From: a virus
Length of the DNA: 64,000 nt
Virus record (IMG/VR): IMGVR_UViG_3300034358_000008
Location: 186,001-250,000 of that record
Direction: 5' to 3' (one strand)
Every line of letters begins with the position of its first letter. Within the stretch, counting starts at the first letter, position 1. A program made the translations under genes and the position numbers. A model generated the notes under the pieces. That model was given only the letters and a program-made list of their open reading frames with translations, was not told where the DNA came from and made no database searches. Positions 1 to 64,000 of this stretch are shown one piece after another.

Positions 1-38
1 CGTAAACCATCAGCTGTCAGATCTCTATCGGGAGTAAC

Positions 39-260
39 ATGGAAATCACCATTGGGGTTGACACCCTTGTTTTAATCGCGGGCTGTATCCTATTCGTAAT
101 GCTCATCTTGCAATTGATAGGCGCGGCATACATCCACAACGAGCTTCCTAAAGAAAATAAGCCGTTGGGCATTTACTGGGAACTGTTCCTCTGGATCAGT
201 TTCGGCACTACGACTTTGGGTATCGCGATCTGCGCAGGGCTTCGTACGTATCTGGGCTAG
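39..260 (+). CDS. small two-helix membrane protein
   Basis: I do not recognise this 73-residue protein. Two hydrophobic stretches are visible, about residues 8-32 (TLVLIAGCILFVMLILQLIG) and 46-67 (YWELFLWISFGTTTLGIAIC). They are separated by a short charged loop (HNELPKENK), so it should sit in the inner membrane as a hairpin. A GGGAG ribosome site lies seven bases before the start. The next tiny membrane gene begins two bases after its stop, so the two are probably translated together. The function is unknown. Confidence 0.6.
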   Translation: MEITIGVDTLVLIAGCILFVMLILQLIGAAYIHNELPKENKPLGIYWELFLWISFGTTTLGIAICAGLRTYLG

Positions 261-261
261 C

Positions 262-351
262 ATGGAAAAACTACCTGTAGGAACTGCAACGCTCTACTGG
301 GGATTAGCCATCGGTATCATCGGTGGCTATATCTACATTCATTTAATTTAA
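262..351 (+). CDS. 29-residue putative single-span membrane peptide
   Basis: This is a short open frame from ATG at 262 to TAA at 351, directly behind the 73-residue membrane gene. The peptide starts MEKLPVGTATLYWG and continues with a hydrophobic run (LAIGIIGGYIYIHLI) that fills its C-terminal half, as in a one-helix membrane microprotein. There is no strong ribosome site, but translation could be coupled to the stop codon two bases upstream. A good AAGGAG site follows for the next gene. It may be chance; the evidence is the hydrophobic content and tight spacing only. Confidence 0.4.
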   Translation: MEKLPVGTATLYWGLAIGIIGGYIYIHLI

Positions 352-363
352 AGGAGTTTTACA

Positions 364-762
364 ATGTCTCATTTTGGTCTCACTGCTAACCCTAACGAAA
401 ATCCAGTATCCGCTGGTAAAGTGCGTGAAGCCTGTACAGGTGCGCTTCGCGAACTCGGAGATCGGCTGAAGAATAAAATCGATCAGATCTTGATCACAGG
501 TGACTTCGCAAAAGATCGCCGTTACTCCTTCCTTAAAGATGATGGAAAAATCAAGCTGACCTTCGATCTGAGTGAGCTGGCTAACGGTGATCGCACTGAG
601 GCAGAACGTGATACTGGTGAAGGTTACTACCATGTCCCAGATCTGGTTAAAGAGTATCTGGAAGGCTATTACAATGCATTGGGTTGGGGTACTGACTACA
701 GTCGTCACGTAGGTAACCAGTTCCACTTGACGGTAGGTCCAATCAAAAAGGATCTGGTATGA
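364..762 (+). CDS. conserved-type hypothetical phage protein, 132 aa
   Basis: I do not recognise this soluble 132-residue protein. It has a mixed alpha/beta look: a helical N-terminal part (KVREACTGALRELGDRLKNK), a central strand region and an aromatic C-terminal part (YLEGYYNALGWGTDY) ending in a strand (FHLTVGPIKK). An AAGGAG ribosome site precedes the start. Its last four bases overlap the start of the following gene (ATGA), so the two genes are translationally coupled. Confidence 0.7.
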   Translation: MSHFGLTANPNENPVSAGKVREACTGALRELGDRLKNKIDQILITGDFAKDRRYSFLKDDGKIKLTFDLSELANGDRTEAERDTGEGYYHVPDLVKEYLEGYYNALGWGTDYSRHVGNQFHLTVGPIKKDLV

Positions 763-1226
763 TCAAGCGGTGGTGGAAACAGTTCATCTATAATCGCATG
801 GCACGTATCATCGAGAAGGCTGCTGCTTCGGCAACATACGAGAAGTATCAGTATCTCTGCCCATCGATTGGCGTTAAGACATCAAATCCGTTAAAACGTA
901 AGACTATCCGATTCGTCGAAGATAGCCTCCGTGGCTACCCTACGCTCTACAGCACGATTCGTCGAGCACTCAGAGAAGAAGGTTACGACCCCAAAGATCA
1001 CATGTGGTACGTGCATCTGGATTGGCCTGAACGCATGGTAATTCATCGTGCTTACTGGGCTAAGGTCGTAGCTGAACTCCGCAAGGGTAATCCAACGTGG
1101 GGTAAGTATTTCAACACGAAGGAAATCCAAGCCGATCCTCCACATCTGCGTGATCTGTTTGACCCATCCCAACCGGGTACAAAGTCTGATCAGATTCTGG
1201 ATCAATTACGTAAGGATGCAGCTTAA
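759..1226 (+). CDS. hypothetical protein, basic, 155 aa
   Basis: I do not recognise this 155-residue protein. The N-terminus is strongly basic and aromatic (MIKRWWKQFIYNRMARI) and could be an amphipathic nucleic-acid- or membrane-binding helix. The rest is soluble with many Lys/Arg and Trp/Tyr residues. It overlaps the previous gene by four bases and the next gene by one base (TAATG), which places it in the middle of a coupled three-gene operon that ends at the hairpin at 1459-1486. Confidence 0.7.
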   Translation: MIKRWWKQFIYNRMARIIEKAAASATYEKYQYLCPSIGVKTSNPLKRKTIRFVEDSLRGYPTLYSTIRRALREEGYDPKDHMWYVHLDWPERMVIHRAYWAKVVAELRKGNPTWGKYFNTKEIQADPPHLRDLFDPSQPGTKSDQILDQLRKDAA

Positions 1227-1438
1227 TGAAAATGTTCAGTGGTCCATTTGGTAATTACGCTGCTGGTAGCTACGGCGCCGTCTTGAATGCTCTCTGTGAG
1301 CAGGAAGGTCGGTCCTGTGGTACGGTGGGTAATTATGTCTTTGGTAGCAATGGCAATATCCTTGCTGGTCACGGAAGTGATAAAGTTGTAGCTACCTACG
1401 TCTGGGAAAATGACGAGATCAAATTCACCTGGATGTAA
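1226..1438 (+). CDS. glycine-rich small hypothetical protein, 70 aa
   Basis: This short protein is unusually rich in Gly, Asn and Tyr in two similar halves (GPFGNYAAGSYGAVLNAL and GTVGNYVFGSNGNILAG), which suggests a duplicated beta-hairpin unit. Two cysteines are present. It starts inside the stop codon of the previous gene, so it is translationally coupled, and it is the last gene before a strong terminator. The function is unknown. Confidence 0.6.
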   Translation: MKMFSGPFGNYAAGSYGAVLNALCEQEGRSCGTVGNYVFGSNGNILAGHGSDKVVATYVWENDEIKFTWM

Positions 1439-1458
1439 AACGCGGCATAAAAGAAGAA

Positions 1459-1486
1459 GCCTAAGGGGGCACTACTCCCCTTAGGC
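1459..1486 (+). terminator. hairpin terminator after the first operon
   Basis: A ten-base-pair perfect stem (GCCTAAGGGG pairing with CCCCTTAGGC) encloses an eight-base loop, 21 bases after the stop codon at 1438. There is no long T run behind it. The downstream bases fold into further small hairpins. Confidence 0.7.
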
Positions 1487-1650
1487 GGACCATGTCTGAC
1501 GATTAGTGGTCGTCTTCTATGGGTTGATCCAATTACCCTCATTTCCAATTGATCCCCTCGTGGGATTAACCAGTCATTCCGGTAACGGAATCAGAACGAT
1601 ACAAACATGTACAATCACTTTACATAACATTAGATCGGGAGTATTCTTTT
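1487..1650 (+). other. hairpin-rich untranslated stretch
   Basis: No plausible coding frame is seen. After the terminator there are more small inverted repeats: ATCCC/GGGAT at 1552-1566 and ATTCCG/CGGAAT at 1576-1591 with a GTAA loop. The stretch also contains the leader and ribosome site (CGGGAG) of the gene at 1651. It may hold a promoter and a structured leader; I cannot define a start point. Confidence 0.35.
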
Positions 1651-1914
1651 ATGTCTTGCTTGGCTACTTTGGTTATTAACGCTCAGGAGAAAATGGCAGC
1701 GTCTTACAGCGTCATCGTTAAATCGATTGAGGAGGCTATGTTACAGGGCCGTGGTGAATTGATCCTCAATGCAACGTTGGACTACCAACTCGTTAGCGAA
1801 GAATCCATGCATATGCTGACAGCTAATGCCCTCGTGGATAATGGTTTCAAAGTTACCCGTGGTGGTAATAACACATTCATCGTTAGTGGTTGGGATAAAG
1901 TCAAAGTTCATTAA
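1651..1914 (+). CDS. hypothetical protein, 87 aa
   Basis: I do not recognise this small soluble protein. It looks like an alpha/beta fold: an N-terminal helix (INAQEKMAASYSVIVKSIEE), a strand (GELILNATLDYQLV), a second helix and two closing strands (FKVTRGG, TFIVSGWDKVKV). It stands alone between a hairpin-rich leader and a terminator shared with the converging minus-strand gene. Confidence 0.6.
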   Translation: MSCLATLVINAQEKMAASYSVIVKSIEEAMLQGRGELILNATLDYQLVSEESMHMLTANALVDNGFKVTRGGNNTFIVSGWDKVKVH

Positions 1915-1923
1915 CGTCATAAA

Positions 1924-1945
1924 GCCCCAGCCGTTAGGCCGGGGC
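1924..1945. terminator. bidirectional terminator, TATG-flanked
   Basis: GCCCC-A-GCC pairs with GGC-C-GGGGC around a GTTA loop, between converging genes. It is flanked by GTCATAAAG on the left and CAATATG plus a long T run on the right, so it can end transcription in both directions. It belongs to the recurring CATA-hairpin-TATG class found throughout the window. Confidence 0.75.
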
Positions 1946-1967
1946 AATATGTTCTATTTTTTTTTGC

Positions 1968-3128
1968 TTAAGCCTTTTCAGCCTGTTTGAACATCTTCAT
2001 GGTACCGTAAGTAACTTCGGTAACGTGGTTGATGGTCTTGGAGGCCAGCTCAAGAACTGGAGAAGCTGCGCGTTTCAGATCGGCTTGCTTCTCAGCAGGA
2101 ACTTTCTTGATCGCACCAGTGATGGCTTTAACGTCGTTTTCGATACCTTGAACGAGCGGACCCATCTTCTTCATTTCACTGATCACGTTGGCGATGGCGC
2201 GCAGAGATTGTTTCTTCTTAGACTTCTCATCACCATTACCGCCTTTAATCAGACGATAGACCAAACCTGCCCAGCTGAATACAAAGAGCCAGAACCAGTC
2301 ACCGGCAGACCAAGACTTATCTGGTGGTGGAACTTCACCTTGTTCAAATACGGCACGACCACCTTCAATCTTGACATTAGTGTTGGACATCAGCTGGACG
2401 GAATCACTGCCTACGAGAGCAGTACCTTCACCTGCGTTACCCGCAGCCATTGCAAGGATGTTATCCTTACCTTTGGATACCAGACCTGCGAGAGTTTTGA
2501 CACCGTCAACTTCTACACCGAAGTCTTTCATGTCCATAAGTTTTCCGTTCATGTGGAACAGTTTCCACACAGCTTTATGGTCGATATTGACATTACCGTC
2601 CATGCTAATGCTGTTTTCGTTAACGCGACTCAGTTCACCGAGAGCTTGCTTGTAGTTAGAAATACTACCAGCGACCTTCTGGTCAATTTGATCGACGTAG
2701 TCTTCCAGAGCAATGTTTACACACTGACGAATAGTATTGGCATGAGCACGGATAGCCTTAGCAAGCTGCTTCTTACCACCTTTGGTGACAGGGAAGCTCT
2801 CCAGGGATACGCCAGCTTGAATCGGGTGACCCGACATGCTGGTGATCTGACCAAACAGACGACGGTAGGATTCCATTGCGATAGCGGTGGTGGACTGGTC
2901 CACATCAACTGCCATATCGTCAAGAGTATCTGCTACCGCAACCGATTCAACGATCGGGTCGAGGCTAGTATCTTCTTGAACCAGTGTCTCAGGGATAGAG
3001 TTATCAACGACAACGTTGTTCACTGTTTCGAGAATTGGTGGGATACTATCCATGAATTCTTCGATAGCTACCTGCTCCGCAGTGCGAACAGGTTTAGCGT
3101 GTTTCATTACAGGGCTTACTTTGGCCAT
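1968..3128 (-). CDS. putative inner-body/ejected virion protein with propeptide
   Basis: This 386-residue protein resembles in layout the processed inner-body proteins packed with DNA in phiKZ-type heads. Residues 1-110 are acidic and low in structure, as expected of a propeptide. They end in a site of the form small-X-Glu (VSLE110, then SF) that fits cleavage by the phage prohead protease. The mature part is helical, with a Trp-rich hydrophobic segment near residues 270-290 (DWFWLFVFSWAGLVYRLI) and a Lys-rich helical tail. Two larger proteins at 52.9-55.9 kb share the arrangement. The role is inferred from this layout, not from a catalytic motif. A leader of about 340 noncoding bases precedes the gene. 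Confidence 0.55.
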   Translation of the reverse strand: MAKVSPVMKHAKPVRTAEQVAIEEFMDSIPPILETVNNVVVDNSIPETLVQEDTSLDPIVESVAVADTLDDMAVDVDQSTTAIAMESYRRLFGQITSMSGHPIQAGVSLESFPVTKGGKKQLAKAIRAHANTIRQCVNIALEDYVDQIDQKVAGSISNYKQALGELSRVNENSISMDGNVNIDHKAVWKLFHMNGKLMDMKDFGVEVDGVKTLAGLVSKGKDNILAMAAGNAGEGTALVGSDSVQLMSNTNVKIEGGRAVFEQGEVPPPDKSWSAGDWFWLFVFSWAGLVYRLIKGGNGDEKSKKKQSLRAIANVISEMKKMGPLVQGIENDVKAITGAIKKVPAEKQADLKRAASPVLELASKTINHVTEVTYGTMKMFKQAEKA

Positions 3129-3470
3129 TTTAAGGTACCTTATTTACTGTGTTTTCGTACGAAGTTGGGTTGACTAGTGCACATTAATCAAATTATTGGA
3201 TACCCCGGTTCGGTATCCCTTTGTTATACAGTAGTATCTATCTGATCAGGATTTCTAGTGTTAACATACGATTGTTTTAAATTACTGGGAATCACTATGT
3301 AGTACAGGACTAGCACTAAAGAGCATAGGATCGCCCGTAGGGCTTTTATTCTGTAATATACAGCGATTACGATAGTAATCAAGCAATGCTTTGATAGACT
3401 CCTTATCCTAGCGTAAGCGAATATACACCCGCATAAGCCAACCCCTAAGAGGGTTGGCATTTATGACGTC
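3129..3470. other. 342-base noncoding interval with promoter-like box and hairpins
   Basis: The interval lies upstream of the minus-strand inner-body gene. On the minus strand an exact TATATTAC occurs at 3360-3353, the sequence reported for phiKZ early promoters. A seven-base-pair hairpin (GGATACC/GGTATCC) sits at 3198-3218, and a small GCCC/GGGC hairpin followed by TTTTATT at 3333-3347 reads on the plus strand. The kelch gene's terminator occupies the right edge. The layout would allow a minus-strand transcript of about 130-150 bases or a long leader for the inner-body gene. Confidence 0.4.
3437..3458 (-). terminator. terminator after the beta-propeller gene
   Basis: GCCAACCC pairs with GGGTTGGC around a six-base loop, 13 bases past the stop of the minus-strand gene. 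Reading on the minus strand the stem is followed by TTATG; on the plus side it is followed by TTTATGACGTC. This is the same flanking pattern as the other terminators. Confidence 0.7.
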
Positions 3471-4403
3471 TTAAGGGGAAGCGTAAACAGCACCGGTAGT
3501 CTGCTCAGTAGATCCGATGATACCACCCATGAAGTACAACTTGTTATTCATATAACCGTTAGCACTGAAACATCTCATCCCTGCTGGGATAGTGTAGTCA
3601 GTCCAAAGCAACGTAGTTGTATCCAGTACCATTGCTTTGTTAATAGGTGTAGTTGCTCCAGACGAAGGAGCTACAACATAGATCTGACGACCATTAGTAA
3701 ACAAGTTATTTGCAGGGAAGCAAGCCGAAGACATATTCGGCAACAACTCAATCTCTTTGGTCGTAAGATTCATTCGATAGGCTACAGCAGATCCAGCTGC
3801 ACCGCCCGCACGAGAAACACGACCACCCACGGAATAAGCGTAGTTACCAGCCACAATCGTAGCCCGCTCAAAGATTGCTGGAACACCCAATGAGGTCAAG
3901 CTGATTGTTTCTAAGGTTTTAGCTTCAATGTCGTAGATGTAATAGTTGGTAGTACCATCACATTGAGGCATGTAAATCTTACCGTTAGCATAACCAGCCA
4001 CCGTATGCATGGCTACAGGTAGTCCAGGAGCCGTTACACGGGCATGTGTGTTCAAGACTGGATCATACACGATAAAACCTAATGTACTGTCCCCACGCGT
4101 CCCACCGAAGTTGTAGAACTTGTTATTGTGGAACACAACCAAGCCACCGTAGATGGTAGTTGGAAGCGCAGCCAAGGCAGTCTGACCGCCAGCACCCGTA
4201 GTTTTGGTTACAGTCGCTTTACCCACACCACTATAGCCACCAAAAGCATAGATCAGGTTACTGTTCACAATTGTTGCCTGGTGGAATGATCCGGCAGCAG
4301 GTGCACCTAGAGGGCCTGGAAAACCAGTGACCACACCTGTGCTAAAATTAAAGTCACGGATAGGCGTAGGACCTGTATCCAAAATGAGCATTTGTTCGAT
4401 CAT
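3471..4403 (-). CDS. kelch-type beta-propeller protein
   Basis: The 310-residue protein consists almost entirely of beta-strand repeats of the kelch/galactose-oxidase-propeller kind. Repeating elements include LIYAFGGYSG, KFYNFGGTRG, YAYSVGGRVS and KLYFMGGIIG, each a hydrophobic strand ending in two glycines. I count about five or six blades. No catalytic residues or signal peptide are visible. I chose the ATG at 4403 because a GGAAG ribosome site precedes it; the longer frame to 4499 runs through the upstream terminator. A propeller in a phage may be a receptor-binding or virion decoration protein, or act on a host partner; this is inference. Confidence 0.65.
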   Translation of the reverse strand: MIEQMLILDTGPTPIRDFNFSTGVVTGFPGPLGAPAAGSFHQATIVNSNLIYAFGGYSGVGKATVTKTTGAGGQTALAALPTTIYGGLVVFHNNKFYNFGGTRGDSTLGFIVYDPVLNTHARVTAPGLPVAMHTVAGYANGKIYMPQCDGTTNYYIYDIEAKTLETISLTSLGVPAIFERATIVAGNYAYSVGGRVSRAGGAAGSAVAYRMNLTTKEIELLPNMSSACFPANNLFTNGRQIYVVAPSSGATTPINKAMVLDTTTLLWTDYTIPAGMRCFSANGYMNNKLYFMGGIIGSTEQTTGAVYASP

Positions 4404-4448
4404 TAGTTTTACTTCCAAAAGGTGTATACATACTATCGACGTCATAAA

Positions 4449-4466
4449 GCTACCCCGAAGGGTAGC
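4449..4466 (-). terminator. terminator of the small paralogue pair
   Basis: GCTACCC pairs with GGGTAGC around a CGAA loop directly after the stop codon of the minus-strand gene ending at 4471. Reading on the minus strand it continues as TTTATGACGTC. Confidence 0.7.
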
Positions 4467-4470
4467 GATA

Positions 4471-4833
4471 TCAAACTTCAGGTGCAGCAGACAGATCATT
4501 ACTGTTCAATTCAAGATCAAACAGTATCCGATTGTAGTTACGACATTCCAAACTGATATGACTGTAATCTGGATGACCATGTGGTTTCTGCCAGATATCC
4601 AACAGAATGTTGTACTTCAAGTAAAGCGATTGCTTAGCAACGTTGAACGAGCTATAACTAGTATAGTCTGTTTCGCCCCACGATTCGATCTCAGCTACGT
4701 AACGTGTAACTGCACCCATGATGTGGGATACGTTGAAATCGGCTGCCTGAACGAGGATGGCGGTGCTTTGATGCCATTTAATGCAATGCTTCAGATGTTC
4801 TACCACTTCGTTACTCAAAACTTCAATTGTCAT
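4471..4833 (-). CDS. small unknown protein, paralogue 2 of the DIWQKPH pair
   Basis: This 120-residue soluble protein is of unknown function. Its C-terminal half (LKYNILLDIWQKPHGHPDY, then a strand ending ILFDLEL) matches the same region of its upstream neighbour (LKASGLRMDIWQKPHPFKD, ending IIFDYEE). The two are therefore tandem paralogues. I start it at 4833 because GAGGAAAG lies just upstream; a longer start at 4854 would lie deep inside the neighbour. The genes overlap by 11 bases. Trp, His and acidic residues are shared, so a common binding site is possible. Confidence 0.65.
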   Translation of the reverse strand: MTIEVLSNEVVEHLKHCIKWHQSTAILVQAADFNVSHIMGAVTRYVAEIESWGETDYTSYSSFNVAKQSLYLKYNILLDIWQKPHGHPDYSHISLECRNYNRILFDLELNSNDLSAAPEV

Positions 4834-5149
4834 AGATACTTTCCTCGTAATCAAAAATGATAGCTGTCAAACCACCTACGGTCAGAGTAAGGTGATTCTT
4901 ATCTTTAAACGGATGAGGCTTCTGCCAGATGTCCATGCGTAGTCCACTCGCCTTAAGGAAGCTCTGCACGTCCGATAGACTCTCAGTACTGATCTTGTAA
5001 TGATCATTAAGGCGTTCAATAAAACGATCGATCACAGGAGTTAGGTTCTGCCTTGCAGTGTATACTCCGATGAAAGCTTTTTGTTTGCAGACAATCGCCA
5101 GTTGGATCTGGCTGATAATATCGTTAACAATGTTATCTACATGACTCAT
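4823..5149 (-). CDS. small unknown protein, paralogue 1 of the DIWQKPH pair
   Basis: This 108-residue protein has a helical N-terminal part (VDNIVNDIISQIQLAIV and a second helix) followed by the DIWQKPH motif and two to three strands. It shares that C-terminal half with the next gene, which overlaps its end by 11 bases. It starts behind the helicase terminator, so the pair forms its own transcription unit or relies on read-through. I do not recognise the family. Confidence 0.65.
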   Translation of the reverse strand: MSHVDNIVNDIISQIQLAIVCKQKAFIGVYTARQNLTPVIDRFIERLNDHYKISTESLSDVQSFLKASGLRMDIWQKPHPFKDKNHLTLTVGGLTAIIFDYEESIYDN

Positions 5150-5176
5150 TTGTATTTACCTGAGAATGAATAAATT

Positions 5177-5196
5177 GCCTCTCCCTAGGGAGAGGC
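5177..5196 (-). terminator. terminator after the helicase gene
   Basis: A 20-base perfect palindrome (GCCTCTCCCT with AGGGAGAGGC) lies 17 bases beyond the helicase stop. On the plus side it is followed by TTTATATCG. Confidence 0.7.
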
Positions 5197-5213
5197 TTTA
5201 TATCGTTTCTTTT

Positions 5214-6743
5214 TTAGTCCCAACCGCTTTCGTCACCACTACCGATAACAGAACCCGGAACTACTTTCATCGAGAAGTCTTCTTCTTTGTCGATGTCCCA
5301 CGGCATAACGCCAATCTGAGCCATTGGTAGAATGATGTACTGGTCTTCTACCGGTGTAACAGTGTTACGGTGCTTACCACGTTGGATAGCCAGATACGCT
5401 TTGCCTTTACGACGGATGATGTGGTGGAACAACTCCAGATCTGGTTCTTGACCCAGACGACGGCAACCATCATAGTAACCTTTGTTGGCTACGGTCTGTA
5501 CGAAGTCCTCAGTGTTCTCACGTTGCAGTTGCAATGCATCGGATGACATCTGGTGAGGGGATAGGAACGTAATGCCTCGTGGAGCAGTGTAGTTACGCAT
5601 ACGACGGAACAGCAAACGAATATCATCACCGGCGATCTTAGCATCAAGCCCAGTCTTAGGCAGCATATTCAGATAGTCAACTGTCAGGTACTGGAGTTCA
5701 AAACCTTGAGCTTGCAAAGAGTCGAGATAGTTTACGAAACCAGCTACGGTAAACTCAGTAGGGTCAAAGCGAATCATCTTCACTTTAAAACCATTCTCTT
5801 CTAGACGAGCACAGACATAAGCAGCTGCTTCTTTCTTATCGATATCCTTAACTACGATTTCTTCACCCGTTTCATTTTCACGGATGTACTTATACATGGT
5901 CAACAGGTTATCGGTGATTTCGTTTTCAAGTGTTACAAACAGAATCAGTGGCTTCTTAGTTCGATCTCGTAGAAATGGCTTGTTAAACAAGCATACGTGT
6001 ACGAACAAGAACATAGCAAGATAAGACTTAAAGTTATGCTGTAGTGCAGAAGTAATAATGAACTCACCTCGACGGAATGCCCCCAAGATACCAAGGATGC
6101 GGTTAAATCCTTTCCAACCGAGTTTGAATGCACCATCTGCTGACAACGTATCTTTCACAGCCTCGAAGAAGTCTTCTACTGCCTCAGGGTTATCGAAGTC
6201 AATAGCACCCATCTCTGCGGGATGCTTAGATTCAGCGCGTGCCTTTACATAAGGTTCAAGTTTTGCACCCATCTCGTTAACCATACTGGCAATATCGATA
6301 TTGCCTCGGTCAAAGATAGCCTTCTGAGAATACTCTTTCAGAATGGTCTTAATAGTGGTGTCATTGAGATAATAGTTAAGTGCACCACGACGACTATTAA
6401 TAGCCTTCATGATACTCATCCCATCCGGGAAGTTTTCCATTACGCCTTGTTCAACAGAATCGTATAGGAACGACTCCTCGCGACAGCTAACGCGAACAAG
6501 CTGTAGGACTTCTTGAGAACCCGGAAAAGCATTCTTAGGTTTCTGATTGAGTTCGTTTACGAGGTTACGCAATTCCAGAAATGTCTGACGACCATGATCG
6601 TGGTCTACTGTGGTTTCCTTTACTTCCAAAGACGATACCACTTTATCGATCAATTCTGTAGAAGGAGAAGCGGGTGAATCTTCACGGTGTTCAAGGCACA
6701 GTAGCGTCACACACTGTACCAAGAGTTGCTTTGGAGATGCCAT
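5214..6743 (-). CDS. DnaB-type replicative helicase
   Basis: The 509-residue protein has the two-part form of replicative helicases, a helical N-terminal domain to about residue 200 and a RecA-like motor after it. In the motor I see a Walker A position at about 231-241 (TSALQHNFKSYL), the strand with catalytic Glu (FVTLENE, 269-275), Walker B (YLTVDYLNML, 352-361) and the sensor loop with Gln (LSPHQMS, 394-400). It should unwind DNA as a hexamer at the phage replication fork. The Walker A loop keeps the Lys-Ser but lacks the usual glycines, as does the UvsX-like protein in this window. No primase is seen nearby. Confidence 0.8.
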   Translation of the reverse strand: MASPKQLLVQCVTLLCLEHREDSPASPSTELIDKVVSSLEVKETTVDHDHGRQTFLELRNLVNELNQKPKNAFPGSQEVLQLVRVSCREESFLYDSVEQGVMENFPDGMSIMKAINSRRGALNYYLNDTTIKTILKEYSQKAIFDRGNIDIASMVNEMGAKLEPYVKARAESKHPAEMGAIDFDNPEAVEDFFEAVKDTLSADGAFKLGWKGFNRILGILGAFRRGEFIITSALQHNFKSYLAMFLFVHVCLFNKPFLRDRTKKPLILFVTLENEITDNLLTMYKYIRENETGEEIVVKDIDKKEAAAYVCARLEENGFKVKMIRFDPTEFTVAGFVNYLDSLQAQGFELQYLTVDYLNMLPKTGLDAKIAGDDIRLLFRRMRNYTAPRGITFLSPHQMSSDALQLQRENTEDFVQTVANKGYYDGCRRLGQEPDLELFHHIIRRKGKAYLAIQRGKHRNTVTPVEDQYIILPMAQIGVMPWDIDKEEDFSMKVVPGSVIGSGDESGWD

Positions 6744-6876
6744 TTTAAATCCTTGATAGTAAAATAGTGGATTGTATCGTGTACCATCTTGTGTGTAAGT
6801 ATTTAATTGTCGATGGTTTTAATCACTATTTTTATGAATGATTAACTAAACCTCGATTAAACCAAAGGTTAACTGT

Positions 6877-7413
6877 ATGACCCAGCTCTTAGTCGTACCA
6901 GAAGCAGTTTACGATCAGTGGAAATCTGATGGTGTACTCTTCACACGTCTTTTAGACACCAACTATATAGCTAGCGTTAGTTCGGTTAACGATCTGGCGC
7001 AAATCGACTTAGCTATGAACCAATTTCCATTCGTGTTTGGCCCCGGTACAGGCGTAAGTCTGGCTGTTAGCCCACGAGCTGGCATTGCAATTGCATCGAC
7101 CGCAGATAACCTCGAACGGTTTAAGATGCAAGATTTGCATAATGCTTTAGAGGAACGTGTCGAAACGATCACGCTCCGTTTCACTAATGAACCAAAAGTT
7201 TGTAGTGAATATTCCCTTTATCCTGTAGATGAGAATCTTTGGGTTGCGGTGCAGAAGAGTCTGCCTATCACCAATAGCGATCCTGAACGGTTTACCTTGA
7301 TCAGTAACCGTACGTTCTTCGATAGTATGATTAATGAGTTGCTGAGAACTTGTAAATTAGAGCAAGTAGCATCAACGAATCTCTTCAACTATTATCTTAT
7401 GTCCAAGGTCTAG
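6877..7413 (+). CDS. hypothetical protein upstream of the capsid gene
   Basis: I do not recognise this 178-residue soluble protein. It contains a Gly/Ala stretch (VFGPGTGVSLAVSPRAGIAIA) between helical segments and no clear motif. It is divergent from the helicase, with 133 bases between them that must hold promoters for both genes, and it is followed after 74 bases by the capsid gene. The position suggests a late gene, perhaps co-transcribed with the capsid gene. Confidence 0.65.
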   Translation: MTQLLVVPEAVYDQWKSDGVLFTRLLDTNYIASVSSVNDLAQIDLAMNQFPFVFGPGTGVSLAVSPRAGIAIASTADNLERFKMQDLHNALEERVETITLRFTNEPKVCSEYSLYPVDENLWVAVQKSLPITNSDPERFTLISNRTFFDSMINELLRTCKLEQVASTNLFNYYLMSKV

Positions 7414-7487
7414 TTCCGGTGAAAAATAGGCCTGGACAATAGATACTCGTTTAAAACCAAAACCCATCCTGCGTAGGAAATTATTAG

Positions 7488-9707
7488 ATGAAAACTTTGA
7501 AATCTCTTCTGAAGGCTAGCGCCACAGATAAACCAGTCTTCTCCATGGAAGCATTCGTAAGCAAGCTGAACCTCGAAAACGATCTGGCCGATGGCGTGTT
7601 TAATACCGCAGCTGGTCTGGCCGCTACCGTAGGTCTGGAAAGCTTTGGTCAAAAGGATGACGCTCAAGCTGCGTCGAACGTATTCAAGACTCTGACTCAG
7701 ATGGCTACCAAGCTGGGCTTTGAGCAGTACATCTCCGAAGACGCTCGCGTTGCAGAGAACCAACTGACTGCTGCTTTCCTGGGTACTATTGCTGCCGCTA
7801 ACCCGGATCAGTACATCAAGGCTCTGCGTGGCCTGTCGAAGGTAATCCCTTCGAACGAAGCTATCAAAACCATCGAACACAAATTCGACGGTCCTGCCGG
7901 TTCCCTGCAAGTATTTGACGCTGAAGGCGCCAAGACCATGGGTCTGGAAAACTACAACGAGAAATCGCAACGTGACTTCCGTGTTGTAACCGTTGGTTAT
8001 AACCTGGCAGCTTCCCGTCAGGATGAGTTCTCCGAGCGCATCTACCCAACTACCGTTATCAACCCTATCGAGGGTGGTGTAGTTCAGGTACTGCCGTACA
8101 TCGCTGTAATGAAAGACGTCCATCACGCTGTTAACGGTGCTCGTTGGAAGAACGAAGAAGTGAACATGGTAGAAGCATACCGTGATCCGTCGATTCTTGA
8201 CGACAACGCTACTGATCTGATCGTTGCGATCGATCCAGCTGGTACCAACCTGGACTTCTTCGTTGACCCGGCTCTGATTCCTGCTGAGACCATTGTTAAC
8301 GAACAAAACCTGTCGATCGAAACCGCTCCTCTGAAGCCTGGTATTCGTATTGACCTGATCGGTAACTCCAACGCTAACCTGCTGATCTCGGCTGGCATGC
8401 TGGAAGTATCTGATACCATCGACCCTGCTGGTCGTCTGAAGAACCTGTACGTTAAGTTCCAAGGTAAAGTTGTTAAGTTCAAAGTTGACCGCATGCCTCG
8501 CGCTGTGTTCCAACCTGACCTGATCGGCGACACCCGTGGCGCACGTATCGACTTCTGGACTGATGATCTGAGCGTAAGTTCGATCACCCGTACTATCGAC
8601 GGCGTACAAACTGCTGCAATGCAAGAACTGACCCAGCGTGAATGGGTACTGCGTCTGAGCGTTGACTTCAGCGGTAACATCAGCACCTCGAAAGGTGACT
8701 CCCGCTTCAACAACGGTACTGCCGAAATCTCGGCTATCCTGAACTCTGACCGTCGTCCAGTAGATATGAAATCTGGCGCTGGTAAAGTTCTGGTTGATTC
8801 GATCACCGATCTGGAAATCGTTGGTTTCGACCTGCTCACTCGGTTCACCAACACTAACCGCCGTCAACGTGGTCACCTGTTGCAAACCCGTGCTCTGCAA
8901 TTCCGTCACCCAATCCCGATGCACGCTCCAGTGACTCTGCCACTGAGCACCATGGAAGATGAAGGTCCAGGCGAAGTTGTTAAAGCACTGACCGTGAACA
9001 CCAACATTCGTAACAGCAACAACGCTGTTAAGACTCTGTTGAACTACCTGGCTCAACTGCGTGAACTGACTGGTAATGGTTTCAACCGTCCAGTTATCAA
9101 CGTGTACGAAGGTGCGCTGGCCGCAGTAATGCGTCCTACCTACCACTTCGAACGCATGCACTTGCCAGACATGATCGATACCCTGAAGTCGAAAGATCGT
9201 TGGGACGACGTTTGCTCCGCTATCCTGAACAAAGTTAAAGGTGCGCTGTTCCCAGCCTACCGTAACTCGAACATCGAAGCTGCTTTCCGAGTGATCTCGG
9301 GCAACCAAGATGAGCGTCCAATGTTCCTGTTCTGCTCGGACAAAGAGATCGCCAACTACCTGATGACCAAAGGTGACGACCGTACCCTGGGTGCTTACCT
9401 CGAGTACGACATCGTATCGACCAACAACGAACTGTTCGACGGTAAGCTGGTAGTAGTACCAACCCGTAAGACCCCAGTAGAGAACGACATCCTGAGCTTC
9501 GGTCAGTTCTTCTACGTGTCGACTATCATCGCCGATCTTCCGATCAGCCGTGGCGGTCACCAGGTCTCCCGTGAGATCGCAGCCATTCCTTTCAACCTGC
9601 ACATCAACAACATTCCATTCGCACTGGAATTTGAAGTAACAGGCTTCCAGGAAGTAATGGGTCACTCGCAGTGGAACAAGCCCGTCGTTGACGGCCTGAA
9701 TGCCTGA
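7488..9707 (+). CDS. major capsid protein, phiKZ type
   Basis: The 739-residue protein has the length and style of phiKZ-type major capsid proteins (about 750 residues). The N-terminal 154 residues are helical and Ala-rich and contain several small-X-Glu sites (SME21, NLE30, GLE51, GLE154). Cleavage after Glu154 (MGLE then NYNE) would release the mature shell protein, matching the size of propeptide known for the family. The rest is a long beta-rich HK97-like region with no enzymatic motif. Codon use favours C-ending codons such as CTG, AAC and GGT, as expected for the most highly made virion protein. A folded RNA and a terminator follow. Confidence 0.85.
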   Translation: MKTLKSLLKASATDKPVFSMEAFVSKLNLENDLADGVFNTAAGLAATVGLESFGQKDDAQAASNVFKTLTQMATKLGFEQYISEDARVAENQLTAAFLGTIAAANPDQYIKALRGLSKVIPSNEAIKTIEHKFDGPAGSLQVFDAEGAKTMGLENYNEKSQRDFRVVTVGYNLAASRQDEFSERIYPTTVINPIEGGVVQVLPYIAVMKDVHHAVNGARWKNEEVNMVEAYRDPSILDDNATDLIVAIDPAGTNLDFFVDPALIPAETIVNEQNLSIETAPLKPGIRIDLIGNSNANLLISAGMLEVSDTIDPAGRLKNLYVKFQGKVVKFKVDRMPRAVFQPDLIGDTRGARIDFWTDDLSVSSITRTIDGVQTAAMQELTQREWVLRLSVDFSGNISTSKGDSRFNNGTAEISAILNSDRRPVDMKSGAGKVLVDSITDLEIVGFDLLTRFTNTNRRQRGHLLQTRALQFRHPIPMHAPVTLPLSTMEDEGPGEVVKALTVNTNIRNSNNAVKTLLNYLAQLRELTGNGFNRPVINVYEGALAAVMRPTYHFERMHLPDMIDTLKSKDRWDDVCSAILNKVKGALFPAYRNSNIEAAFRVISGNQDERPMFLFCSDKEIANYLMTKGDDRTLGAYLEYDIVSTNNELFDGKLVVVPTRKTPVENDILSFGQFFYVSTIIADLPISRGGHQVSREIAAIPFNLHINNIPFALEFEVTGFQEVMGHSQWNKPVVDGLNA

Positions 9708-9716
9708 GACCGAAAG

Positions 9717-9780
9717 GGCGGTTCCCGCTACTCCGAAGACGGTACAAGTCTGAGGTTTGATGAAAGCGGGGACTCCCGCC
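9717..9780 (+). ncRNA. structured RNA element downstream of the capsid gene
   Basis: Starting nine bases after the capsid stop the transcript can fold into one tall hairpin. Outer helix 9717-9721 pairs with 9776-9780 (GGCGG/CCGCC). A second helix, 9722-9729 with 9765-9772 (TTCCCGCT/AGCGGGGA), follows across a three-base bulge. Inside lies a smaller stem, CTC with GAG and AGAC with GTCT, around the loop GGTACAA. It is distinct from the terminator at 9810. It could stabilise the capsid message 3' end or be a processed small RNA. I do not recognise a known RNA family. Confidence 0.5.
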
Positions 9781-9809
9781 GACTAGAGCGGTGACACTAG
9801 GTTATAGAG

Positions 9810-9829
9810 CCCCTACCAATCGGTAGGGG
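9810..9829 (+). terminator. terminator of the capsid unit
   Basis: CCCCTACC pairs with GGTAGGGG around AATC, followed by TTTTATGACGTC. The identical stem and loop recur after the portal gene at 23651-23670. Confidence 0.8.
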
Positions 9830-9849
9830 TTTTATGACGTCTTGAGCTT

Positions 9850-9877
9850 AATAGAATTTATTTCAAGTTTATATCAT
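9850..9877 (+). promoter_or_regulatory. candidate phage promoter, TTTATATCAT type
   Basis: An AT-rich element ending TTTATATCAT lies 42 bases before the start at 9920. It agrees at 24 of 28 positions with the element at 59743-59770, which also sits shortly before a plus-strand gene, and more weakly with 15216-15239. The conserved position relative to start codons points to a promoter read by a phage RNA polymerase; this is inferred from the repetition. Confidence 0.4.
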
Positions 9878-9919
9878 GCTTGGGTAATTACAATTAATGT
9901 TATCTAAAGGATTTATCGA

Positions 9920-10390
9920 ATGAGCTTTCTTTCCCGTTACTGGAATGCTGTTGAAAGACAACATACCGAAACTGGTATGAACCATGGTGACATTCGTGTG
10001 GATGTCAAACTCTTAAAAGAAAATACTCGGGTGAGTGATATTGTAGATCCCCAACCAACCCAACCTAAACCTCAAACCAACCGTCCTATCAAGGATGGAT
10101 CTATGCCCTCTACTAAATTTGAACGGGGGTCGGCTAGGCCGTACCAACGAGTTCAAGAAATGGCAGAAGATACACGGCCAATCCGCGAAGCGAAAGCTTC
10201 ACGAAACCGCAGTGTGGAAAACGAACGATCGGGGGGATCGGGTACAAGTGGTGATCAAACGAAAACGACCGCCAGGGAAGTTAAACGTCTTAGAAATAAG
10301 GCGTTGAAGAAACTAGGGGCTGGACGCAAAGTAAATGTCCAGTTAGATAAGGTAGTCATTGATGGACAATCTTGGCATCAAACGGCCTAA
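9920..10390 (+). CDS. charged, disordered hypothetical protein, 156 aa
   Basis: I do not recognise this protein. It has a short helical start (MSFLSRYWNAVERQHTETG) followed by a long Pro-, Arg-, Lys- and Ser-rich region that looks disordered, and a basic end (RLRNKALKKLGAGRKVNVQL). Such a composition fits a nucleic-acid- or RNA-polymerase-associated accessory protein, but nothing proves it. Its 3' end overlaps the next gene by 32 bases, and the beta-N subunit gene follows two genes later. Confidence 0.6.
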   Translation: MSFLSRYWNAVERQHTETGMNHGDIRVDVKLLKENTRVSDIVDPQPTQPKPQTNRPIKDGSMPSTKFERGSARPYQRVQEMAEDTRPIREAKASRNRSVENERSGGSGTSGDQTKTTAREVKRLRNKALKKLGAGRKVNVQLDKVVIDGQSWHQTA

Positions 10391-11402
10391 GGTAATTGAC
10401 TGTAACCCCTCCCTAGATCCTCCGCAGTATGCTGGTAGTACGTATGACACGAGAGACGTTTATAACGCCTACTCGAGGCCAAGGGGACCACGTAGCGTTG
10501 ATGTGTTAAATACATCTCCCATTCCTTTGTCAGTAATGTATTCTGACGGCATGGTGGTAAACATCCCATCTGACAATCAGAGCTTCAAACAAGAAGCGAC
10601 CGTAATAGTGCGTTATGAGATTTCAGGGGGTGCTACAATTCCCTGGGCTAACGTTAGCAAGAACTTACCAGAGCAAGACGTAGCATTCATCCAAAAGGTG
10701 AAAGAGCGATTCGACCGTGAGGTTAATAATGGATCGTATGCTCCGTGTGTGGTGGAGTTCTATTACATCGTCGATATCGGGGATTTAGATTATCGACCAA
10801 ATGGAATATACATCAAGCCAGCTGATGTTCAGTTGGTGTCAACGCGTCATCTGGACGTAGCGGTTCCATACCGAAGACAGGCACAAATAGGCATAGCAGA
10901 CTTTAACGATGATGAGGGGGTGTCTCAAGCAGCGACATGTATGGCTGCTTACGTTGTTCATGATCCTACCGATCGTGAGACGTTGTTTATGGTTTCAACA
11001 ACTGGCCTAGTTGTGTTAGATCCGGTGTGCACTCAAGAACTACCTGAGGGTGTACATCTAATCTCTATTGGCGGTCGTAGGTCTCCCGGAGATACGAGAA
11101 CGTCTGAGGTGGAACATATTCCAATTGCTGACTTCCGCAAGCGAATGTGCTTTCGCGGACTAGACAACTTTAATAACAACTTTGATCGAGAGACCAAGTC
11201 GTTACCTAAAGCTGATGTCGACAAAATGTTTAAGCGTATGCAAGAGTTCCTGGATCAAAATCTAATACCACCGAATGTACAGGGTGGACCGGAACAGTTG
11301 GTAGACATTCGTTGTTTCTTTGGACACAGTTTGAAAGAGGTATTAGGTGTACTCGATCATGCAGTGAAGCTGAAGACCAACATTGAAAAACTTGTTAGCT
11401 AG
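10359..11402 (+). CDS. unknown protein between capsid and RNA polymerase genes, 347 aa
   Basis: I do not recognise this mostly beta-stranded 347-residue protein with a final helical segment (LKEVLGVLDHAVKLKTNIEK). No signal peptide or catalytic motif is seen. It overlaps the previous gene by 32 bases and ends 12 bases before the RNA polymerase fragment, so the three form one operon. By position it corresponds to the gene before the beta-N subunit in phiKZ-type genomes, as I remember the order. Two consecutive ATGs (10359, 10362) are possible starts. Confidence 0.6.
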   Translation: MMDNLGIKRPKVIDCNPSLDPPQYAGSTYDTRDVYNAYSRPRGPRSVDVLNTSPIPLSVMYSDGMVVNIPSDNQSFKQEATVIVRYEISGGATIPWANVSKNLPEQDVAFIQKVKERFDREVNNGSYAPCVVEFYYIVDIGDLDYRPNGIYIKPADVQLVSTRHLDVAVPYRRQAQIGIADFNDDEGVSQAATCMAAYVVHDPTDRETLFMVSTTGLVVLDPVCTQELPEGVHLISIGGRRSPGDTRTSEVEHIPIADFRKRMCFRGLDNFNNNFDRETKSLPKADVDKMFKRMQEFLDQNLIPPNVQGGPEQLVDIRCFFGHSLKEVLGVLDHAVKLKTNIEKLVS

Positions 11403-11414
11403 GTAGATGGCAGT

Positions 11415-13037
11415 ATGGATAAATTCCTCATCAGTAAAATGTTGGAACGAACACCGGCTTTCAATAAAACGATTGCTGACGGCATTGCCTTGGATCACTT
11501 AATGGGTGTGAACTCAGGTGGTGTATGTAACCGGCGTGCTTACATTGACCAACTCTGGGCGATTAACGCCATGATGTTCCCAGAGGGTTTCAAGTACGAG
11601 GGGAGTGTTGTCTGCCGACCTGAGAAGATGTTCGATGAGATTACACGGGAGTATGGTTCGAAGCGTAATGCAAACATCGCTAAGACCAACATCCGAATGA
11701 TCGCATTGAAGAGTTCATTCAAAGGCGAACCTCTGTTTGACCGTCACATCCTCATCCCGTTCGTAGAACAGGCTGGGACAACGTGCATCAACGGCGCGAA
11801 GTATGGCCTGTCTCCAGTAATGACTGACGTAGGTTATTCTGTACTGAACAACAGTTTGTTTATTCCGTTCCAACGGGCCAAGCTTACGTTCAAGCAGGTG
11901 GACCATCATTACGTTTGTAATGGTAAGCGTGAGATCATGTACGTGATCTGGTCGCAAGTCCACAACGAGATGTCCAAGCGTACGAAGCGTGACCTTGATA
12001 ACCGACCACACATCGAATCGTGCGTGGCACAATACTTCTTCTGTGAGTTCGGTGTAAAGGAAACATTCAAGCGTTGGGCTAATGCTGATGTACAAATCGG
12101 GTACTTCAAGGATTTCAATCCAACAGACTACCCACGTGACCAATGGAACGTTTATCAATCAGCTGTATTGGTTGGGAAGCATCCTACTGGTGATATGGCT
12201 ATCGCTGTACCTAAGGAAGCAGACTCAGACTTCGTACAACGCTTAATCGCGGGCTTCTGGTATGTAGTCGATGCTTTCCCTAGCCGTTTCGTAGAACCCC
12301 ACTACCTCGACTCTAAGGAGTTGTGGCGGATCATTCTTGGCCTGATGATCTTCGGTGACTTTGAGCACCAAGGTAAATTGGCGGAGAACATCGATTCCCA
12401 CTTGAAGTCCTTCAATAGCTCTCTCGATGAGATGACCATTAAGGAACTGGGTAGCGTTGGGATTAAGGTCACAACGATCTGGGAACTGATGTACAAGATC
12501 ATGACAGACATGGCTCATCACTTGTACGACACTGACTTGGATGAAACCAGTCTGTGGAACAAGAACCTGTCTGTGTTGCGTTATGTGTTTGCTGACTTGA
12601 ACTATGCGATCACCATGTTTGGTTATTCGTTCCAGTCACGTCTTAACAAAGATTGGACCGCTCAAGAAATCAATGACGCCATGAAGCGGTCGTTTAAACT
12701 GAATACCTGTATGCGTAAGCTTACCAGTGAACACGGCGAGTTCGACACTATCAGTTATCCGGGTGATAACAAAGCAATCAAGTTAACGTCGATGGTAGTA
12801 CCGCAGGATCGTGCCCGAACTAAAGGTGGGCATAACAAATCCTTGATCGGTGACTCCAGTCGACTGATTCACGTATCTCTGGCACCAATCGGCCAATATA
12901 AAAACCAACCTAAGAACAACCCTGATGGTCGTGGCCGACTCAACCTGTATGCGGACGTATCGCATGATGGATTGATTAAGCGTAACGAAACTGATCGGTT
13001 ATTCTTGGATAGCGTTCAAGAACGTTTCAATCGTTAA
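11415..13037 (+). CDS. putative RNA polymerase beta subunit, N-terminal part (non-virion enzyme)
   Basis: The 540-residue protein appears to be the N-terminal half of a split RNA polymerase beta subunit, as carried by phiKZ-type phages for late transcription. A segment near residues 112-130 (ILIPFVEQAGTTCINGAKYG) has the same pattern as the bacterial beta signature (IPLMT, GTF, INGTERV). Near residues 460-515, LIHVSLAPIGQYKNQP fits the position of the bacterial segment before the catalytic half. Its place three genes after the capsid gene is where phiKZ keeps this subunit (gp123, from memory). The catalytic second half is not encoded adjacent to it. Similarity is by eye, so alternative assignments remain possible. 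Confidence 0.6.
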   Translation: MDKFLISKMLERTPAFNKTIADGIALDHLMGVNSGGVCNRRAYIDQLWAINAMMFPEGFKYEGSVVCRPEKMFDEITREYGSKRNANIAKTNIRMIALKSSFKGEPLFDRHILIPFVEQAGTTCINGAKYGLSPVMTDVGYSVLNNSLFIPFQRAKLTFKQVDHHYVCNGKREIMYVIWSQVHNEMSKRTKRDLDNRPHIESCVAQYFFCEFGVKETFKRWANADVQIGYFKDFNPTDYPRDQWNVYQSAVLVGKHPTGDMAIAVPKEADSDFVQRLIAGFWYVVDAFPSRFVEPHYLDSKELWRIILGLMIFGDFEHQGKLAENIDSHLKSFNSSLDEMTIKELGSVGIKVTTIWELMYKIMTDMAHHLYDTDLDETSLWNKNLSVLRYVFADLNYAITMFGYSFQSRLNKDWTAQEINDAMKRSFKLNTCMRKLTSEHGEFDTISYPGDNKAIKLTSMVVPQDRARTKGGHNKSLIGDSSRLIHVSLAPIGQYKNQPKNNPDGRGRLNLYADVSHDGLIKRNETDRLFLDSVQERFNR

Positions 13038-13052
13038 TAAATAGGAATCAAC

Positions 13053-15173
13053 ATGTTTCAGAATAACCAAGCACCGCAACTGCCAGTTCCTTACAATGGC
13101 ATTGACCCTAGCACCCAGAACCCAAACCTGCCACAAGGCAATGATCGCGTTCCACAAATCCAGCTTTCTCCGTGGATGAATCAGAACCAACAGATCGGGC
13201 TGTATGCTATCGGTCTGTTTCGGTCGATTGCGCAGAGCGCTGTAGGTAACTCCGCTACTCACGTTGCGGCATATAACCTGCTCTCTCAGAACCAGTTCCA
13301 AAACCAACTGTATCCTCAATGGTGTCAGATGGCAGTAGAACTGACTGAGCTTCTGATTCGTGCTAAGAACTATCAACCGGAAGCTGCTGTGAAGATGGCT
13401 GCTCAACGTGTCTATGAAGCATTATTGGGTATGGTGTTCCAAACCTATACCCAACTGCAACAGGTCACCGATAGCAAGTTTTGGCCAGGTCTGCAAACAG
13501 CTGCTCAGATCTACCAACAGGTAGTGAACGATATCAACGGTTTCCGTAACGGTGGTATGCAGCAACAACCACAGCAGAACTTCCAACAAGGCAATGGCAG
13601 TTATAACGGTGGTTCTCAACTACCACCGATTAACTTCCAGCAGCAGAACAATGCTTATAGCCAACCACAGAACAATGGGATCAACAACTTCCAGACTTCC
13701 GGTAATGGTCCAGCCTATAGCCAACCTAGTGCTTACAGCCAGCCAACCGCACATGGTGCCGAAGGCGTAGGTAATAGTTTCTATGATGACCCAGCACCAG
13801 TTAAACCGTTGCGTCCAGTAGAAGAGATCAGCAGCGACAACACTGATTATTTCGGTAACCCAATCCGTCAGGAACAACAACCAATGCAAACGTTCAACCA
13901 ACCAACCAGTGGTAACGAGTTCCATCCAACCGAAGATTACACCGACCTGCCTGCACCGATGTCGGTTGATGATGTAGTGATGGACCCAACCTACTACACA
14001 CCAAAAGGTTTCAAGCTGGATATCAATCGTCCGTACGATGCGATCTATAGTCCAGGTGGCGTAGTAACTCGTCCAGCACAACAGGTCGATTGGGAACTGA
14101 CTGTCGGTGATGACATGCCTTGGGAGCAGATGGTTGACCCAAGTCGCTTCTGCTTGTTCTATGTCAAGTTCCCTGATGGCGCAGTAAAAGAGAAATTCGT
14201 AGAATGGACAGCAACCATGAATTACCTTCAACATGAACAAGACGCAGAGATGCGTCGTAAAGCCTATCGTCCGAATGGTGAAGTCGTTGCATCGGATACT
14301 CCAATCTCCACGATCGGTGGTGATGCTGCAACTGAGTCCGATGTATTCTCGATGGTTCAAGATGGTCACCTGAAACGTAGTGCAGTTCCGCCAGTTATCT
14401 TGGCTACTACTTTCTCCGGTGCAACTGATCTCGAAGTTGAGATGACTGTACGTGAAGAACTCCAGAACCTTCTGGAAGTTGCATTCACCAAAGACATCCC
14501 AATGCCAGCAGCAGAGTATCGTTCGACTTTCCTGCATCCGATCAACGTATCGGAAGAGTGCTTCAACAAGCTGACCATGGTTAGCAAACAAGAAGAACTG
14601 TCTCAGGTTGCCTTGCAGTTGCGTGAACTGGTTCTGCAAGACGTACTGCCAGTGCGTTACTTCCGTTTCATCAATGATCGTCTGACCAAGGCTGTCAATG
14701 GTGTACTGGCAGATGGCATGACACTGAACATGGACATCACAGATTTCTGTGAAGACTATCTGGAACTGGAAGACTATCTGGCTTCCAAGAAAGGCGATGC
14801 AATGGTTCAAGTTCTGCGTGGTTCCGTCCACAGCGTTCTGAACAAAGCTATGCACCTGATGGAAACCGTGGAAAGCACCGATGCTGATGCTACACCGGTA
14901 TACCAGATTGCCGACAACTACATCAACTTCCAACTGGGTTGGACTTTGGATCAGCTGTCGACTCAGAACGTCCGTAATGGTAAAGCTGTACTGATCTCTG
15001 CATCGGCACACCCAACCTTGCTGGAAGCTCTGCGTGGTATGATCACTCGTGCCGCTACCAACGAAGAGTTCGTTGCTGGTACTATGCGTCTGATCACTTC
15101 GGATGGCGTGTATCTGGAAGTTATCAAAGGTCGTCTGATGCAGAAAGCAACTCTGCTCAAGATGATCAAGTAA
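13053..15173 (+). CDS. large Gln/Asn-rich probable late protein, 706 aa
   Basis: I do not recognise this protein. Residues 1-165 are Gln/Asn-rich but partly helical. Residues 165-265 are a low-complexity Gln, Asn, Pro, Ser and Tyr stretch with recurring AYSQP units and look disordered. Residues 300-706 form a folded acidic domain with long helices and no catalytic motif I can name. It begins 15 bases after the RNA polymerase gene and ends at a terminator. It may be a virion protein or associate with transcription. Confidence 0.6.
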   Translation: MFQNNQAPQLPVPYNGIDPSTQNPNLPQGNDRVPQIQLSPWMNQNQQIGLYAIGLFRSIAQSAVGNSATHVAAYNLLSQNQFQNQLYPQWCQMAVELTELLIRAKNYQPEAAVKMAAQRVYEALLGMVFQTYTQLQQVTDSKFWPGLQTAAQIYQQVVNDINGFRNGGMQQQPQQNFQQGNGSYNGGSQLPPINFQQQNNAYSQPQNNGINNFQTSGNGPAYSQPSAYSQPTAHGAEGVGNSFYDDPAPVKPLRPVEEISSDNTDYFGNPIRQEQQPMQTFNQPTSGNEFHPTEDYTDLPAPMSVDDVVMDPTYYTPKGFKLDINRPYDAIYSPGGVVTRPAQQVDWELTVGDDMPWEQMVDPSRFCLFYVKFPDGAVKEKFVEWTATMNYLQHEQDAEMRRKAYRPNGEVVASDTPISTIGGDAATESDVFSMVQDGHLKRSAVPPVILATTFSGATDLEVEMTVREELQNLLEVAFTKDIPMPAAEYRSTFLHPINVSEECFNKLTMVSKQEELSQVALQLRELVLQDVLPVRYFRFINDRLTKAVNGVLADGMTLNMDITDFCEDYLELEDYLASKKGDAMVQVLRGSVHSVLNKAMHLMETVESTDADATPVYQIADNYINFQLGWTLDQLSTQNVRNGKAVLISASAHPTLLEALRGMITRAATNEEFVAGTMRLITSDGVYLEVIKGRLMQKATLLKMIK

Positions 15174-15183
15174 CTGCATAGAC

Positions 15184-15203
15184 GCCCTACCTTCGGGTAG
15201 GGC
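15184..15203 (+). terminator. terminator with UUCG loop
   Basis: GCCCTACC pairs with GGTAGGGC around TTCG, eight bases after the stop at 15173-15175, followed by TTTATGTC. Confidence 0.8.
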
Positions 15204-15215
15204 TTTATGTCATTT

Positions 15216-15239
15216 GAATCCTTTTAAAGACTATATTAC
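15216..15239 (+). promoter_or_regulatory. candidate early-type promoter with TATATTAC
   Basis: The element ends in TATATTAC (15232-15239), 40 bases before the start at 15280 and just after a terminator. TATATTAC is the box reported for phiKZ early promoters. The whole 24-base element also matches 16 of 24 positions with the one at 9854-9877. It should drive the four-gene operon at 15.3-17.3 kb. Confidence 0.45.
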
Positions 15240-15279
15240 AAACGTGATGTAGTACCTAACCTATCTAGAGGATCTTACA

Positions 15280-15735
15280 ATGGCTGTAGTTAAAACGAAT
15301 CGCAGTTGCACCCGTTCTCCTATCGTATCCATCGAAGTTAAACGGGTTGATCCACGTGAAGCTGAAGCACGTAATTTGATTATGTGGTTTAAGACTGTTC
15401 CTTCGGGAGCAATCAACCCATGCCTGGCTACCACGTTCGCATTGCATCTGGGTGAGATGCGCGCTGTTGACCGTCTGAAGTCGTTGGTTGTTAAAGACCT
15501 CGACATCGTTGCACCGGGAGTTGCACCTAATTTCCTGCGTGTGAAAACGATTGACGGTACGGATGGCGTACCTATGTACGTTGTGGGTTACATGGAATAC
15601 ATGGCGGCCACAGATGCATACGAGGAACACTTCTCGTCTATGTGCACTCAACACTACACCCACATCGTGGACGCGTTCAAGTGCCTGCAACTGCGGCTCG
15701 AAAGCGAACACCCCTACAAGTCTGTAAGGATCTAA
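15280..15735 (+). CDS. hypothetical protein, 151 aa
   Basis: I do not recognise this soluble alpha/beta protein. It starts with a Lys/Arg-rich segment and contains a helical middle (INPCLATTFALHLGEMRAVD) and a strand-rich centre (VYVVGYMEYMAA-like). It is the first gene after a promoter-like box and is followed after two bases by the next gene, so it leads an operon. Confidence 0.65.
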   Translation: MAVVKTNRSCTRSPIVSIEVKRVDPREAEARNLIMWFKTVPSGAINPCLATTFALHLGEMRAVDRLKSLVVKDLDIVAPGVAPNFLRVKTIDGTDGVPMYVVGYMEYMAATDAYEEHFSSMCTQHYTHIVDAFKCLQLRLESEHPYKSVRI

Positions 15736-15737
15736 CA

Positions 15738-16208
15738 ATGCGTCTCCCAATTCAACGGATGGCTGATGGGACTATGTACATCACCATCGACTTTGAACAA
15801 ACACCAACCGGTTTTGAAGATGCGATGGAGGAGAGTAGTTTCCGACGTCGTTTGTTGAGTGGTGAATCCGTGGGTGAGTTCAATGCCCCAGATGTATCCG
15901 CATTGACAGGTAATGAAAGCGCTACCATCTATCGCCTTCGTGCCGTAGATGAATCACGCGTTTGCCTGATTCTGTACGACGGTCAGAACTTCGCTAATCG
16001 TTACGTGCAATTAAAGATTCGTCCTTATGGGCGACTGGGTAAAGCATTCAAGATGTCTATGGATGCTAATCCGATGGAAGACCAGTACATCACATTCCGG
16101 CATCAAGCCGAGTATGATGATGAAGCTGGTGAAGACCGCATCACCAATATCTTTAACCTCGATTACACCCCGGTCCAATATGGGCCACACAACACCAAAC
16201 TTATCTAA
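15738..16208 (+). CDS. hypothetical protein, 156 aa
   Basis: I do not recognise this protein. It is beta-rich and acidic, with strands such as MYITIDFEQTP and YVQLKIRPYGRLGKAFKM. I start it at 15738, where AAGGA precedes the ATG and the previous stop is two bases away; the longer frame from 15642 overlaps the neighbour without a ribosome site. It lies in a four-gene plus-strand operon with no recognisable function. Confidence 0.65.
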   Translation: MRLPIQRMADGTMYITIDFEQTPTGFEDAMEESSFRRRLLSGESVGEFNAPDVSALTGNESATIYRLRAVDESRVCLILYDGQNFANRYVQLKIRPYGRLGKAFKMSMDANPMEDQYITFRHQAEYDDEAGEDRITNIFNLDYTPVQYGPHNTKLI

Positions 16209-16221
16209 AGGAATTTACCCC

Positions 16222-16905
16222 ATGAACATGACCATCCCAGCTCGTCTTTCCGCACCTCTGTCTACTCTGTTGGCCTTCCTCGGTCGTGAAACAGATTGGA
16301 CTCGTGAAGTAGAACACTCGATCGCGCCAGAAGAAATCTACCTTAAGGACTTGACTGACCTCCCTCTCAATGGGGAAGCCGATATCAAGTACCACGTAGT
16401 TTCTGACATGTCCCTGTGGCGCTGGGCTGATGGAGCCTACCATGAAGTCAATCCATATGTTTACGGCGTTGATGCACAGTACTGGGAGAAGCCCCGTACC
16501 ATTCGCCCAAACACGCAAATCGTGGACTCGTCTGCGGAGTTGGCTAGCCTCAGCCTGGATCAGGTTCGTAAAGGCAGCTCTCCTTCACTGGCAGTCTACT
16601 ACAACCTTATCGCTCTGCGTGCAGACCTTGATATGCTTCGCCGACTTGGCGTTGTAGGTCACAACATGTCCTTGATGGATCTGTTGGGTCGTGGTCCTAA
16701 CACTGATCGAGATCGTAACGTAACAGACTGGTTCCAGCGTGAACACAAAGCTCTCTGCCAATTGCTGGTTTCCAGCGCACGCAGTAAGACCGACATGTTC
16801 GCTCCTGTAATCGATGTACTGCATCACAATGACGCAAGCCTGACGTGGGATGAGAAAGCGAATCGTCCGGTGTTCAAAACCAATGACTTCAAGGTATACC
16901 TGTAA
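16222..16905 (+). CDS. hypothetical protein, 227 aa
   Basis: I do not recognise this protein. The chosen start has AAAGGAA upstream and fits the spacing after the previous stop. The N-terminal part is helical (LSAPLSTLLAFLGRETDW), the middle contains aromatic strands (MSLWRWADGAYHEV) and the C-terminal half is helical. Its last base is the first base of the next start codon (TAATG), giving translational coupling. Confidence 0.65.
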   Translation: MNMTIPARLSAPLSTLLAFLGRETDWTREVEHSIAPEEIYLKDLTDLPLNGEADIKYHVVSDMSLWRWADGAYHEVNPYVYGVDAQYWEKPRTIRPNTQIVDSSAELASLSLDQVRKGSSPSLAVYYNLIALRADLDMLRRLGVVGHNMSLMDLLGRGPNTDRDRNVTDWFQREHKALCQLLVSSARSKTDMFAPVIDVLHHNDASLTWDEKANRPVFKTNDFKVYL

Positions 16906-17252
16906 TGACAAAACGCATTTATATGTTCAACCCGAAGTTTGGTCGATTCAATAGCCCGTCATCGTACTACGGTCAAGTGCTACGTAATAACCGTGACCGT
17001 GAGCTGGGTGGTAACGCTCGTATCCGTAAGAAGGCTCAGGACATCCTGAACGATATCTCCAAGGCTGACGGTTGGGATATCATGCAGAAAGCTATGCGTG
17101 ATGAACTGACCTTTAAGGAATGGCATGCTCATTTCCGAGCTAAGGTTAGTCGTCGTAACACGGGTATCAACAAACGTTGGAACTATGGTTGGGGCTTGAA
17201 GAATAGCTTCAATACCTACATCAGTGATATCAAAATGCAACACGACTATTGA
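16905..17252 (+). CDS. basic small hypothetical protein, 115 aa
   Basis: This basic, aromatic protein (many Lys, Arg, Asn, Trp) resembles small nucleic-acid-binding proteins in composition, for example RDRELGGNARIRKKAQDIL and RAKVSRRNTGINKRWNYGW. No known domain is recognised. It is coupled to the gene before it and ends just before a terminator shared with converging minus-strand genes. Confidence 0.6.
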   Translation: MTKRIYMFNPKFGRFNSPSSYYGQVLRNNRDRELGGNARIRKKAQDILNDISKADGWDIMQKAMRDELTFKEWHAHFRAKVSRRNTGINKRWNYGWGLKNSFNTYISDIKMQHDY

Positions 17253-17261
17253 CGTCATAAA

Positions 17262-17283
17262 GCCCTCACCTTCGGGTGGGGGC
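17262..17283. terminator. bidirectional terminator with UUCG loop
   Basis: GCCCTCACC pairs (one wobble) with GGTGGGGGC around TTCG between converging genes. The flanks are GTCATAAA and AATATGTTC plus a T run, nearly identical to the flanks of the terminator at 1924. Confidence 0.8.
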
Positions 17284-17305
17284 AATATGTTCTATTTTTT
17301 TTGCT

Positions 17306-17740
17306 TTAATTCGATTCCTCAAACTGCAAAGTAATCGAACCACCCGGCAAGTAAGCCATGCTAACTGTAGTCACATCAATCTTGAATACCGTACCAGCGA
17401 AAGCTTTATCCAGATACTCAGATTCCTGTAGTGGTAACCCAAGCTTCTCACGCAATACTCTCAATACATCAAAGTATCGACTGTAATCCGTAGGCTTACC
17501 CGGAACCTTTACATCCAGCAGATCAGCTTCAATACGACGACGAATGAAGTAGATAGTTTCTTGACCACCAAAATCATTACTCGACGCAGAACCTTGAATC
17601 TTAACACGGGAGTTACATTCACCTTGTAACCAGATCTCTGGTGTAAGGAAGTCAACGTCCGTCATTTGAATAGGAGGACTGACATGGTTATCGATGTTGA
17701 ATTGATTCAGCAAAGATTGTTTAACGTTAGTTGTAATCAT
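17306..17740 (-). CDS. hypothetical, probably virion-associated protein, 144 aa
   Basis: I do not recognise this protein. It is acidic and strand-rich, with a short helical middle (DYSRYFDVLRVLREKLGLP). The start at 17740 is preferred because GAGGT lies upstream; the longer frame runs into the previous gene. It is the last of three minus-strand genes opposite the portal gene, with seven bases to the one before. That setting suggests a baseplate or tail component, without direct evidence. Confidence 0.6.
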   Translation of the reverse strand: MITTNVKQSLLNQFNIDNHVSPPIQMTDVDFLTPEIWLQGECNSRVKIQGSASSNDFGGQETIYFIRRRIEADLLDVKVPGKPTDYSRYFDVLRVLREKLGLPLQESEYLDKAFAGTVFKIDVTTVSMAYLPGGSITLQFEESN

Positions 17741-17747
17741 GATGACC

Positions 17748-18620
17748 TCAGTTATAGTGCAACAGCAAATAGCCATCGACGTTAGTACTCAGTTCGCTCA
17801 ACCGCAACACCAATACACGTTGCATATCCTTACGTGGAGAGAACCGTGGCAATACAATGCCATTGTACATCACCTCTAGGTGCCCCTCACCGCTTTTAGC
17901 CTCATAGGCAATGTTCCACTCGGCTTCCGTGATAGAACACACCCACGGACGTTTGGTGACGTCCTGTAGAATAGCTGCCATCTTACGACCGTCAAGCCAC
18001 ACAGAGTCTTTACTCAGGATTTTAATGAAATCACGATGCCCTGTGAAGTCAAAACCAGAAGTCATGTATTGAGCAGCGCGTTTAGTACCAGACGTACCCA
18101 ATGGTGCCGGGTTAGCTTTAGGGAACTCGCGTGCACTACCCAAGTTAGACAGCAGTCGCTTGGAAGTGTTAACCAACTGGAATTGAACAGCACCTACAAA
18201 TCGCATGGACTTAGGGTTAGCTTCCAATTGATAGGTCTGACCGAAAGCATCGTACCGAACATGTAAGAAGTCGTTCAATGTAAAGTTGATGTCGTTCAGT
18301 TCAGAGATAGCATCCAAGATCTTGAAGGAGTCAGCGGGTAGCGTGAAGCCACCCAGCTGCTTAAGCGTAGGACCTTTAAAGAACGTAGCCAAATCCAATC
18401 GATCGTAGAAATACTCAGTACGTTCAATCGGTGGAGCTGTATTCGTTTCGGAATCTACTTGGTTAGGACCGATCACTACTCGGGTACGTGTCCCACCAAG
18501 CGACTCCAGCTCGACAAGCTTCGTGGAGTACGGTTCTAACTCTGTTTGGTAAAGGTCGTTGATACGAGCAATGAGGGCGTCCCACGGGGTAGCCTGCAAG
18601 TAGTCTCTAGTCATTAGCAT
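17748..18620 (-). CDS. probable virion structural protein, 290 aa
   Basis: I do not recognise a family. The protein is beta-rich with a helical N-terminus (LIARINDLYQTELEPYSTKLVELE) and no membrane segment or catalytic motif. It starts within the stop codon of the 724-residue gene (TAATG) and is followed after seven bases by the 144-residue gene. The three therefore form a coupled minus-strand unit beside the portal gene. Head, neck or baseplate roles are all possible. Confidence 0.6.
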   Translation of the reverse strand: MLMTRDYLQATPWDALIARINDLYQTELEPYSTKLVELESLGGTRTRVVIGPNQVDSETNTAPPIERTEYFYDRLDLATFFKGPTLKQLGGFTLPADSFKILDAISELNDINFTLNDFLHVRYDAFGQTYQLEANPKSMRFVGAVQFQLVNTSKRLLSNLGSAREFPKANPAPLGTSGTKRAAQYMTSGFDFTGHRDFIKILSKDSVWLDGRKMAAILQDVTKRPWVCSITEAEWNIAYEAKSGEGHLEVMYNGIVLPRFSPRKDMQRVLVLRLSELSTNVDGYLLLHYN

Positions 18621-20794
18621 TATGGCTTCTCGAATTTAGGCCAGGTAGGATCAGTTGGTAGATCATAGAAATCAAGATCACCATCTGGGTTTGGATTAGA
18701 AGGTACAGAGATACTAACTCCACCCACACCGATGTTACACACAGGCATTGGATAAGCGTGCTCTTTAAAAGATGTCTCAACTACGTTCACGCAAGGGTCA
18801 ACCCAGTAACGACCATAACCACGATAGCTCCAGAGAATACTTGGGGTAATCGATGCATCCTTAATAGGAATCAATGTCTTACCGAGTGAAGCGATCTTCC
18901 GCACGTTGACGTTAACAATAGGTACGACCTCACCCCAGCCCGAATGAGCAGAGTAGTCACCCAATCTAGGCATTACCATACCTAGTACGTGGAAGTTAGT
19001 GAATTCGACGTTACGGAGGTACTGAGCAATGTAACTAGACATCCGCGACATCAAGCGCAGCAGTTCGCGTTGGATCTCACCCAAGGTAATGATCTTAACC
19101 AAGTTTGCACCGGTAGCAATGTTGATTGCATCTAAACAAAGCTGTTCCATATCGGTGTTAGACATGTCAGTGATGTTGAAGCCTTGTGCATGGAAGTAAT
19201 CATCCCAAACTACTTGACCTTCAACCAAAGTACATTGACGGTTCATGTAATGCATCTTCACGATCTGTTCACAGTATCCACGACCAACCATGTGCTCTTG
19301 GAACGAATACAGTTCCCATTGCTTCAAGTAGTTAGTGTGTGCACGAGCACAATCGAGATAGAAACGTTCAGTCGAGATGTAACTGGTCATTGGTGGAGTG
19401 ATATCCTGAATAGCGGTAATCACTTTATCAGGGATAATCCGTTTAGGGGACATCTCACGCAACTGCATGAACGTAGGCGACTTAGGAATCAGAACTTCGT
19501 ATGCAGTGAATCGAGGAATGAATTCCGACAACACACCACGAGTCTTCATCCAGCAATACATCGTAACGAGGTAAGCATCCTTCACAGACATCGTCATCAT
19601 CTCACCCGTCTTAGGGTTAGGGACTTGGATGAACGCGCGGTAGCGATCGCTAGAGGCTAGTTGTAACCATTCATTCAACAGTACGGACTGAAGACTACGA
19701 ACGTTAGACACAGAACGGTCAATTACCTCAGAGTCGTATACCCGAGTAGGCAGAGAACTGGAAGCACTGTAACCCATATCCTGCATGATGTCCCGTTCAG
19801 TATCGAACTCTACCAACGAGTTGTCTCGGGCAAGCGGTTCTTCACGTGCTAGGATACTAGATACAGGTACAGACTCTTGTCCTTCTTGAACGACATTGAA
19901 GTTAATGTCATGCTTAACCATCTCAACGTGTGCAAGGTTATCTCGCAACATGTTAGTAGAGTTCTGTTCAAGCGTGTACTCCAGAATAGGAATACCACGG
20001 TGAGTCAGGATGTTCTTAACCAATCGTTGGAAGGTATCTTTGCTACCAGCATTACGTTGAAGGAAGTCAATGTTCCGATAAAGCCAAAGCATCTGATACG
20101 TGTCCAGATACGGAATGAAATCATCAAGGTGTTCATGAGACGCAAGGTACTCACGAATATGGTAGCTGTGCGCACGAATGGTCTTAGCCTTAGCTAGGCG
20201 CATTGCCATAATAGCTGGAACCATACGAGAGTACAGGTTACCTAAGAACGCAGCATGGAACAGTTCGTCAACGATGTTAAACTGTTTGTTATACCACCGT
20301 AGATAGAATGTGTTAACCCAATCTTGTAGTTCAAATATAAACGTGTCTTCCTGAGACTCAACATATGCTGGGTCGTGATACAAGATTTCCCCATCGGGGG
20401 CATCGATCGCGGCTTGAATGTTAATGGGATAAAGAATCCCAGTAATGAGGTCAACTTGATTTGGGTATTGCCGAGCCAACGACTTGTAGAGAACGCTACC
20501 TGGGTAGTACTCACGAGCTGTTGCACGGTGAAATTCTAGATTGGCCTTCGTGAACTCGATTTGTTCGAGAGTGTCAGCAGACTTAACATACATCATTTCA
20601 TCGGTTGTATGGTATTCCCCCGCCAAGTGCATGTAGTACTTCCATGTCTCTGGATGAAGGGAATCTGCTTCGATACCAGTTTGTTGATAAAGACGATCAT
20701 TGATTTGAGTTGCAGTCTCACTGAACTTAACAATAACTGACCTTACCAATTTAATAGTGTCGTCACGAAAGATATTAAAGTATACGTTACTCAT
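18620..20794 (-). CDS. large probable virion/baseplate protein, 724 aa
   Basis: The 724-residue protein is largely helical with many aromatic residues. Its C-terminal part from about residue 640 carries a Pro/Gly-rich segment that ends in acidic and proline residues. No enzymatic motif, signal or membrane segment is seen. It is transcribed divergently from the portal gene across only 36 bases. Its size and place next to the portal and fibre array suggest a baseplate or neck protein, but I cannot name the family. Confidence 0.55.
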   Translation of the reverse strand: MSNVYFNIFRDDTIKLVRSVIVKFSETATQINDRLYQQTGIEADSLHPETWKYYMHLAGEYHTTDEMMYVKSADTLEQIEFTKANLEFHRATAREYYPGSVLYKSLARQYPNQVDLITGILYPINIQAAIDAPDGEILYHDPAYVESQEDTFIFELQDWVNTFYLRWYNKQFNIVDELFHAAFLGNLYSRMVPAIMAMRLAKAKTIRAHSYHIREYLASHEHLDDFIPYLDTYQMLWLYRNIDFLQRNAGSKDTFQRLVKNILTHRGIPILEYTLEQNSTNMLRDNLAHVEMVKHDINFNVVQEGQESVPVSSILAREEPLARDNSLVEFDTERDIMQDMGYSASSSLPTRVYDSEVIDRSVSNVRSLQSVLLNEWLQLASSDRYRAFIQVPNPKTGEMMTMSVKDAYLVTMYCWMKTRGVLSEFIPRFTAYEVLIPKSPTFMQLREMSPKRIIPDKVITAIQDITPPMTSYISTERFYLDCARAHTNYLKQWELYSFQEHMVGRGYCEQIVKMHYMNRQCTLVEGQVVWDDYFHAQGFNITDMSNTDMEQLCLDAINIATGANLVKIITLGEIQRELLRLMSRMSSYIAQYLRNVEFTNFHVLGMVMPRLGDYSAHSGWGEVVPIVNVNVRKIASLGKTLIPIKDASITPSILWSYRGYGRYWVDPCVNVVETSFKEHAYPMPVCNIGVGGVSISVPSNPNPDGDLDFYDLPTDPTWPKFEKP

Positions 20795-20830
20795 GGTAAG
20801 ATACTCACTTGTTTAATTGGGAGTTTTCAA

Positions 20831-23638
20831 ATGGCTCAAAAGTCAAAAGAGAACTATTATCCAAAGCTTGCGGCTTTACGACTAGGTCATGCAGCTACGC
20901 CAACTAACGCGTTGCTGAACCTATTGCGTAAAGATATCAATACTCCAACAGGAGATTCGGCTAAACCGACAGTTGATATCAACCGCTTTACGATGGATAA
21001 AGTTTCTCGACAAACCTCGCAGGACATTACAGACTCGAATGCTGTGATGCAACTGCTGCCTGAACTTCAGCTAGTGAAGACGGTAGCAGTCGGTACCACG
21101 CTTGACCCGAAGTCTATGTCGGAAGCGAACCTTACGTTTTCAGTTGATCCCGCTGTATTCGATAGCGAGATTGGTAAGCTACTGATTGAGCCTATTGAGA
21201 ACTTCTTTAAGAAGGACTATAAGATTGACGACCGTCTCGATTTGATCATCGAAGACTGCCTGTTCAACAAAGGCTCATCGATCTTGGTTGTCCTCCCTGA
21301 GAACAAACTCGACGAGATGGTAAACGGTAAACGCGAAGTGTCCATGGAAGCATTTGGTGCTATCCGCGACCGCATTGCTAACTCCACTGGGGACAACCTC
21401 GGCTTCCTTGGTTCACCTAAAGCTTCTACCGATGGGAAGAAGATCTCGCTCGAAGGCTTCCAAGCTACCGATACAGATGAGAACACACTCCAAGGGATGC
21501 ATGAAGGGACACTCTGTAAGTTCGAACACGTTAAGGTGTCAGATAACTTTGATGTCTTGAAAGTTCCACAGATGTCTAAGCGTGTACGTGAGCTGGGCAT
21601 TTCCGCTAAGCTTCGTCGTAACCGTGTTTCGTTGGAATCGGAAGTACATACATTCAACAACACTGAGATCGAAGCACTTTACCAAAATACACGTGCTGGT
21701 AGTGAACAGACTCAGGTACTCAGTTCTCCTAAGTACATGAATCGTCCATCGGTAGGTCACCCGTTGATCTTGCCTCTGCCATCGGAATCGGTTATCCCGG
21801 TATTCGTAGCTGGCCGTCCTCATGAGCATATCGGTTACTTCCTACTGGTAGACCATCATGGTTATCCAGTGTCTAAGGATTCGACTCGTGACTTCTACGG
21901 TGAGCTGCAAGCTGGCTGGAAAGGTGGTGGTTCTGGTGCAGGTGGTTTGGGTAACTCTGAAGTTTTGCGTTTAACCCGTGAAGCTATGGGTGACAACGAT
22001 AACAAGTCTGCTTATGAAGTTGACCATATCCAAACAGCGTTCAACGCTATTCTCACCAGTGACTTGAACAACCGTCTACGTAACGGCATGTATGACCAAG
22101 ACGTAGAGTTTGGTGTTACTCAGGAAATCCAACGGATCATGTTGTATCGTAGCTGGAAGGCTAAGACTACACAGCTGATCTTTATCCCTGAAGAACTTCT
22201 GACCTACATCGCATTCGACTTCAACGCTAACGGTATCGGTGAGACACTCATCGCTCGTACCAAAATGCTGTCGACTATGCGTACTACTCTGCTGTTCGCT
22301 GAAACCATTGGTGGTATGCGTAACGCAATGGGTCGTAAGAAAGTCCGGGTTGAGATTGACCCAGATGATCCAGATCCAGAACAAACTGTATCGAACATCC
22401 AATCGGTTATTATGGAACAAGGTCACCGGAGCTTCCCTCTGGCTGCACCCGATCCAGCACAGACCATGGATGCTCTGATTCGTTCCGGTTATGACTTTGA
22501 GATTAACGCCAACGATTCTGCTTACGCTCAAACGAAAGTAGAGTTCGATGACTACAACACCAACGTCAACGCTGGTAACCCAGAACTGCAAGACCGTCTG
22601 CGTCGTTATCACATCAGCTCCTTTGGTATTCCACCAGAGAAAGTTGACCCAATGGCTTCGCCTGACTTCGCTACCTCGATCGTACACAACGACTTGGTAA
22701 GTTCCCGTGTTGTTAAAGAACGTCAGAAAGCTCTGTGTGCTATGCTGTCTAAGTTCATTCGTGTCTTCTGTGTAAACAGTTCTATCATCCGTGATGAGCT
22801 GAAGAAGAAGATCGAAGCTAACGTAGAGATGCTGGTATCTCCTGAGCTGAAAGTCCTGACTGTTGACCAAGTGATTGACGAATTCATTCTCGCTCTGAGT
22901 GTGGATCTGCCAGCACCTGACAACACCCAACACGAACGTCAACTGGAATCCATTGAAGCTTACGAGCGTCTGTTGGATAAAGGTCTGGAAGCTTACATTA
23001 CTCCTGATTTGTTCCCTGATGACGTAACTGAGATCTCTGGCTTGGCTGACGATGTACTCGTTAACCTTAAGGCGCTGTTCATTCGTCAGTTCATGTCGAC
23101 TAACAACATCCTTCCAGAACTCAATATCCTGACTGAGATGGACGGTAGTCGTCCTGCATTTAGTCTGTTGGATCACATCAACGTATCTCGTGCTACATCG
23201 GTTCAAGCATTCCTTGAATACGCTGCTGGTAAGAAGAAGTTCAAAGATCGTCTGAAAGAGATCTACGGTGAAATGATCGAGAAGATCAATAGCGGTGATG
23301 ATTCGGACGGCTTCGGCGGTGACGGTGGTGGAGCAGATGACGGCTTCAATAACGACTCTGAAGCTGATGATGGTTTCGGTGGAGACCAAGGTGGGGGTGA
23401 TCAAGGTGACATATCCATGGATGGTGGTGACAGCGGTGATCAAGGTTTGGATGAGGGAACTCAGAACGAACTAGATTCCGACTTCGATATGGGCGGAGAC
23501 CAAGGTGATCAACAAAATGATCAAGGCGACCAGTCTAACGAAGAATCCGAAGAACCAGACGCTGAAGGTCTAGACGACCCGATGGGTGCTGCGGAAAAAG
23601 ATGAGGAAGAAGACGAAGAGAAGGACAAACCTCTCTAA
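20831..23638 (+). CDS. portal protein, phiKZ type
   Basis: The 935-residue protein has portal-like features: an N-terminal region with several helices, a long central domain, and helical wing and crown regions after residue 450. It is large, as in phiKZ-type phages. Residues after about 830 are a Gly/Asp/Gln-rich acidic tail (repeats of GGDQGD kind) ending in a Glu/Lys run. It contains SME, SLE and SLE sites near residues 176, 206 and 263 that could be cut by the prohead protease. It would form the ring at the capsid vertex for DNA packaging and tail joining. A strong terminator follows. Confidence 0.7.
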   Translation: MAQKSKENYYPKLAALRLGHAATPTNALLNLLRKDINTPTGDSAKPTVDINRFTMDKVSRQTSQDITDSNAVMQLLPELQLVKTVAVGTTLDPKSMSEANLTFSVDPAVFDSEIGKLLIEPIENFFKKDYKIDDRLDLIIEDCLFNKGSSILVVLPENKLDEMVNGKREVSMEAFGAIRDRIANSTGDNLGFLGSPKASTDGKKISLEGFQATDTDENTLQGMHEGTLCKFEHVKVSDNFDVLKVPQMSKRVRELGISAKLRRNRVSLESEVHTFNNTEIEALYQNTRAGSEQTQVLSSPKYMNRPSVGHPLILPLPSESVIPVFVAGRPHEHIGYFLLVDHHGYPVSKDSTRDFYGELQAGWKGGGSGAGGLGNSEVLRLTREAMGDNDNKSAYEVDHIQTAFNAILTSDLNNRLRNGMYDQDVEFGVTQEIQRIMLYRSWKAKTTQLIFIPEELLTYIAFDFNANGIGETLIARTKMLSTMRTTLLFAETIGGMRNAMGRKKVRVEIDPDDPDPEQTVSNIQSVIMEQGHRSFPLAAPDPAQTMDALIRSGYDFEINANDSAYAQTKVEFDDYNTNVNAGNPELQDRLRRYHISSFGIPPEKVDPMASPDFATSIVHNDLVSSRVVKERQKALCAMLSKFIRVFCVNSSIIRDELKKKIEANVEMLVSPELKVLTVDQVIDEFILALSVDLPAPDNTQHERQLESIEAYERLLDKGLEAYITPDLFPDDVTEISGLADDVLVNLKALFIRQFMSTNNILPELNILTEMDGSRPAFSLLDHINVSRATSVQAFLEYAAGKKKFKDRLKEIYGEMIEKINSGDDSDGFGGDGGGADDGFNNDSEADDGFGGDQGGGDQGDISMDGGDSGDQGLDEGTQNELDSDFDMGGDQGDQQNDQGDQSNEESEEPDAEGLDDPMGAAEKDEEEDEEKDKPL

Positions 23639-23650
23639 GACAACATATTG

Positions 23651-23670
23651 CCCCTACCAATCGGTAGGGG
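23651..23670. terminator. terminator after the portal gene
   Basis: CCCCTACC pairs with GGTAGGGG around AATC, identical to the capsid terminator. The flanks are CATATTG on the left and TTTTATGCCG plus a T run on the right. It separates converging genes. Confidence 0.8.
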
Positions 23671-23688
23671 TTTTATGCCGTTTCTTTT

Positions 23689-24972
23689 TTAACCCTCTAC
23701 ACCCAGAATTCGGAAGTAAGCGGTTTCGTTCTTAAATGGGCTACCTGGATAACGTCCACCATTCACAGCCTTCTGTTGAAGCCAAGGACGGTGATGTGCA
23801 TCGTAGTCGTTACGTTGGTTCATAGTCGAACAGTAAACGTACTGTGCGTCCATAGCGGGGATTATAGCGCTAGCCTGTTGCGGTTCTTTGATGATGTGGT
23901 AATCAAGCATCCGACCGTAAGCACCAACCATCGGTAGTTGTTCTTGTTTACCATCGATGAACCGACCCGGTAGATTCAGGTATTGCACTGGTTCAAAGGA
24001 CTGGAACATACTTGGAGAGTCAACGATAACAAAGAAGCTCTGCGATAGTTGCAGGTACTTCTTAATGATGTCATCACGCTTCAGTTCCTGAGCATCGAAC
24101 AATGTAGGATCAACCTTGCTACGGGTAAGCCCCAAGCTAGTCAAATCCATGTCCTGAGCAGATTGAATGTAACGGTTAAGGAACATCATCTTACCAAAGC
24201 TCAGACGCCACGTCCGTTCATTAATACGTTCGTACACATCAGACAATACGTTGAGATAACCACCTGTCACCAACAGCACAGTCTTGTTCGTAATATCGAC
24301 ATCGTCTGGTATTTGAAGATAGGTAGAATCCCACAGTGGAATATCATCACCCGCTTTACGGATCATGGCTTCACTAATAGGAATATACTTCAACTTACCG
24401 ATCGTCTCAAAGGAATAGAGACCGACTTGGTTATCGTTAGAGGCAACAACTGTTTTGTTACCATCTACAACTCGAACACCTTCATCGGTCCAGTCAGTTA
24501 GATGGAAGTAACCGTTTACCGAGACCATGCAGTAGTCACGAATGGTTTGCGGTTTATGTGTTGGGTGAGTCAGTACCAAGTCTTCTTTGTAATGTACCGA
24601 GATATCTTGTTTGAGACTACCATTAAACCCTTTAGCTTGAACCTTATACCCCGCGTGCCACGCCTGAGCATAGCGTACAAGCCGTAGCTTCTCATTGGGG
24701 AGGGTTAGATCAAAGGGCAGTGTCTTGTTACCGACTTGCGTCAACCACTGCTGTACGGTCAACGTAGGGCTGTAGTTGTTGATGTCTTGTTCTACGTTAA
24801 CCCAGTGAAGGGCTTTCGTAATGGGTGCACCTGCCCCAGGGTATTCGATGTACAGATAAATGTCACCGTAGTTTGCAGAGAGAGTACCAATAGCTTCATC
24901 GGCTAGATCGGCTTCAATCCAACGTCCACTGCGACGGTCTCTGCGGTAGCGGGCCCGCACTAGAGTGTACAT
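23689..24972 (-). CDS. probable virion structural protein, 427 aa
   Basis: I do not recognise a family. The 427-residue protein is soluble, rich in beta strands and aromatic residues, with a basic N-terminus (RARYRRDRRSGRWIEADL). It lies alone on the minus strand between the portal gene and the fibre array. It is divergent from the first fibre gene across 91 bases. The setting suggests a baseplate or fibre-attachment protein. Confidence 0.55.
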   Translation of the reverse strand: MYTLVRARYRRDRRSGRWIEADLADEAIGTLSANYGDIYLYIEYPGAGAPITKALHWVNVEQDINNYSPTLTVQQWLTQVGNKTLPFDLTLPNEKLRLVRYAQAWHAGYKVQAKGFNGSLKQDISVHYKEDLVLTHPTHKPQTIRDYCMVSVNGYFHLTDWTDEGVRVVDGNKTVVASNDNQVGLYSFETIGKLKYIPISEAMIRKAGDDIPLWDSTYLQIPDDVDITNKTVLLVTGGYLNVLSDVYERINERTWRLSFGKMMFLNRYIQSAQDMDLTSLGLTRSKVDPTLFDAQELKRDDIIKKYLQLSQSFFVIVDSPSMFQSFEPVQYLNLPGRFIDGKQEQLPMVGAYGRMLDYHIIKEPQQASAIIPAMDAQYVYCSTMNQRNDYDAHHRPWLQQKAVNGGRYPGSPFKNETAYFRILGVEG

Positions 24973-25063
24973 ATTTACCTCCGAAAGAAAGATTGGACAA
25001 TCCTATGTGAATTTCACATCATTACGCTAACAACAGCGCACTAGCGCTTCTTAGGAGGGCGCG
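24973..25063. promoter_or_regulatory. divergent regulatory region with two inverted repeats
   Basis: These 91 bases separate the 427-residue gene from the fibre array and must hold both promoters. A 15-base inverted repeat, ATGTGA-ATT-TCACAT, lies at 25005-25019, and AGCGC-ACTA-GCGCT lies at 25035-25048. The first could be an operator; the second could be a leader hairpin in the fibre message. No promoter box is clear. Confidence 0.4.
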
Positions 25064-27277
25064 ATGGCTTACAGCACCACGTATCTGTATCCAGAAGACC
25101 TTAACGGGACCCTACCGAGTAACCTGATTCCAAGCGAAGTACAAACGCTTCAGGCTCCTGGTCCAACTGATTACTATTTTATTATCCCGAAGGCCGCGCC
25201 GTTCTTCGTTGACTCCTTAATCATAGTCAACCCAGCAAACGGACAGCCTTACGTGGAAGGTGATGACTACCAGGTGGGTCACCTCTTCATTGAAGCAATG
25301 AACTCTACTGGTCGTCCTATCGCCGGTAGTATTCGTTTCATGAGACCCACCATCGTAGGTCAGGTAAGACTGACTTATCGAACTATTGGTGGTCCATGGG
25401 GCTTCAGCGATCAGGCTATCCTTCGTGAACTGTCCAATAAACATCTTAACCCACTCATCCGTAGCTGGGGCGATATCGACGTACTTCCGTACGCGTTCCC
25501 TCCTCTGCCTCACGATCAACGGATCGATAGTTTGGTGGGTTCCGCAGAGATCAATGCTACTCTCGAGAAAATCGCAGAGATCCTTGAAGCTACTGCTGAA
25601 GGTACATCCAAGTCTCACATCGACAACCGGAATAACCCACACGTCGTAACAGCCTTTCAGGTAGGTCTGGGCAACGTCCCTAACTTCCAGATGGCTAACG
25701 ATCAACAACACCTAGACGCTGCTCGTAACGATCTGTTTACGAACCCGCGTGGTGTACTGCTGTTGGTCAACAAGTACGCTGTGACACCTTTGACGGCTCA
25801 CATCCAAGCTAAAGGTAACGTGCATGACATGGTTCCTGCTGATATCGGTCTGGGCAACGTCCCTAACTGGAAACCAGCAACTCCACAGAATGCAATCGAC
25901 CCGACTAACAATACGTCGTTCATGACGCCGTACACAACTAGTCTGTTGATCCAAAAGCTTCAGAACGATCCACGACTCGATCAGTTGATTATCGATTTCA
26001 ATAATCACTTGACTGCACAGAACCCCCACCATATCACTCCTTCGCTGATCGGGACTTACACGTCTCAACAGATCGATGCAATGATTGATGCTATTAGCCA
26101 AGGTGGTGATGCAGCTACATTCGATGGTAAAACACCGGACGAATGGGTTGCTATGTTCCCAGCAGTAGCTGACATCAATCAGATGCTCCAAGAACTGTTC
26201 GATTTGTACCTTAGTGCAAGTAGTACATTGGGTGCACTCGATGTTGAAGATCCAGTTACCCCTGAAGATGCCGCTCTACGCGCTTCGCAAAAGATCAGCT
26301 GGGCCTACGCGGATTATCAAGCTTACGCTTTGTATAATTCGTTAGGTGCCGGGCAGATCATTGCAGATACCGCATACAGTCAAGACTTCCCAACTGGAAC
26401 ACTGGTTGGAGCAGCAGGTAAGTGGTCGACTACGGTCAATGCAGCTTACTACATTAACCCACTCGGTTATATCGAAACTGCTGGCACGGGTGCTATTGTT
26501 ATCCCTGCGAAATACGCAGCTGGTTCAACCGACGTAACGGGTAAGGCCTCGTTGGTATATGCATCGAAAGATTGCATCTACTTGATCCGTAGTACTGACA
26601 CTGTCCTTATTCGGATTGATCGTAGTAGTACAGTTACGACTGTCGGTGCACAAATCGATATCGCGGCACTCTTCTGTAACAACGGTCTGACTGACCCACG
26701 TCCTTTCAGCGTCACTGAGATACAACCTCAGACTGGTGCACGGTCGTGGAATGCTCAGGGCGATGCTAGTTGGGTTACCGCCTTCAACGCAGTTAAGACT
26801 CGCGCTTCTACAGGCAGCTTTACTATCGAAGAAGTACGTATTGGTTCTGGCTATCTGATCGTGATGGTTGATAAAGCTGGTGTTACCTCGTTGTGGATCT
26901 ATCGGATCAACTACGGTGGTTCTATCACGCTGACAGATGTATCGGCAACGACTCTGCTTCGAGATCACTCGACTGGTCTGTCGGTAGCCGCTTCTACTGT
27001 AAACGGTATTAGTGGTATCTCTGGTAACTTTGACCACTTCGTATTTATTCAACCTATTGGTCCAGGTTCGATCCTGTGCGACTTGCTGTCCTTCGGTGAT
27101 GAAACCAAAGGTCAACTGGAAATCACTTCGGCATCTGTACCTTTCATTGCAGCAGTAGCCGGTTTCGGTTTCACTGTTACCGTCAACCAAAACAACTTCG
27201 CTGAGTTCTGGGGCGATTCACCAGATAACTCGATGTTGTGGCGCGGCGGTAAATACATTGAACCTGTCGGTCCATAA
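25064..27277 (+). CDS. tail fibre protein 1 of the fibre array, 737 aa
   Basis: This is the first and longest of the related fibre genes. The N-terminal domain, residues 1-110, is shared with the three fibre genes downstream (pattern NLIPSEVQTL, then IIVNPANGQPYVEGDDY) and probably anchors the fibre to the baseplate. Three fibre repeats follow with the pattern His-Ile-X5-Asn-Pro/Val-His, then GLGNVPN (about 187-215 and 250-275, plus a weaker one near 325). Residues after about 440 form a separate beta-rich C-terminal domain that could bind a receptor. A GGAGG ribosome site precedes the start. Confidence 0.75.
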   Translation: MAYSTTYLYPEDLNGTLPSNLIPSEVQTLQAPGPTDYYFIIPKAAPFFVDSLIIVNPANGQPYVEGDDYQVGHLFIEAMNSTGRPIAGSIRFMRPTIVGQVRLTYRTIGGPWGFSDQAILRELSNKHLNPLIRSWGDIDVLPYAFPPLPHDQRIDSLVGSAEINATLEKIAEILEATAEGTSKSHIDNRNNPHVVTAFQVGLGNVPNFQMANDQQHLDAARNDLFTNPRGVLLLVNKYAVTPLTAHIQAKGNVHDMVPADIGLGNVPNWKPATPQNAIDPTNNTSFMTPYTTSLLIQKLQNDPRLDQLIIDFNNHLTAQNPHHITPSLIGTYTSQQIDAMIDAISQGGDAATFDGKTPDEWVAMFPAVADINQMLQELFDLYLSASSTLGALDVEDPVTPEDAALRASQKISWAYADYQAYALYNSLGAGQIIADTAYSQDFPTGTLVGAAGKWSTTVNAAYYINPLGYIETAGTGAIVIPAKYAAGSTDVTGKASLVYASKDCIYLIRSTDTVLIRIDRSSTVTTVGAQIDIAALFCNNGLTDPRPFSVTEIQPQTGARSWNAQGDASWVTAFNAVKTRASTGSFTIEEVRIGSGYLIVMVDKAGVTSLWIYRINYGGSITLTDVSATTLLRDHSTGLSVAASTVNGISGISGNFDHFVFIQPIGPGSILCDLLSFGDETKGQLEITSASVPFIAAVAGFGFTVTVNQNNFAEFWGDSPDNSMLWRGGKYIEPVGP

Positions 27278-27292
27278 TGGGAGGATAACATC

Positions 27293-27616
27293 ATGGCAAT
27301 GGCTGATTTCACAGTTAAGTTCACACAGCTCAAACAGGTGATGGCGCAGTACTTTGCGCAAACACTACAGAAGTTTACCACAATACGCAATCGTTTGAAT
27401 GCACATACAGGTGCTAAAGGTAACGTTCACGAAATGGTGTCAGCAGACATCGGTTTGGGTAATGTTCCTGACTGGCTACCTGCTACACAGGCTCAAGCTA
27501 AACGGGGCCTTAGTAACAACGCATTCATGACACCGAAACGTGTTGATGACTACGCAGATGAAAACATCTACAAAGTTATCGGCGATGCTTTTGCTGACGC
27601 GGCTGATGATCTGTAA
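27293..27616 (+). CDS. short fibre-repeat protein, 107 aa
   Basis: This protein consists of a helical start (VKFTQLKQVMAQYFAQTLQK) and a single copy of the fibre repeat (HTGAKGNVHEMVSADIGLGN), almost the same as the second repeat of the gene before it (HIQAKGNVHDMVPADIGLGN). It lacks the N-terminal anchor domain of the larger fibre proteins. It may be a duplicated fragment kept as a fibre partner or adaptor. It has its own GGGAGG ribosome site and is followed by a strong RNA hairpin. Confidence 0.7.
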   Translation: MAMADFTVKFTQLKQVMAQYFAQTLQKFTTIRNRLNAHTGAKGNVHEMVSADIGLGNVPDWLPATQAQAKRGLSNNAFMTPKRVDDYADENIYKVIGDAFADAADDL

Positions 27617-27619
27617 CTA

Positions 27620-27669
27620 ACCGGGTAGCAGAAGGAGCACTTGGGCAACCCGGTGTCTCCTTCTGCTAC
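27620..27669 (+). promoter_or_regulatory. alternative-pairing RNA hairpin between fibre genes
   Basis: Two pairings interlock. A perfect 13-base stem joins 27625-27637 (GTAGCAGAAGGAG) with 27657-27669. A seven-base pairing joins 27620-27626 (ACCGGGT) with 27648-27654 (ACCCGGT) and would exclude part of the first or form a pseudoknot. No T run follows directly, so it is not a typical terminator; TTTTT occurs ten bases later. The next start codon is at 27691. It could set fibre gene ratios by attenuation or RNA cleavage. Confidence 0.55.
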
Positions 27670-27690
27670 TATATCCTTTTTGGAGATAAC

Positions 27691-29055
27691 ATGGCTAACA
27701 TTTACGTAAGGTTATCGTACGACCCCACCGGACGAAACCCTGATAACCTGATCCCCGGTGAACCCCATGATCTTCAATCGATCAACGGTTTCCCTTACAA
27801 GATCGTTACGATGAATAACGGTGGTTTCTATTCTCGTACATTGCGTGTATACGACGCATCATACACAAAGCTGACACCTAACGTCGATTACATCTTTACT
27901 TATCGTTTCGCTAACCTCAGTACTAAACTGGGTTTAGAAGTAGCTGCCGATATCGTCTTTCTTGACCCAGCACGTACAGGTAAGGTTTATCTGTCTGCTC
28001 AGATGGTCGGTGGCGATGTAGCATTTAGTTTGACCGCAATAGCCGACTACATTAGTTGGTTCACCACGCAGCCTGCCGGTTATAAGCCTCGTGAGATGGA
28101 CTATGCTGGTAATGAACCTATCTGGAAGCCAGGTGAGCTTGATAAAGAACGTTGGGCGCTTGATACCTATCAACCATTCAACAATGAAATTTATCAGATG
28201 GGTCGAGCGGTACAAGGGCAGACCGGAACATACGAACAAGACTACCGCGATAACGTCACCCGTGACTATAACGCTTTCTTAGATCTGTTCAATGATCGAC
28301 TGGAACGACATATTCAAGATGAGGCTAACCCACACGCCGATGAAAAGGCTGACGTTGGATTAAACCTAGTTGAGAACTACGCTCTAGCTACCGATCAGGC
28401 AGCTCGTGCAGGTGCCGTGAATAACCTTTACTTGACCCCGTTGTTGTCTTGGTCCACAGTAGATCAACTAGCAGTGCAACCACTGAACACTCACATCGCT
28501 AAACGTGATAACCCGCACCAGACTACACCAGAGAAGATTGAATCTCCCCGTAAACCTGTAGTCGATGCAACTGCTGCCCAAAAGTATCTGCGTTATGAGC
28601 AAGTAGCCAACACCGATTACTTCAGTGACGGTAACGCCGCTTACAGTTATAACGAGTACTATCAATTTGCTCGTCGTAACATCCCAGCAGCTAACTTCTT
28701 GTCGGGCGGTGGTAACGGGTATATTGATCCACGTCGATTGGGTCGTGGTAGTCCTGGTGGTAACACGGCGCTTAATGGTGATGGTCAGTGGGTATCATGG
28801 GATTCCATTATTATCCAACATGGCGCACCACCTTCTCCACAGATTTACCCTGTTGGGTCGTGGGCGAGTGCAGCACAAGGACATCAGTTCGTTGTTAGTC
28901 AACCATGGTCATTCAGCGCACCAGTCGGGTCGATGGCATTCTATCGTGTCAGCACAGCCAACTGGTGGGGTACTGGTAACGGTGTGATTCAAACCTTTCA
29001 TCCGATCATTTATGGTTCGTACAAATCAGCATCCGGTTGGCTTCAACTACTTTGA
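27691..29055 (+). CDS. tail fibre protein 2 of the array, 454 aa
   Basis: This is a paralogue of the first fibre protein. The N-terminal domain (NPDNLIPGEPHDLQ, then YDASYTKLTPNVDY) aligns with the others. Two fibre repeats follow (HIQDEANPHADEKADVGLNL near 210 and HIAKRDNPHQTTPEKIES near 270). The C-terminal third is Gly- and aromatic-rich (FLSGGGNGYIDPRRLGRGSPG) and ends in a beta-rich domain with several tryptophans, as in receptor-binding tips. It lies ten bases from the next paralogue. Confidence 0.75.
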   Translation: MANIYVRLSYDPTGRNPDNLIPGEPHDLQSINGFPYKIVTMNNGGFYSRTLRVYDASYTKLTPNVDYIFTYRFANLSTKLGLEVAADIVFLDPARTGKVYLSAQMVGGDVAFSLTAIADYISWFTTQPAGYKPREMDYAGNEPIWKPGELDKERWALDTYQPFNNEIYQMGRAVQGQTGTYEQDYRDNVTRDYNAFLDLFNDRLERHIQDEANPHADEKADVGLNLVENYALATDQAARAGAVNNLYLTPLLSWSTVDQLAVQPLNTHIAKRDNPHQTTPEKIESPRKPVVDATAAQKYLRYEQVANTDYFSDGNAAYSYNEYYQFARRNIPAANFLSGGGNGYIDPRRLGRGSPGGNTALNGDGQWVSWDSIIIQHGAPPSPQIYPVGSWASAAQGHQFVVSQPWSFSAPVGSMAFYRVSTANWWGTGNGVIQTFHPIIYGSYKSASGWLQLL

Positions 29056-29064
29056 GGTGATTAC

Positions 29065-30429
29065 ATGATTCCTGTATTACAAGCTCTACCGATCGATTGG
29101 TCGGGTGAGTCCCCTGATAACCGGACTAAAGGGGAGGTCCATGATCTTTCCCCGCAGTTCGATCTACCTTACCGCATTGTGGTAATGGAGAAAGGTTATT
29201 TCTACACCGACAACATGTACATCATCGACAACCGTGGCCACGTCCTTAAAGAAGATGTTGACTATCAATGTTTGCTGATGGAACAGACTGTAGCTAAGAA
29301 GCGTGGTTTGACAGCATGTGCGGTTCTGGTAGTCACTAACCCTAGTGTGGGTAACTTCCTGTACATAGAAGCTCAGATGGTCGGTGGTCTTTATTGCTCA
29401 CTGAACACAGCTATCTTGGAACAAGCTGCTAACGTTATTCGTTCAGCTAACCGTAAGGTCTTCTGGAAGAACCTGAAAGACAAACCTGATAGCTATCGTC
29501 CTAACGGTCACTTACATGCATTGTGGGAACTCTTTGGCTTCACTCCTCAGACAGCTATCCTACACCGGATGACTACTGCACTGGACAAGATGTCGAAGAA
29601 AGAATTCGATAACCTGTACGGTGAGTTTGTCATTAAGTTTGATGCGGTCAGGCAACAACTTGCTGACGTTGAAGCTCGATTGACTACGCACATTGCAGAT
29701 ACTTCAGATCCCCATGACGTGACAGTAGAACAAGTCCATCTGGAGTTTGTCTATAACGCCCCGCCGGCAACGATTGCTCAAGCACAGTCGGCTTCAGGTT
29801 CGGTGATGAATGCCTATGCTACACCTTTGCGTGCAGCACAGTCGATTGCAGTTAACTTCACCCCGCAACTCCAAGCGCATATCGATGACTACAACAATCC
29901 ACACCAAGACACAGCTGCAAAACTTGGTACGATGACTAACATCGAAATGAACCAACTTGCTAACCTGTACTACAATCGTGGTGACACGACTACGTACGCC
30001 GTTGGATTGGGTGGTTTGCCTTGGGCTAACTTCTACCAGCAAGTTCGTGCTAACCTCCCCGCGGCTGCGTTGACCACTGGGTTCCTCCCATGGCAAACGT
30101 TCTCTGGGCAAATCTGGCAAGGTTCTAGTTATGTATTAGCCCCGTCGATATTCGGTATCCTAGGTTGGCGATCTATTGCATCGATCTTTAGTATCTATGC
30201 GAAGAGAGGCAATGACATTCTTTACATTGGGGCTTTGCCTTACGCAGCTTCCCCGTCTGTCATTGGTAGTATGATTGGAACCAACTGGCCCAACGGTACT
30301 ATCGTAATTTACCGGTCGAACAACGAATCCGGTGCTAGCACAGGTAACGGTGGTCTCTTGACTGTCTTTAACTCACTGGCAATGGCAACCATTAGTAACG
30401 GCACATGGTATTCACCTGGATGGCGTTAA
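29065..30429 (+). CDS. tail fibre protein 3 of the array, 454 aa
   Basis: This protein has the same plan as its neighbours. The N-terminal anchor is recognised by SPDNRTKGEVHDLS and IIDNRGHVLKEDVDY. Two repeats follow (HIADTSDPHDVTVEQVHLEF and HIDDYNNPHQDTAAKLGTM), then a beta-rich tip with Asn/Gly/Ser loops. The anchor is well conserved while the tip is different from that of fibre 2, as expected when tips diverge for different receptors. Spacing of ten bases on both sides indicates one operon. Confidence 0.75.
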   Translation: MIPVLQALPIDWSGESPDNRTKGEVHDLSPQFDLPYRIVVMEKGYFYTDNMYIIDNRGHVLKEDVDYQCLLMEQTVAKKRGLTACAVLVVTNPSVGNFLYIEAQMVGGLYCSLNTAILEQAANVIRSANRKVFWKNLKDKPDSYRPNGHLHALWELFGFTPQTAILHRMTTALDKMSKKEFDNLYGEFVIKFDAVRQQLADVEARLTTHIADTSDPHDVTVEQVHLEFVYNAPPATIAQAQSASGSVMNAYATPLRAAQSIAVNFTPQLQAHIDDYNNPHQDTAAKLGTMTNIEMNQLANLYYNRGDTTTYAVGLGGLPWANFYQQVRANLPAAALTTGFLPWQTFSGQIWQGSSYVLAPSIFGILGWRSIASIFSIYAKRGNDILYIGALPYAASPSVIGSMIGTNWPNGTIVIYRSNNESGASTGNGGLLTVFNSLAMATISNGTWYSPGWR

Positions 30430-30438
30430 GAGGTAACT

Positions 30439-31785
30439 ATGGCATCGATCACAAAACTCCCCTTAGACTTCAAGGGGACACTCACTTCTAACTATCGTTC
30501 GGGTGAAGAACATACGTTGACTAAGGCTAATGGTCGAGTCAACAGAATGTTCACTCCTGACTTTGGTGCATTCTATACCGAGTCCCTCGTGGTCCGTCAA
30601 TCAGACGGCCAACTGCTGGTTCGTGATAAAGACTATGTGTTGACGTATTTTTACAAAGACCTCGGCGACGTTACAGCCAAAGAGATCTGCGCGATCATCG
30701 TAGTAACCAATCCTGTCGTTACGGCTACCGTTCGTATTACCTATCAAGCTGTAGGTGGTCCATACGCTCTGAGCATTAAAGAACTCAAAGCTGTGTTGGA
30801 TGAAACTGAACTGGCTCCGGGTAAGATCAAATGGGAAGATATCATCGATAAGCCTTTGGCCTATAACCCCGATGACCACGCCCATGAGTATTGGCAGCTT
30901 TATGGACTGGAGTCCACGAACTTCAACCTTGACGCTTTGGGTAAGGCATGGGCTAAAGGACGTAAAGCCATCATTGGCGATAACCGTATTTACTACCAGA
31001 ATTACATCATCCTTGCTCAAGCAGCTGTTGATGCGTATCGTCTTAAAGTAAATGCTCACATCGTTGACCGAGCTAACCCACATAAAACGGATAAGATTAA
31101 AATCCAGTTGGGTAACGTCAATAACTGGCCATTGGCAGACACAGCGACATCGACCTCTAAAACGGTGAATAATAAATACCAGCCAATCGGCGGTATCTAT
31201 AATCAGTTGGTTACACATGTCGTTCCGTTACTTAACGCTCACGTTAATAACATGGCTAACCCACACCAAGTCCAGCTAACTGATCCACTACTGAATCTTT
31301 ATAGCTCGCAGCAGATCAGAGACATCTTTAATCTGCATTTGGCAAAGACTCAGATGGCCAACGATTCAGCTAAGTTCGCAGGTTTCCCGGCGACTACGGT
31401 GTTTAACAATATCCGTACCGGTTTGGATGCATCTAACGTCGATCCGAATACTCGCTTCCCTGAGGCAATGTTTGGCCCTACTGTTCCAGGTTGGGACCCA
31501 GGCCAATGGATACTTGCAGGTAACCAACGTTACGCATACATTCAGGATATCCTCAAGCCATACAACGACCTAGCCGGTACAGTGTATTTCGTAGGTTCCA
31601 GTGGTGATGTTACTACCATCCAGTCAGCTTACAACGCTATTCAGATTGCCTCTAACAACCCTGAGATTAATGTTAACGCATGGTTGATTGGACAATACGC
31701 GTACGATTACGTTGCTGGTCTGCGTAACGTCAGTCTGGTAGTTGCACAGAAGACTGGACCCGGTACTTGGGCAATTCGAGTTTAA
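30439..31785 (+). CDS. tail fibre protein 4 of the array, 448 aa
   Basis: This is the last full-length paralogue. The anchor is seen as LTSNYRSGEEHTLTK and VVRQSDGQLLVRDKDY. The repeats are HIVDRANPHKTDKIKIQLGN and HVNNMANPHQVQLTDPLLNL. The C-terminal domain differs from that of fibres 2 and 3. It is followed after 20 bases by a small helper-like gene. All four full-length fibres probably occupy related positions on the baseplate. Confidence 0.75.
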   Translation: MASITKLPLDFKGTLTSNYRSGEEHTLTKANGRVNRMFTPDFGAFYTESLVVRQSDGQLLVRDKDYVLTYFYKDLGDVTAKEICAIIVVTNPVVTATVRITYQAVGGPYALSIKELKAVLDETELAPGKIKWEDIIDKPLAYNPDDHAHEYWQLYGLESTNFNLDALGKAWAKGRKAIIGDNRIYYQNYIILAQAAVDAYRLKVNAHIVDRANPHKTDKIKIQLGNVNNWPLADTATSTSKTVNNKYQPIGGIYNQLVTHVVPLLNAHVNNMANPHQVQLTDPLLNLYSSQQIRDIFNLHLAKTQMANDSAKFAGFPATTVFNNIRTGLDASNVDPNTRFPEAMFGPTVPGWDPGQWILAGNQRYAYIQDILKPYNDLAGTVYFVGSSGDVTTIQSAYNAIQIASNNPEINVNAWLIGQYAYDYVAGLRNVSLVVAQKTGPGTWAIRV

Positions 31786-31805
31786 TTCATTTTGGAGAAA
31801 TAACC

Positions 31806-32408
31806 ATGTCAACCTATGACGAAATTTTTGATGATGGTCGGGTCTCGGCCACAGCTTTGTTCAACAAACAAAATGGGGTATTCGTAACAACCGTCGGTAT
31901 CCCATTCGATCAATCCCAGTACGACCAAGCGCTGTACGTAGGTCGTTCGGTACTGTTTAACTTTGCGGATGACGTACTGATTGGTAAGTTGATCATTAAC
32001 GCTGACGGTACATTCAGCGATGCCTTCTCCGTAGAGAAACGTAGTGATCAGAAAGAGCAAGTCTTTGAGAAGATGCTCAACATGCAGGCTGAACAGAAGA
32101 TCACCAAAGTCTATCCACTGGTAGACCAAGTGAACCTCCTAGTTAAAGCTATTCAGCGTCTGGGTCAAGAACACGATCTGTTGGAACTCCCAGAGTTTAC
32201 TGCATTGAGTGAGATGACCTCTTATATCGACCAGTGTATCGCAACCAACCAGGCTAAGAAGGAATTCTATAGTGAGTCTCCAGACGTTGAGTACATCAGT
32301 GATGAACAAGTCGAGGCTGACCTTGCCATCCGAATGGAAGGCGGTATCCATGAAGCGCTTGGCTCAAGACCTATTACCGGTGGTAGCGTTTTCGGCACCG
32401 GTCGCTAA
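31806..32408 (+). CDS. hypothetical protein after the fibre array, 200 aa
   Basis: I do not recognise this 200-residue protein. It has a beta-rich first half (FVTTVGIPFDQSQY and nearby strands) and a helical, Lys/Glu-rich middle that could be a coiled coil (KRSDQKEQVFEKMLNMQAEQ). The end is a short Gly-rich tail. GGAGAAA precedes the ATG at 31806; the longer frame to 31767 overlaps the previous gene. Its place suggests a fibre-assembly helper or a structural part. It overlaps the next gene by 59 bases. Confidence 0.6.
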   Translation: MSTYDEIFDDGRVSATALFNKQNGVFVTTVGIPFDQSQYDQALYVGRSVLFNFADDVLIGKLIINADGTFSDAFSVEKRSDQKEQVFEKMLNMQAEQKITKVYPLVDQVNLLVKAIQRLGQEHDLLELPEFTALSEMTSYIDQCIATNQAKKEFYSESPDVEYISDEQVEADLAIRMEGGIHEALGSRPITGGSVFGTGR

Positions 32409-32832
32409 TGAGGTAGTAGAGTACGTAGAGGAACTACCAGACACTCGGTGGTTCCATCGACTAAAGATCAACAGTAAACCGACTAAGGGCGATCCTACAG
32501 CAGACTACTGGTTCCTAGGGGATCGGCAGATGCCCAAGGATCTACGTGATCATCTCTTTGCCCTAGCCCCAACCATCGACGGTGAGAAACCAGCTGAAGC
32601 CTGTATCAATCGCTATGAAATCGGAAACGGTATGCCGGAACATGTTGATATAGCAATGTATCGACACAACATGGTTATCCCGCTAAGTAACAATGGTGAC
32701 GGCTTATTGGTTAGTGGCAAGTTCTATGTGGATGTACCAGGTTCTGGGTTGATCATGCCATTCAAATCACCACCCCATGAAGTTCCACCAGTGACCCATA
32801 GACGATACACACTCATCTATCTCTACGAATAG
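32350..32832 (+). CDS. 2-oxoglutarate/Fe(II) oxygenase-like protein
   Basis: The 160-residue protein has the C-terminal signature of prolyl-4-hydroxylase-type oxygenases. His98 and Asp100 (PEHVD) form the HxD iron site, His143 (PPHEV) is the distal ligand, and Arg151/Arg152 (HRRYTL) would bind 2-oxoglutarate. Strands between them fit the double-stranded beta-helix. I start it at 32350, with GGAAGG before the ATG; earlier starts are possible. Such enzymes hydroxylate protein side chains or nucleobases. Next to the fibre array it might modify a fibre or host surface protein, but the substrate is unknown. Confidence 0.7.
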   Translation: MKRLAQDLLPVVAFSAPVANEVVEYVEELPDTRWFHRLKINSKPTKGDPTADYWFLGDRQMPKDLRDHLFALAPTIDGEKPAEACINRYEIGNGMPEHVDIAMYRHNMVIPLSNNGDGLLVSGKFYVDVPGSGLIMPFKSPPHEVPPVTHRRYTLIYLYE

Positions 32833-32840
32833 AGGTTAAT

Positions 32841-33329
32841 ATGTACAAGCAATATGAAAATATCTCCGAAACAGAACTCGAAGAACTGTTGACACTCAGC
32901 AAGGAAGTTAAGTTCCAGAAGGCTGAAGGTCACCGTCGTCGTGTAGGTGCAAACGGTCCTAATGCCCTTAGTCGTTATAATGTGGCTAAGTGGTTCGATT
33001 GGACTCATGCCCAACGTGAGCTGTACCGTACCAAATTCCCTGACCCTATCCAAAACAAGATTCTACAAGGTTGGTTCCTTGAGATCCCTCGTGGTACAGG
33101 CTTTCTTGATCTGATGACCTACTGGGTAGGTAAACCACTGTCAGGCTCAGTTGTCTGTACAGCGCTACAAAACCAGACCATTTATCTCGATAACAAAGAG
33201 ATCAAAGTTAAGAAGGGTCAACAGATCGGGTTTAACCTTCAGACCTTACATGAACTGAAACCTTCTAAGGAAGGCCAGCTCTGGGCGTGTGTCATGTTTC
33301 TCGGTTGCCCTCTCAAACTAACCGAATGA
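32841..33329 (+). CDS. unknown protein, possible partner of the oxygenase, 162 aa
   Basis: I do not recognise this protein. The C-terminal half looks like a small beta-barrel (IYLDNKEIKVKKGQQIGFNL, then TLHELKPSKEGQLWACVMFL) of the cupin or double-stranded beta-helix type. It keeps one His-Glu pair, but I see no full iron site. The N-terminal part is helical and basic. It starts nine bases after the oxygenase gene, so the two are co-translated, and it may be a degenerate or partner oxygenase. Confidence 0.55.
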   Translation: MYKQYENISETELEELLTLSKEVKFQKAEGHRRRVGANGPNALSRYNVAKWFDWTHAQRELYRTKFPDPIQNKILQGWFLEIPRGTGFLDLMTYWVGKPLSGSVVCTALQNQTIYLDNKEIKVKKGQQIGFNLQTLHELKPSKEGQLWACVMFLGCPLKLTE

Positions 33330-33371
33330 TGCACAATCTTACAATGGTATTTATAAACTTAGAGGTTCATC

Positions 33372-34271
33372 ATGGCTGAAGTTGTCGCAAACCCTATTGA
33401 TCAACAATTGATCAACGTAACCCGTACAGCGTATGCAGCTTATTTGCAAACGACTAAGTATTTGGGTCTTACTCCTTTTCGCGTTATCGCACACACTACC
33501 CTGAACGAGAAGTTCGGTATCGAGAACGGTACTGCCCCTGCTGTTGGGGAAGTGCCTAACGTTCGTTACCTCGTTATTGGTAACATGGGTCACTACACCG
33601 TTAAAGGTCCAGATGGAGCTGACGAAGTAGCTAACCGAATCCACCGTTCTAATGACGCTGCGCTCTACAACCATATCCCGTTCGTAATGCGTGAGGTAAG
33701 TGGTGGTGACCTTCCGGCAGATCGCCGTGATCAATACTGCTTGCGTACACAGGAATCCCATGGCGGTAAGAACTACGTCGTTTACTACGGTCGTCGTATT
33801 AACGTGACTGGTGTTCAACCACAACTGTTGGAACTGGAAGTGATTAACGGTGTTGTAACCGCTAAGCCTTACACCCCAACCGTGGATGACCTCAACCCTA
33901 CTCCACCAGTTATCTCTAACAGCGGTACTGTGATCGGTTCTAATAAGACTGTATCTGCATCGGCAATCGTTAAGGTTAGCCTGTCTGCTGAAGAGATCCG
34001 TGATATCACTGATGCTCACCGTATTCGTACTGGTTCTATCCGTTCCCCGATCATCTCTGAGATGGGTCTGGCTTCGGGCGTAGATCGTCGAGTGACTGCT
34101 CAAGGTCAAGGCTTCCAATACAACGAAGTTATTGCTTGTCAGATCAACGTATTCATTTCTACCAACCACCCGATCGGTTATAACTCCAGTGGTCTGGATC
34201 TTACCTTCGACATCGGTGGCGTAGAACCTACCCTTGGCTCGAACGCTGTTCAACAGGCGCAATTCGTTTAA
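33372..34271 (+). CDS. probable virion structural protein, 299 aa
   Basis: I do not recognise a family with certainty. The protein begins with a helical segment ([20 protein letters not shown]), then strand-rich regions with many Gly and Asn, and ends in a beta-rich domain. There is no membrane segment or catalytic motif. It has AGAGG before its start. Its place between the oxygenase-like and RuvC-like genes does not reveal a partner. Composition and length fit a tail or baseplate protein. Confidence 0.55.
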
Positions 34272-34280
34272 GGACTTAAA

Positions 34281-34844
34281 ATGTTAGTGATGTCTAAAAG
34301 CAAAGAGCCTTTTAGAATCGCTGGATTTGACCCAGGTGCAAACTTGGGTCTTTCCCTTATCGAGAATCACTTAGATGGTTCTAAGCCAATTGTGAAGGTA
34401 GTGGAAACAGTCAAGCTGAATCCAGCTGAATTCGGATATAAGGAATTAGCAGAACTCCATGGAAACCGTGCAGTTAAGCTTATGATCCTTCATGACCGTG
34501 TAACCGTATTCCTGCGCACTCATCGTCCACATGGTGTCATCGTGGAGGGTAACTACCTAGGACGCTTCGCAACAGCGTTTGCGAGCCTTGTAGAGTGTGT
34601 AACGGTAATACGTAACGCGTGTTACGCCTATGATCCTTTCATGCAGCTCCATATCGTCGACCCTACTACAGTGAAGACGAATATCGGAATGGTGAAGATC
34701 CGTGGTACAGACAAAGAAGACGTACGCAGAGCCTTAGCAAACTTGAAGGAACTAGAATGGGACGGCATTAACATTGCTGATCTAGACGAGCACTCCATTG
34801 ACTCTATTGCAATCGGCTACTACTACTCCTCGCAACTACTTTAA
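34281..34844 (+). CDS. RuvC-like Holliday junction resolvase
   Basis: The 187-residue protein carries the RNase H-fold resolvase residues in the right order. Asp17 lies in GFDPGANLGL and Glu89 in VIVEGNYLG. A C-terminal acidic cluster (LDEHSIDSIAIGY, with Glu170 and Asp174) matches the final strand and helix of RuvC (DAADALA type). It should cut branched DNA during recombination-linked replication or packaging. An AAGGA site lies before the start. It overlaps no other gene and is followed after ten bases by the spanin gene. Confidence 0.8.
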   Translation: MLVMSKSKEPFRIAGFDPGANLGLSLIENHLDGSKPIVKVVETVKLNPAEFGYKELAELHGNRAVKLMILHDRVTVFLRTHRPHGVIVEGNYLGRFATAFASLVECVTVIRNACYAYDPFMQLHIVDPTTVKTNIGMVKIRGTDKEDVRRALANLKELEWDGINIADLDEHSIDSIAIGYYYSSQLL

Positions 34845-34854
34845 GAGGATGACT

Positions 34855-35292
34855 ATGTTCACCTTATTGAAAAGTGCAAGCACTAAGATATTCGTAATCG
34901 TAATTCTAATACTCGCTGTGGGGAGCTTTGGATTATGGAAGCTGTATACGGGTAACTTGGTAGAGACGGGAAGCCTACAAACTGAGAACGGAACTCTACA
35001 ACAAAATGTGGTCCACACCGAGGAATCGGCAAAGATCGCTGATCGTGTAGTTACCGACTACGCAACCGAAGCCAAGCAGTCTCAACTAGATATAGTCAAC
35101 TTGAGAAAAGAGACAATCAATGAGTACGTTAAGAAAATCGAACCTGTGGTACCTGCTAAGGAAGCAAGCCGTAAAGGTGATGTTCCTGATGGGGCTGATC
35201 GCGTTGGTGTCCTCGCTGACCGCATGTACGAGTACTATTGTCGTGCCCGCCCCGGCGACACACGATGCAGTGCCGTCACTCCTGTTAAGTAA
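34855..35292 (+). CDS. inner-membrane spanin (Rz-like)
   Basis: The 145-residue protein has one N-terminal membrane helix (KIFVIVILILAVGSFGLWKL) followed by a long helical periplasmic domain with many Glu, Gln and Lys, as in Rz proteins. The C-terminal end (YCRARPGDTRCSAV) could touch the outer-membrane partner. I use the ATG at 34855, six bases behind AAGAGG. The partner lipoprotein gene begins inside it in another frame, which is the classical arrangement. The pair should fuse inner and outer membranes at the end of lysis. Confidence 0.75.
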   Translation: MFTLLKSASTKIFVIVILILAVGSFGLWKLYTGNLVETGSLQTENGTLQQNVVHTEESAKIADRVVTDYATEAKQSQLDIVNLRKETINEYVKKIEPVVPAKEASRKGDVPDGADRVGVLADRMYEYYCRARPGDTRCSAVTPVK

Positions 35293-35512
35293 GTGTCAGG
35301 TTGATGCACCGCCTACCAAAGAAGAACTTGTAAATGCTCAAGACGTGTTCCCCACAGCTACGAATGTGTGGGAAGCAAGATTCTTGATTATGTACGACGC
35401 ATACTTAGGTCAGACAGGGAACCTGTTTAACTGTGATCTCCAGGTTGACTCAATTCGTAGTTGGGACACTCAACATCTGGAGATAAAATATGAAGCTCGA
35501 AGAGTTCCTTAG
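35120..35512 (+). CDS. outer-membrane spanin lipoprotein (Rz1-like), overlapping
   Basis: This gene lies in the +1 frame inside and beyond the Rz-like gene. Its protein has a basic N-terminus, a hydrophobic signal segment (MFLMGLIALVSSLTAC) and a lipobox (SLTAC) whose cysteine would be lipidated. A Pro-containing exported region follows (TIVVPAPATHDAVP). At about 95 residues after the lipobox it is longer than the shortest Rz1 proteins. The start may be at 35120 or at an internal ATG at 35180. It should act with the inner-membrane spanin in lysis. It overlaps the next gene by 23 bases. Confidence 0.75.
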   Translation: MSTLRKSNLWYLLRKQAVKVMFLMGLIALVSSLTACTSTIVVPAPATHDAVPSLLLSKCQVDAPPTKEELVNAQDVFPTATNVWEARFLIMYDAYLGQTGNLFNCDLQVDSIRSWDTQHLEIKYEARRVP

Positions 35513-35885
35513 TGAGCAGGGGACCGATCCGTTGACAGATGAACTCAACGGTCGTCCATTGCGTGCGTTTATCAATGCTAACCTCAAAAGGGTTGGTAGT
35601 GAACCTATCGACGCGGATACAACGTGTGACGTTATCCTTGAACGCATTTACGGCATCGAGGATGTAGATGTACAGAATACTTTGCTTAACCGCACAGTAG
35701 CTAATCTAAAGGGTGATTCGAACTATAAGCGGTTCAGTATGTACGGGGCAATCCTGCTGACAGTAATCGTGATTGGGTTGATCGTCACTGGTGGCCATCT
35801 AAGTCCTGAAGTTATTGATGCATTGAAGTCTATCGCTTTAGGCATTATTAACCTTATCGGTCCAAATACACCGCCTACAACCTAA
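35490..35885 (+). CDS. putative holin or lysis-cassette membrane protein, 131 aa
   Basis: The protein has a soluble acidic N-terminal part of about 80 residues, then a membrane helix (YGAILLTVIVIGLIVTGG) and a second weaker hydrophobic segment (IDALKSIALGIINLIG). It lies directly between the spanin pair and the endolysin, where a holin is expected. The long N-terminal domain is unlike the smallest holins, so another membrane role is possible. The unit ends at a terminator seven bases later. Confidence 0.5.
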   Translation: MKLEEFLSEQGTDPLTDELNGRPLRAFINANLKRVGSEPIDADTTCDVILERIYGIEDVDVQNTLLNRTVANLKGDSNYKRFSMYGAILLTVIVIGLIVTGGHLSPEVIDALKSIALGIINLIGPNTPPTT

Positions 35886-35891
35886 CTATAG

Positions 35892-35911
35892 CCTCCCCTT
35901 TCTAGGGGAGG
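35892..35911 (+). terminator. terminator after the spanin/holin genes
   Basis: CCTCCCCT pairs with AGGGGAGG around TTCT, followed by TTTTATAATG. Confidence 0.75.
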
Positions 35912-35968
35912 TTTTATAATGCTATGTAAGTTAAGTAGATCTTTCACACGTTTTAAAGAGGGTTTAAC

Positions 35969-36508
35969 ATGAGTGATCGTTTTCCCTACAACATGTTTTC
36001 GCGAGAAGCACTTGTAGAGCTGGTCCGGCGATCCGAGCACCGACCTGATCTGAAGGATGAATACATTACCTTTGAGGATTTGTTCTTCTCCCCATCGGTG
36101 GTTGAACCGGGGCGCACTTATGTCGAGATGGTCGATCGCGTAACGAGTCATAAAGACTGGTTCGAGTTCAGACGACTGGACTTTGCAGACCGTCGGTGTC
36201 TGGGGCCTTCGATTAGTATCAAGGTCATGGGTGATCCGACCCCCGCTAGCATTGCGGCTGAAATCAACCGCTCTCGGCTAATGAAATTAGGTCCTAGTGA
36301 TGTATCTTTCTCCGAAGAAGTGATCCCAGTAATTGGCACCACTTTTGAATATGAATTCACAGCGCTGACCGGTAGTTACGTTTACTACGGTAAGACTACG
36401 ATCCAAGTAGAGGTTATCCCAGTCTCTCAATGGACACGTTATCTCGAATCCGGGACAATTCGTTACACAGAAGAAGGTGTTACACGCGATCTAGAACATC
36501 GAGTGTAA
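35969..36508 (+). CDS. hypothetical protein before the endolysin, 179 aa
   Basis: I do not recognise this soluble protein. It has a mixed helix and strand pattern, with a beta-rich C-terminal half (TTFEYEFTALTGSYVYYGKT). An AGAGGG ribosome site precedes it, and the endolysin gene starts 15 bases after its stop, so both are made together. It may be a structural or lysis-related protein. Confidence 0.6.
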   Translation: MSDRFPYNMFSREALVELVRRSEHRPDLKDEYITFEDLFFSPSVVEPGRTYVEMVDRVTSHKDWFEFRRLDFADRRCLGPSISIKVMGDPTPASIAAEINRSRLMKLGPSDVSFSEEVIPVIGTTFEYEFTALTGSYVYYGKTTIQVEVIPVSQWTRYLESGTIRYTEEGVTRDLEHRV

Positions 36509-36523
36509 TACACTGGAGTTAAT

Positions 36524-37318
36524 ATGGCTTTGTTAAAGAATGGTTCCCGTGGGGAACAGGTTGCTGCACTACAGCGTCAACTGAAGAGTCTTGGTTACGT
36601 TCTCAAAGATGACGGTGTCTTTGGTGACACTACCGAGAGTTACGTAAAAGAAGTTCAGCGTAAATTCAAACTCAAGGATGATGGGATTGTAGGCGACAAA
36701 ACCTGGGCTGTTATCAACACCCCTAACACTACTCTGAAGTCTCTAACTGAAGAGGACTTTAAATGGGCAGCAGACTTCCTTGCGGATGACGTGCCATCAG
36801 TTAAAGCTGTACGTGAAGTAGAAGCACCTCAAGGTGGCTTCCTTCCAGATGGACGTGTAACCATTCTCTATGAACGTCATGTGATGTATCGTCAGCTTTT
36901 CGCCAACGGTATTGATCCAGACCCTATCTCAGCTAAGTTCCCTGACATCGTTAATAAGAAGACGGGCGGTTATCTGGGTAAGGCGGCTGAATACACGCGC
37001 TTGGATAAAGCCAAGCAGATTGATGATAAGTCTGCATTAGAGTCCTGCTCTTGGGGCGCATACCAGATAATGGGTTACCATTGGAAACTACTGGGGTTCA
37101 AGGACGTTTACGAACTCATCGCTAAGATGGAGTCTTCGGAACGCGGTCAACTGGAATGCTTCGTGCGCTTCATTAAGGCCAACCCTGTATTGCTGAAAGC
37201 TATCCGTCAGGATGATTGGGTTACTTTCGCCCGCTATTACAACGGCTCGAATTATCGTGCTAATAAGTACGACGAAAAGCTTGAAGCTGCATTTAAGCAA
37301 AACGGCGGCTTGAAATAA
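36524..37318 (+). CDS. modular endolysin: peptidoglycan-binding domain plus muramidase
   Basis: Residues 5-66 form a peptidoglycan-binding domain of the PG_binding_1 type (GSRGEQVAALQRQLKSLGY and DGIVGDKTWAVIN). Residues 75-264 match the N-acetylmuramidase family DUF3380: catalytic-region Glu98/Glu100 (AVREVEAPQGG), the Glu-Arg-His motif (ILYERHVMY), and SWGAYQIMGYHW. The protein should cut the glycan strands of the cell wall. It has no signal peptide, so it depends on a holin. The domain order, binding domain first, is typical of phiKZ-type Pseudomonas phages. Confidence 0.9.
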   Translation: MALLKNGSRGEQVAALQRQLKSLGYVLKDDGVFGDTTESYVKEVQRKFKLKDDGIVGDKTWAVINTPNTTLKSLTEEDFKWAADFLADDVPSVKAVREVEAPQGGFLPDGRVTILYERHVMYRQLFANGIDPDPISAKFPDIVNKKTGGYLGKAAEYTRLDKAKQIDDKSALESCSWGAYQIMGYHWKLLGFKDVYELIAKMESSERGQLECFVRFIKANPVLLKAIRQDDWVTFARYYNGSNYRANKYDEKLEAAFKQNGGLK

Positions 37319-37390
37319 TACCCAACAGTATGTGTCTTATTTTACTAAGGCGAAATTGGGTGGTTAATCTATTTTTTAAAGGAAATCACA

Positions 37391-40300
37391 ATGGCTGATC
37401 CAAAAAAAGCTGGTATGATCTCGGGCATGTCGCCCCTTGCAATCATCACTGGTGATGAGCTGATGGAAGTCTCCTCGCGTCAAAGCGATGGGACTTGGAA
37501 AACGTTTTCCATTCTGATCAACAAGATCCGTACCAACCAAGGTCTCTCTGCCTATGAAGTAGCTGTGAAGAACGGTTACCAAGGCACAGAAGTCGAGTGG
37601 TTGGATACGCTGAATGGTAAGTCGGCATATGAACTTGCCGTAGAGCTAGGCTTTACCGGCACTGAAGCACAATGGCTGAAGACCCTCGTCGGTGAATCCG
37701 CTTACGATGAAGCTGTAGATCAAGGCTTCCCCGGTACCGAAGCTGAATGGCTGGCGTCTCTAGTTGGTAAGTCCGCCTTTGAAATTGCTAAGGCTAACGG
37801 CTTCGTGGGCACACAAGTTGAATGGCTTGCAAGTCTGAAAGGCCACTCGGCTTATCAGATCGCCAAAGAAATTGATCCAACTGTAGGTACTGAGGCTGAA
37901 TGGCTCCAGACTTTGGTTGGTGCTTCTGCTTACCAAACAGCTGTGGATAAAGGTTTCGTTGGTACAGAAGCTGCTTGGTTGGATTCCCTCAAAGGTAAGT
38001 CCGCTTATCAGATCTGGGTTGCCTCGGGTAACAGTGGTACTGAAGCTGACTTCATCGCTTCGCTGAAAGGTGAAGACGGTACCGACGGTGATGATGGCGA
38101 ATCTGCTTATGCGCTGTGGGAAGCTATCCCGGCTAACGCAGGTAAAACAGAAGCCGAGTTCCTCGATTCCCTTAAAGGGAAGGATGGTACTAATGGCACC
38201 AACGGTAACGACGGTGAGTCGGCCTATGAGGTCTGGGAATCTCTTCCTGGGAACGCAGGTAAGACCGAAGTTGACTTCATCGTTAGTCTGAAAGGCCAAG
38301 ATGGTACCAACGGTACCGATGGCACAAACGGAACAGATGGTGAATCCGCTTACGAAGTTTGGGAAGGTCTTCCAGGCAATACTGGTAAAACACCACAAGA
38401 GTTTATTAACTCTCTGCGTGGCACCAATGGTACTAACGGTACCAATGGCGCAACCGGTAAGTCTGCTTATGAAGTGTGGCTCCTGCAAGCTGGTAATGCC
38501 GGTAAGACAGAAGCTGAGTTCATTGCCAGCTTGAAAGGTACAGACGGCACTAACGGAACCAATGGTACTAATGGTGCAGCTGGTAAATCGGCTTACGAGA
38601 TTTGGGTAGCACTACCAGCTAACGCCGGTAAGACCGAACAACAGTTCTTGGATAGCCTTGTTGGTAAATCTGCTTACGCTGAATGGTTGGCACTGGGTAA
38701 CACCGGTGATACCTCTGCATTCTTGCTGTCTCTGAAAGGTGACCGCGGGGCGCAAGGCGACTCGGCTTATCAAGTATGGTTGGCGGCTGGTAATACTGGT
38801 TCGCAAGCTGTTTACTTGGCATCCCTCAAAGGTAGTGATGGTGAGAATGGTACTGACGGCACCGATGGTGCTGCTGGTAAACCAATCACTGTGTTGGACG
38901 AATTGACCCAAGCTGAATTCGATCAGATCGTATCGGAAGGTACTTCTGCAACCGCTGATGCTTACTGGGTAGGTGACTTCATCTACGTTTACAACGGTAC
39001 TGACTGGGTTCAATCCCCGAACGTTCGTGGTAAAGATGGTAAAGGTCTGAACTATCTGGGTGAATGGCCAGGTAACCTCTCGCTGCCTTTGGGTAGCAAC
39101 TACGTAGCTGGCGACACTTACGTTTGGGGTCAAGACAACCTGAACAAATCCCTGTGGACTTTGGTTGAAGAACCGACTCGCGCTTGGGTTGATATCGGTG
39201 TTCCAGGTCCTAAGGGTGATTCCGCTTACCAAACTTGGTTGGGTCTGCCTGGCAATGCCGGTAAAACACAGCAAGAATTTATCGACTCTATCAAGGGCGA
39301 TAAAGGTGATGATGGTGACATCGGTCCTATTGGTAAGTCGGCATACGTGTTGGCTCAAGAGGAAGGCTTCGTAGGTACTGTTGAAGAGTACGTCGAATCC
39401 CTGCATGGTCAATCTGCTTATCAGACTTGGGAAGAACAAGCTGGTAACGCTGGTAAAACCGAAGCGGAATTCATCGCTAGCCTGAAAGGCGCTAAAGGTG
39501 ATGCCGCTGCTGCATTTGAGATCATCGATCAGCTGACCAACATCTCTCAGTTGCCACGTCCGGGTGATGCTACTCGTGCTTACTACGTTAACAAAGATCT
39601 CTACGTTTGGTTCACTGCTAAAGACGACTATGAGAACCTCGGTTCTCTGGACGGCGCTTCGGCATACCAAGTTTGGCTGGATCTGGGTAACACTGGTACT
39701 GCACAAGACTTCATCAATAGCCTGAAGGGCACTAACGGTACCAATGGTACTAACGGCGCATCTGCCTACGATACTTACAAAGCCCTTCCGGGTAATGCAA
39801 GTAAGACTGAGGCTGAATTCATCGCCTCTCTCAAAGGTACTGATGGGACAAACGGTACCAATGGTACTAACGGTAAGTCTGCTTACGAGCTGGCTGTAGC
39901 TGGTGGTTACGTTGGGACTGAAGCTGCTTGGATTGCTTCGCTCAAAGGTAAGAACCTGCAAGTGAATGGTACTCAGGCTAACGCTGCTGCTATTCAAGCA
40001 CTACCTACCCCTGCTAACCAAGATGCTTGGGTTGCTAACGATACCGGTAACCTGTGGATCTATGCTACCTCTGCTTGGATCGATGCTGGTCTTTTCCGTG
40101 GTGCTAAAGGTACAGACGGTACTAATGGCCAATCGGCCTATGAACTCTACAAAGCTCAACCGGGTAACTCTGGTAAGACTGAAGCTGAGTTCTTGGCTTC
40201 GCTGAAGGGCACCAATGGTACTAACGGTACCAATGGCACGAACGTAAAAGTTCTGGGCTCTAAGGCTAACCTTGCTGCTATCCAAGCTTTGCCAACTCCT

Positions 40301-41746
40301 GCACAACAGGATGCTTGGACTGCTCTGGATACACTGCACCTGTACATGTACATCGGTGCTGCTTGGGTGGACCTCGGTTCGTTCAAAGGTGACAAGGGCG
40401 ATCAAGGTATCCAAGGTCCTGCTGGTCAAGGTATCAACATCGTAAGTACAGTCACTCTGTTGGCTGACCGTCCACTGGCTTCTACCCTGAATCCAGGTGA
40501 TGCTGTTTACGTTGAAGCTACTGGTTCCCTGTACCAAGTGAACGATGCACACGTCTATGGCGTAGGTATTCCGATCCGTGGTCTGAAAGGCGACAAAGGT
40601 GATCAGGGTAACCAAGGTGTGATGGGTCCTGGTATTACCATCCAAGGTTCCTACGCTACCGCTGCTGCTCTGATTGCAGCGCATCCTACCGGTTCTCCGG
40701 GTGAAGCTTACACTGTTGGTTCTAACCTGTACCTGTACGGTGTTAACCCTGTTGGCGGCGCTACTGAGTGGTATAATGCCGGTCAGTTCAAAGGTGACAA
40801 GGGTGATAAAGGCGACATTGGTAACCGTGGTCTTCCGGGTGATAAAGGCGTTAAGGGTGATCGCGGTTCGCTGTGGCTCAACCTTGGCTCTACTGCTGCT
40901 CCGACTCCGACTTACGGTACCGTAGGCGATTGGGCTATCACCACTGACTTCATTACTTACTACAAGGATGAAGGCGCTGGTTGGGTTCGTATTGGTCCAA
41001 TGGTTCCAGGTGGTATCTCCTCGCCTGCAATCGGTCTCGGTAAAGTTGTCCGTGAGGGCGACAACTGGGTAGCATTGCCAGTGGACGAAGTTACTTCTCC
41101 AGTACTCGACACACAGTACGTCCGTAAGGGTATTGCTGGTGGTAAGACTGTCTGGGCTGTACTGAGCGTTCCTGCTGCTGGTATCCCAGAAGTACCGGGC
41201 TCCACTGTTATCCCACAAGGTCGTACTTCGGCTGGCTGGGTATCGGTAATTGCTCTGCCGACTGGTCAAACAGCTGGTAAGCAATACGTTTGGAAAGATG
41301 GTGCTTTCGCCCTGTCTCCAATCCAAGTAGCTGCTGCTCCGGGTACAGTTGGTAAGGTATACGGTTACAGTGTCGATGGTAGTGGTGTTGGTTCGTGGGC
41401 AGACATGACCCTCGACTCCTACAACCTGCTGGCTGACGCCGCTCCACGTACCACCAGTTTCACTGTGAACCCAGCTACCCAGAACTGCTACTCTGTTTCT
41501 GGTACTACCGCTGGTATCGTAGTGACCTTGCCTAAGTTGGCTACCGGTCGTTCGATGATGTGTGTATTTACCGTAGTGGGTGCAACTAACAAGTTGACCT
41601 TCGCTGCTGGTACTGGTGCACCTACCGTCGCATACAACGGTAACACTGCTGCTGTTGACATTGAATACGGTGCTTCTTCGACCGTGCTCACTGCCTTCTA
41701 CAATGGTATCAACACTTGGATCATCTCCAAGGGTCCTGCTTACTAA
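37391..41746 (+). CDS. giant collagen-like modular tail fibre, 1451 aa
   Basis: The protein is built from about 21 copies of a short module beginning Ser-Ala-Tyr. There are two subtypes: one ends GTEAEWLASLKGK, the other reads NAGKTEAEFIASLKG. Between many modules lie collagen-like Gly-X-Y runs (GTNGTNGTNG, GDKGDKGDIG). Interspersed domains of about 70 residues (for example near 490-570 and 850-900, with AIQALPTPANQDAW) repeat twice or more. The C-terminal 300 residues are beta-rich and may be the receptor-binding tip. It should trimerise as a long fibre. It follows the endolysin, where phiKZ also has a large structural gene, as I recall. Confidence 0.8.
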   Translation: MADPKKAGMISGMSPLAIITGDELMEVSSRQSDGTWKTFSILINKIRTNQGLSAYEVAVKNGYQGTEVEWLDTLNGKSAYELAVELGFTGTEAQWLKTLVGESAYDEAVDQGFPGTEAEWLASLVGKSAFEIAKANGFVGTQVEWLASLKGHSAYQIAKEIDPTVGTEAEWLQTLVGASAYQTAVDKGFVGTEAAWLDSLKGKSAYQIWVASGNSGTEADFIASLKGEDGTDGDDGESAYALWEAIPANAGKTEAEFLDSLKGKDGTNGTNGNDGESAYEVWESLPGNAGKTEVDFIVSLKGQDGTNGTDGTNGTDGESAYEVWEGLPGNTGKTPQEFINSLRGTNGTNGTNGATGKSAYEVWLLQAGNAGKTEAEFIASLKGTDGTNGTNGTNGAAGKSAYEIWVALPANAGKTEQQFLDSLVGKSAYAEWLALGNTGDTSAFLLSLKGDRGAQGDSAYQVWLAAGNTGSQAVYLASLKGSDGENGTDGTDGAAGKPITVLDELTQAEFDQIVSEGTSATADAYWVGDFIYVYNGTDWVQSPNVRGKDGKGLNYLGEWPGNLSLPLGSNYVAGDTYVWGQDNLNKSLWTLVEEPTRAWVDIGVPGPKGDSAYQTWLGLPGNAGKTQQEFIDSIKGDKGDDGDIGPIGKSAYVLAQEEGFVGTVEEYVESLHGQSAYQTWEEQAGNAGKTEAEFIASLKGAKGDAAAAFEIIDQLTNISQLPRPGDATRAYYVNKDLYVWFTAKDDYENLGSLDGASAYQVWLDLGNTGTAQDFINSLKGTNGTNGTNGASAYDTYKALPGNASKTEAEFIASLKGTDGTNGTNGTNGKSAYELAVAGGYVGTEAAWIASLKGKNLQVNGTQANAAAIQALPTPANQDAWVANDTGNLWIYATSAWIDAGLFRGAKGTDGTNGQSAYELYKAQPGNSGKTEAEFLASLKGTNGTNGTNGTNVKVLGSKANLAAIQALPTPAQQDAWTALDTLHLYMYIGAAWVDLGSFKGDKGDQGIQGPAGQGINIVSTVTLLADRPLASTLNPGDAVYVEATGSLYQVNDAHVYGVGIPIRGLKGDKGDQGNQGVMGPGITIQGSYATAAALIAAHPTGSPGEAYTVGSNLYLYGVNPVGGATEWYNAGQFKGDKGDKGDIGNRGLPGDKGVKGDRGSLWLNLGSTAAPTPTYGTVGDWAITTDFITYYKDEGAGWVRIGPMVPGGISSPAIGLGKVVREGDNWVALPVDEVTSPVLDTQYVRKGIAGGKTVWAVLSVPAAGIPEVPGSTVIPQGRTSAGWVSVIALPTGQTAGKQYVWKDGAFALSPIQVAAAPGTVGKVYGYSVDGSGVGSWADMTLDSYNLLADAAPRTTSFTVNPATQNCYSVSGTTAGIVVTLPKLATGRSMMCVFTVVGATNKLTFAAGTGAPTVAYNGNTAAVDIEYGASSTVLTAFYNGINTWIISKGPAY

Positions 41747-41762
41747 CTGAAGCGTCATAAAG

Positions 41763-41783
41763 CCCCTCCTTTAACGGGAGGGG
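41763..41783. terminator. bidirectional terminator after the giant fibre
   Basis: CCCCTCC pairs with GGAGGGG around a seven-base loop. CATAAG-type and CTTATG flanks extend the symmetry on both sides. It separates converging genes. Confidence 0.75.
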
Positions 41784-41793
41784 TCTTATGTCG

Positions 41794-42576
41794 TTAATCG
41801 CTTAACTCTTGTGCAATCCGTTCTTCATCAGTTAACCACTTCTCTTCACGAGTACCGCCGTGAACGTTAAGAATACTGAAGTACTTTGCATCAATGAACT
41901 CGAAGTCCATGTGAATCAGCTTCTCTCTGCGGAAAGCATTCAGCACTTGCTTCTTAGCATCAATAGACATCTCACTAACGTCAGCTTCAAAGATCTTAGG
42001 AGCAATGAAGTTGAAACAGTTAATACGAATTTTACCAAGCTCAATCGCGTGAGTCTTGATCCATTCAGGGAACTCGTACATAATGGCAGCAGCAAAGTTC
42101 TCATTCAAGAACTGTGGCGTAACTTCAATCATTGGTACACTGATCAATTCGATCACTGTAGATTGACCGTAGAGTTCATGCATGATGTCACGAAGCCATT
42201 CGATCATGTTAGAATCAAAGTCGTATGGCCAGTAGTTAATGGTTAGACCAACCTGATCATCAGCATCACCCATCTGATTCATTCGGTTGATATGGTCATC
42301 AGCTAATAGACGAATAATGAATGGTGTGATACCCGAGCGTACGGAAGCAGCAATAGTCGCCATGGTGTTCTCGCCACCACGTTGAGCATAGGCTTCAGCA
42401 AACATTTCATTACTAATCAAACCACCAGTCATTCGATCCCAGAAATCGTTCTCACGAGTCCAGTAGTGATCGCCACTCACAAGCACTCTGGCAGCGTCTT
42501 GGTTCAATCTTGCAATGGTACCAAGGCGAGTGTCTAAATGAGCGTCTAGGGGTGTTAGGATTCGTTTAAGGCCCAT
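41794..42576 (-). CDS. hypothetical protein, 260 aa
   Basis: I do not recognise this soluble protein. It begins with a helical segment (LDAHLDTRLGTIARLNQDAA), has a beta-rich centre (STVIELISVPMIEVTPQFL) and an acidic C-terminal end. It overlaps the stop of the upstream gene by one base (TAATG) and is the last gene of a minus-strand operon that includes the RNA polymerase beta-C gene. A virion role is possible from its position. Confidence 0.6.
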   Translation of the reverse strand: MGLKRILTPLDAHLDTRLGTIARLNQDAARVLVSGDHYWTRENDFWDRMTGGLISNEMFAEAYAQRGGENTMATIAASVRSGITPFIIRLLADDHINRMNQMGDADDQVGLTINYWPYDFDSNMIEWLRDIMHELYGQSTVIELISVPMIEVTPQFLNENFAAAIMYEFPEWIKTHAIELGKIRINCFNFIAPKIFEADVSEMSIDAKKQVLNAFRREKLIHMDFEFIDAKYFSILNVHGGTREEKWLTDEERIAQELSD

Positions 42577-43046
42577 TACTTGCCTCCCTTAGTTGGTACC
42601 AGTGAAGCGAGGAACTGATTCACTACTCGCATGTTGGTTGCAGCGTACATTAAGAAGAATAACCAGTAGTTAGCCTTAAGGATAGTCTCTAGTTCTGAGT
42701 GTTCAGCAGCTTTGTCGATTGTCTCGTTATCTACGATGCCTGTGGCGTTGGTAAAGGGGACAAATGCAGGTACGAACCGTTTGATAGCCAAATCGATATC
42801 ATCGACACACTGAACAAATGTAGCGGTAGTAGCCATTAGCGTCTGAATATAGGAAGTCTTCTCCCGCAGTTTCTTCCAGACGTTGCTCTCTACGTATTTG
42901 TCAGCGAACATAATAAGATTCGTGTCGCCACGAATCTCAGTTATGATTGTTACCAAACCTTCGGCGTGCGCTTCATCCTCAGCATTGAACAATTCGTTCA
43001 ACGCCTCAACCAATGCTTCTTTTAGTTGGTTGTTGAGGTCTGACAT
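42576..43046 (-). CDS. hypothetical helical protein, 156 aa
   Basis: I do not recognise this mainly helical, acidic protein. A hydrophobic stretch near residues 127-147 (YWLFFLMYAATNMRVVNQFL) could be membrane-associated or an interface. It lies two bases after the beta-C gene and overlaps the next gene by one base, so it is translationally coupled to both. Confidence 0.6.
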   Translation of the reverse strand: MSDLNNQLKEALVEALNELFNAEDEAHAEGLVTIITEIRGDTNLIMFADKYVESNVWKKLREKTSYIQTLMATTATFVQCVDDIDLAIKRFVPAFVPFTNATGIVDNETIDKAAEHSELETILKANYWLFFLMYAATNMRVVNQFLASLVPTKGGK

Positions 43047-43048
43047 TA

Positions 43049-43723
43049 TTACACCAAGTTGTTATTCAAATGTTGAGCCTTCAGATATACCGAAAGAGTC
43101 TTGTTAGACTTAACGGTAGAATCAAACTCAGTCATGATAGAGTTAGTGGATGCTTCACCTGTTTCCAGAATGGAGCGATTCATTGCAAGGTATGCCTCTT
43201 CATCACCACCACGACATTTGATCAACTCACGGATCATATCGAACAAACCTTTCGAGGCGTTAACCTGAAGCTCAGGAGCCGACAGACGAGCACCTTTAGA
43301 GTCACCGGTAGGTTGGCCTGTACGTTGGTCGATAATGTGGTTAGACGAAGGGATAGAAGCCTTCTTGACCAGCATCTGTACTTGACGACGGAAAGGAACG
43401 ATACCTACAAGGTGTTTGTTAGCTGTCCGATACGTTTGACCTGTTTGTGGGTCAGTCAAAATTACATGCTGAAACAAATCGTACTCGAGTTCATCAGCGA
43501 TCTCATAGTTACGATTCATGTTAAGAGTGTACTCTTGCAAGTTAGGTGCATAGAGAGCCATGATCTCTGCGTCAGTTTCTAATGCAACAATCCACTCTTC
43601 AAATTCTTTGTCGTTCATACCAGCGAACATGTCAATATAGACTTGATCGTTTGCAGAACCGGGAAGGAATTTACTAATGAAATAGATGGCTTCCTTCTCA
43701 GCCGCTTTTCTGTCGTTAGCCAT
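43049..43723 (-). CDS. putative RNA polymerase beta subunit, C-terminal part (virion enzyme)
   Basis: The 224-residue protein resembles the last 150 residues of bacterial RNA polymerase beta. A segment MFAGMNDKEFEEWIVALE fits the bacterial VFDGATEAQIKELLKLAD. DPQTGQTYRTANKHLVGIVP fits DGRTGEQFERPVTVGYMYM. TGQPTGDSKGARLSAPELQ fits QQPLGGKAQFGGQRFGEME, and the closing helix and strand also fit. It sits a few genes from the UvsX-like gene and after the endolysin, where phiKZ encodes its virion beta-C subunit (gp149, from memory). The catalytic lysines of the beta subunit are not in this piece. The match is by eye. Confidence 0.6.
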   Translation of the reverse strand: MANDRKAAEKEAIYFISKFLPGSANDQVYIDMFAGMNDKEFEEWIVALETDAEIMALYAPNLQEYTLNMNRNYEIADELEYDLFQHVILTDPQTGQTYRTANKHLVGIVPFRRQVQMLVKKASIPSSNHIIDQRTGQPTGDSKGARLSAPELQVNASKGLFDMIRELIKCRGGDEEAYLAMNRSILETGEASTNSIMTEFDSTVKSNKTLSVYLKAQHLNNNLV

Positions 43724-43749
43724 GATAGCCTCCAGTTTAAGTCATACGA

Positions 43750-44067
43750 TTACAGACTCTTAGACTGGCCACTATAGATCTGTCCTGCCAAAGTGTCCGT
43801 ACAAGGTGGTAGACGCTTCTTGGAGATGAATGGAAAGATCTTGTTAAGGAATTGGTTATACCAACTTGGATAATCTTCCGTTACCAACAGACTTGAACGC
43901 AAGTCGATGGTGTTACCTGTGTACGCAGCTAAGGTACTATGAAAAAATGAATTCAGCTGTGCCACTGTATCACAAGGAGTCATACGACGATGAAGGTCCT
44001 CGGATAGTTCTACATCTTTGCCACGCAAAGAACAAATTAACTGCATTTTCAAATCGGTTTGGTTCAT
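43750..44067 (-). CDS. hypothetical protein, 105 aa
   Basis: I do not recognise this soluble protein. It is helical at the N-terminus (MNQTDLKMQLICSLRGKD) and has a basic, aromatic middle (YPSWYNQFLNKIFPFISKKR). It lies 26 bases before the beta-C gene and 14 after the CxC-protein gene in the same minus-strand unit. No motif is visible. Confidence 0.55.
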   Translation of the reverse strand: MNQTDLKMQLICSLRGKDVELSEDLHRRMTPCDTVAQLNSFFHSTLAAYTGNTIDLRSSLLVTEDYPSWYNQFLNKIFPFISKKRLPPCTDTLAGQIYSGQSKSL

Positions 44068-44081
44068 TAAAGAAATCCTGT

Positions 44082-44429
44082 TTATTTTATCTCACCACGG
44101 TTTATAGTCTCCGTGTGCTTTTCTAAAAATTTGACAAGTAAGTGACGATGGCAGAACTTACCGGGTCGACAGTAACAGCCAACCGCCAATACTTCTATAT
44201 TAAATAGGTCATTGAAGTATTCTGGGTATTCGATTAAACGGGCTTCCAATAATGCATTGTAAGCTTTGGTGTACTCGTCCTCAGTCATACCGAAATGGCG
44301 ATAAGCAGTCAACAACTCCCAAGTGGGAGCTAACATCCAATCTCCCGACTTGATAGTGGTGTCCATATAGAACACCCCTAATGCCTTTACTTTACGCCAG
44401 TTGGCTAACTGATACGTGTACACTTCCAT
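44082..44429 (-). CDS. small protein with CYCRPGKFCHRH motif (DUF4326/DUF488-like)
   Basis: The C-terminal CYCRPGKFCHRHLLVKFLE is the hallmark of a small phage and bacterial family (DUF4326 or DUF488 relatives) in which Cys-X-Cys, Cys and His residues probably form a catalytic or metal site. The N-terminal region is helical with Trp residues. The reaction of the family is not established, and nucleotide-related roles have been proposed. It starts within the stop of the 174-residue gene (one-base overlap), so it is translationally coupled. Confidence 0.6.
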   Translation of the reverse strand: MEVYTYQLANWRKVKALGVFYMDTTIKSGDWMLAPTWELLTAYRHFGMTEDEYTKAYNALLEARLIEYPEYFNDLFNIEVLAVGCYCRPGKFCHRHLLVKFLEKHTETINRGEIK

Positions 44430-44953
44430 CAGATGCTAGCCACTGTTAAAGTGTCTTCGTAATCGTCTTCTGTGAGAGGTTGTCCACCAGCTAAACGCCG
44501 TTTGGCTTCAGCAGTGACTTCTTGGAACACGACGTTAAATTCATCATGATCCATCTCACTGATAGCACCTACGTGTTGTCGCCCACAAGGTCGTGAGAGA
44601 CCGCCATCTCTGATACCACTGAAGTTAACTTTAGGCAAGGCATTCATGAAAGATTCTTTTGCAGGCTTAGTCACCAGAAGGGGCTGACCATTCACATCCA
44701 ACATTACATCACCTGCGCGATGCAAGAATATCCAGTTACCATTGACATCCCTTTGGATTTGCCCTAACTCATTTAGTTTGTGGACATCCCTCATGTAGCG
44801 TGCGTACTCTGGAGACTTATCAGCATTCTCAAATTGAATACTACCTACAGTCACCCCACCAATCTTTTCACCATTCATATCTCTCTCCAATTGACTACCT
44901 TTAGCTGGTGGAGTAATCATAATGCATCCACCAGCACCGACTTCTAGAATCAT
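44429..44953 (-). CDS. hypothetical protein, 174 aa
   Basis: I do not recognise this soluble protein. It contains a long N-terminal region rich in Gly, Asp and Asn and a helical C-terminus (FNVVFQEVTAEAKRRLAGGQ). The start at 44953 is preceded by AAGGTCACC. It lies 63 bases after the recombinase gene and shares its last base with the next start codon. A role in recombination is possible from position only. Confidence 0.6.
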   Translation of the reverse strand: MILEVGAGGCIMITPPAKGSQLERDMNGEKIGGVTVGSIQFENADKSPEYARYMRDVHKLNELGQIQRDVNGNWIFLHRAGDVMLDVNGQPLLVTKPAKESFMNALPKVNFSGIRDGGLSRPCGRQHVGAISEMDHDEFNVVFQEVTAEAKRRLAGGQPLTEDDYEDTLTVASI

Positions 44954-45016
44954 TTAAAGGTGACCTTCTTAGCGTTAGTTAAGTCCGCACCTGAGTGCGG
45001 ATCTATGTCAGTGTTA

Positions 45017-46471
45017 TCAGGCAGCTTTCTTTTCGCCAGCAAGGCCTTTAGCAAGAGCGAGAGGAGTAATTTTGGCTTTATCTGCATCAGACATCCAGTA
45101 TGGTTTATAATCGCCAGTACGCATGCGTAGGAGATCGTAGGTGGAAAGGAACTTCTTCCGATCAGAATGCTCGTCTTCTGCACACATCCAGTAACCACGA
45201 GTATCACTCAGGATGAATTCCCAGTCATAACCCATAGCCTTCAGATCATCGTACAATGTCTTAGGATCACATACTTGCTCAGCAGTCCAACGTTGGAACA
45301 TGATCAGTTGCAGGAGTTCCGATTGGATCTCTACAGCACGCCGCAATGGACCAGAATCATCAAGCTTCTTACGCACGGTGGTACGAGTCAGTTTGATATC
45401 AGGACACAGTTCAACGTAGTAGTTCTGCAAGTTACCACCAATACCCCACGATGCTTCTTTGCAATAGTGGAACTCGGAGAGCGATGGGAGCAGACCTTCT
45501 GTTTGAGAAACGATCAGGTTGAAAGGCAGACCAGTAATACCACCTTTACCACGCAGGTTCTTGATCTCGAGAATACGGAGGTCAGAGTCACCCTGGATAG
45601 CGGTAGAGTTATCCAGTGGGTAGATAGGCATCTTATCTTTGTTCAGCAACACCTTGTTGGACATGATGTCCCAGACGTTGTTAGGCAAAGAATAGAAACC
45701 AGACGATACACCTTTAAGCACGGTATCTTTCTTCATTTCAGAAAGGTTACGCTTATCAGTAGGGTACATCTCCATCTGGATGATATCACCAACGTGTGCA
45801 GTCAGGATCATGTAAGTACCAGTCTTGGCACATACCTGAGGCAGTTGGTTAAACAGTTGGTTCTTCGCCTTGCCGTTCATCATTGCATCAGTGTTGTTAC
45901 CAGAAGCGCCGATGGCGTTCTTCTCGTACATGTCCGATACAGCGGTAACGATAAACTTGGAGAAGCTATCGATGAAACCAGTCGTTGGATACAAGCATTG
46001 ACGAGGAGCACCATGCATATCCAAGAATGGTGTAGTACGCATGTTAGACTTCGCATCTTTCTCTTTCTCACCAAGAGCTTTACGGAAGATACTGAAGAAT
46101 TCATCACCGGTATAACGAGACAAGTCGGTGAATACAAACTGATCATCGTTTTCCCAATCTACACTACGAATCTCTTCAATGGACTTAGCCAGAGAACTGA
46201 AACGAGCTACTGGGTTAAGCGTACCCTCAGTATCGTAGATCAATGCAGAACTGCCGGGAAAGGCACGACGGATCATAGCGAGCATGTACACGCCAAGAGC
46301 GGTCTTAAAGTTGTTAGGGCGTGAAGCGATACCAGTCAGTGACCCTAGGCCACCGTTCATGATCATCTCTCCGTGTTGACCCTGTTCATATTTACCTGTT
46401 GGAATATCCATCATGCACCCGATGTTCAGGGCAGGACGAAAGGCAGGTCGTTCAAAATGGTTTGCAAACAT
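45017..46471 (-). CDS. UvsX/RecA-like recombinase
   Basis: The 484-residue protein has the core pattern of RecA-type ATPases. The Walker A position lies at about 47-58 (GIASRPNNFKTALG), followed by an Asp-Thr-Glu strand (ALIYDTEGT) at the place of the catalytic Glu. A Walker B-type strand lies further on (GTYMILTAHVGD region). It should form filaments on single-stranded DNA and drive strand exchange in phage replication and repair. The Walker A loop has lost two glycines, as in the helicase of the window. It is divergent from the structural gene at 46577 across 105 bases with an ACAGT/ACTGT inverted repeat. Confidence 0.7.
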   Translation of the reverse strand: MFANHFERPAFRPALNIGCMMDIPTGKYEQGQHGEMIMNGGLGSLTGIASRPNNFKTALGVYMLAMIRRAFPGSSALIYDTEGTLNPVARFSSLAKSIEEIRSVDWENDDQFVFTDLSRYTGDEFFSIFRKALGEKEKDAKSNMRTTPFLDMHGAPRQCLYPTTGFIDSFSKFIVTAVSDMYEKNAIGASGNNTDAMMNGKAKNQLFNQLPQVCAKTGTYMILTAHVGDIIQMEMYPTDKRNLSEMKKDTVLKGVSSGFYSLPNNVWDIMSNKVLLNKDKMPIYPLDNSTAIQGDSDLRILEIKNLRGKGGITGLPFNLIVSQTEGLLPSLSEFHYCKEASWGIGGNLQNYYVELCPDIKLTRTTVRKKLDDSGPLRRAVEIQSELLQLIMFQRWTAEQVCDPKTLYDDLKAMGYDWEFILSDTRGYWMCAEDEHSDRKKFLSTYDLLRMRTGDYKPYWMSDADKAKITPLALAKGLAGEKKAA

Positions 46472-46576
46472 TTTTGATTCCTTGGTTGGATGGGAACATC
46501 ACTTCATTGGGTTCGTGTGTAATTTTATGTTTACAGTGTCGCGACTGTTTCTTAAACATTTATAAGGTACCTTAAA

Positions 46577-47491
46577 ATGAAATTCGGAATTTTTGACCAA
46601 TACGTAGATCGCTCGTCCAATGAGAACATTACACCTGATTGGGATCTACCCGCAGAGTCTACTGCTGAACCTCTGCAAATTAACGAATCACCGTCTGAGC
46701 AACTCTTCACTGAACTGGGGACTATCTCTAACGAAGCTATGGTTATGGGTAACATCTCTAAGTACTTCGGTCGTAAGGTAGATGGCTTGAGCGTATCGAT
46801 TCAAGAAGGCTTCAAGTACCTGACCACGTACAACTACGATCCAATGGAAACCCTGCATCCAGCAAACCTTTCAACCTTCACTGGTAGCTTGGATTTCTTG
46901 GACCATGAGAGTTTGTCTGTGCCCCAACCAAACGGTCTTAAGGGTGAGATCCTCCCACTGACCGCAATGCTCGTAGACCACGCTAAGATCATGCAGAAGG
47001 TACTGACTGAAGTAATCCGTCCAGCTACTTCCCGCTTTGGTCATTACCTGTCTGTGCCATTCGACCGTGCTGAACGTCGTGACTTTGAATTCGGTGTACA
47101 CATCGGTGATGATCGTGATCGTCTAGTATCGGAAGAGTCTAAACACTTCACTGGTAACCGTGCTGCTCAGACCACTCTGGGTAAAGTGTTCAACTCGTTC
47201 ACTGACTTCGTAGAAGCAGAACGTAACATGCAACAGATCAACACCATGTTGAATGGTGGTGGTACCGAGGATGTGAAGAAAGCTGTTAATGCTCTCTCGC
47301 AGACCGCTGGTGCATTGATTCGTCGGATGTCTGAAGAGAAGGTAACTAACTCTAACGAATTCGCTAAGATGGTTGCTGATCAACTGTCTGAAGTAGGTCG
47401 TTGGGTTGAGTGGTACGCTGCTCAGATGACACGAATCATCGAGACCAACAACGTACTGGCTGAAATCGAGAAGGCTATCCTGAAGCTGTAA
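46577..47491 (+). CDS. probable virion structural protein, 304 aa
   Basis: I do not recognise a named family. The protein starts with an acidic, disordered-looking 60-residue segment, continues with helical regions, and has a C-terminal helical part (FAKMVADQLSEVGRWVEWYA) similar in style to the inner-body proteins. There is no membrane segment. It lies alone on the plus strand beside the UvsX-like gene, as the virion gene next to the recombinase does in phiKZ-type genomes as I recall. A terminator follows. Confidence 0.55.
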   Translation: MKFGIFDQYVDRSSNENITPDWDLPAESTAEPLQINESPSEQLFTELGTISNEAMVMGNISKYFGRKVDGLSVSIQEGFKYLTTYNYDPMETLHPANLSTFTGSLDFLDHESLSVPQPNGLKGEILPLTAMLVDHAKIMQKVLTEVIRPATSRFGHYLSVPFDRAERRDFEFGVHIGDDRDRLVSEESKHFTGNRAAQTTLGKVFNSFTDFVEAERNMQQINTMLNGGGTEDVKKAVNALSQTAGALIRRMSEEKVTNSNEFAKMVADQLSEVGRWVEWYAAQMTRIIETNNVLAEIEKAILKL

Positions 47492-47502
47492 CACGCCATA
47501 GA

Positions 47503-47524
47503 GCCCCTGCCTAAGCGCAGGGGC
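47503..47524. terminator. bidirectional terminator
   Basis: GCCCCTGC pairs with GCAGGGGC around CTAAGC. The flanks are GCCATAGA and AATATGTC, between converging genes. Confidence 0.75.
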
Positions 47525-47533
47525 AATATGTCA

Positions 47534-47941
47534 TCACTTAGCTTTGTGAGCTTCTTCACAGAAACCCAGCAGGCTCTTAATGTCCGACTCAAATCGATCG
47601 TCAGACGCGTAGTTCAACCAGCATGGTGTAAGCCGTTTAATGCGGTGAATTAACTTGGTGCTATCTGTATCCAACTTGTCGATGGTCGGGAGGTTTTTCC
47701 AGATCACCCCTGCGAACAACGTTGGAAGTTTCATGGCGTTAGAGTCATTCACCAAACACATATGCTGATTAAGTCGTGCTATTGCACCGCAATCATCAGT
47801 CTCGCATTTAGCTAACTGAGCATGCAATGAAGCCATTACACACATTCTTCGAAAACTTACGTCGCTTTGTAGCCACAACCAATTCCAGACCGCAGCTACA
47901 CGACCACGCAAGTACTCTCGGAATCTAGTAAATAGATTCAT
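47534..47941 (-). CDS. hypothetical protein, 135 aa
   Basis: I do not recognise this protein. It has a basic, Trp-rich N-terminus (REYLRGRVAAVWNWLWLQSD) that could contact membrane or nucleic acid, five cysteines and a helical C-terminal part. It lies ten bases after the RNase H gene on the minus strand and ends at a terminator. Confidence 0.55.
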   Translation of the reverse strand: MNLFTRFREYLRGRVAAVWNWLWLQSDVSFRRMCVMASLHAQLAKCETDDCGAIARLNQHMCLVNDSNAMKLPTLFAGVIWKNLPTIDKLDTDSTKLIHRIKRLTPCWLNYASDDRFESDIKSLLGFCEEAHKAK

Positions 47942-47951
47942 AAGTTACCCA

Positions 47952-49397
47952 CTATTTTTTAAACAAGAACTGTGCATAAGGTGCACTAAAGATAGCAGAA
48001 CCATCCTCCGTGACAAACACAGTTGAGTACGAATAGGCTAACGGTCCCAGTGGTGAAATCAACAGTTCGACTTTAACGCCCTCACTGGAAATCCGATTAA
48101 GCTGATTGCGAGACGGAATGTCGATACCGAGTACTAACTTGATATTGATAGGCCGACCCTTATACTTAACAGGAATGTCCATGTGCGGAGTATTTTGGGT
48201 AATTGATTTCTTTAGCTGAGTTACCGTCTTCTTACCTACGACCACTTCGTAAAAGTGTGAGGTAATGTCAATTACATCTACCGACGAACCAAGCTTTCCA
48301 GCCATGTATTCATTTAGACGTATCTCCATGGCGTTAAACTCACGGATACCATCATTAGCCATACGTGGTGGATTGAGTGTTCGACTAACCAACCCCATCT
48401 CAGGAGTTGCCAGTACGTAGATATCATCAAACTTCAGCAAGCCATCTGCACCCAACAACTCAATATTATTTCGTTGCCGAGCATTGCAAGCGTTAGCGAG
48501 GTTGATAATAGCTAGCTCTGGGTTCTCCGTGCCATAAACACTGGCATGAAGCTTTTGAATGTGCTCGAGATATTCATCGGGCTCATTCGCTTTGTACACG
48601 CAATAAGTCGCTTCGGCAATCCGTCTTCCAAAGAGCAGATCCGACTTAGCCAACTTATCCTTAGCTGTGTCTCGTGGTTTATGGCCAGCATTATGCATAC
48701 GACCAAGGTTATAGGTGTAGTAGTAGCCGTCAGGCTCTTTACCCGAGTTGATACCAAAGACCATTCGGGTTTCAAGAATCAACGGAGAAACCGCTATCTT
48801 CTTGAGCTTGTTGACTTTTGCACCATCCTGCTTAACTTCAACAGTCGCGTCTGGTGCACAACCACCACCACGGGCAGCGTTGACGTCGGCTTTATCGTTG
48901 CCTAAGTCGTTACTATGTCCCTTGATCCAGATCGCATTGTACTTGTAGCCACGTTCAACCCACTGCTTCTGTACTTCGAGCAGCTCGAGCCACAACTCTT
49001 TGTTCTCGCGTGGGGTCCCGTCCGCTTTCACCCAACCTTCTTTAACCCATTTCTGAACCCATTGAGTCATGCCCTTGCGAACATACTCAGAGTCCATACG
49101 GAAGACTAGGTTCTGCGCACCAGACTTAAGCGCGATACGGAAACCTTCAATAGCTGCTGTTAACTCAGCAGTGTTGTTAGTAGCCCGTCCTTCAACTCGT
49201 CCAAACGCATCGATATAATCTACGACCGTACAGGTCTCATCGAGCGGTACATCTTTATAACCCTCGCTGGTGGGTTGCTGCTTAGTAGCAGCCTTTGATT
49301 TCAACGGTTCGTCCTTAAACGTATAACCGTGAACTCCCCAGCCAGCTACGTTGTGACGGAATGACCCGTCCGTGTATAACACAATCCCATCACACAT
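47952..49397 (-). CDS. ribonuclease H with large C-terminal extension
   Basis: Residues 1-175 form a type 1 RNase H domain with the catalytic acids in order: Asp10 (LYTDGSF), Glu78 (NNTAELTAAIEG), Asp102 (RMDSEYVRKGM) and Asp171 in KGHSNDLGNDKAD, with His161. It should remove the RNA of RNA-DNA hybrids. Residues 190-481 form a second region of unknown function with mixed helices and strands, not found in ordinary RNase HI (about 155 residues). The total length is close to that of phiKZ gp155, which I recall as an RNase H of similar size. Confidence 0.85.
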   Translation of the reverse strand: MCDGIVLYTDGSFRHNVAGWGVHGYTFKDEPLKSKAATKQQPTSEGYKDVPLDETCTVVDYIDAFGRVEGRATNNTAELTAAIEGFRIALKSGAQNLVFRMDSEYVRKGMTQWVQKWVKEGWVKADGTPRENKELWLELLEVQKQWVERGYKYNAIWIKGHSNDLGNDKADVNAARGGGCAPDATVEVKQDGAKVNKLKKIAVSPLILETRMVFGINSGKEPDGYYYTYNLGRMHNAGHKPRDTAKDKLAKSDLLFGRRIAEATYCVYKANEPDEYLEHIQKLHASVYGTENPELAIINLANACNARQRNNIELLGADGLLKFDDIYVLATPEMGLVSRTLNPPRMANDGIREFNAMEIRLNEYMAGKLGSSVDVIDITSHFYEVVVGKKTVTQLKKSITQNTPHMDIPVKYKGRPINIKLVLGIDIPSRNQLNRISSEGVKVELLISPLGPLAYSYSTVFVTEDGSAIFSAPYAQFLFKK

Positions 49398-49433
49398 CGA
49401 TAATACCTCGTTCAGAATTCACTAGATCATTAA

Positions 49434-49871
49434 CTAGTCTAGTAATTTCTGCTTACAGGATTCCATCCACCTAAGGTGGGCTTGCTCAACTTTGGAATGC
49501 ATGTTATCGATATATGTTTGAAGCTTGCCGATATGGTTACCCAATACGACGTCCAGTTCATCAGAGTCTTTGGCAACAGCCATCATCTCATCAGTAAGGA
49601 ATTCTGGAATAGCTTCACGGGGAAGGGTAAAAGCTCCGCAAGCAGCTAACGAGCGCTGAGTACTTGGCAACGGTGCTTTCGACACTACCCGTTCCGATAC
49701 CTCATTCGTTTGTTTTGTCACGGCAGACTCGTGTGAGTCGACTGTGGAGGATGATTCATAATGAACCACCGTTGTACTCGGTTGCGAAACGTATGTTGGT
49801 GCATAAATCATGCACGCAGAAAGAGCTAAGCATACGGGTGCAAGAAAGAAAAATCTAAACATGTGGTCCAT
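49434..49871 (-). CDS. lipoprotein of unknown function, 145 aa
   Basis: The N-terminus is a short lipoprotein signal (FRFFFLAPVCLALSAC) with an LSAC lipobox. The mature part is Ser/Thr-rich at first and then helical with a Lys/His-rich end (SKVEQAHLRWMESCKQKLL). It would be anchored in a membrane, facing the periplasm. It is paired with a small membrane protein 15 bases upstream. Lysis control, superinfection exclusion or envelope function are possible. Confidence 0.65.
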   Translation of the reverse strand: MDHMFRFFFLAPVCLALSACMIYAPTYVSQPSTTVVHYESSSTVDSHESAVTKQTNEVSERVVSKAPLPSTQRSLAACGAFTLPREAIPEFLTDEMMAVAKDSDELDVVLGNHIGKLQTYIDNMHSKVEQAHLRWMESCKQKLLD

Positions 49872-49886
49872 TTTCCCATATCGGTT

Positions 49887-50171
49887 TTATTTCAGAATGT
49901 CACCTAGTAGTTTACGACGATCGATCAGACTTTTGGTCTTAGGAACTTCGCAGACTAGGGCCGAGTGCTCGCGCAACCGGACGTTCTCTGACTTAACTAC
50001 GCTCAACTCAATAATCGCGTTCATGAATGCAAGGAACATAAGTACCAAGCAAGCATTCACCACGGTAATGTGTTTATTAGCCAGCACAACTTCTTTAATA
50101 GTGCGGTCCCCGAAAAGAGCACGTTTCAAGAAGGGCCAAAATAGGAGCAAGGCTTTGATAGCTAAACTCAC
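49887..50171 (-). CDS. small membrane protein, 94 aa
   Basis: One clear membrane helix lies at about residues 37-57 (VVNACLVLMFLAFMNAIIEL), and a second hydrophobic segment lies at the N-terminus (LAIKALLLFWPFL). The C-terminal tail is charged (ENVRLREHSALVCEVPKTKS) and resembles a short coiled coil. It is the first gene of a two-gene envelope unit with the lipoprotein. I do not recognise a family; an additional holin- or spanin-like pair cannot be excluded. Confidence 0.6.
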   Translation of the reverse strand: MSLAIKALLLFWPFLKRALFGDRTIKEVVLANKHITVVNACLVLMFLAFMNAIIELSVVKSENVRLREHSALVCEVPKTKSLIDRRKLLGDILK

Positions 50172-50359
50172 CGGAATATCCTCAGGTCAGTAATAAACTA
50201 AGCCTACCCATTGAACCGTAAAGGCAGAAGTATAGACTTGATGACAGTATTCGTGATACATTGCATACCACTATACCCGACGATTTATGTTAGCACAAGT
50301 AGAATGACAGATTCTATAGATGGTAGACCATCCAAAAGCTCTACTCGTGAGGATAGCAA
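50172..50359. promoter_or_regulatory. divergent intergenic region, 188 bases
   Basis: No gene is seen. The region separates the minus-strand envelope pair from the plus-strand structural unit and must hold promoters for both. A small inverted repeat GATGGT-AG-ACCATC lies at about 50320-50333 in the plus-strand leader. A TATG occurs at 50286-50289, the core reported for phiKZ late promoters, but such four-base matches are common by chance. Confidence 0.35.
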
Positions 50360-51667
50360 ATGTACGAATTAAAAGGTTTCTATGAGATCGCAGCGTTTAT
50401 TAACAACGCTACTGATCAAACGGCTCTACTCGGTGAGATCTCCGATAACAGCCTTACCTATGCAAAAGACAAATCCATCCTGACCGGGTCGTCCACCCCA
50501 AGCGTGGGTCTTATCTCATTTCATAGCGTAAGGGACGAAACAGTCGTTCAGGTCACAGGTAATTATCTGGACCAGAGCCTGAAACTGGGTCAGTATCTTT
50601 ATGATCAGGCAGTAGCTGGTGTTATCACAAATAACCCTACAGCTCTTCGTCAAATGGTCATGGCAGAATTCAACGGTATCATCGACACCTTTACTTCAGG
50701 TGTAATGAAGAACAACGGTCAGGTGTGGATGCCTGAGTACGTAGAATTCAAACTGGTTGGTGTTGAAGACAACCGCATCATTATCTGGCTGGCTGACGAT
50801 TCGTTTGCTGCTCAGTACGATGGTTACATCATCAAGGTGATTCAACCCATCTTGCCTGTGGATGATTTCTTCAAAGACCCATTGATCGTTAAAGGTCTAT
50901 TGGATGCTTACAGTGTCGTTGAGAAACTGGAAGAAGCTCAAGCCGAACGGGCACAGTACCCGTACACTCATTTGCGTGCATTCGAGTTTGACTATGTTAA
51001 CCCAGTTAACAATACTCAACGCTGGCCTGCTAAGTGGATCGTACTGATCTACGGTGAAGCTGGTAACAACCCTGACTTGATCAAGGACGCTATCGTAAAA
51101 GATATCCTTGAACAATCGACTCGTCCACGTGAGGACTGGGAAGTTATCCTACCTGATTTGTTTCTGACTACCGAATTCATCTTTACTCCAATCTGGACTA
51201 AGTATTCGGTACCCAACGCTGACTTCCGTTCTGGTATCTATTCGCCAATCTACGATCCAAACACAGATCTTAAACTGATCCTGCGTACGGCACGTGGTCC
51301 AGCTTATACTGAGACCTATGTACGGTCTAACTACCAGTCGGGTGTTAACATCTATAAGTCTTTGGCTTTCGGTGTTATCGGTAACCCACAGAACCGTAAT
51401 GGTATCCGCAAGCTGACTCAGAAATACCCGGAGTATCTGGTTGCTGAAGTGGGTAGTGGTGATGCTAACCGTGTTGACCCTGAAACCTTGGAATGGATGA
51501 TGATTTTCTCGAAGCTTATTAAAGCTGCTGAAACCATGACCCAGTACACCTCGGTTCCTCAAGGTGTCTCCCGGATGAAACGTGATGGGATTGTGTATGC
51601 TTCGGCATTCTTCAAGAACGTCAACTATCTGGTGACTGCTAAGTCTTCGGTCGAAGCGATTGTTTAA
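50360..51667 (+). CDS. probable virion structural protein, 435 aa
   Basis: I do not recognise a named family. The protein is a mix of helices and strands with an acidic, aromatic surface and no membrane segment or catalytic motif. It is the first of five plus-strand genes that end with the inner-body proteins. Its codon use is that of well-expressed late genes. Tail or head-neck roles are both possible. A terminator-like hairpin lies four bases after the stop. Confidence 0.55.
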   Translation: MYELKGFYEIAAFINNATDQTALLGEISDNSLTYAKDKSILTGSSTPSVGLISFHSVRDETVVQVTGNYLDQSLKLGQYLYDQAVAGVITNNPTALRQMVMAEFNGIIDTFTSGVMKNNGQVWMPEYVEFKLVGVEDNRIIIWLADDSFAAQYDGYIIKVIQPILPVDDFFKDPLIVKGLLDAYSVVEKLEEAQAERAQYPYTHLRAFEFDYVNPVNNTQRWPAKWIVLIYGEAGNNPDLIKDAIVKDILEQSTRPREDWEVILPDLFLTTEFIFTPIWTKYSVPNADFRSGIYSPIYDPNTDLKLILRTARGPAYTETYVRSNYQSGVNIYKSLAFGVIGNPQNRNGIRKLTQKYPEYLVAEVGSGDANRVDPETLEWMMIFSKLIKAAETMTQYTSVPQGVSRMKRDGIVYASAFFKNVNYLVTAKSSVEAIV

Positions 51668-51671
51668 AACT

Positions 51672-51693
51672 AAGGAGAGGGAAACCTCTCCTT
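51672..51693 (+). terminator. hairpin between structural genes
   Basis: AAGGAGAGG pairs with CCTCTCCTT around GAAA and is followed by TTTATAA. It begins five bases after the stop at 51667 and precedes the start at 51711. Its left arm contains AAGGAG, so when folded it would hide a ribosome-site sequence. Confidence 0.65.
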
Positions 51694-51710
51694 TTTATAA
51701 CGGGGTTAAC

Positions 51711-52187
51711 ATGCTATACACAGATATCGATTATTTAGCCATGACATACGGCGCAGATAAATGGCAGTTGGTATTAGACCGCATCAATATCAATCATCCA
51801 ACTCTTCAGTTCACCAAAGCTAACTGTAAACTGTTAAAGAGTATGCCTTACGGTGATACAGCTAAACCTCTGTTGGGGTACTTGCAGATCCAAAAGGGTG
51901 AGGCCACTTACGAGTTCCTCTATGGTCGACACAACATCAGTGACGTTGCTTCGGGTAAGCCTGTACTGACTACTGCTGATAAGACGGCATTAAAGGCTAT
52001 GAATACCTCTGAAGCCATGTTGGATTACATTGCCAAGAAATGGAACGTAGCTTTTACCTCTGATGATTTCTGGGTGAGTCCTAACTCCAAGGATTACACC
52101 GGTGGTACTACGCAACCTAATTGGTTGATGAAATCACAATACAGTGCCTTGGGTTGGTGGGGCGAGATGATCGTGCATTTACACTGA
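51711..52187 (+). CDS. hypothetical, probably virion-associated protein, 158 aa
   Basis: I do not recognise this protein. It is soluble with helices early (DIDYLAMTYGADKWQLVLDR) and Trp-rich C-terminal strands. I use the ATG at 51711, after the hairpin; a longer frame from 51660 would translate through the hairpin and overlap the previous gene. The ribosome site is weak (GGGG). It lies in a structural gene cluster. Confidence 0.6.
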   Translation: MLYTDIDYLAMTYGADKWQLVLDRININHPTLQFTKANCKLLKSMPYGDTAKPLLGYLQIQKGEATYEFLYGRHNISDVASGKPVLTTADKTALKAMNTSEAMLDYIAKKWNVAFTSDDFWVSPNSKDYTGGTTQPNWLMKSQYSALGWWGEMIVHLH

Positions 52188-52225
52188 GGTCCCTAATCTT
52201 ATAACTGACACCAAAGGGCCTTAAG

Positions 52226-52846
52226 ATGGCAAACAACATTATCCCAGCCGTGGGTACTCGGGGGCGGTTCACCCTAAAGGAACCTTTTGCCGCGGCAATG
52301 ACTCCGAATACCTTGTACACCATGACCGCTGTTCGACGGTTTGATGAGATTGAGACCTTGGGTCAAAACATCTTTGAACTGTTTTATAAGCCGTTCCTGT
52401 TAACTGAGCAAGACGTAGCAACTGATCGCTCTGCCGGTGCAATGCTGATCACTTTGATGGCAACGGACTCTCGTCCTTTATATGTACCATCGTCCTATGT
52501 CCAGTTCCCCGATCTAGCTTACAAACCTTACAACCAATACATCATGGTTCTTAGTGTCGGTCCTCTCCCAGAGGATACTCTGTTTGACCCCACTATTAAT
52601 GCCTTAAAGAATACTTGCAGCGATTTCCTAGGTGTACAACCAGAAATCAACGTAGCATTCATGCCGCTCTCCGACGTGATTACTCCTGAAGAGAACGATA
52701 ACCGTGAGGCTGCTAGGCAGGGTGCTATCTCTAACCGAGCTACCGATTATGCTCGGCTCTACGAGGCACAAGCTACTATCGCTTTGCTGTCTCAGCGAAA
52801 CGCAATCCTTGAGAAGATCGTCAAAGACAACGGTCTACTCCCTTGA
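52226..52846 (+). CDS. probable virion structural protein, 206 aa
   Basis: I do not recognise a family. The first two thirds are beta-rich with many Pro and Tyr residues (LYVPSSYVQFPDLAYKPY). The last 45 residues form a likely coiled coil (DYARLYEAQATIALLSQRNA), as in oligomeric tail or baseplate proteins. It precedes the inner-body gene by 46 bases. Confidence 0.6.
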   Translation: MANNIIPAVGTRGRFTLKEPFAAAMTPNTLYTMTAVRRFDEIETLGQNIFELFYKPFLLTEQDVATDRSAGAMLITLMATDSRPLYVPSSYVQFPDLAYKPYNQYIMVLSVGPLPEDTLFDPTINALKNTCSDFLGVQPEINVAFMPLSDVITPEENDNREAARQGAISNRATDYARLYEAQATIALLSQRNAILEKIVKDNGLLP

Positions 52847-52892
52847 CAACCTTATGTAGAACTAACCACCCCTTCTCTTACTGGAGTAAGAT

Positions 52893-54722
52893 ATGTCACG
52901 CGTAAACGTATTCTCGATGGTTCAATCCATCTCCAAAGAAAGCATCTCCACCCCGAACGTAGACAACGTTACACTGGATGCTAAGAAAGACATCCCGTCT
53001 AATGCTGTTAATGATCCTAAACCACTCGAGGCAGATGACCTGTCGAAAGCTGATGCTACCAACACCAAGACTACCGAACCGGGTCCAGACAATGGCGGTG
53101 GTGATGGTACTGCACAAACTGTAGACGTAAAGACTGCTACCACTAGTATGGATGTCAGTGACGTTAACAAGAACCTGACTCGTGATCAGAACGGTGGTCG
53201 TGATATCGATACCCTGCCTAGTCAAGTCAGTGCCAAAGACGGTCTGTCTAAGAGCGACGTTTCTACTTCCGTAGAAGACCACTCCGAAGAAGGCAAAGAA
53301 GGTGGTGAGAATGCTGAAGCTAGTGATCTGACAACCATCGATGCTTCTGGCGCAGAAGAGATTGATAAAGCTGACAACCTGATCATGGACTTGGATGGTG
53401 AAGAACTCGAAGTTACCGGTATGACCGATGCTTCCGAATCTAAGCTGGCTGAGCTGGACTCCGTTGCTGCTAAAGCTGACTCCCTGAGTAAAGCCACTGC
53501 TACCGTTGAGAAGTATCACGGTCTGATGGTACAGATGCACAAAGAAGGTCGCTATATGTCGGATGAACTCCGTCAGACGATCTCGTGGGCGCTGGAAGAC
53601 ATTGACTCCCAGATGTTCCTCCCTGAGCGTGTTGCTCTGGAATCCTTTAACCCTAAATCGCGTGTATCGTTGGAAGCTACCGGCATGTCCGCTACTACCG
53701 GTGGTGCTCGTTCCGGCACTATCGATGATGGCGCAGATCCAGGTGAAGTCTCCAAAGGTCTGGGTGGCAAACTCAAGAAGATGTTTGAAGCCGGCGTTAA
53801 GATCTTCTGGCGTGTTGTCAACATGGTTAATGACCTGCTGACTAACCTCGCTCAAGACACAGGTAAGATTAAGCAACACTTGGTTGACCTGCGTAAGCGT
53901 GTAAACGTTCTTGAAGGTGGTGTGAAGTTCACCATGAAGAACCCACAACGTCTGATGATTGGTGACGAGTTCGTAGGCGATTCCTCGAATGCTATTACCA
54001 AGGTTAGTAAAGTCGCTCAAGAACTCCTGATGAACTGGCCTAATGCATTGGCTAAGATCATCGAAGACTGGAAAGGCGCACGTGGCATTTTCGGTAACCA
54101 TGGCGGGGAAGCTTTGGGTGCTGTAATCGGTGGGCTGGATACTGCTCTGGATCGTGCATTCCGTAGCTTCGATACTTTGAACCCAGGTGACAAGGCTAAA
54201 GTGCCGTCTGGTTTCCTGAGTGTAGATCGTCTGAACTGGACTGGTCCATTGCCGGGTAACATGGCTCTGTACGCTGGTACCATTAAACCTAAGACCAAGG
54301 GTGTTGTGGCTCAAGGTATGGATCAAGCTGTTAATGGTGTCACGATTGACTTCAGTCTGATTCCAGGTGGCGAGACTCGTTCTAATGATACTGCTGTAAC
54401 TACTCTGTCTGCTGGTGAAGCTGTATCGGTTATCCGTGAACTTGAGAAACTGTGTGGTTTCATTCAAGATGCCAAAGAAGGCATGCGTTCACTGAAGACC
54501 TTCACTGACGGTGCTAACCAAGCAGCCTTCATGGATCTGTTCCTCGGTATGGGTGGTGGCGAAGGCCAAGTAGCGGGTATCATGGTTATGGGTATTGCTA
54601 AAACCTCTACCGAATCCCAGCATCGCTTCTTGGGTTACCTGATCAACATGATCAAAGCCTACATCGGTTTCCTCGAAGCTTCGCTCAAAGCTGAAGCCAG
54701 TGGCGATACCATCGACGCCTAA
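52893..54722 (+). CDS. inner-body/ejected virion protein with long acidic propeptide
   Basis: The 609-residue protein has an acidic, disordered propeptide of about 250-260 residues rich in Asp, Ser, Thr and Gly. It is followed by two small-X-Glu sites, VALE250 and VSLE261, that suit the prohead protease. The mature part is helical. A segment (VKFTMKNPQRLMIGDEFVGD) aligns with one in the next gene (QRLSVDGKFMGVEQSA), so the two are paralogues. Such proteins fill the head core with the DNA and enter the host. The next start codon lies 14 bases after its stop. Confidence 0.6.
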   Translation: MSRVNVFSMVQSISKESISTPNVDNVTLDAKKDIPSNAVNDPKPLEADDLSKADATNTKTTEPGPDNGGGDGTAQTVDVKTATTSMDVSDVNKNLTRDQNGGRDIDTLPSQVSAKDGLSKSDVSTSVEDHSEEGKEGGENAEASDLTTIDASGAEEIDKADNLIMDLDGEELEVTGMTDASESKLAELDSVAAKADSLSKATATVEKYHGLMVQMHKEGRYMSDELRQTISWALEDIDSQMFLPERVALESFNPKSRVSLEATGMSATTGGARSGTIDDGADPGEVSKGLGGKLKKMFEAGVKIFWRVVNMVNDLLTNLAQDTGKIKQHLVDLRKRVNVLEGGVKFTMKNPQRLMIGDEFVGDSSNAITKVSKVAQELLMNWPNALAKIIEDWKGARGIFGNHGGEALGAVIGGLDTALDRAFRSFDTLNPGDKAKVPSGFLSVDRLNWTGPLPGNMALYAGTIKPKTKGVVAQGMDQAVNGVTIDFSLIPGGETRSNDTAVTTLSAGEAVSVIRELEKLCGFIQDAKEGMRSLKTFTDGANQAAFMDLFLGMGGGEGQVAGIMVMGIAKTSTESQHRFLGYLINMIKAYIGFLEASLKAEASGDTIDA

Positions 54723-54736
54723 TGAGGAAGTACCAC

Positions 54737-55933
54737 ATGAACCCAACATCTGAATTGAAGCCTGTGCTTGAGAATTGGGACAAGGTGGTACGACTCAATC
54801 AATCCTTGGAACGCTATGAACAACTCTTAGCGGGTAAGGAGCGAGCGAGTGACGACATCGCATTTGTAATGAGTACTGCTCTTGAGAACATCGACCCTGA
54901 GTTCGATATCAAAGAGGGTAGTGCCATTACACTGCGTGCAATTAAGGAAGCCATCTCTGCCGGAGCTAATGCGGCATGGAAGATCATTAAACAGATCTGG
55001 CAATTCCTTAACGCGATGTACATCAAGTTTACTGGTAGTATCCGTCGGGTACGTCGTAATCAGGAAAACACTACACGTCGATTGGGTAAGCTAGGATCTA
55101 AAACTACCTTGCATTCCAAAATGTCTGTAGCAGGTGTACAACGATTGTCGGTAGACGGTAAATTCATGGGTGTTGAGCAAAGTGCCATTGAGGACATTAA
55201 GCAAGTCACCAATTATTGCCTGAACATCTATCCGAAAGCTGTTACACAGATCGCTCGAAATTGCAGTCGTAAGTTCCTTAACATTCTCGAAGAATCTGCT
55301 GGTCAAGATCGTCAGCAAACAGCGCAAGCTGTTGTCGAAACATTCATCGAAGTATTCCAAGCTAATTTCCGTGGACCTCCAGGGGCAACGGCGATGAAGA
55401 CTGGTGAGATGGCTGGAGTAGATCCAAAGAACCATAGACGTAGTGACCTGCTAGTTGGCAACACTGCATTTATCTACATGTCTCCAGAAGGTATGTCAGC
55501 CACACTCCGTGCTGGTAAGACCGATCCTGCTGAAGTTGTAGGCTCTAGTTTCTTCATGCACTTCACTGAACTCCAGATGAACGTTGCTGATAAATCGGAG
55601 CGTGAGATTGATATCCCATCTGTAAAAGAATTGACTCTTTTGACTGAAGAGATTTCTCGTGTACTGACCTTGGCTGAGAAAGCTGAGTCTGGTCGCAAAG
55701 ACTTCGATACTGTCAAGACTGTGGTAGATGATTCTATTCGTCAGATTATGGAAAAGGCAGATACGGGTGAAACCGTTCCAGCTTCTAACCTAGTACTCCA
55801 GATCACTGGGGAGATTTCCAAGAAGCTCGCTGAGCCACTGGATAACTTCACTCATTGGTTGGCCATTACACTGAACGTTTGGCTTACATTCATTAACCAC
55901 TGTATCGATCACTACGAGACAGAAGGCGTTTAA
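54737..55933 (+). CDS. inner-body virion protein paralogue, 398 aa
   Basis: This is a shorter paralogue of the 609-residue inner-body protein. It has the same central pattern (SVAGVQRLSVDGKFMG) and a long helical C-terminal half ending in a Trp-rich segment (LDNFTHWLAITLNVWLTFI). It lacks the long acidic propeptide. I start at 54737, behind GAGGAAG, because the ATG at 54722 overlaps the previous stop. It lies 14 bases from its paralogue, so both are made together. A terminator follows. Confidence 0.6.
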   Translation: MNPTSELKPVLENWDKVVRLNQSLERYEQLLAGKERASDDIAFVMSTALENIDPEFDIKEGSAITLRAIKEAISAGANAAWKIIKQIWQFLNAMYIKFTGSIRRVRRNQENTTRRLGKLGSKTTLHSKMSVAGVQRLSVDGKFMGVEQSAIEDIKQVTNYCLNIYPKAVTQIARNCSRKFLNILEESAGQDRQQTAQAVVETFIEVFQANFRGPPGATAMKTGEMAGVDPKNHRRSDLLVGNTAFIYMSPEGMSATLRAGKTDPAEVVGSSFFMHFTELQMNVADKSEREIDIPSVKELTLLTEEISRVLTLAEKAESGRKDFDTVKTVVDDSIRQIMEKADTGETVPASNLVLQITGEISKKLAEPLDNFTHWLAITLNVWLTFINHCIDHYETEGV

Positions 55934-55942
55934 CGACATATT

Positions 55943-55962
55943 GCCCTCCCGTTGGGGAGGGC
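55943..55962. terminator. terminator between inner-body and PAAR genes
   Basis: GCCCTCCC pairs with GGGAGGGC around GTTG. The flanks are GACATATT and TTTATGCTG, between converging genes. Confidence 0.8.
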
Positions 55963-55971
55963 TTTATGCTG

Positions 55972-56238
55972 TCATGCACTAACGGTTAGATTAGGGCGAC
56001 CTGTAGCTACATCATTACAACTGGCTCTGGAACCTGCGTAGCAAACTGGAATACCGTTAATGAACAATCCAACTGAACCTGTTTGCATTACGGCAGATCT
56101 GTGAGGACCACTACCATGGTCGTTGATAGTGCATCCCACTACTGCTAATGGTTGACCATTATAGGTAACCCCTATATTAGGACCAACCTGAATCAACCCT
56201 CCAGCTGAATCCATATTACACACTGCAATACCCGGCAT
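55972..56238 (-). CDS. PAAR-domain spike-tip protein
   Basis: The 88-residue protein is a complete PAAR-like cone. It has Gly-rich beta strands and Cys/His residues that could bind the iron or zinc of the tip ([44 protein letters not shown]). It should cap the central spike and lead membrane penetration. It lies three bases after the spike gene on the minus strand, which fits assembly of tip on spike. The assignment is firm from composition and context. Confidence 0.85.
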
Positions 56239-56241
56239 AGA

Positions 56242-57066
56242 TCACCCAATAATGAAATCCCACTTAGCAGCCTTGACCGTACCTTGAGAGGTTTGGATAT
56301 TAAACTGAGTCGACTTCATAGTAGTAGTCGTTGTTTGTGTGGTGATAGCGTCAGGTGTTAATTCCATCACTGTACCACCCACCGTAAACTTAATAGAACG
56401 ATCTGCTTTAAGATCGATCATCTGCTTTTGAATTTGTACAAAGCTTTTATCAGCGTTCTGTAGTTTAAGGCGTGTCTCTTTAGAGTTCAACTCAAAGTAG
56501 TTACCCACGTCGTCTTGCATGCCGATCAGGCCATCTTTGGTATTGATTTGGAATGTGTACGCATAGGGTTCTTTGTTAGCCTTGGTCGTCTGGATTGTAA
56601 TGTGCCCATCGATTGGAGAGAAGGTCATCGTGTAACATTTGCTGAAGTCTACACCTGACCCACCCACAGCTGGGCTAGCACCGAAAGCCAGTACAACATG
56701 CTCTAAGGTACGTAGACCATTACGGAAACCCATACAGCGCCAGAAGTATTGACTGGTGTTAGCCAACCGATAGATAGCTACCAGCTCACCACGTCTTACA
56801 TCGGGTGGAGTTGCACGGTTATCTTCATGTGGCAGCCAGTCGCATTCTAGATCACGAGTTGCTGTACCTTTAACCTCGTAAGAGTTACCGTCTTTATCAA
56901 TCCCCTTCATGATACTTTCAACAGGGTTGTGTGTTACTTCCCCGTCAGTAGCGGAAGCAGACTCTACTGGGAGAGCTTGAATTTTACGACTGTCACGAGC
57001 TTTGTTGATCGTCACATAACCTACGCTAAAGAACACTAACGAGGATACCATTTCATCACTTTTCAT
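56242..57066 (-). CDS. baseplate central spike protein (gp5/VgrG type)
   Basis: The 274-residue protein has an N-terminal OB-like region (TATRDLECDWLPHEDNRATP and RRGELVAIYRLANTSQYFWR) followed by a C-terminal half of short Thr/Gln/Lys strands of roughly equal length. This fits a triple beta-helix (DGHITIQTTKANKEPYAYTF, TVGGTVMELTPDAITTQTT). It should form the trimeric needle below the PAAR tip. No lysozyme domain is seen, unlike T4 gp5. A hydrophobic start (VSSLVFFSVGYVTINKA) is probably a strand. Confidence 0.7.
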   Translation of the reverse strand: MKSDEMVSSLVFFSVGYVTINKARDSRKIQALPVESASATDGEVTHNPVESIMKGIDKDGNSYEVKGTATRDLECDWLPHEDNRATPPDVRRGELVAIYRLANTSQYFWRCMGFRNGLRTLEHVVLAFGASPAVGGSGVDFSKCYTMTFSPIDGHITIQTTKANKEPYAYTFQINTKDGLIGMQDDVGNYFELNSKETRLKLQNADKSFVQIQKQMIDLKADRSIKFTVGGTVMELTPDAITTQTTTTTMKSTQFNIQTSQGTVKAAKWDFIIG

Positions 57067-57125
57067 AGTCCACCATTTATTTACTTGAATGTCTGTATCT
57101 ATAGGATTAATTAAGGATTGCTGCT

Positions 57126-59615
57126 ATGCAAATTAAACTCATTCGTCTCAAGCGCTATAAACGTTTGATGCGTTCCAACATTCAAGAGTTCGAGTGGACT
57201 CCTACCAAACAACTGATGATCATGATCGGTTCTAATGGTTCAGGTAAGTCGTCCATTATGGATGAGTTGTCACCACTCCCGTCACCACATAAGAACTTCG
57301 GTCCATTGGGTGAGAAAGAATTCCACTGCTACCACAACGGTAGCCTTTATGTCCTGAAGTCTGAATACGGTCACGGTACAGGTAAGCATTCTTTCATGCG
57401 TGCTGACGAGGAACTAAATTCGGGTGGTACATTCAAGATCCAAGAAGATCTATGTTTCCAAGAGTTCGGTCTAACCCGTGAGTTCCATGACATCCTGACT
57501 GGACGTATTCGTTTTACTCAGATGACTACTGCTAAGCGTCGTGAGATCCTGACTAAGATGTCGGTGGTTGATCTGAACTTTGCTTTCCATATCTTCGGTC
57601 TACTCAAACAAGAACATCGTTCACAGAAGGGTACAGTCGATACGATCACTAAACGACTGACTAACGAGAACCATGATCTCCCAACGGATGCTGAATTAAG
57701 TATCTTGAAAGATGAGAACGGTGAACTGTCTGAACGATTGAATGGTTTGTTCTTAGCTCGTCAACCTAATGCACGTCAGGGATTCAATAATGAAGCCGAA
57801 GCAATTCAATACCTCGAGAACCTTATTGGACGATCTAAAGCTATTCTTTTCTCTTACCCGTCTTTACCGGAAAGAATCAAAGCCCGAGACGAAGCAGGAT
57901 TCCTCGAAGAAAAGCAAGCCGTAAGCGCACAGTGTACAGCTATTCAAGCAGTCATCAATCAGATGGCAGAAGAACTAGAATCGCTCCGCGGTATCAACAC
58001 AGCTGATATGGAAGTATCTCCTGAACAGTTGAGAGATCTAGAAGCTGAAGTCGTTTCGCTTAACAACATCATCGCAGGTAAGCTGCAAGAGGTTACGAGC
58101 ACTGCTATCGTTTTCCCATTGGTTAACTTGGATCTGTCTAACAATCCTGAAGGTCGACTGAACAGTATGTTTGCTCGGTTGTTTGAGATCACTAACGGCT
58201 TCCCAGATAACACTACCGGTTACTTCTCCAACCACGTCATCGAACAGACTCGGCAATCCCTACAAGGGCTGTTGGCCCTACGTCGTCAACTCGATCAAGC
58301 AGAGCAAACAGCTTCTCAACGATTGGCTCGATTTAAAGCCTGTGACACTGTGGCTTGCCCTAAGTGTGAGCATGACTTCAAACCGGGTGTTGATGAAACT
58401 GAAGGTGAGAAGCTTGAAGAGTATCTGTCTCAGATCCATATTAAGTTAGAGGCCGTTGACCTAGATATCTTGAGGGAAGAAGAATATCTCGAAGCAGCTA
58501 AAGACTATCGTGGTCACGTACACAACTTTGTTCAACTGACTCGTGAGTATAACGACTTCGGCCCATTGTGGGATTTCATGGCAGAGCATCAATTGATGTT
58601 CCGTACTCCATCAGCTATTAAGATGGATCTGACGCAATGGCAGACCAAGATGGCATTGGTTATCTCGTTACATAAAGACCAAGCAAAAGCAGAACGCTTG
58701 GCTCATCGTCAGGCTACCTTGAATGAGATCGACCGTGATGCCGTAGCCTACAACCGTAACCGCATTACTTTGCTGGAACATGACATCAACGCTAAGTACG
58801 ATGAACACGCTAACGTGACTCAGTACCTGCAACAGATTAACTCTGGTGAAGTCAACATCCGTAAACTCAACCGTGAAATCGAATCGATCATTAACGATTA
58901 TAAGCAGTGGCGTGCACGTGCCATGCAGCATTGTGAATGGTTGCTCGATAAGGCATTTGAAAATGAAATCAAAGAAATCCAAATTCGACTGGCGGAAGGC
59001 ACCCGTAGGCTTAATACTCTGGAGCAGCGTGAACATAGTTTGCGCGTTCTTGAAAACGAAGTTACGAACTCCCGAGAAGTCCAAGCAGACCTGAACCTAC
59101 TGATTAAAGCTCTATCCCCTAATGGCGGTCTGTTGGGTAAATACCTGATGGGTTTCATGCAGGGCGTAGTGACTCTGGTGAATGCGTTCATTGATGAGGT
59201 CTGGACTTACAAGATGGAAGTGTTGCCGTCTAAAGTGGAGAAAGATGAACTCGATTACAACTTCCCATTGAACATTTCTAACGGTGCAGTGGTAGCTCCA
59301 GATATCTCTAAGGGATCTGACTCTCAATTGGAAATGGTTGACTTCAGTTTCTGTCAAGCAATGCGTAAGTTCCTTCACTTGGATAACTACCCGTTGTTCA
59401 TTGATGAGTTCGGTCGTACGTTTGATGAGCAACACCGTGACAACTTGATTCCATTTATTAGTCGTTTGATTGAGAATGGGAACTTCGCACAAATATTTTA
59501 TATTTCGCACTTTGTTAGTACACACGGTGCTTTCAACCAAGCCGAGTACATGGTGTTAGATCCAACCAACATCACTGTACCTGAAGTCTACAACAAGAAC
59601 GTGCAGATGCACTGA
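57126..59615 (+). CDS. SbcC/gp46-like recombination ATPase
   Basis: The 829-residue protein is an SMC-type ATPase of the SbcC/Rad50/T4 gp46 kind. It shows Walker A at 35-43 (GSNGSGKSS), long coiled-coil segments from about 170 to 700, and a central zinc hook Cys411-Pro-Lys-Cys414. A signature-like segment lies near 730 (KGSDSQLEMVDF), and Walker B is at about 755-761 (YPLFIDEF). It should work with an Mre11/gp47-like nuclease to resect DNA ends in recombination; no such nuclease gene lies in the window. An AAGGA-type ribosome site precedes the start. Confidence 0.9.
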   Translation: MQIKLIRLKRYKRLMRSNIQEFEWTPTKQLMIMIGSNGSGKSSIMDELSPLPSPHKNFGPLGEKEFHCYHNGSLYVLKSEYGHGTGKHSFMRADEELNSGGTFKIQEDLCFQEFGLTREFHDILTGRIRFTQMTTAKRREILTKMSVVDLNFAFHIFGLLKQEHRSQKGTVDTITKRLTNENHDLPTDAELSILKDENGELSERLNGLFLARQPNARQGFNNEAEAIQYLENLIGRSKAILFSYPSLPERIKARDEAGFLEEKQAVSAQCTAIQAVINQMAEELESLRGINTADMEVSPEQLRDLEAEVVSLNNIIAGKLQEVTSTAIVFPLVNLDLSNNPEGRLNSMFARLFEITNGFPDNTTGYFSNHVIEQTRQSLQGLLALRRQLDQAEQTASQRLARFKACDTVACPKCEHDFKPGVDETEGEKLEEYLSQIHIKLEAVDLDILREEEYLEAAKDYRGHVHNFVQLTREYNDFGPLWDFMAEHQLMFRTPSAIKMDLTQWQTKMALVISLHKDQAKAERLAHRQATLNEIDRDAVAYNRNRITLLEHDINAKYDEHANVTQYLQQINSGEVNIRKLNREIESIINDYKQWRARAMQHCEWLLDKAFENEIKEIQIRLAEGTRRLNTLEQREHSLRVLENEVTNSREVQADLNLLIKALSPNGGLLGKYLMGFMQGVVTLVNAFIDEVWTYKMEVLPSKVEKDELDYNFPLNISNGAVVAPDISKGSDSQLEMVDFSFCQAMRKFLHLDNYPLFIDEFGRTFDEQHRDNLIPFISRLIENGNFAQIFYISHFVSTHGAFNQAEYMVLDPTNITVPEVYNKNVQMH

Positions 59616-59733
59616 GGTCAAATGTAAGGAACGTTAATAGCGTTCCCTACCACGTCTCACCCACACAGGTTGTAATGGCTGTAATCGCACTACAGAGCCT
59701 CACAGACATACTGCTTCCCTTCGGGGAAGCTTT
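59616..59733 (+). other. structured leader/trailer without gene
   Basis: No gene is seen. Bases 59628-59646 form GGAACG-TTAATAG-CGTTCC. At about 59676-59699 GGCTGTA can pair with TAC and AGCC across a bulge. A terminator lies at 59713-59730. The stretch may be an untranslated trailer of the SbcC-like gene or contain a small RNA. Confidence 0.3.
59713..59730 (+). terminator. terminator after the SbcC-like gene
   Basis: GCTTCCC pairs with GGGAAGC around TTCG, followed by TTTATGCCG. It lies about 100 bases after the stop codon. Confidence 0.75.
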
Positions 59734-59742
59734 ATGCCGTTC

Positions 59743-59770
59743 AATAGATTTTATTTGAGATTTATATCAT
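59743..59770 (+). promoter_or_regulatory. candidate phage promoter, TTTATATCAT type
   Basis: This element agrees at 24 of 28 positions with 9850-9877 and ends in the same TTTATATCAT. It lies 29 bases before the start at 59800 and just after a terminator, as its partner does. Confidence 0.4.
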
Positions 59771-59799
59771 ACATCCGCAGTAGTAATAGGGAAGTCCTT

Positions 59800-60264
59800 A
59801 TGGATCAATCGTTGTTTGGGACTATGAGAAAGCTCGGCTGTAAGCATCCGATGGATATGTATTTCGATCCATTGCTTAGATCCAAAGTTTACAGCATAGA
59901 TACGTATTACCGTGGCATGCGTGTAAAAGCTGTCTCTGTAGATGGTGGTGCAAACTATCGATTCATTTATGCTTCACTCGAAACAGGGTTCGTCTATCGG
60001 AAACTAACCGTTGATACCGTTACTGAATTCACTATCCGAGAAGTTGATCACAATCGACTGCTAGGGATTCCATACAACATCAGCTATGAGGTACCTGTGA
60101 CCCCAACAGAGCCAATTAATAACAATACACAGAACAACCCCAACAGTGGGGTAGAAGACGCCTCTCAACTCATTGTGATCGGTATAGCTTTAGCTGTTAC
60201 TGCTTCAGTTCTATATAAACGTTTTATGAGTGATAGTAGTAACCCTACTAAAGGGAAGAAATAA
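59800..60264 (+). CDS. hypothetical C-tail-anchored membrane protein, 154 aa
   Basis: I do not recognise this protein. The N-terminal two thirds are soluble and beta-rich with many Tyr and Arg (YFDPLLRSKVYSIDTYYRGM). An Asn/Pro linker follows, then one membrane helix (LIVIGIALAVTASVLYKRFM) and a short basic tail. The start at 59800 is chosen from the GGGAAG site; the frame extends upstream without one. It may sit in the inner membrane. Confidence 0.6.
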   Translation: MDQSLFGTMRKLGCKHPMDMYFDPLLRSKVYSIDTYYRGMRVKAVSVDGGANYRFIYASLETGFVYRKLTVDTVTEFTIREVDHNRLLGIPYNISYEVPVTPTEPINNNTQNNPNSGVEDASQLIVIGIALAVTASVLYKRFMSDSSNPTKGKK

Positions 60265-60357
60265 TACTCGGGTAGTCATTGCTATAGGTAGGGGGAATCG
60301 GATTAAACTCTTTATTCCTTATCCCTTTAGTAATAGACTAGCATAAGGCTAACTAAC

Positions 60358-60630
60358 ATGACAGCACAGAGATCACAATCGTGGTACAGTAAGATTAAGA
60401 ATACTCTATCCGATAACATCCCAGTGGTAATAGCAACAGCAACATCTATCATCGCTGTCGGTATGATGTTGAAAGCATCGAATGATGTAGATGAGTCTAC
60501 AAGACGTAATCAAGAAACCTTAGATAACATCGAAGAAAAGATTCAAACAGCAATAGAAGTACCTTCAATCGTAAGAGTTGAATTTGGTGATGAGTTTGAA
60601 CTCATAGGACATGGCAACCGGACTGACTGA
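60358..60630 (+). CDS. small single-span membrane protein, 90 aa
   Basis: I do not recognise this protein. It has a basic N-terminus, one membrane helix (IPVVIATATSIIAVGMML) and a charged, helical C-terminal part (DESTRRNQETLDNIEEKIQT) of about 50 residues. It lies 93 bases after another membrane protein and before a terminator, so both may belong to one envelope-related unit. Confidence 0.6.
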   Translation: MTAQRSQSWYSKIKNTLSDNIPVVIATATSIIAVGMMLKASNDVDESTRRNQETLDNIEEKIQTAIEVPSIVRVEFGDEFELIGHGNRTD

Positions 60631-60636
60631 CATAAA

Positions 60637-60657
60637 GCCCTCCCGTTAAAGGAGGGC
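60637..60657. terminator. bidirectional terminator
   Basis: GCCCTCC pairs with GGAGGGC around CGTTAAA. The flanks are GACATAAA and AGATATGTTG, between converging genes. Confidence 0.75.
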
Positions 60658-60675
60658 AGATATGTTGTTTCGTTA

Positions 60676-61206
60676 CTAGGTTGGTACATCCACACCAGTA
60701 AGACCCATTTCCCGTTCACGACGAAGCTGATCTTGACGATTGACTTCAGTCATACGAGCGGTAAAAGAATCCGAGATCTCAGAGATAACACCAATCTCTG
60801 CCTCACCACTAGCGTGCTCACCACTAAAGTCGGGCAGCTCACCAATGTCTGTGTTCGTATTAGCCGTACCTTTAGCGCCAGCTGTGAACATGTTATCGTT
60901 ACCACCTTGTGCAACCATCTGGGCAATACCCTGAAGAATACTGAGAGCCGAGTTACCAGACTTCTCGTCAACAGAAATACGTTTCTTGTTGATTGCAACT
61001 TTATCCATCGAATCAGCTACCTTGAGCATGAGTTCTACGGAATCCTTATCGGTGGGCATAGAGCCATCGGGATTCGAGTAAACCAGCTTATGCAGTAACC
61101 GTCCTTTGATGCGTTGCGTGTGTTTTAGTTGTTGATCGAATTCGAGTTCGGCATAATCGACCTCTGGAACTTCTGGATCAATGAATACGTTACTGATGTC
61201 TTCCAT
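60676..61206 (-). CDS. hypothetical acidic protein, 176 aa
   Basis: I do not recognise this protein. It begins with an acidic 30-residue stretch, then a helical part (DKDSVELMLKVADSMDKVAI), a Gly/Asn/Ala region that looks flexible, and a charged end. Small terminase subunits and scaffolding-like proteins share such a layout, but there is no specific motif. It is alone on the minus strand, divergent from the next gene across 60 bases. Confidence 0.55.
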   Translation of the reverse strand: MEDISNVFIDPEVPEVDYAELEFDQQLKHTQRIKGRLLHKLVYSNPDGSMPTDKDSVELMLKVADSMDKVAINKKRISVDEKSGNSALSILQGIAQMVAQGGNDNMFTAGAKGTANTNTDIGELPDFSGEHASGEAEIGVISEISDSFTARMTEVNRQDQLRREREMGLTGVDVPT

Positions 61207-61266
61207 AAAAATACCTGACTGAATAAGACTATGTCTTAGGACAAAAATTGATTAAGGGTCTATACA

Positions 61267-61803
61267 ATGATTGATTTTATTGAGCGTTTAGTGGCTCGCT
61301 GGACTGGAACAACCCCCAAGAAGACTTACTTGAAGTTACTTGAGCAGTTTGAAGGTCCTCAAGCAAGCATGGTAAATCTACCCGGTATGTTGGTAGAGTT
61401 CTGGACACGGGTGAAACCGTTGCAGTTCCAGAATGGTCCGGGCGTACGTGACATGATGTACATCGACATCGAAACACGTCATGACTCTATTGGGGAATTG
61501 ACTCGTTTGATGAATCTTGTTACTGGTTCGCTAGTACAAGAAGATGAAGCAGCAGTGATGGATCTTGCCAAAGAACAGTTTGCCACTTACCGCAAAATGA
61601 CTCTGGATGATTATTTCGCTGGTGCAGATGGTGGATCACTCTCGTTCTATGAGGGTGTACTTAACCTAAAGAATGCCATTATCCTGCACGGATTGGGCAT
61701 AGAAAACCTAAACTCAAACTATCACTCACGAGTTATGAATCGGATGTACAATGATATCCTGTACATAACCAAAGTGATCATCGAAAACATGCCGGAGGAA
61801 TAA
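61267..61803 (+). CDS. hypothetical protein, 178 aa
   Basis: I do not recognise this protein. It is mainly helical and acidic, with a Gly-rich turn (DYFAGADGGSLSF) in the middle and a helical end (YNDILYITKVIIENM). An AAGGG ribosome site precedes the start. It is followed after 63 bases by the duplicated-domain gene. Confidence 0.6.
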   Translation: MIDFIERLVARWTGTTPKKTYLKLLEQFEGPQASMVNLPGMLVEFWTRVKPLQFQNGPGVRDMMYIDIETRHDSIGELTRLMNLVTGSLVQEDEAAVMDLAKEQFATYRKMTLDDYFAGADGGSLSFYEGVLNLKNAIILHGLGIENLNSNYHSRVMNRMYNDILYITKVIIENMPEE

Positions 61804-61866
61804 ACAATCAGATCTTTGGTTTATTGAACTGCGACCCCCGATACAATCACCGTAGGTGTAGAGCTA

Positions 61867-62622
61867 ATGGATTCTGTAAAAGACTTGCTTGCTGATCCCC
61901 TGAAAGGTAAGAAACACGCTCAGGGTATTTTGTGTTATTTGTTCCGTGAAGTGTTGTTGTGGCGTAAGGTAAACTGGTTCACTTGGAACCGGTTGCTCAC
62001 AATGTACTTCGAGAAGCCGCACAACGTGGAGAACCCAGATAAGGGTAATCTGAATAAGGCGCTTAAAGCGGATGACATGAATTGGTCAGCCTTCAACAAA
62101 GCAATCGACTTCCTCAACCCACATAAAGCAGTCTTGGATATCAAGCTGTTCTGGCGGGACGGAAGTGAAAGCAACTATCGAATCAATGTTGATCCGACTG
62201 ATGATGAAGCCAAACCAACAGTTAATGAATTCAACTGGAAAGACTGTGAACTCTTCAAGGGAACTAAAGATCCATCTTTGCTGATGGGCCACGTGTTCCG
62301 TCACATTGTTAATGCAGAGGGCTCTAAGCACCCAGACATCAACGTCTGGTATGAAAAGCTTTTTGATGATTACACGAAGAACCCATCCAACGTGGTTGGG
62401 TTAAGTCAGAATGAAATCAACAAGAACGTCCAGCAACTCCGTCGCACTTTGATCGATCCTCGATTGAGTTGGAACGGTTTCCGTCGTGGGTTACATCTGC
62501 TCCGCCCAAAAGCAGAAGAGTACACCCTTACCCTTGAATGGGCTGACAACGAACAACTGAAGAAGACTCTCCCGGACACGATCCATCCTGTCTTTGTGGC
62601 TGACCCGTACTTTGAGGAATAA
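61867..62622 (+). CDS. protein with an internal duplication, 251 aa
   Basis: The protein consists of two copies of a module of about 100 residues. The first copy shows LNKALKADDMNWSAFNKAID, then LNPHKAVLDIKLFWRD. The second shows VQQLRRTLIDPRLSWNGFRR, then LRPKAEEYTLTLEWAD. Each module starts with a helical segment (ILCYLFREVL and LLMGHVFRHIV) and ends in a beta strand with a Trp. The family is unknown to me. It is followed after three bases by the next gene, so the two are co-translated. Confidence 0.65.
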   Translation: MDSVKDLLADPLKGKKHAQGILCYLFREVLLWRKVNWFTWNRLLTMYFEKPHNVENPDKGNLNKALKADDMNWSAFNKAIDFLNPHKAVLDIKLFWRDGSESNYRINVDPTDDEAKPTVNEFNWKDCELFKGTKDPSLLMGHVFRHIVNAEGSKHPDINVWYEKLFDDYTKNPSNVVGLSQNEINKNVQQLRRTLIDPRLSWNGFRRGLHLLRPKAEEYTLTLEWADNEQLKKTLPDTIHPVFVADPYFEE

Positions 62623-62625
62623 CTG

Positions 62626-63003
62626 ATGTACGTTCTCGATCTTAGCTGTAAACATACCTGCCCACCGCAGTTTCGTTTCGACTTCGAGGACCCTAAGCAG
62701 ACTATGACAGGGATAGGCTTCCTGTCATACGAAGGCTTGCGAATGTACCTCATTACCGGGAGCAAATACAAGATGTTCCTCCAAGGCAACTTGGAGTACG
62801 CTATACAACAATACAAACCAGACTACGTGTTCATCCCAGATCTTCACGAGCAACTAGAGAATACTCTGAAGTTGGTATTAGCACGTTACCCGTTCCTCAA
62901 ATTGAAGTACGGGCGTAACACACAAGTCGTTTGGACTAAGTTCGGTGTCACCCAAGCTGAGCAAGAATGGGTTGAGATCGTACGGAAGGTCCTTGCATCG
63001 TAA
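62626..63003 (+). CDS. hypothetical protein, 125 aa
   Basis: I do not recognise this basic, aromatic protein. It has a possible alpha/beta core (YVFIPDLHEQLENTLKLVLA) with Cys and His near the N-terminus (LSCKHTCPP). It starts three bases after the duplicated-domain gene and is followed by a short inverted repeat. Confidence 0.6.
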   Translation: MYVLDLSCKHTCPPQFRFDFEDPKQTMTGIGFLSYEGLRMYLITGSKYKMFLQGNLEYAIQQYKPDYVFIPDLHEQLENTLKLVLARYPFLKLKYGRNTQVVWTKFGVTQAEQEWVEIVRKVLAS

Positions 63004-63004
63004 T

Positions 63005-63027
63005 AGGTTATCCATTTCGTATAACCT
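63005..63027 (+). repeat. short inverted repeat in the leader of the last gene
   Basis: AGGTTAT and ATAACCT are separated by nine bases. The repeat could form a leader hairpin or be an operator for the gene at 63051. It is not followed by a T run. Confidence 0.35.
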
Positions 63028-63050
63028 CTTAAACTCAAAAGGTAGTAAAT

Positions 63051-63935
63051 ATGACTAATGTACGTGAACTCGTTAAAACCGAAGTAGCCCTGCAAAAGAA
63101 AGCCATGATCTGGACTAACAAGCAGTTAGTGTTAGAGAAACAGGTTACTATTCAACAACTGGCTTCGGCTCTACGAGTGAGTGTAGCAAAGGCTGAAGAG
63201 GTAATGCACTTTCAGATTTACGGTGTAGGCGACGTTGCTCTGCTCGGGGTTAAATTACAGATCTTTGTGATTGACGGAAAACTCCCAGACTGGCTTCGTA
63301 AATTCCTGAACAAGATTCAGATCGCCTCAGTATTGCGTACCGCCAAGTCGACCACCAGTACATTGATCGAGCGCGATGTGCATCGTAAGGTTCTATCGCA
63401 AGTCTACGGTGATTCATTCAAAGACATTCTGACTGCAAGTTATCGCCGGGCTAGTGACACTCTATTTAATGCCTTAGTGCAGACCAATCTCGTAACTGAA
63501 GCTGCTCCATGTGAACTACATCAGTTTGATCAATTGACTAACCCACGCTGGGCGTTTGATCGCATGACTGGCCGAGCTGGTTTGGCCCACCATGTTCGTA
63601 AAGACGATGGTCTGACAGTACACATCCATTTCGGTAACCAACCTCCTGAAACTCTCGAGGCTATGGATCTTACAGTTAGCCGTCCTATCTCGGTAAACAC
63701 TGAGGCGACAACGTGTTCCCTGACTGCCGAGGAAATAGCTGATAATAAAGCTAAGCTGGAACATATCATCGAAAGCATGCGTCAAGCCGGCTACGCATTA
63801 TTGTCCGTACATAAACTCATCTCGTACCTACCCAAGAAAGGCGAAGCCCATACACGGCTATTGTTTGCTGAGAACACGGATATCGGTCTCACCATTGCAT
63901 TGACTGCACCATGGCAGGGATTGGTGTTTAAGTAA
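63051..63935 (+). CDS. hypothetical protein with possible HTH, 294 aa
   Basis: I do not recognise this protein. Near residues 34-54 (VTIQQLASALRVSVAKAEEV) there is a helix-turn-helix-like pattern, as in small DNA-binding domains. The middle is helical and basic, and the C-terminal part is alpha/beta (LLSVHKLISYLPKKGEAHTR). If the helix-turn-helix is real, it could be a phage regulator or DNA-associated protein. A terminator follows ten bases after the stop. Confidence 0.55.
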   Translation: MTNVRELVKTEVALQKKAMIWTNKQLVLEKQVTIQQLASALRVSVAKAEEVMHFQIYGVGDVALLGVKLQIFVIDGKLPDWLRKFLNKIQIASVLRTAKSTTSTLIERDVHRKVLSQVYGDSFKDILTASYRRASDTLFNALVQTNLVTEAAPCELHQFDQLTNPRWAFDRMTGRAGLAHHVRKDDGLTVHIHFGNQPPETLEAMDLTVSRPISVNTEATTCSLTAEEIADNKAKLEHIIESMRQAGYALLSVHKLISYLPKKGEAHTRLLFAENTDIGLTIALTAPWQGLVFK

Positions 63936-63945
63936 CTAAGTAATC

Positions 63946-63965
63946 TGGGGCACTTCGGTGCCCCA
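63946..63965 (+). terminator. terminator with UUCG loop at the window end
   Basis: TGGGGCAC pairs with GTGCCCCA around TTCG, followed by TTTTATGTCC and a T run. A further ATG near 63997 may start the next gene, which leaves the window. Confidence 0.8.
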
Positions 63966-64000
63966 TTTTATGTCCTTTCTTTTTTGGGTGAATCCAATGT

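Follow-up and report, generated by a model that had tools for sequence, protein, structure and literature searches.

The open reading frame at 11415-13037 (+) of the window, the 64,000-nucleotide stretch of DNA analysed here (bases 186001-250000 within a virus record 324,912 bases long), raises the question of whether a gene located among head genes encodes part of an RNA polymerase. The original prediction had called it the N-terminal half of a split beta subunit, and this is borne out. The gene starts with ATG and encodes 540 amino acids, and both sequence and fold identify the product as the orthologue of phiKZ gp123. A phmmer search of all PDB chains returns a single sequence, PHIKZ123 (E 1.6e-234, residues 2-538), which occurs in the cryo-EM entries 7OGP, 7OGR, 8QUE and 9RJS. 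Among the PHROGs families, phrog_2943 (“polymerase”) is matched with E 3.9e-194. The comparison with phiKZ gp123 that had been proposed along with the prediction yields a full-length match at 61% identity. We conclude that the product is almost certainly one of the five chains of the non-virion RNA polymerase (nvRNAP) of this phage, namely its beta-N subunit.

In phiKZ, the five-chain nvRNAP contains gp123 as a diverged N-terminal half of beta (PMC4666361, PMC8287921); this enzyme is active and rifampicin-resistant (PMC4666361), and gp123 has been purified and solved as part of it (PMC4666361, PMC8287921). Published work on the function of this polymerase and of gp123 (PMC4666361, PMC8287921, PMC7618050, PMC12809450) means that the structure and mechanism of a gp123-type protein are already known; what is new is the 11415-13037 sequence itself. 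Homologues of the window protein are found by tblastn in 199 phage records at E <= 1e-5 and in 222 at E <= 0.01, with identities ranging from 78% (the Viktualia orthologue and gp203 of 201phi2-1, the neighbours of which are identical in kind) down to approximately 19-20%. The window protein aligns with phiKZ gp123 over its full length and agrees with it in gene order, partner set, 13 of 14 pocket residues and TATG at the p119L position (the last three are described below), while 39% of the residues differ.

The gene is the third after that of the major capsid protein (7488-9707, +; phiKZ gp120 family, Pfam PhiKZ_MCP, E 1.5e-218), as originally stated, and is found between the orthologues of gp122 (10365-11402, +) and gp124 (13053-15173, +). 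These flanking genes are syntenic, as are the capsid gene and an open reading frame at the gp121 position (9920-10390, +) that has no informative family match. The order DnaB-like helicase, gp119, capsid, gp121, gp122, gp123, gp124 is the same in 201phi2-1 and in phiKZ, and the phiKZ gene order given in the prediction is correct. The strand opposite the capsid gene contains an open frame of 751 amino acids (7410-9665, -), probably just a side effect of codon composition. Elsewhere in the window, a tandem array of three paralogous virion structural proteins (phrog_2163) is encoded at 27691-31785, at the place of phiKZ gp133-135; a 1451-amino-acid tail fibre-like protein (37391-41746) is found where phiKZ has two genes, gp145 and gp146; a UvsX-like recombinase (phrog_97, 45017-46471) is at the gp152 position; and two adjoining internal head protein paralogues (phrog_8282) are found at 52893-55933.

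All the other nvRNAP chains have orthologues in the same record: gp55 (record 115872-117119, 66% identity), gp68 (record 125232-126815, 54%), gp71-73, which is the beta-C chain (record 130830-132896, 58% to gp71 and 65% to gp73), and gp74 (record 133136-135103, 66%). The catalytic half of beta, gp71-73, is therefore approximately 64.5 kb before the 11415-13037 gene, in agreement with the original statement that it is not adjacent. Here it is encoded by a single uninterrupted frame, whereas in phiKZ gp71 and gp73 are annotated as separate ORFs with gp72 between them. The prediction had mentioned neither the fifth, sigma-like chain (gp68) nor a second, virion polymerase, orthologues of which (gp178, gp180, gp80 and gp149) are also found in the record. 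One of them, the gp149 orthologue, a virion RNA polymerase beta fragment (43049-43723, -; phrog_3233), is within the window itself. Together with an orthologue of the nuclear shell protein gp54 (record 113821-115659, 45% identity), these genes confirm that the record belongs to a jumbo phage of the phiKZ type, which carries the two multisubunit polymerases and a gene for the nuclear shell.

Since both polymerases have split beta and beta' chains, and the gp149 gene shares the window, the 11415-13037 product could be read as a subunit of the virion rather than of the non-virion enzyme. However, the virion orthologues gp178, gp180, gp80 and gp149 are already present as separate genes in the record, and the solved match is an nvRNAP chain in all four of its PDB entries, which leaves assignment to the virion polymerase extremely improbable. 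Hardly any weight can be given either to a non-polymerase reading, in which the product would be a diverged capsid-cluster protein, structural or DNA-binding in function. That reading would fit the location among head genes and the failure to match a Pfam beta domain, but the orthologue was purified and solved in an active polymerase (PMC4666361, PMC8287921), and the nine fold matches of the window protein at E <= 0.001 are to RNA polymerase chains without exception.

The comparison of this nvRNAP beta-N chain with cellular beta gives a divided answer. A profile search against beta domains had been suggested as a check, and neither PF04563 nor PF04561 has a match anywhere in the record at E <= 10; both score in all 14 control genomes. 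This failure is expected because gp123 is a highly diverged homologue of the beta N-terminal half with few conserved motifs (PMC4666361). The original prediction had also seen the spacing of a beta-N signature in ILIPFVEQAGTTCINGAKYG (residues 112-131; 11748-11807, +) and its surroundings. In profile-profile comparisons (hhalign) of the window protein with E. coli beta and with a beta alignment, this segment pairs in both runs with IPLMTDNGTFVINGTERV of E. coli beta, which is the expected register and probably the motif that the prediction had in mind; the match is weak alone and falls short of significance (P 0.074 and P 0.057, respectively), unlike the identification of the whole protein, for which chance can be dismissed.

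The predicted fold, the remaining check, is that of a polymerase beta chain. Foldseek searches with an AlphaFold2 model, modest in quality (pLDDT 65.8, 22 sequences) and with low global TM-scores, match the phiKZ chain (E 2e-49), the AR9 nvRNAP beta-like chain (7s00_c; E 1.8e-14) and archaeal Rpb2 (E 3e-4). The AR9 chain is also found by a profile of the 16-member family (E 4.6e-14), in a match of nearly full length. In phiKZ gp123, the middle domain was identified as the beta2 lobe by DALI (PMC7618050). The link of the window protein to cellular beta thus rests on structure, here a modelled one, besides the solved orthologue. Thirteen of 22 relatives weakly match OGG_N (best E 0.00037); this was treated as chance, because the window protein lacks the match and only RNA polymerase chains are found among the nine fold matches. 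The fold and, around NG-T/A, a short local motif are common to the window protein and the N-terminal half of bacterial beta or archaeal Rpb2. In contrast to these, the window protein is a separate chain of approximately 540 amino acids without a Pfam-detectable domain, and the gp123-type chain itself carries promoter specificity (in phiKZ).

This specificity has recently been located. In the promoter-bound structure of the phiKZ enzyme, a gp123 pocket under the beta lobe holds the non-template TATG at late promoters, from -3 to +1 (PMC12809450), whereas AR9 reads a template-strand uracil promoter, mainly via the sigma-like gp226 (PMC12809450). Taking as the pocket the 14 gp123 residues with side chains named in PMC12809450, the alignment with phiKZ places their equivalents within residues 142-464 of the window protein (codons 11838-12806, +). 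Thirteen of the 14 are identical, the exception being S402, which is replaced by T, and this identity exceeds the 61% found overall (P 0.009). In an alignment of 16 members reaching approximately 20% identity, the 24 best-conserved of 540 columns include five pocket residues, Ser144, Phe151, His331, Ser334 and Gln466 in the numbering of phiKZ (P 0.0002), while the pocket residues Asn398, Tyr399 and Ser402 are variable. Position 399 is Tyr in the window protein and Ser in 201phi2-1. Because 201phi2-1 and Phabio have another residue in place of Tyr399, yet both retain the TATG of p119L, the Tyr399 contact with TATG seems dispensable.

The DNA side of this contact is also conserved at the only late-promoter site examined, p119L. 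TATG is found at the position of this phiKZ late promoter in 8 of 8 aligned phages; in the window it is at 6833-6836 (+), 44 bases before the start codon of the gp119 orthologue, and is the predicted nvRNAP start. Published work gives no consensus for late promoters beyond TATG. Within the gp118-gp119 intergenic region (6744-6876), all eight phages share a TAT three bases before the TATG (TATNNNTATG), with additional conserved bases upstream.

By analogy with phiKZ, the 11415-13037 product would join gp71-73 (beta-C), gp74 and gp55 (two beta' parts) and gp68 (sigma-like), and the five chains would make up the polymerase for late genes, the site of action of which is probably the phage nucleus. 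On the downstream DNA channel, the beta-N subunit would contribute the protrusion/lobe side, and its pocket may hold TATG (-3 to +1) on the non-template strand of late promoters, thereby fixing the start site. Five-chain assembly, late initiation and a phage-nucleus location are documented for phiKZ (PMC4666361, PMC8287921, PMC10612078), from which we infer assembly, activity, location and timing of the nvRNAP in the window phage. The 11415-13037 gene leaves the current picture of these polymerases unchanged and provides one more sequence that conserves the TATG pocket, a recent discovery in a beta-type subunit.

TATG, the late start consensus of the nvRNAP, is also associated with terminator-like hairpins. 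In the window, 21 of 44 strong GC hairpins have a TATG no more than 9 bases downstream, against a background of 1.65%; examples are found at 15184-15209 (+), 23651-23677 (+), 1924-1945 (-) and 55943-55969 (+). The excess is also found in 201phi2-1 (9 of 23) and in phiKZ, and across the three phages the TATG mostly starts 1-3 bases past the stem. When hairpins are defined more strictly, their tails have the consensus TATGNYGTT, and in the window phage the TATG is mostly 2-3 bases past the stem. A hairpin often has the motif on both strands, and the binomial P of 5e-26 overstates the evidence because both strands of one hairpin were counted as independent; the excess is nonetheless plain. It is conceivable, though unlikely, that the TATG pocket of the beta-N subunit acts in termination as well as in initiation. 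The TATG would reach -3 to +1 of the elongating enzyme approximately 5-7 bases past the hairpin, which would be close to the expected point of intrinsic termination, and the pocket could catch it there, after which the enzyme might pause, be released or restart transcription at that site. The hairpin-TATG motif may have been described before, and this association of hairpins with TATG is the part of the analysis that might merit more work.
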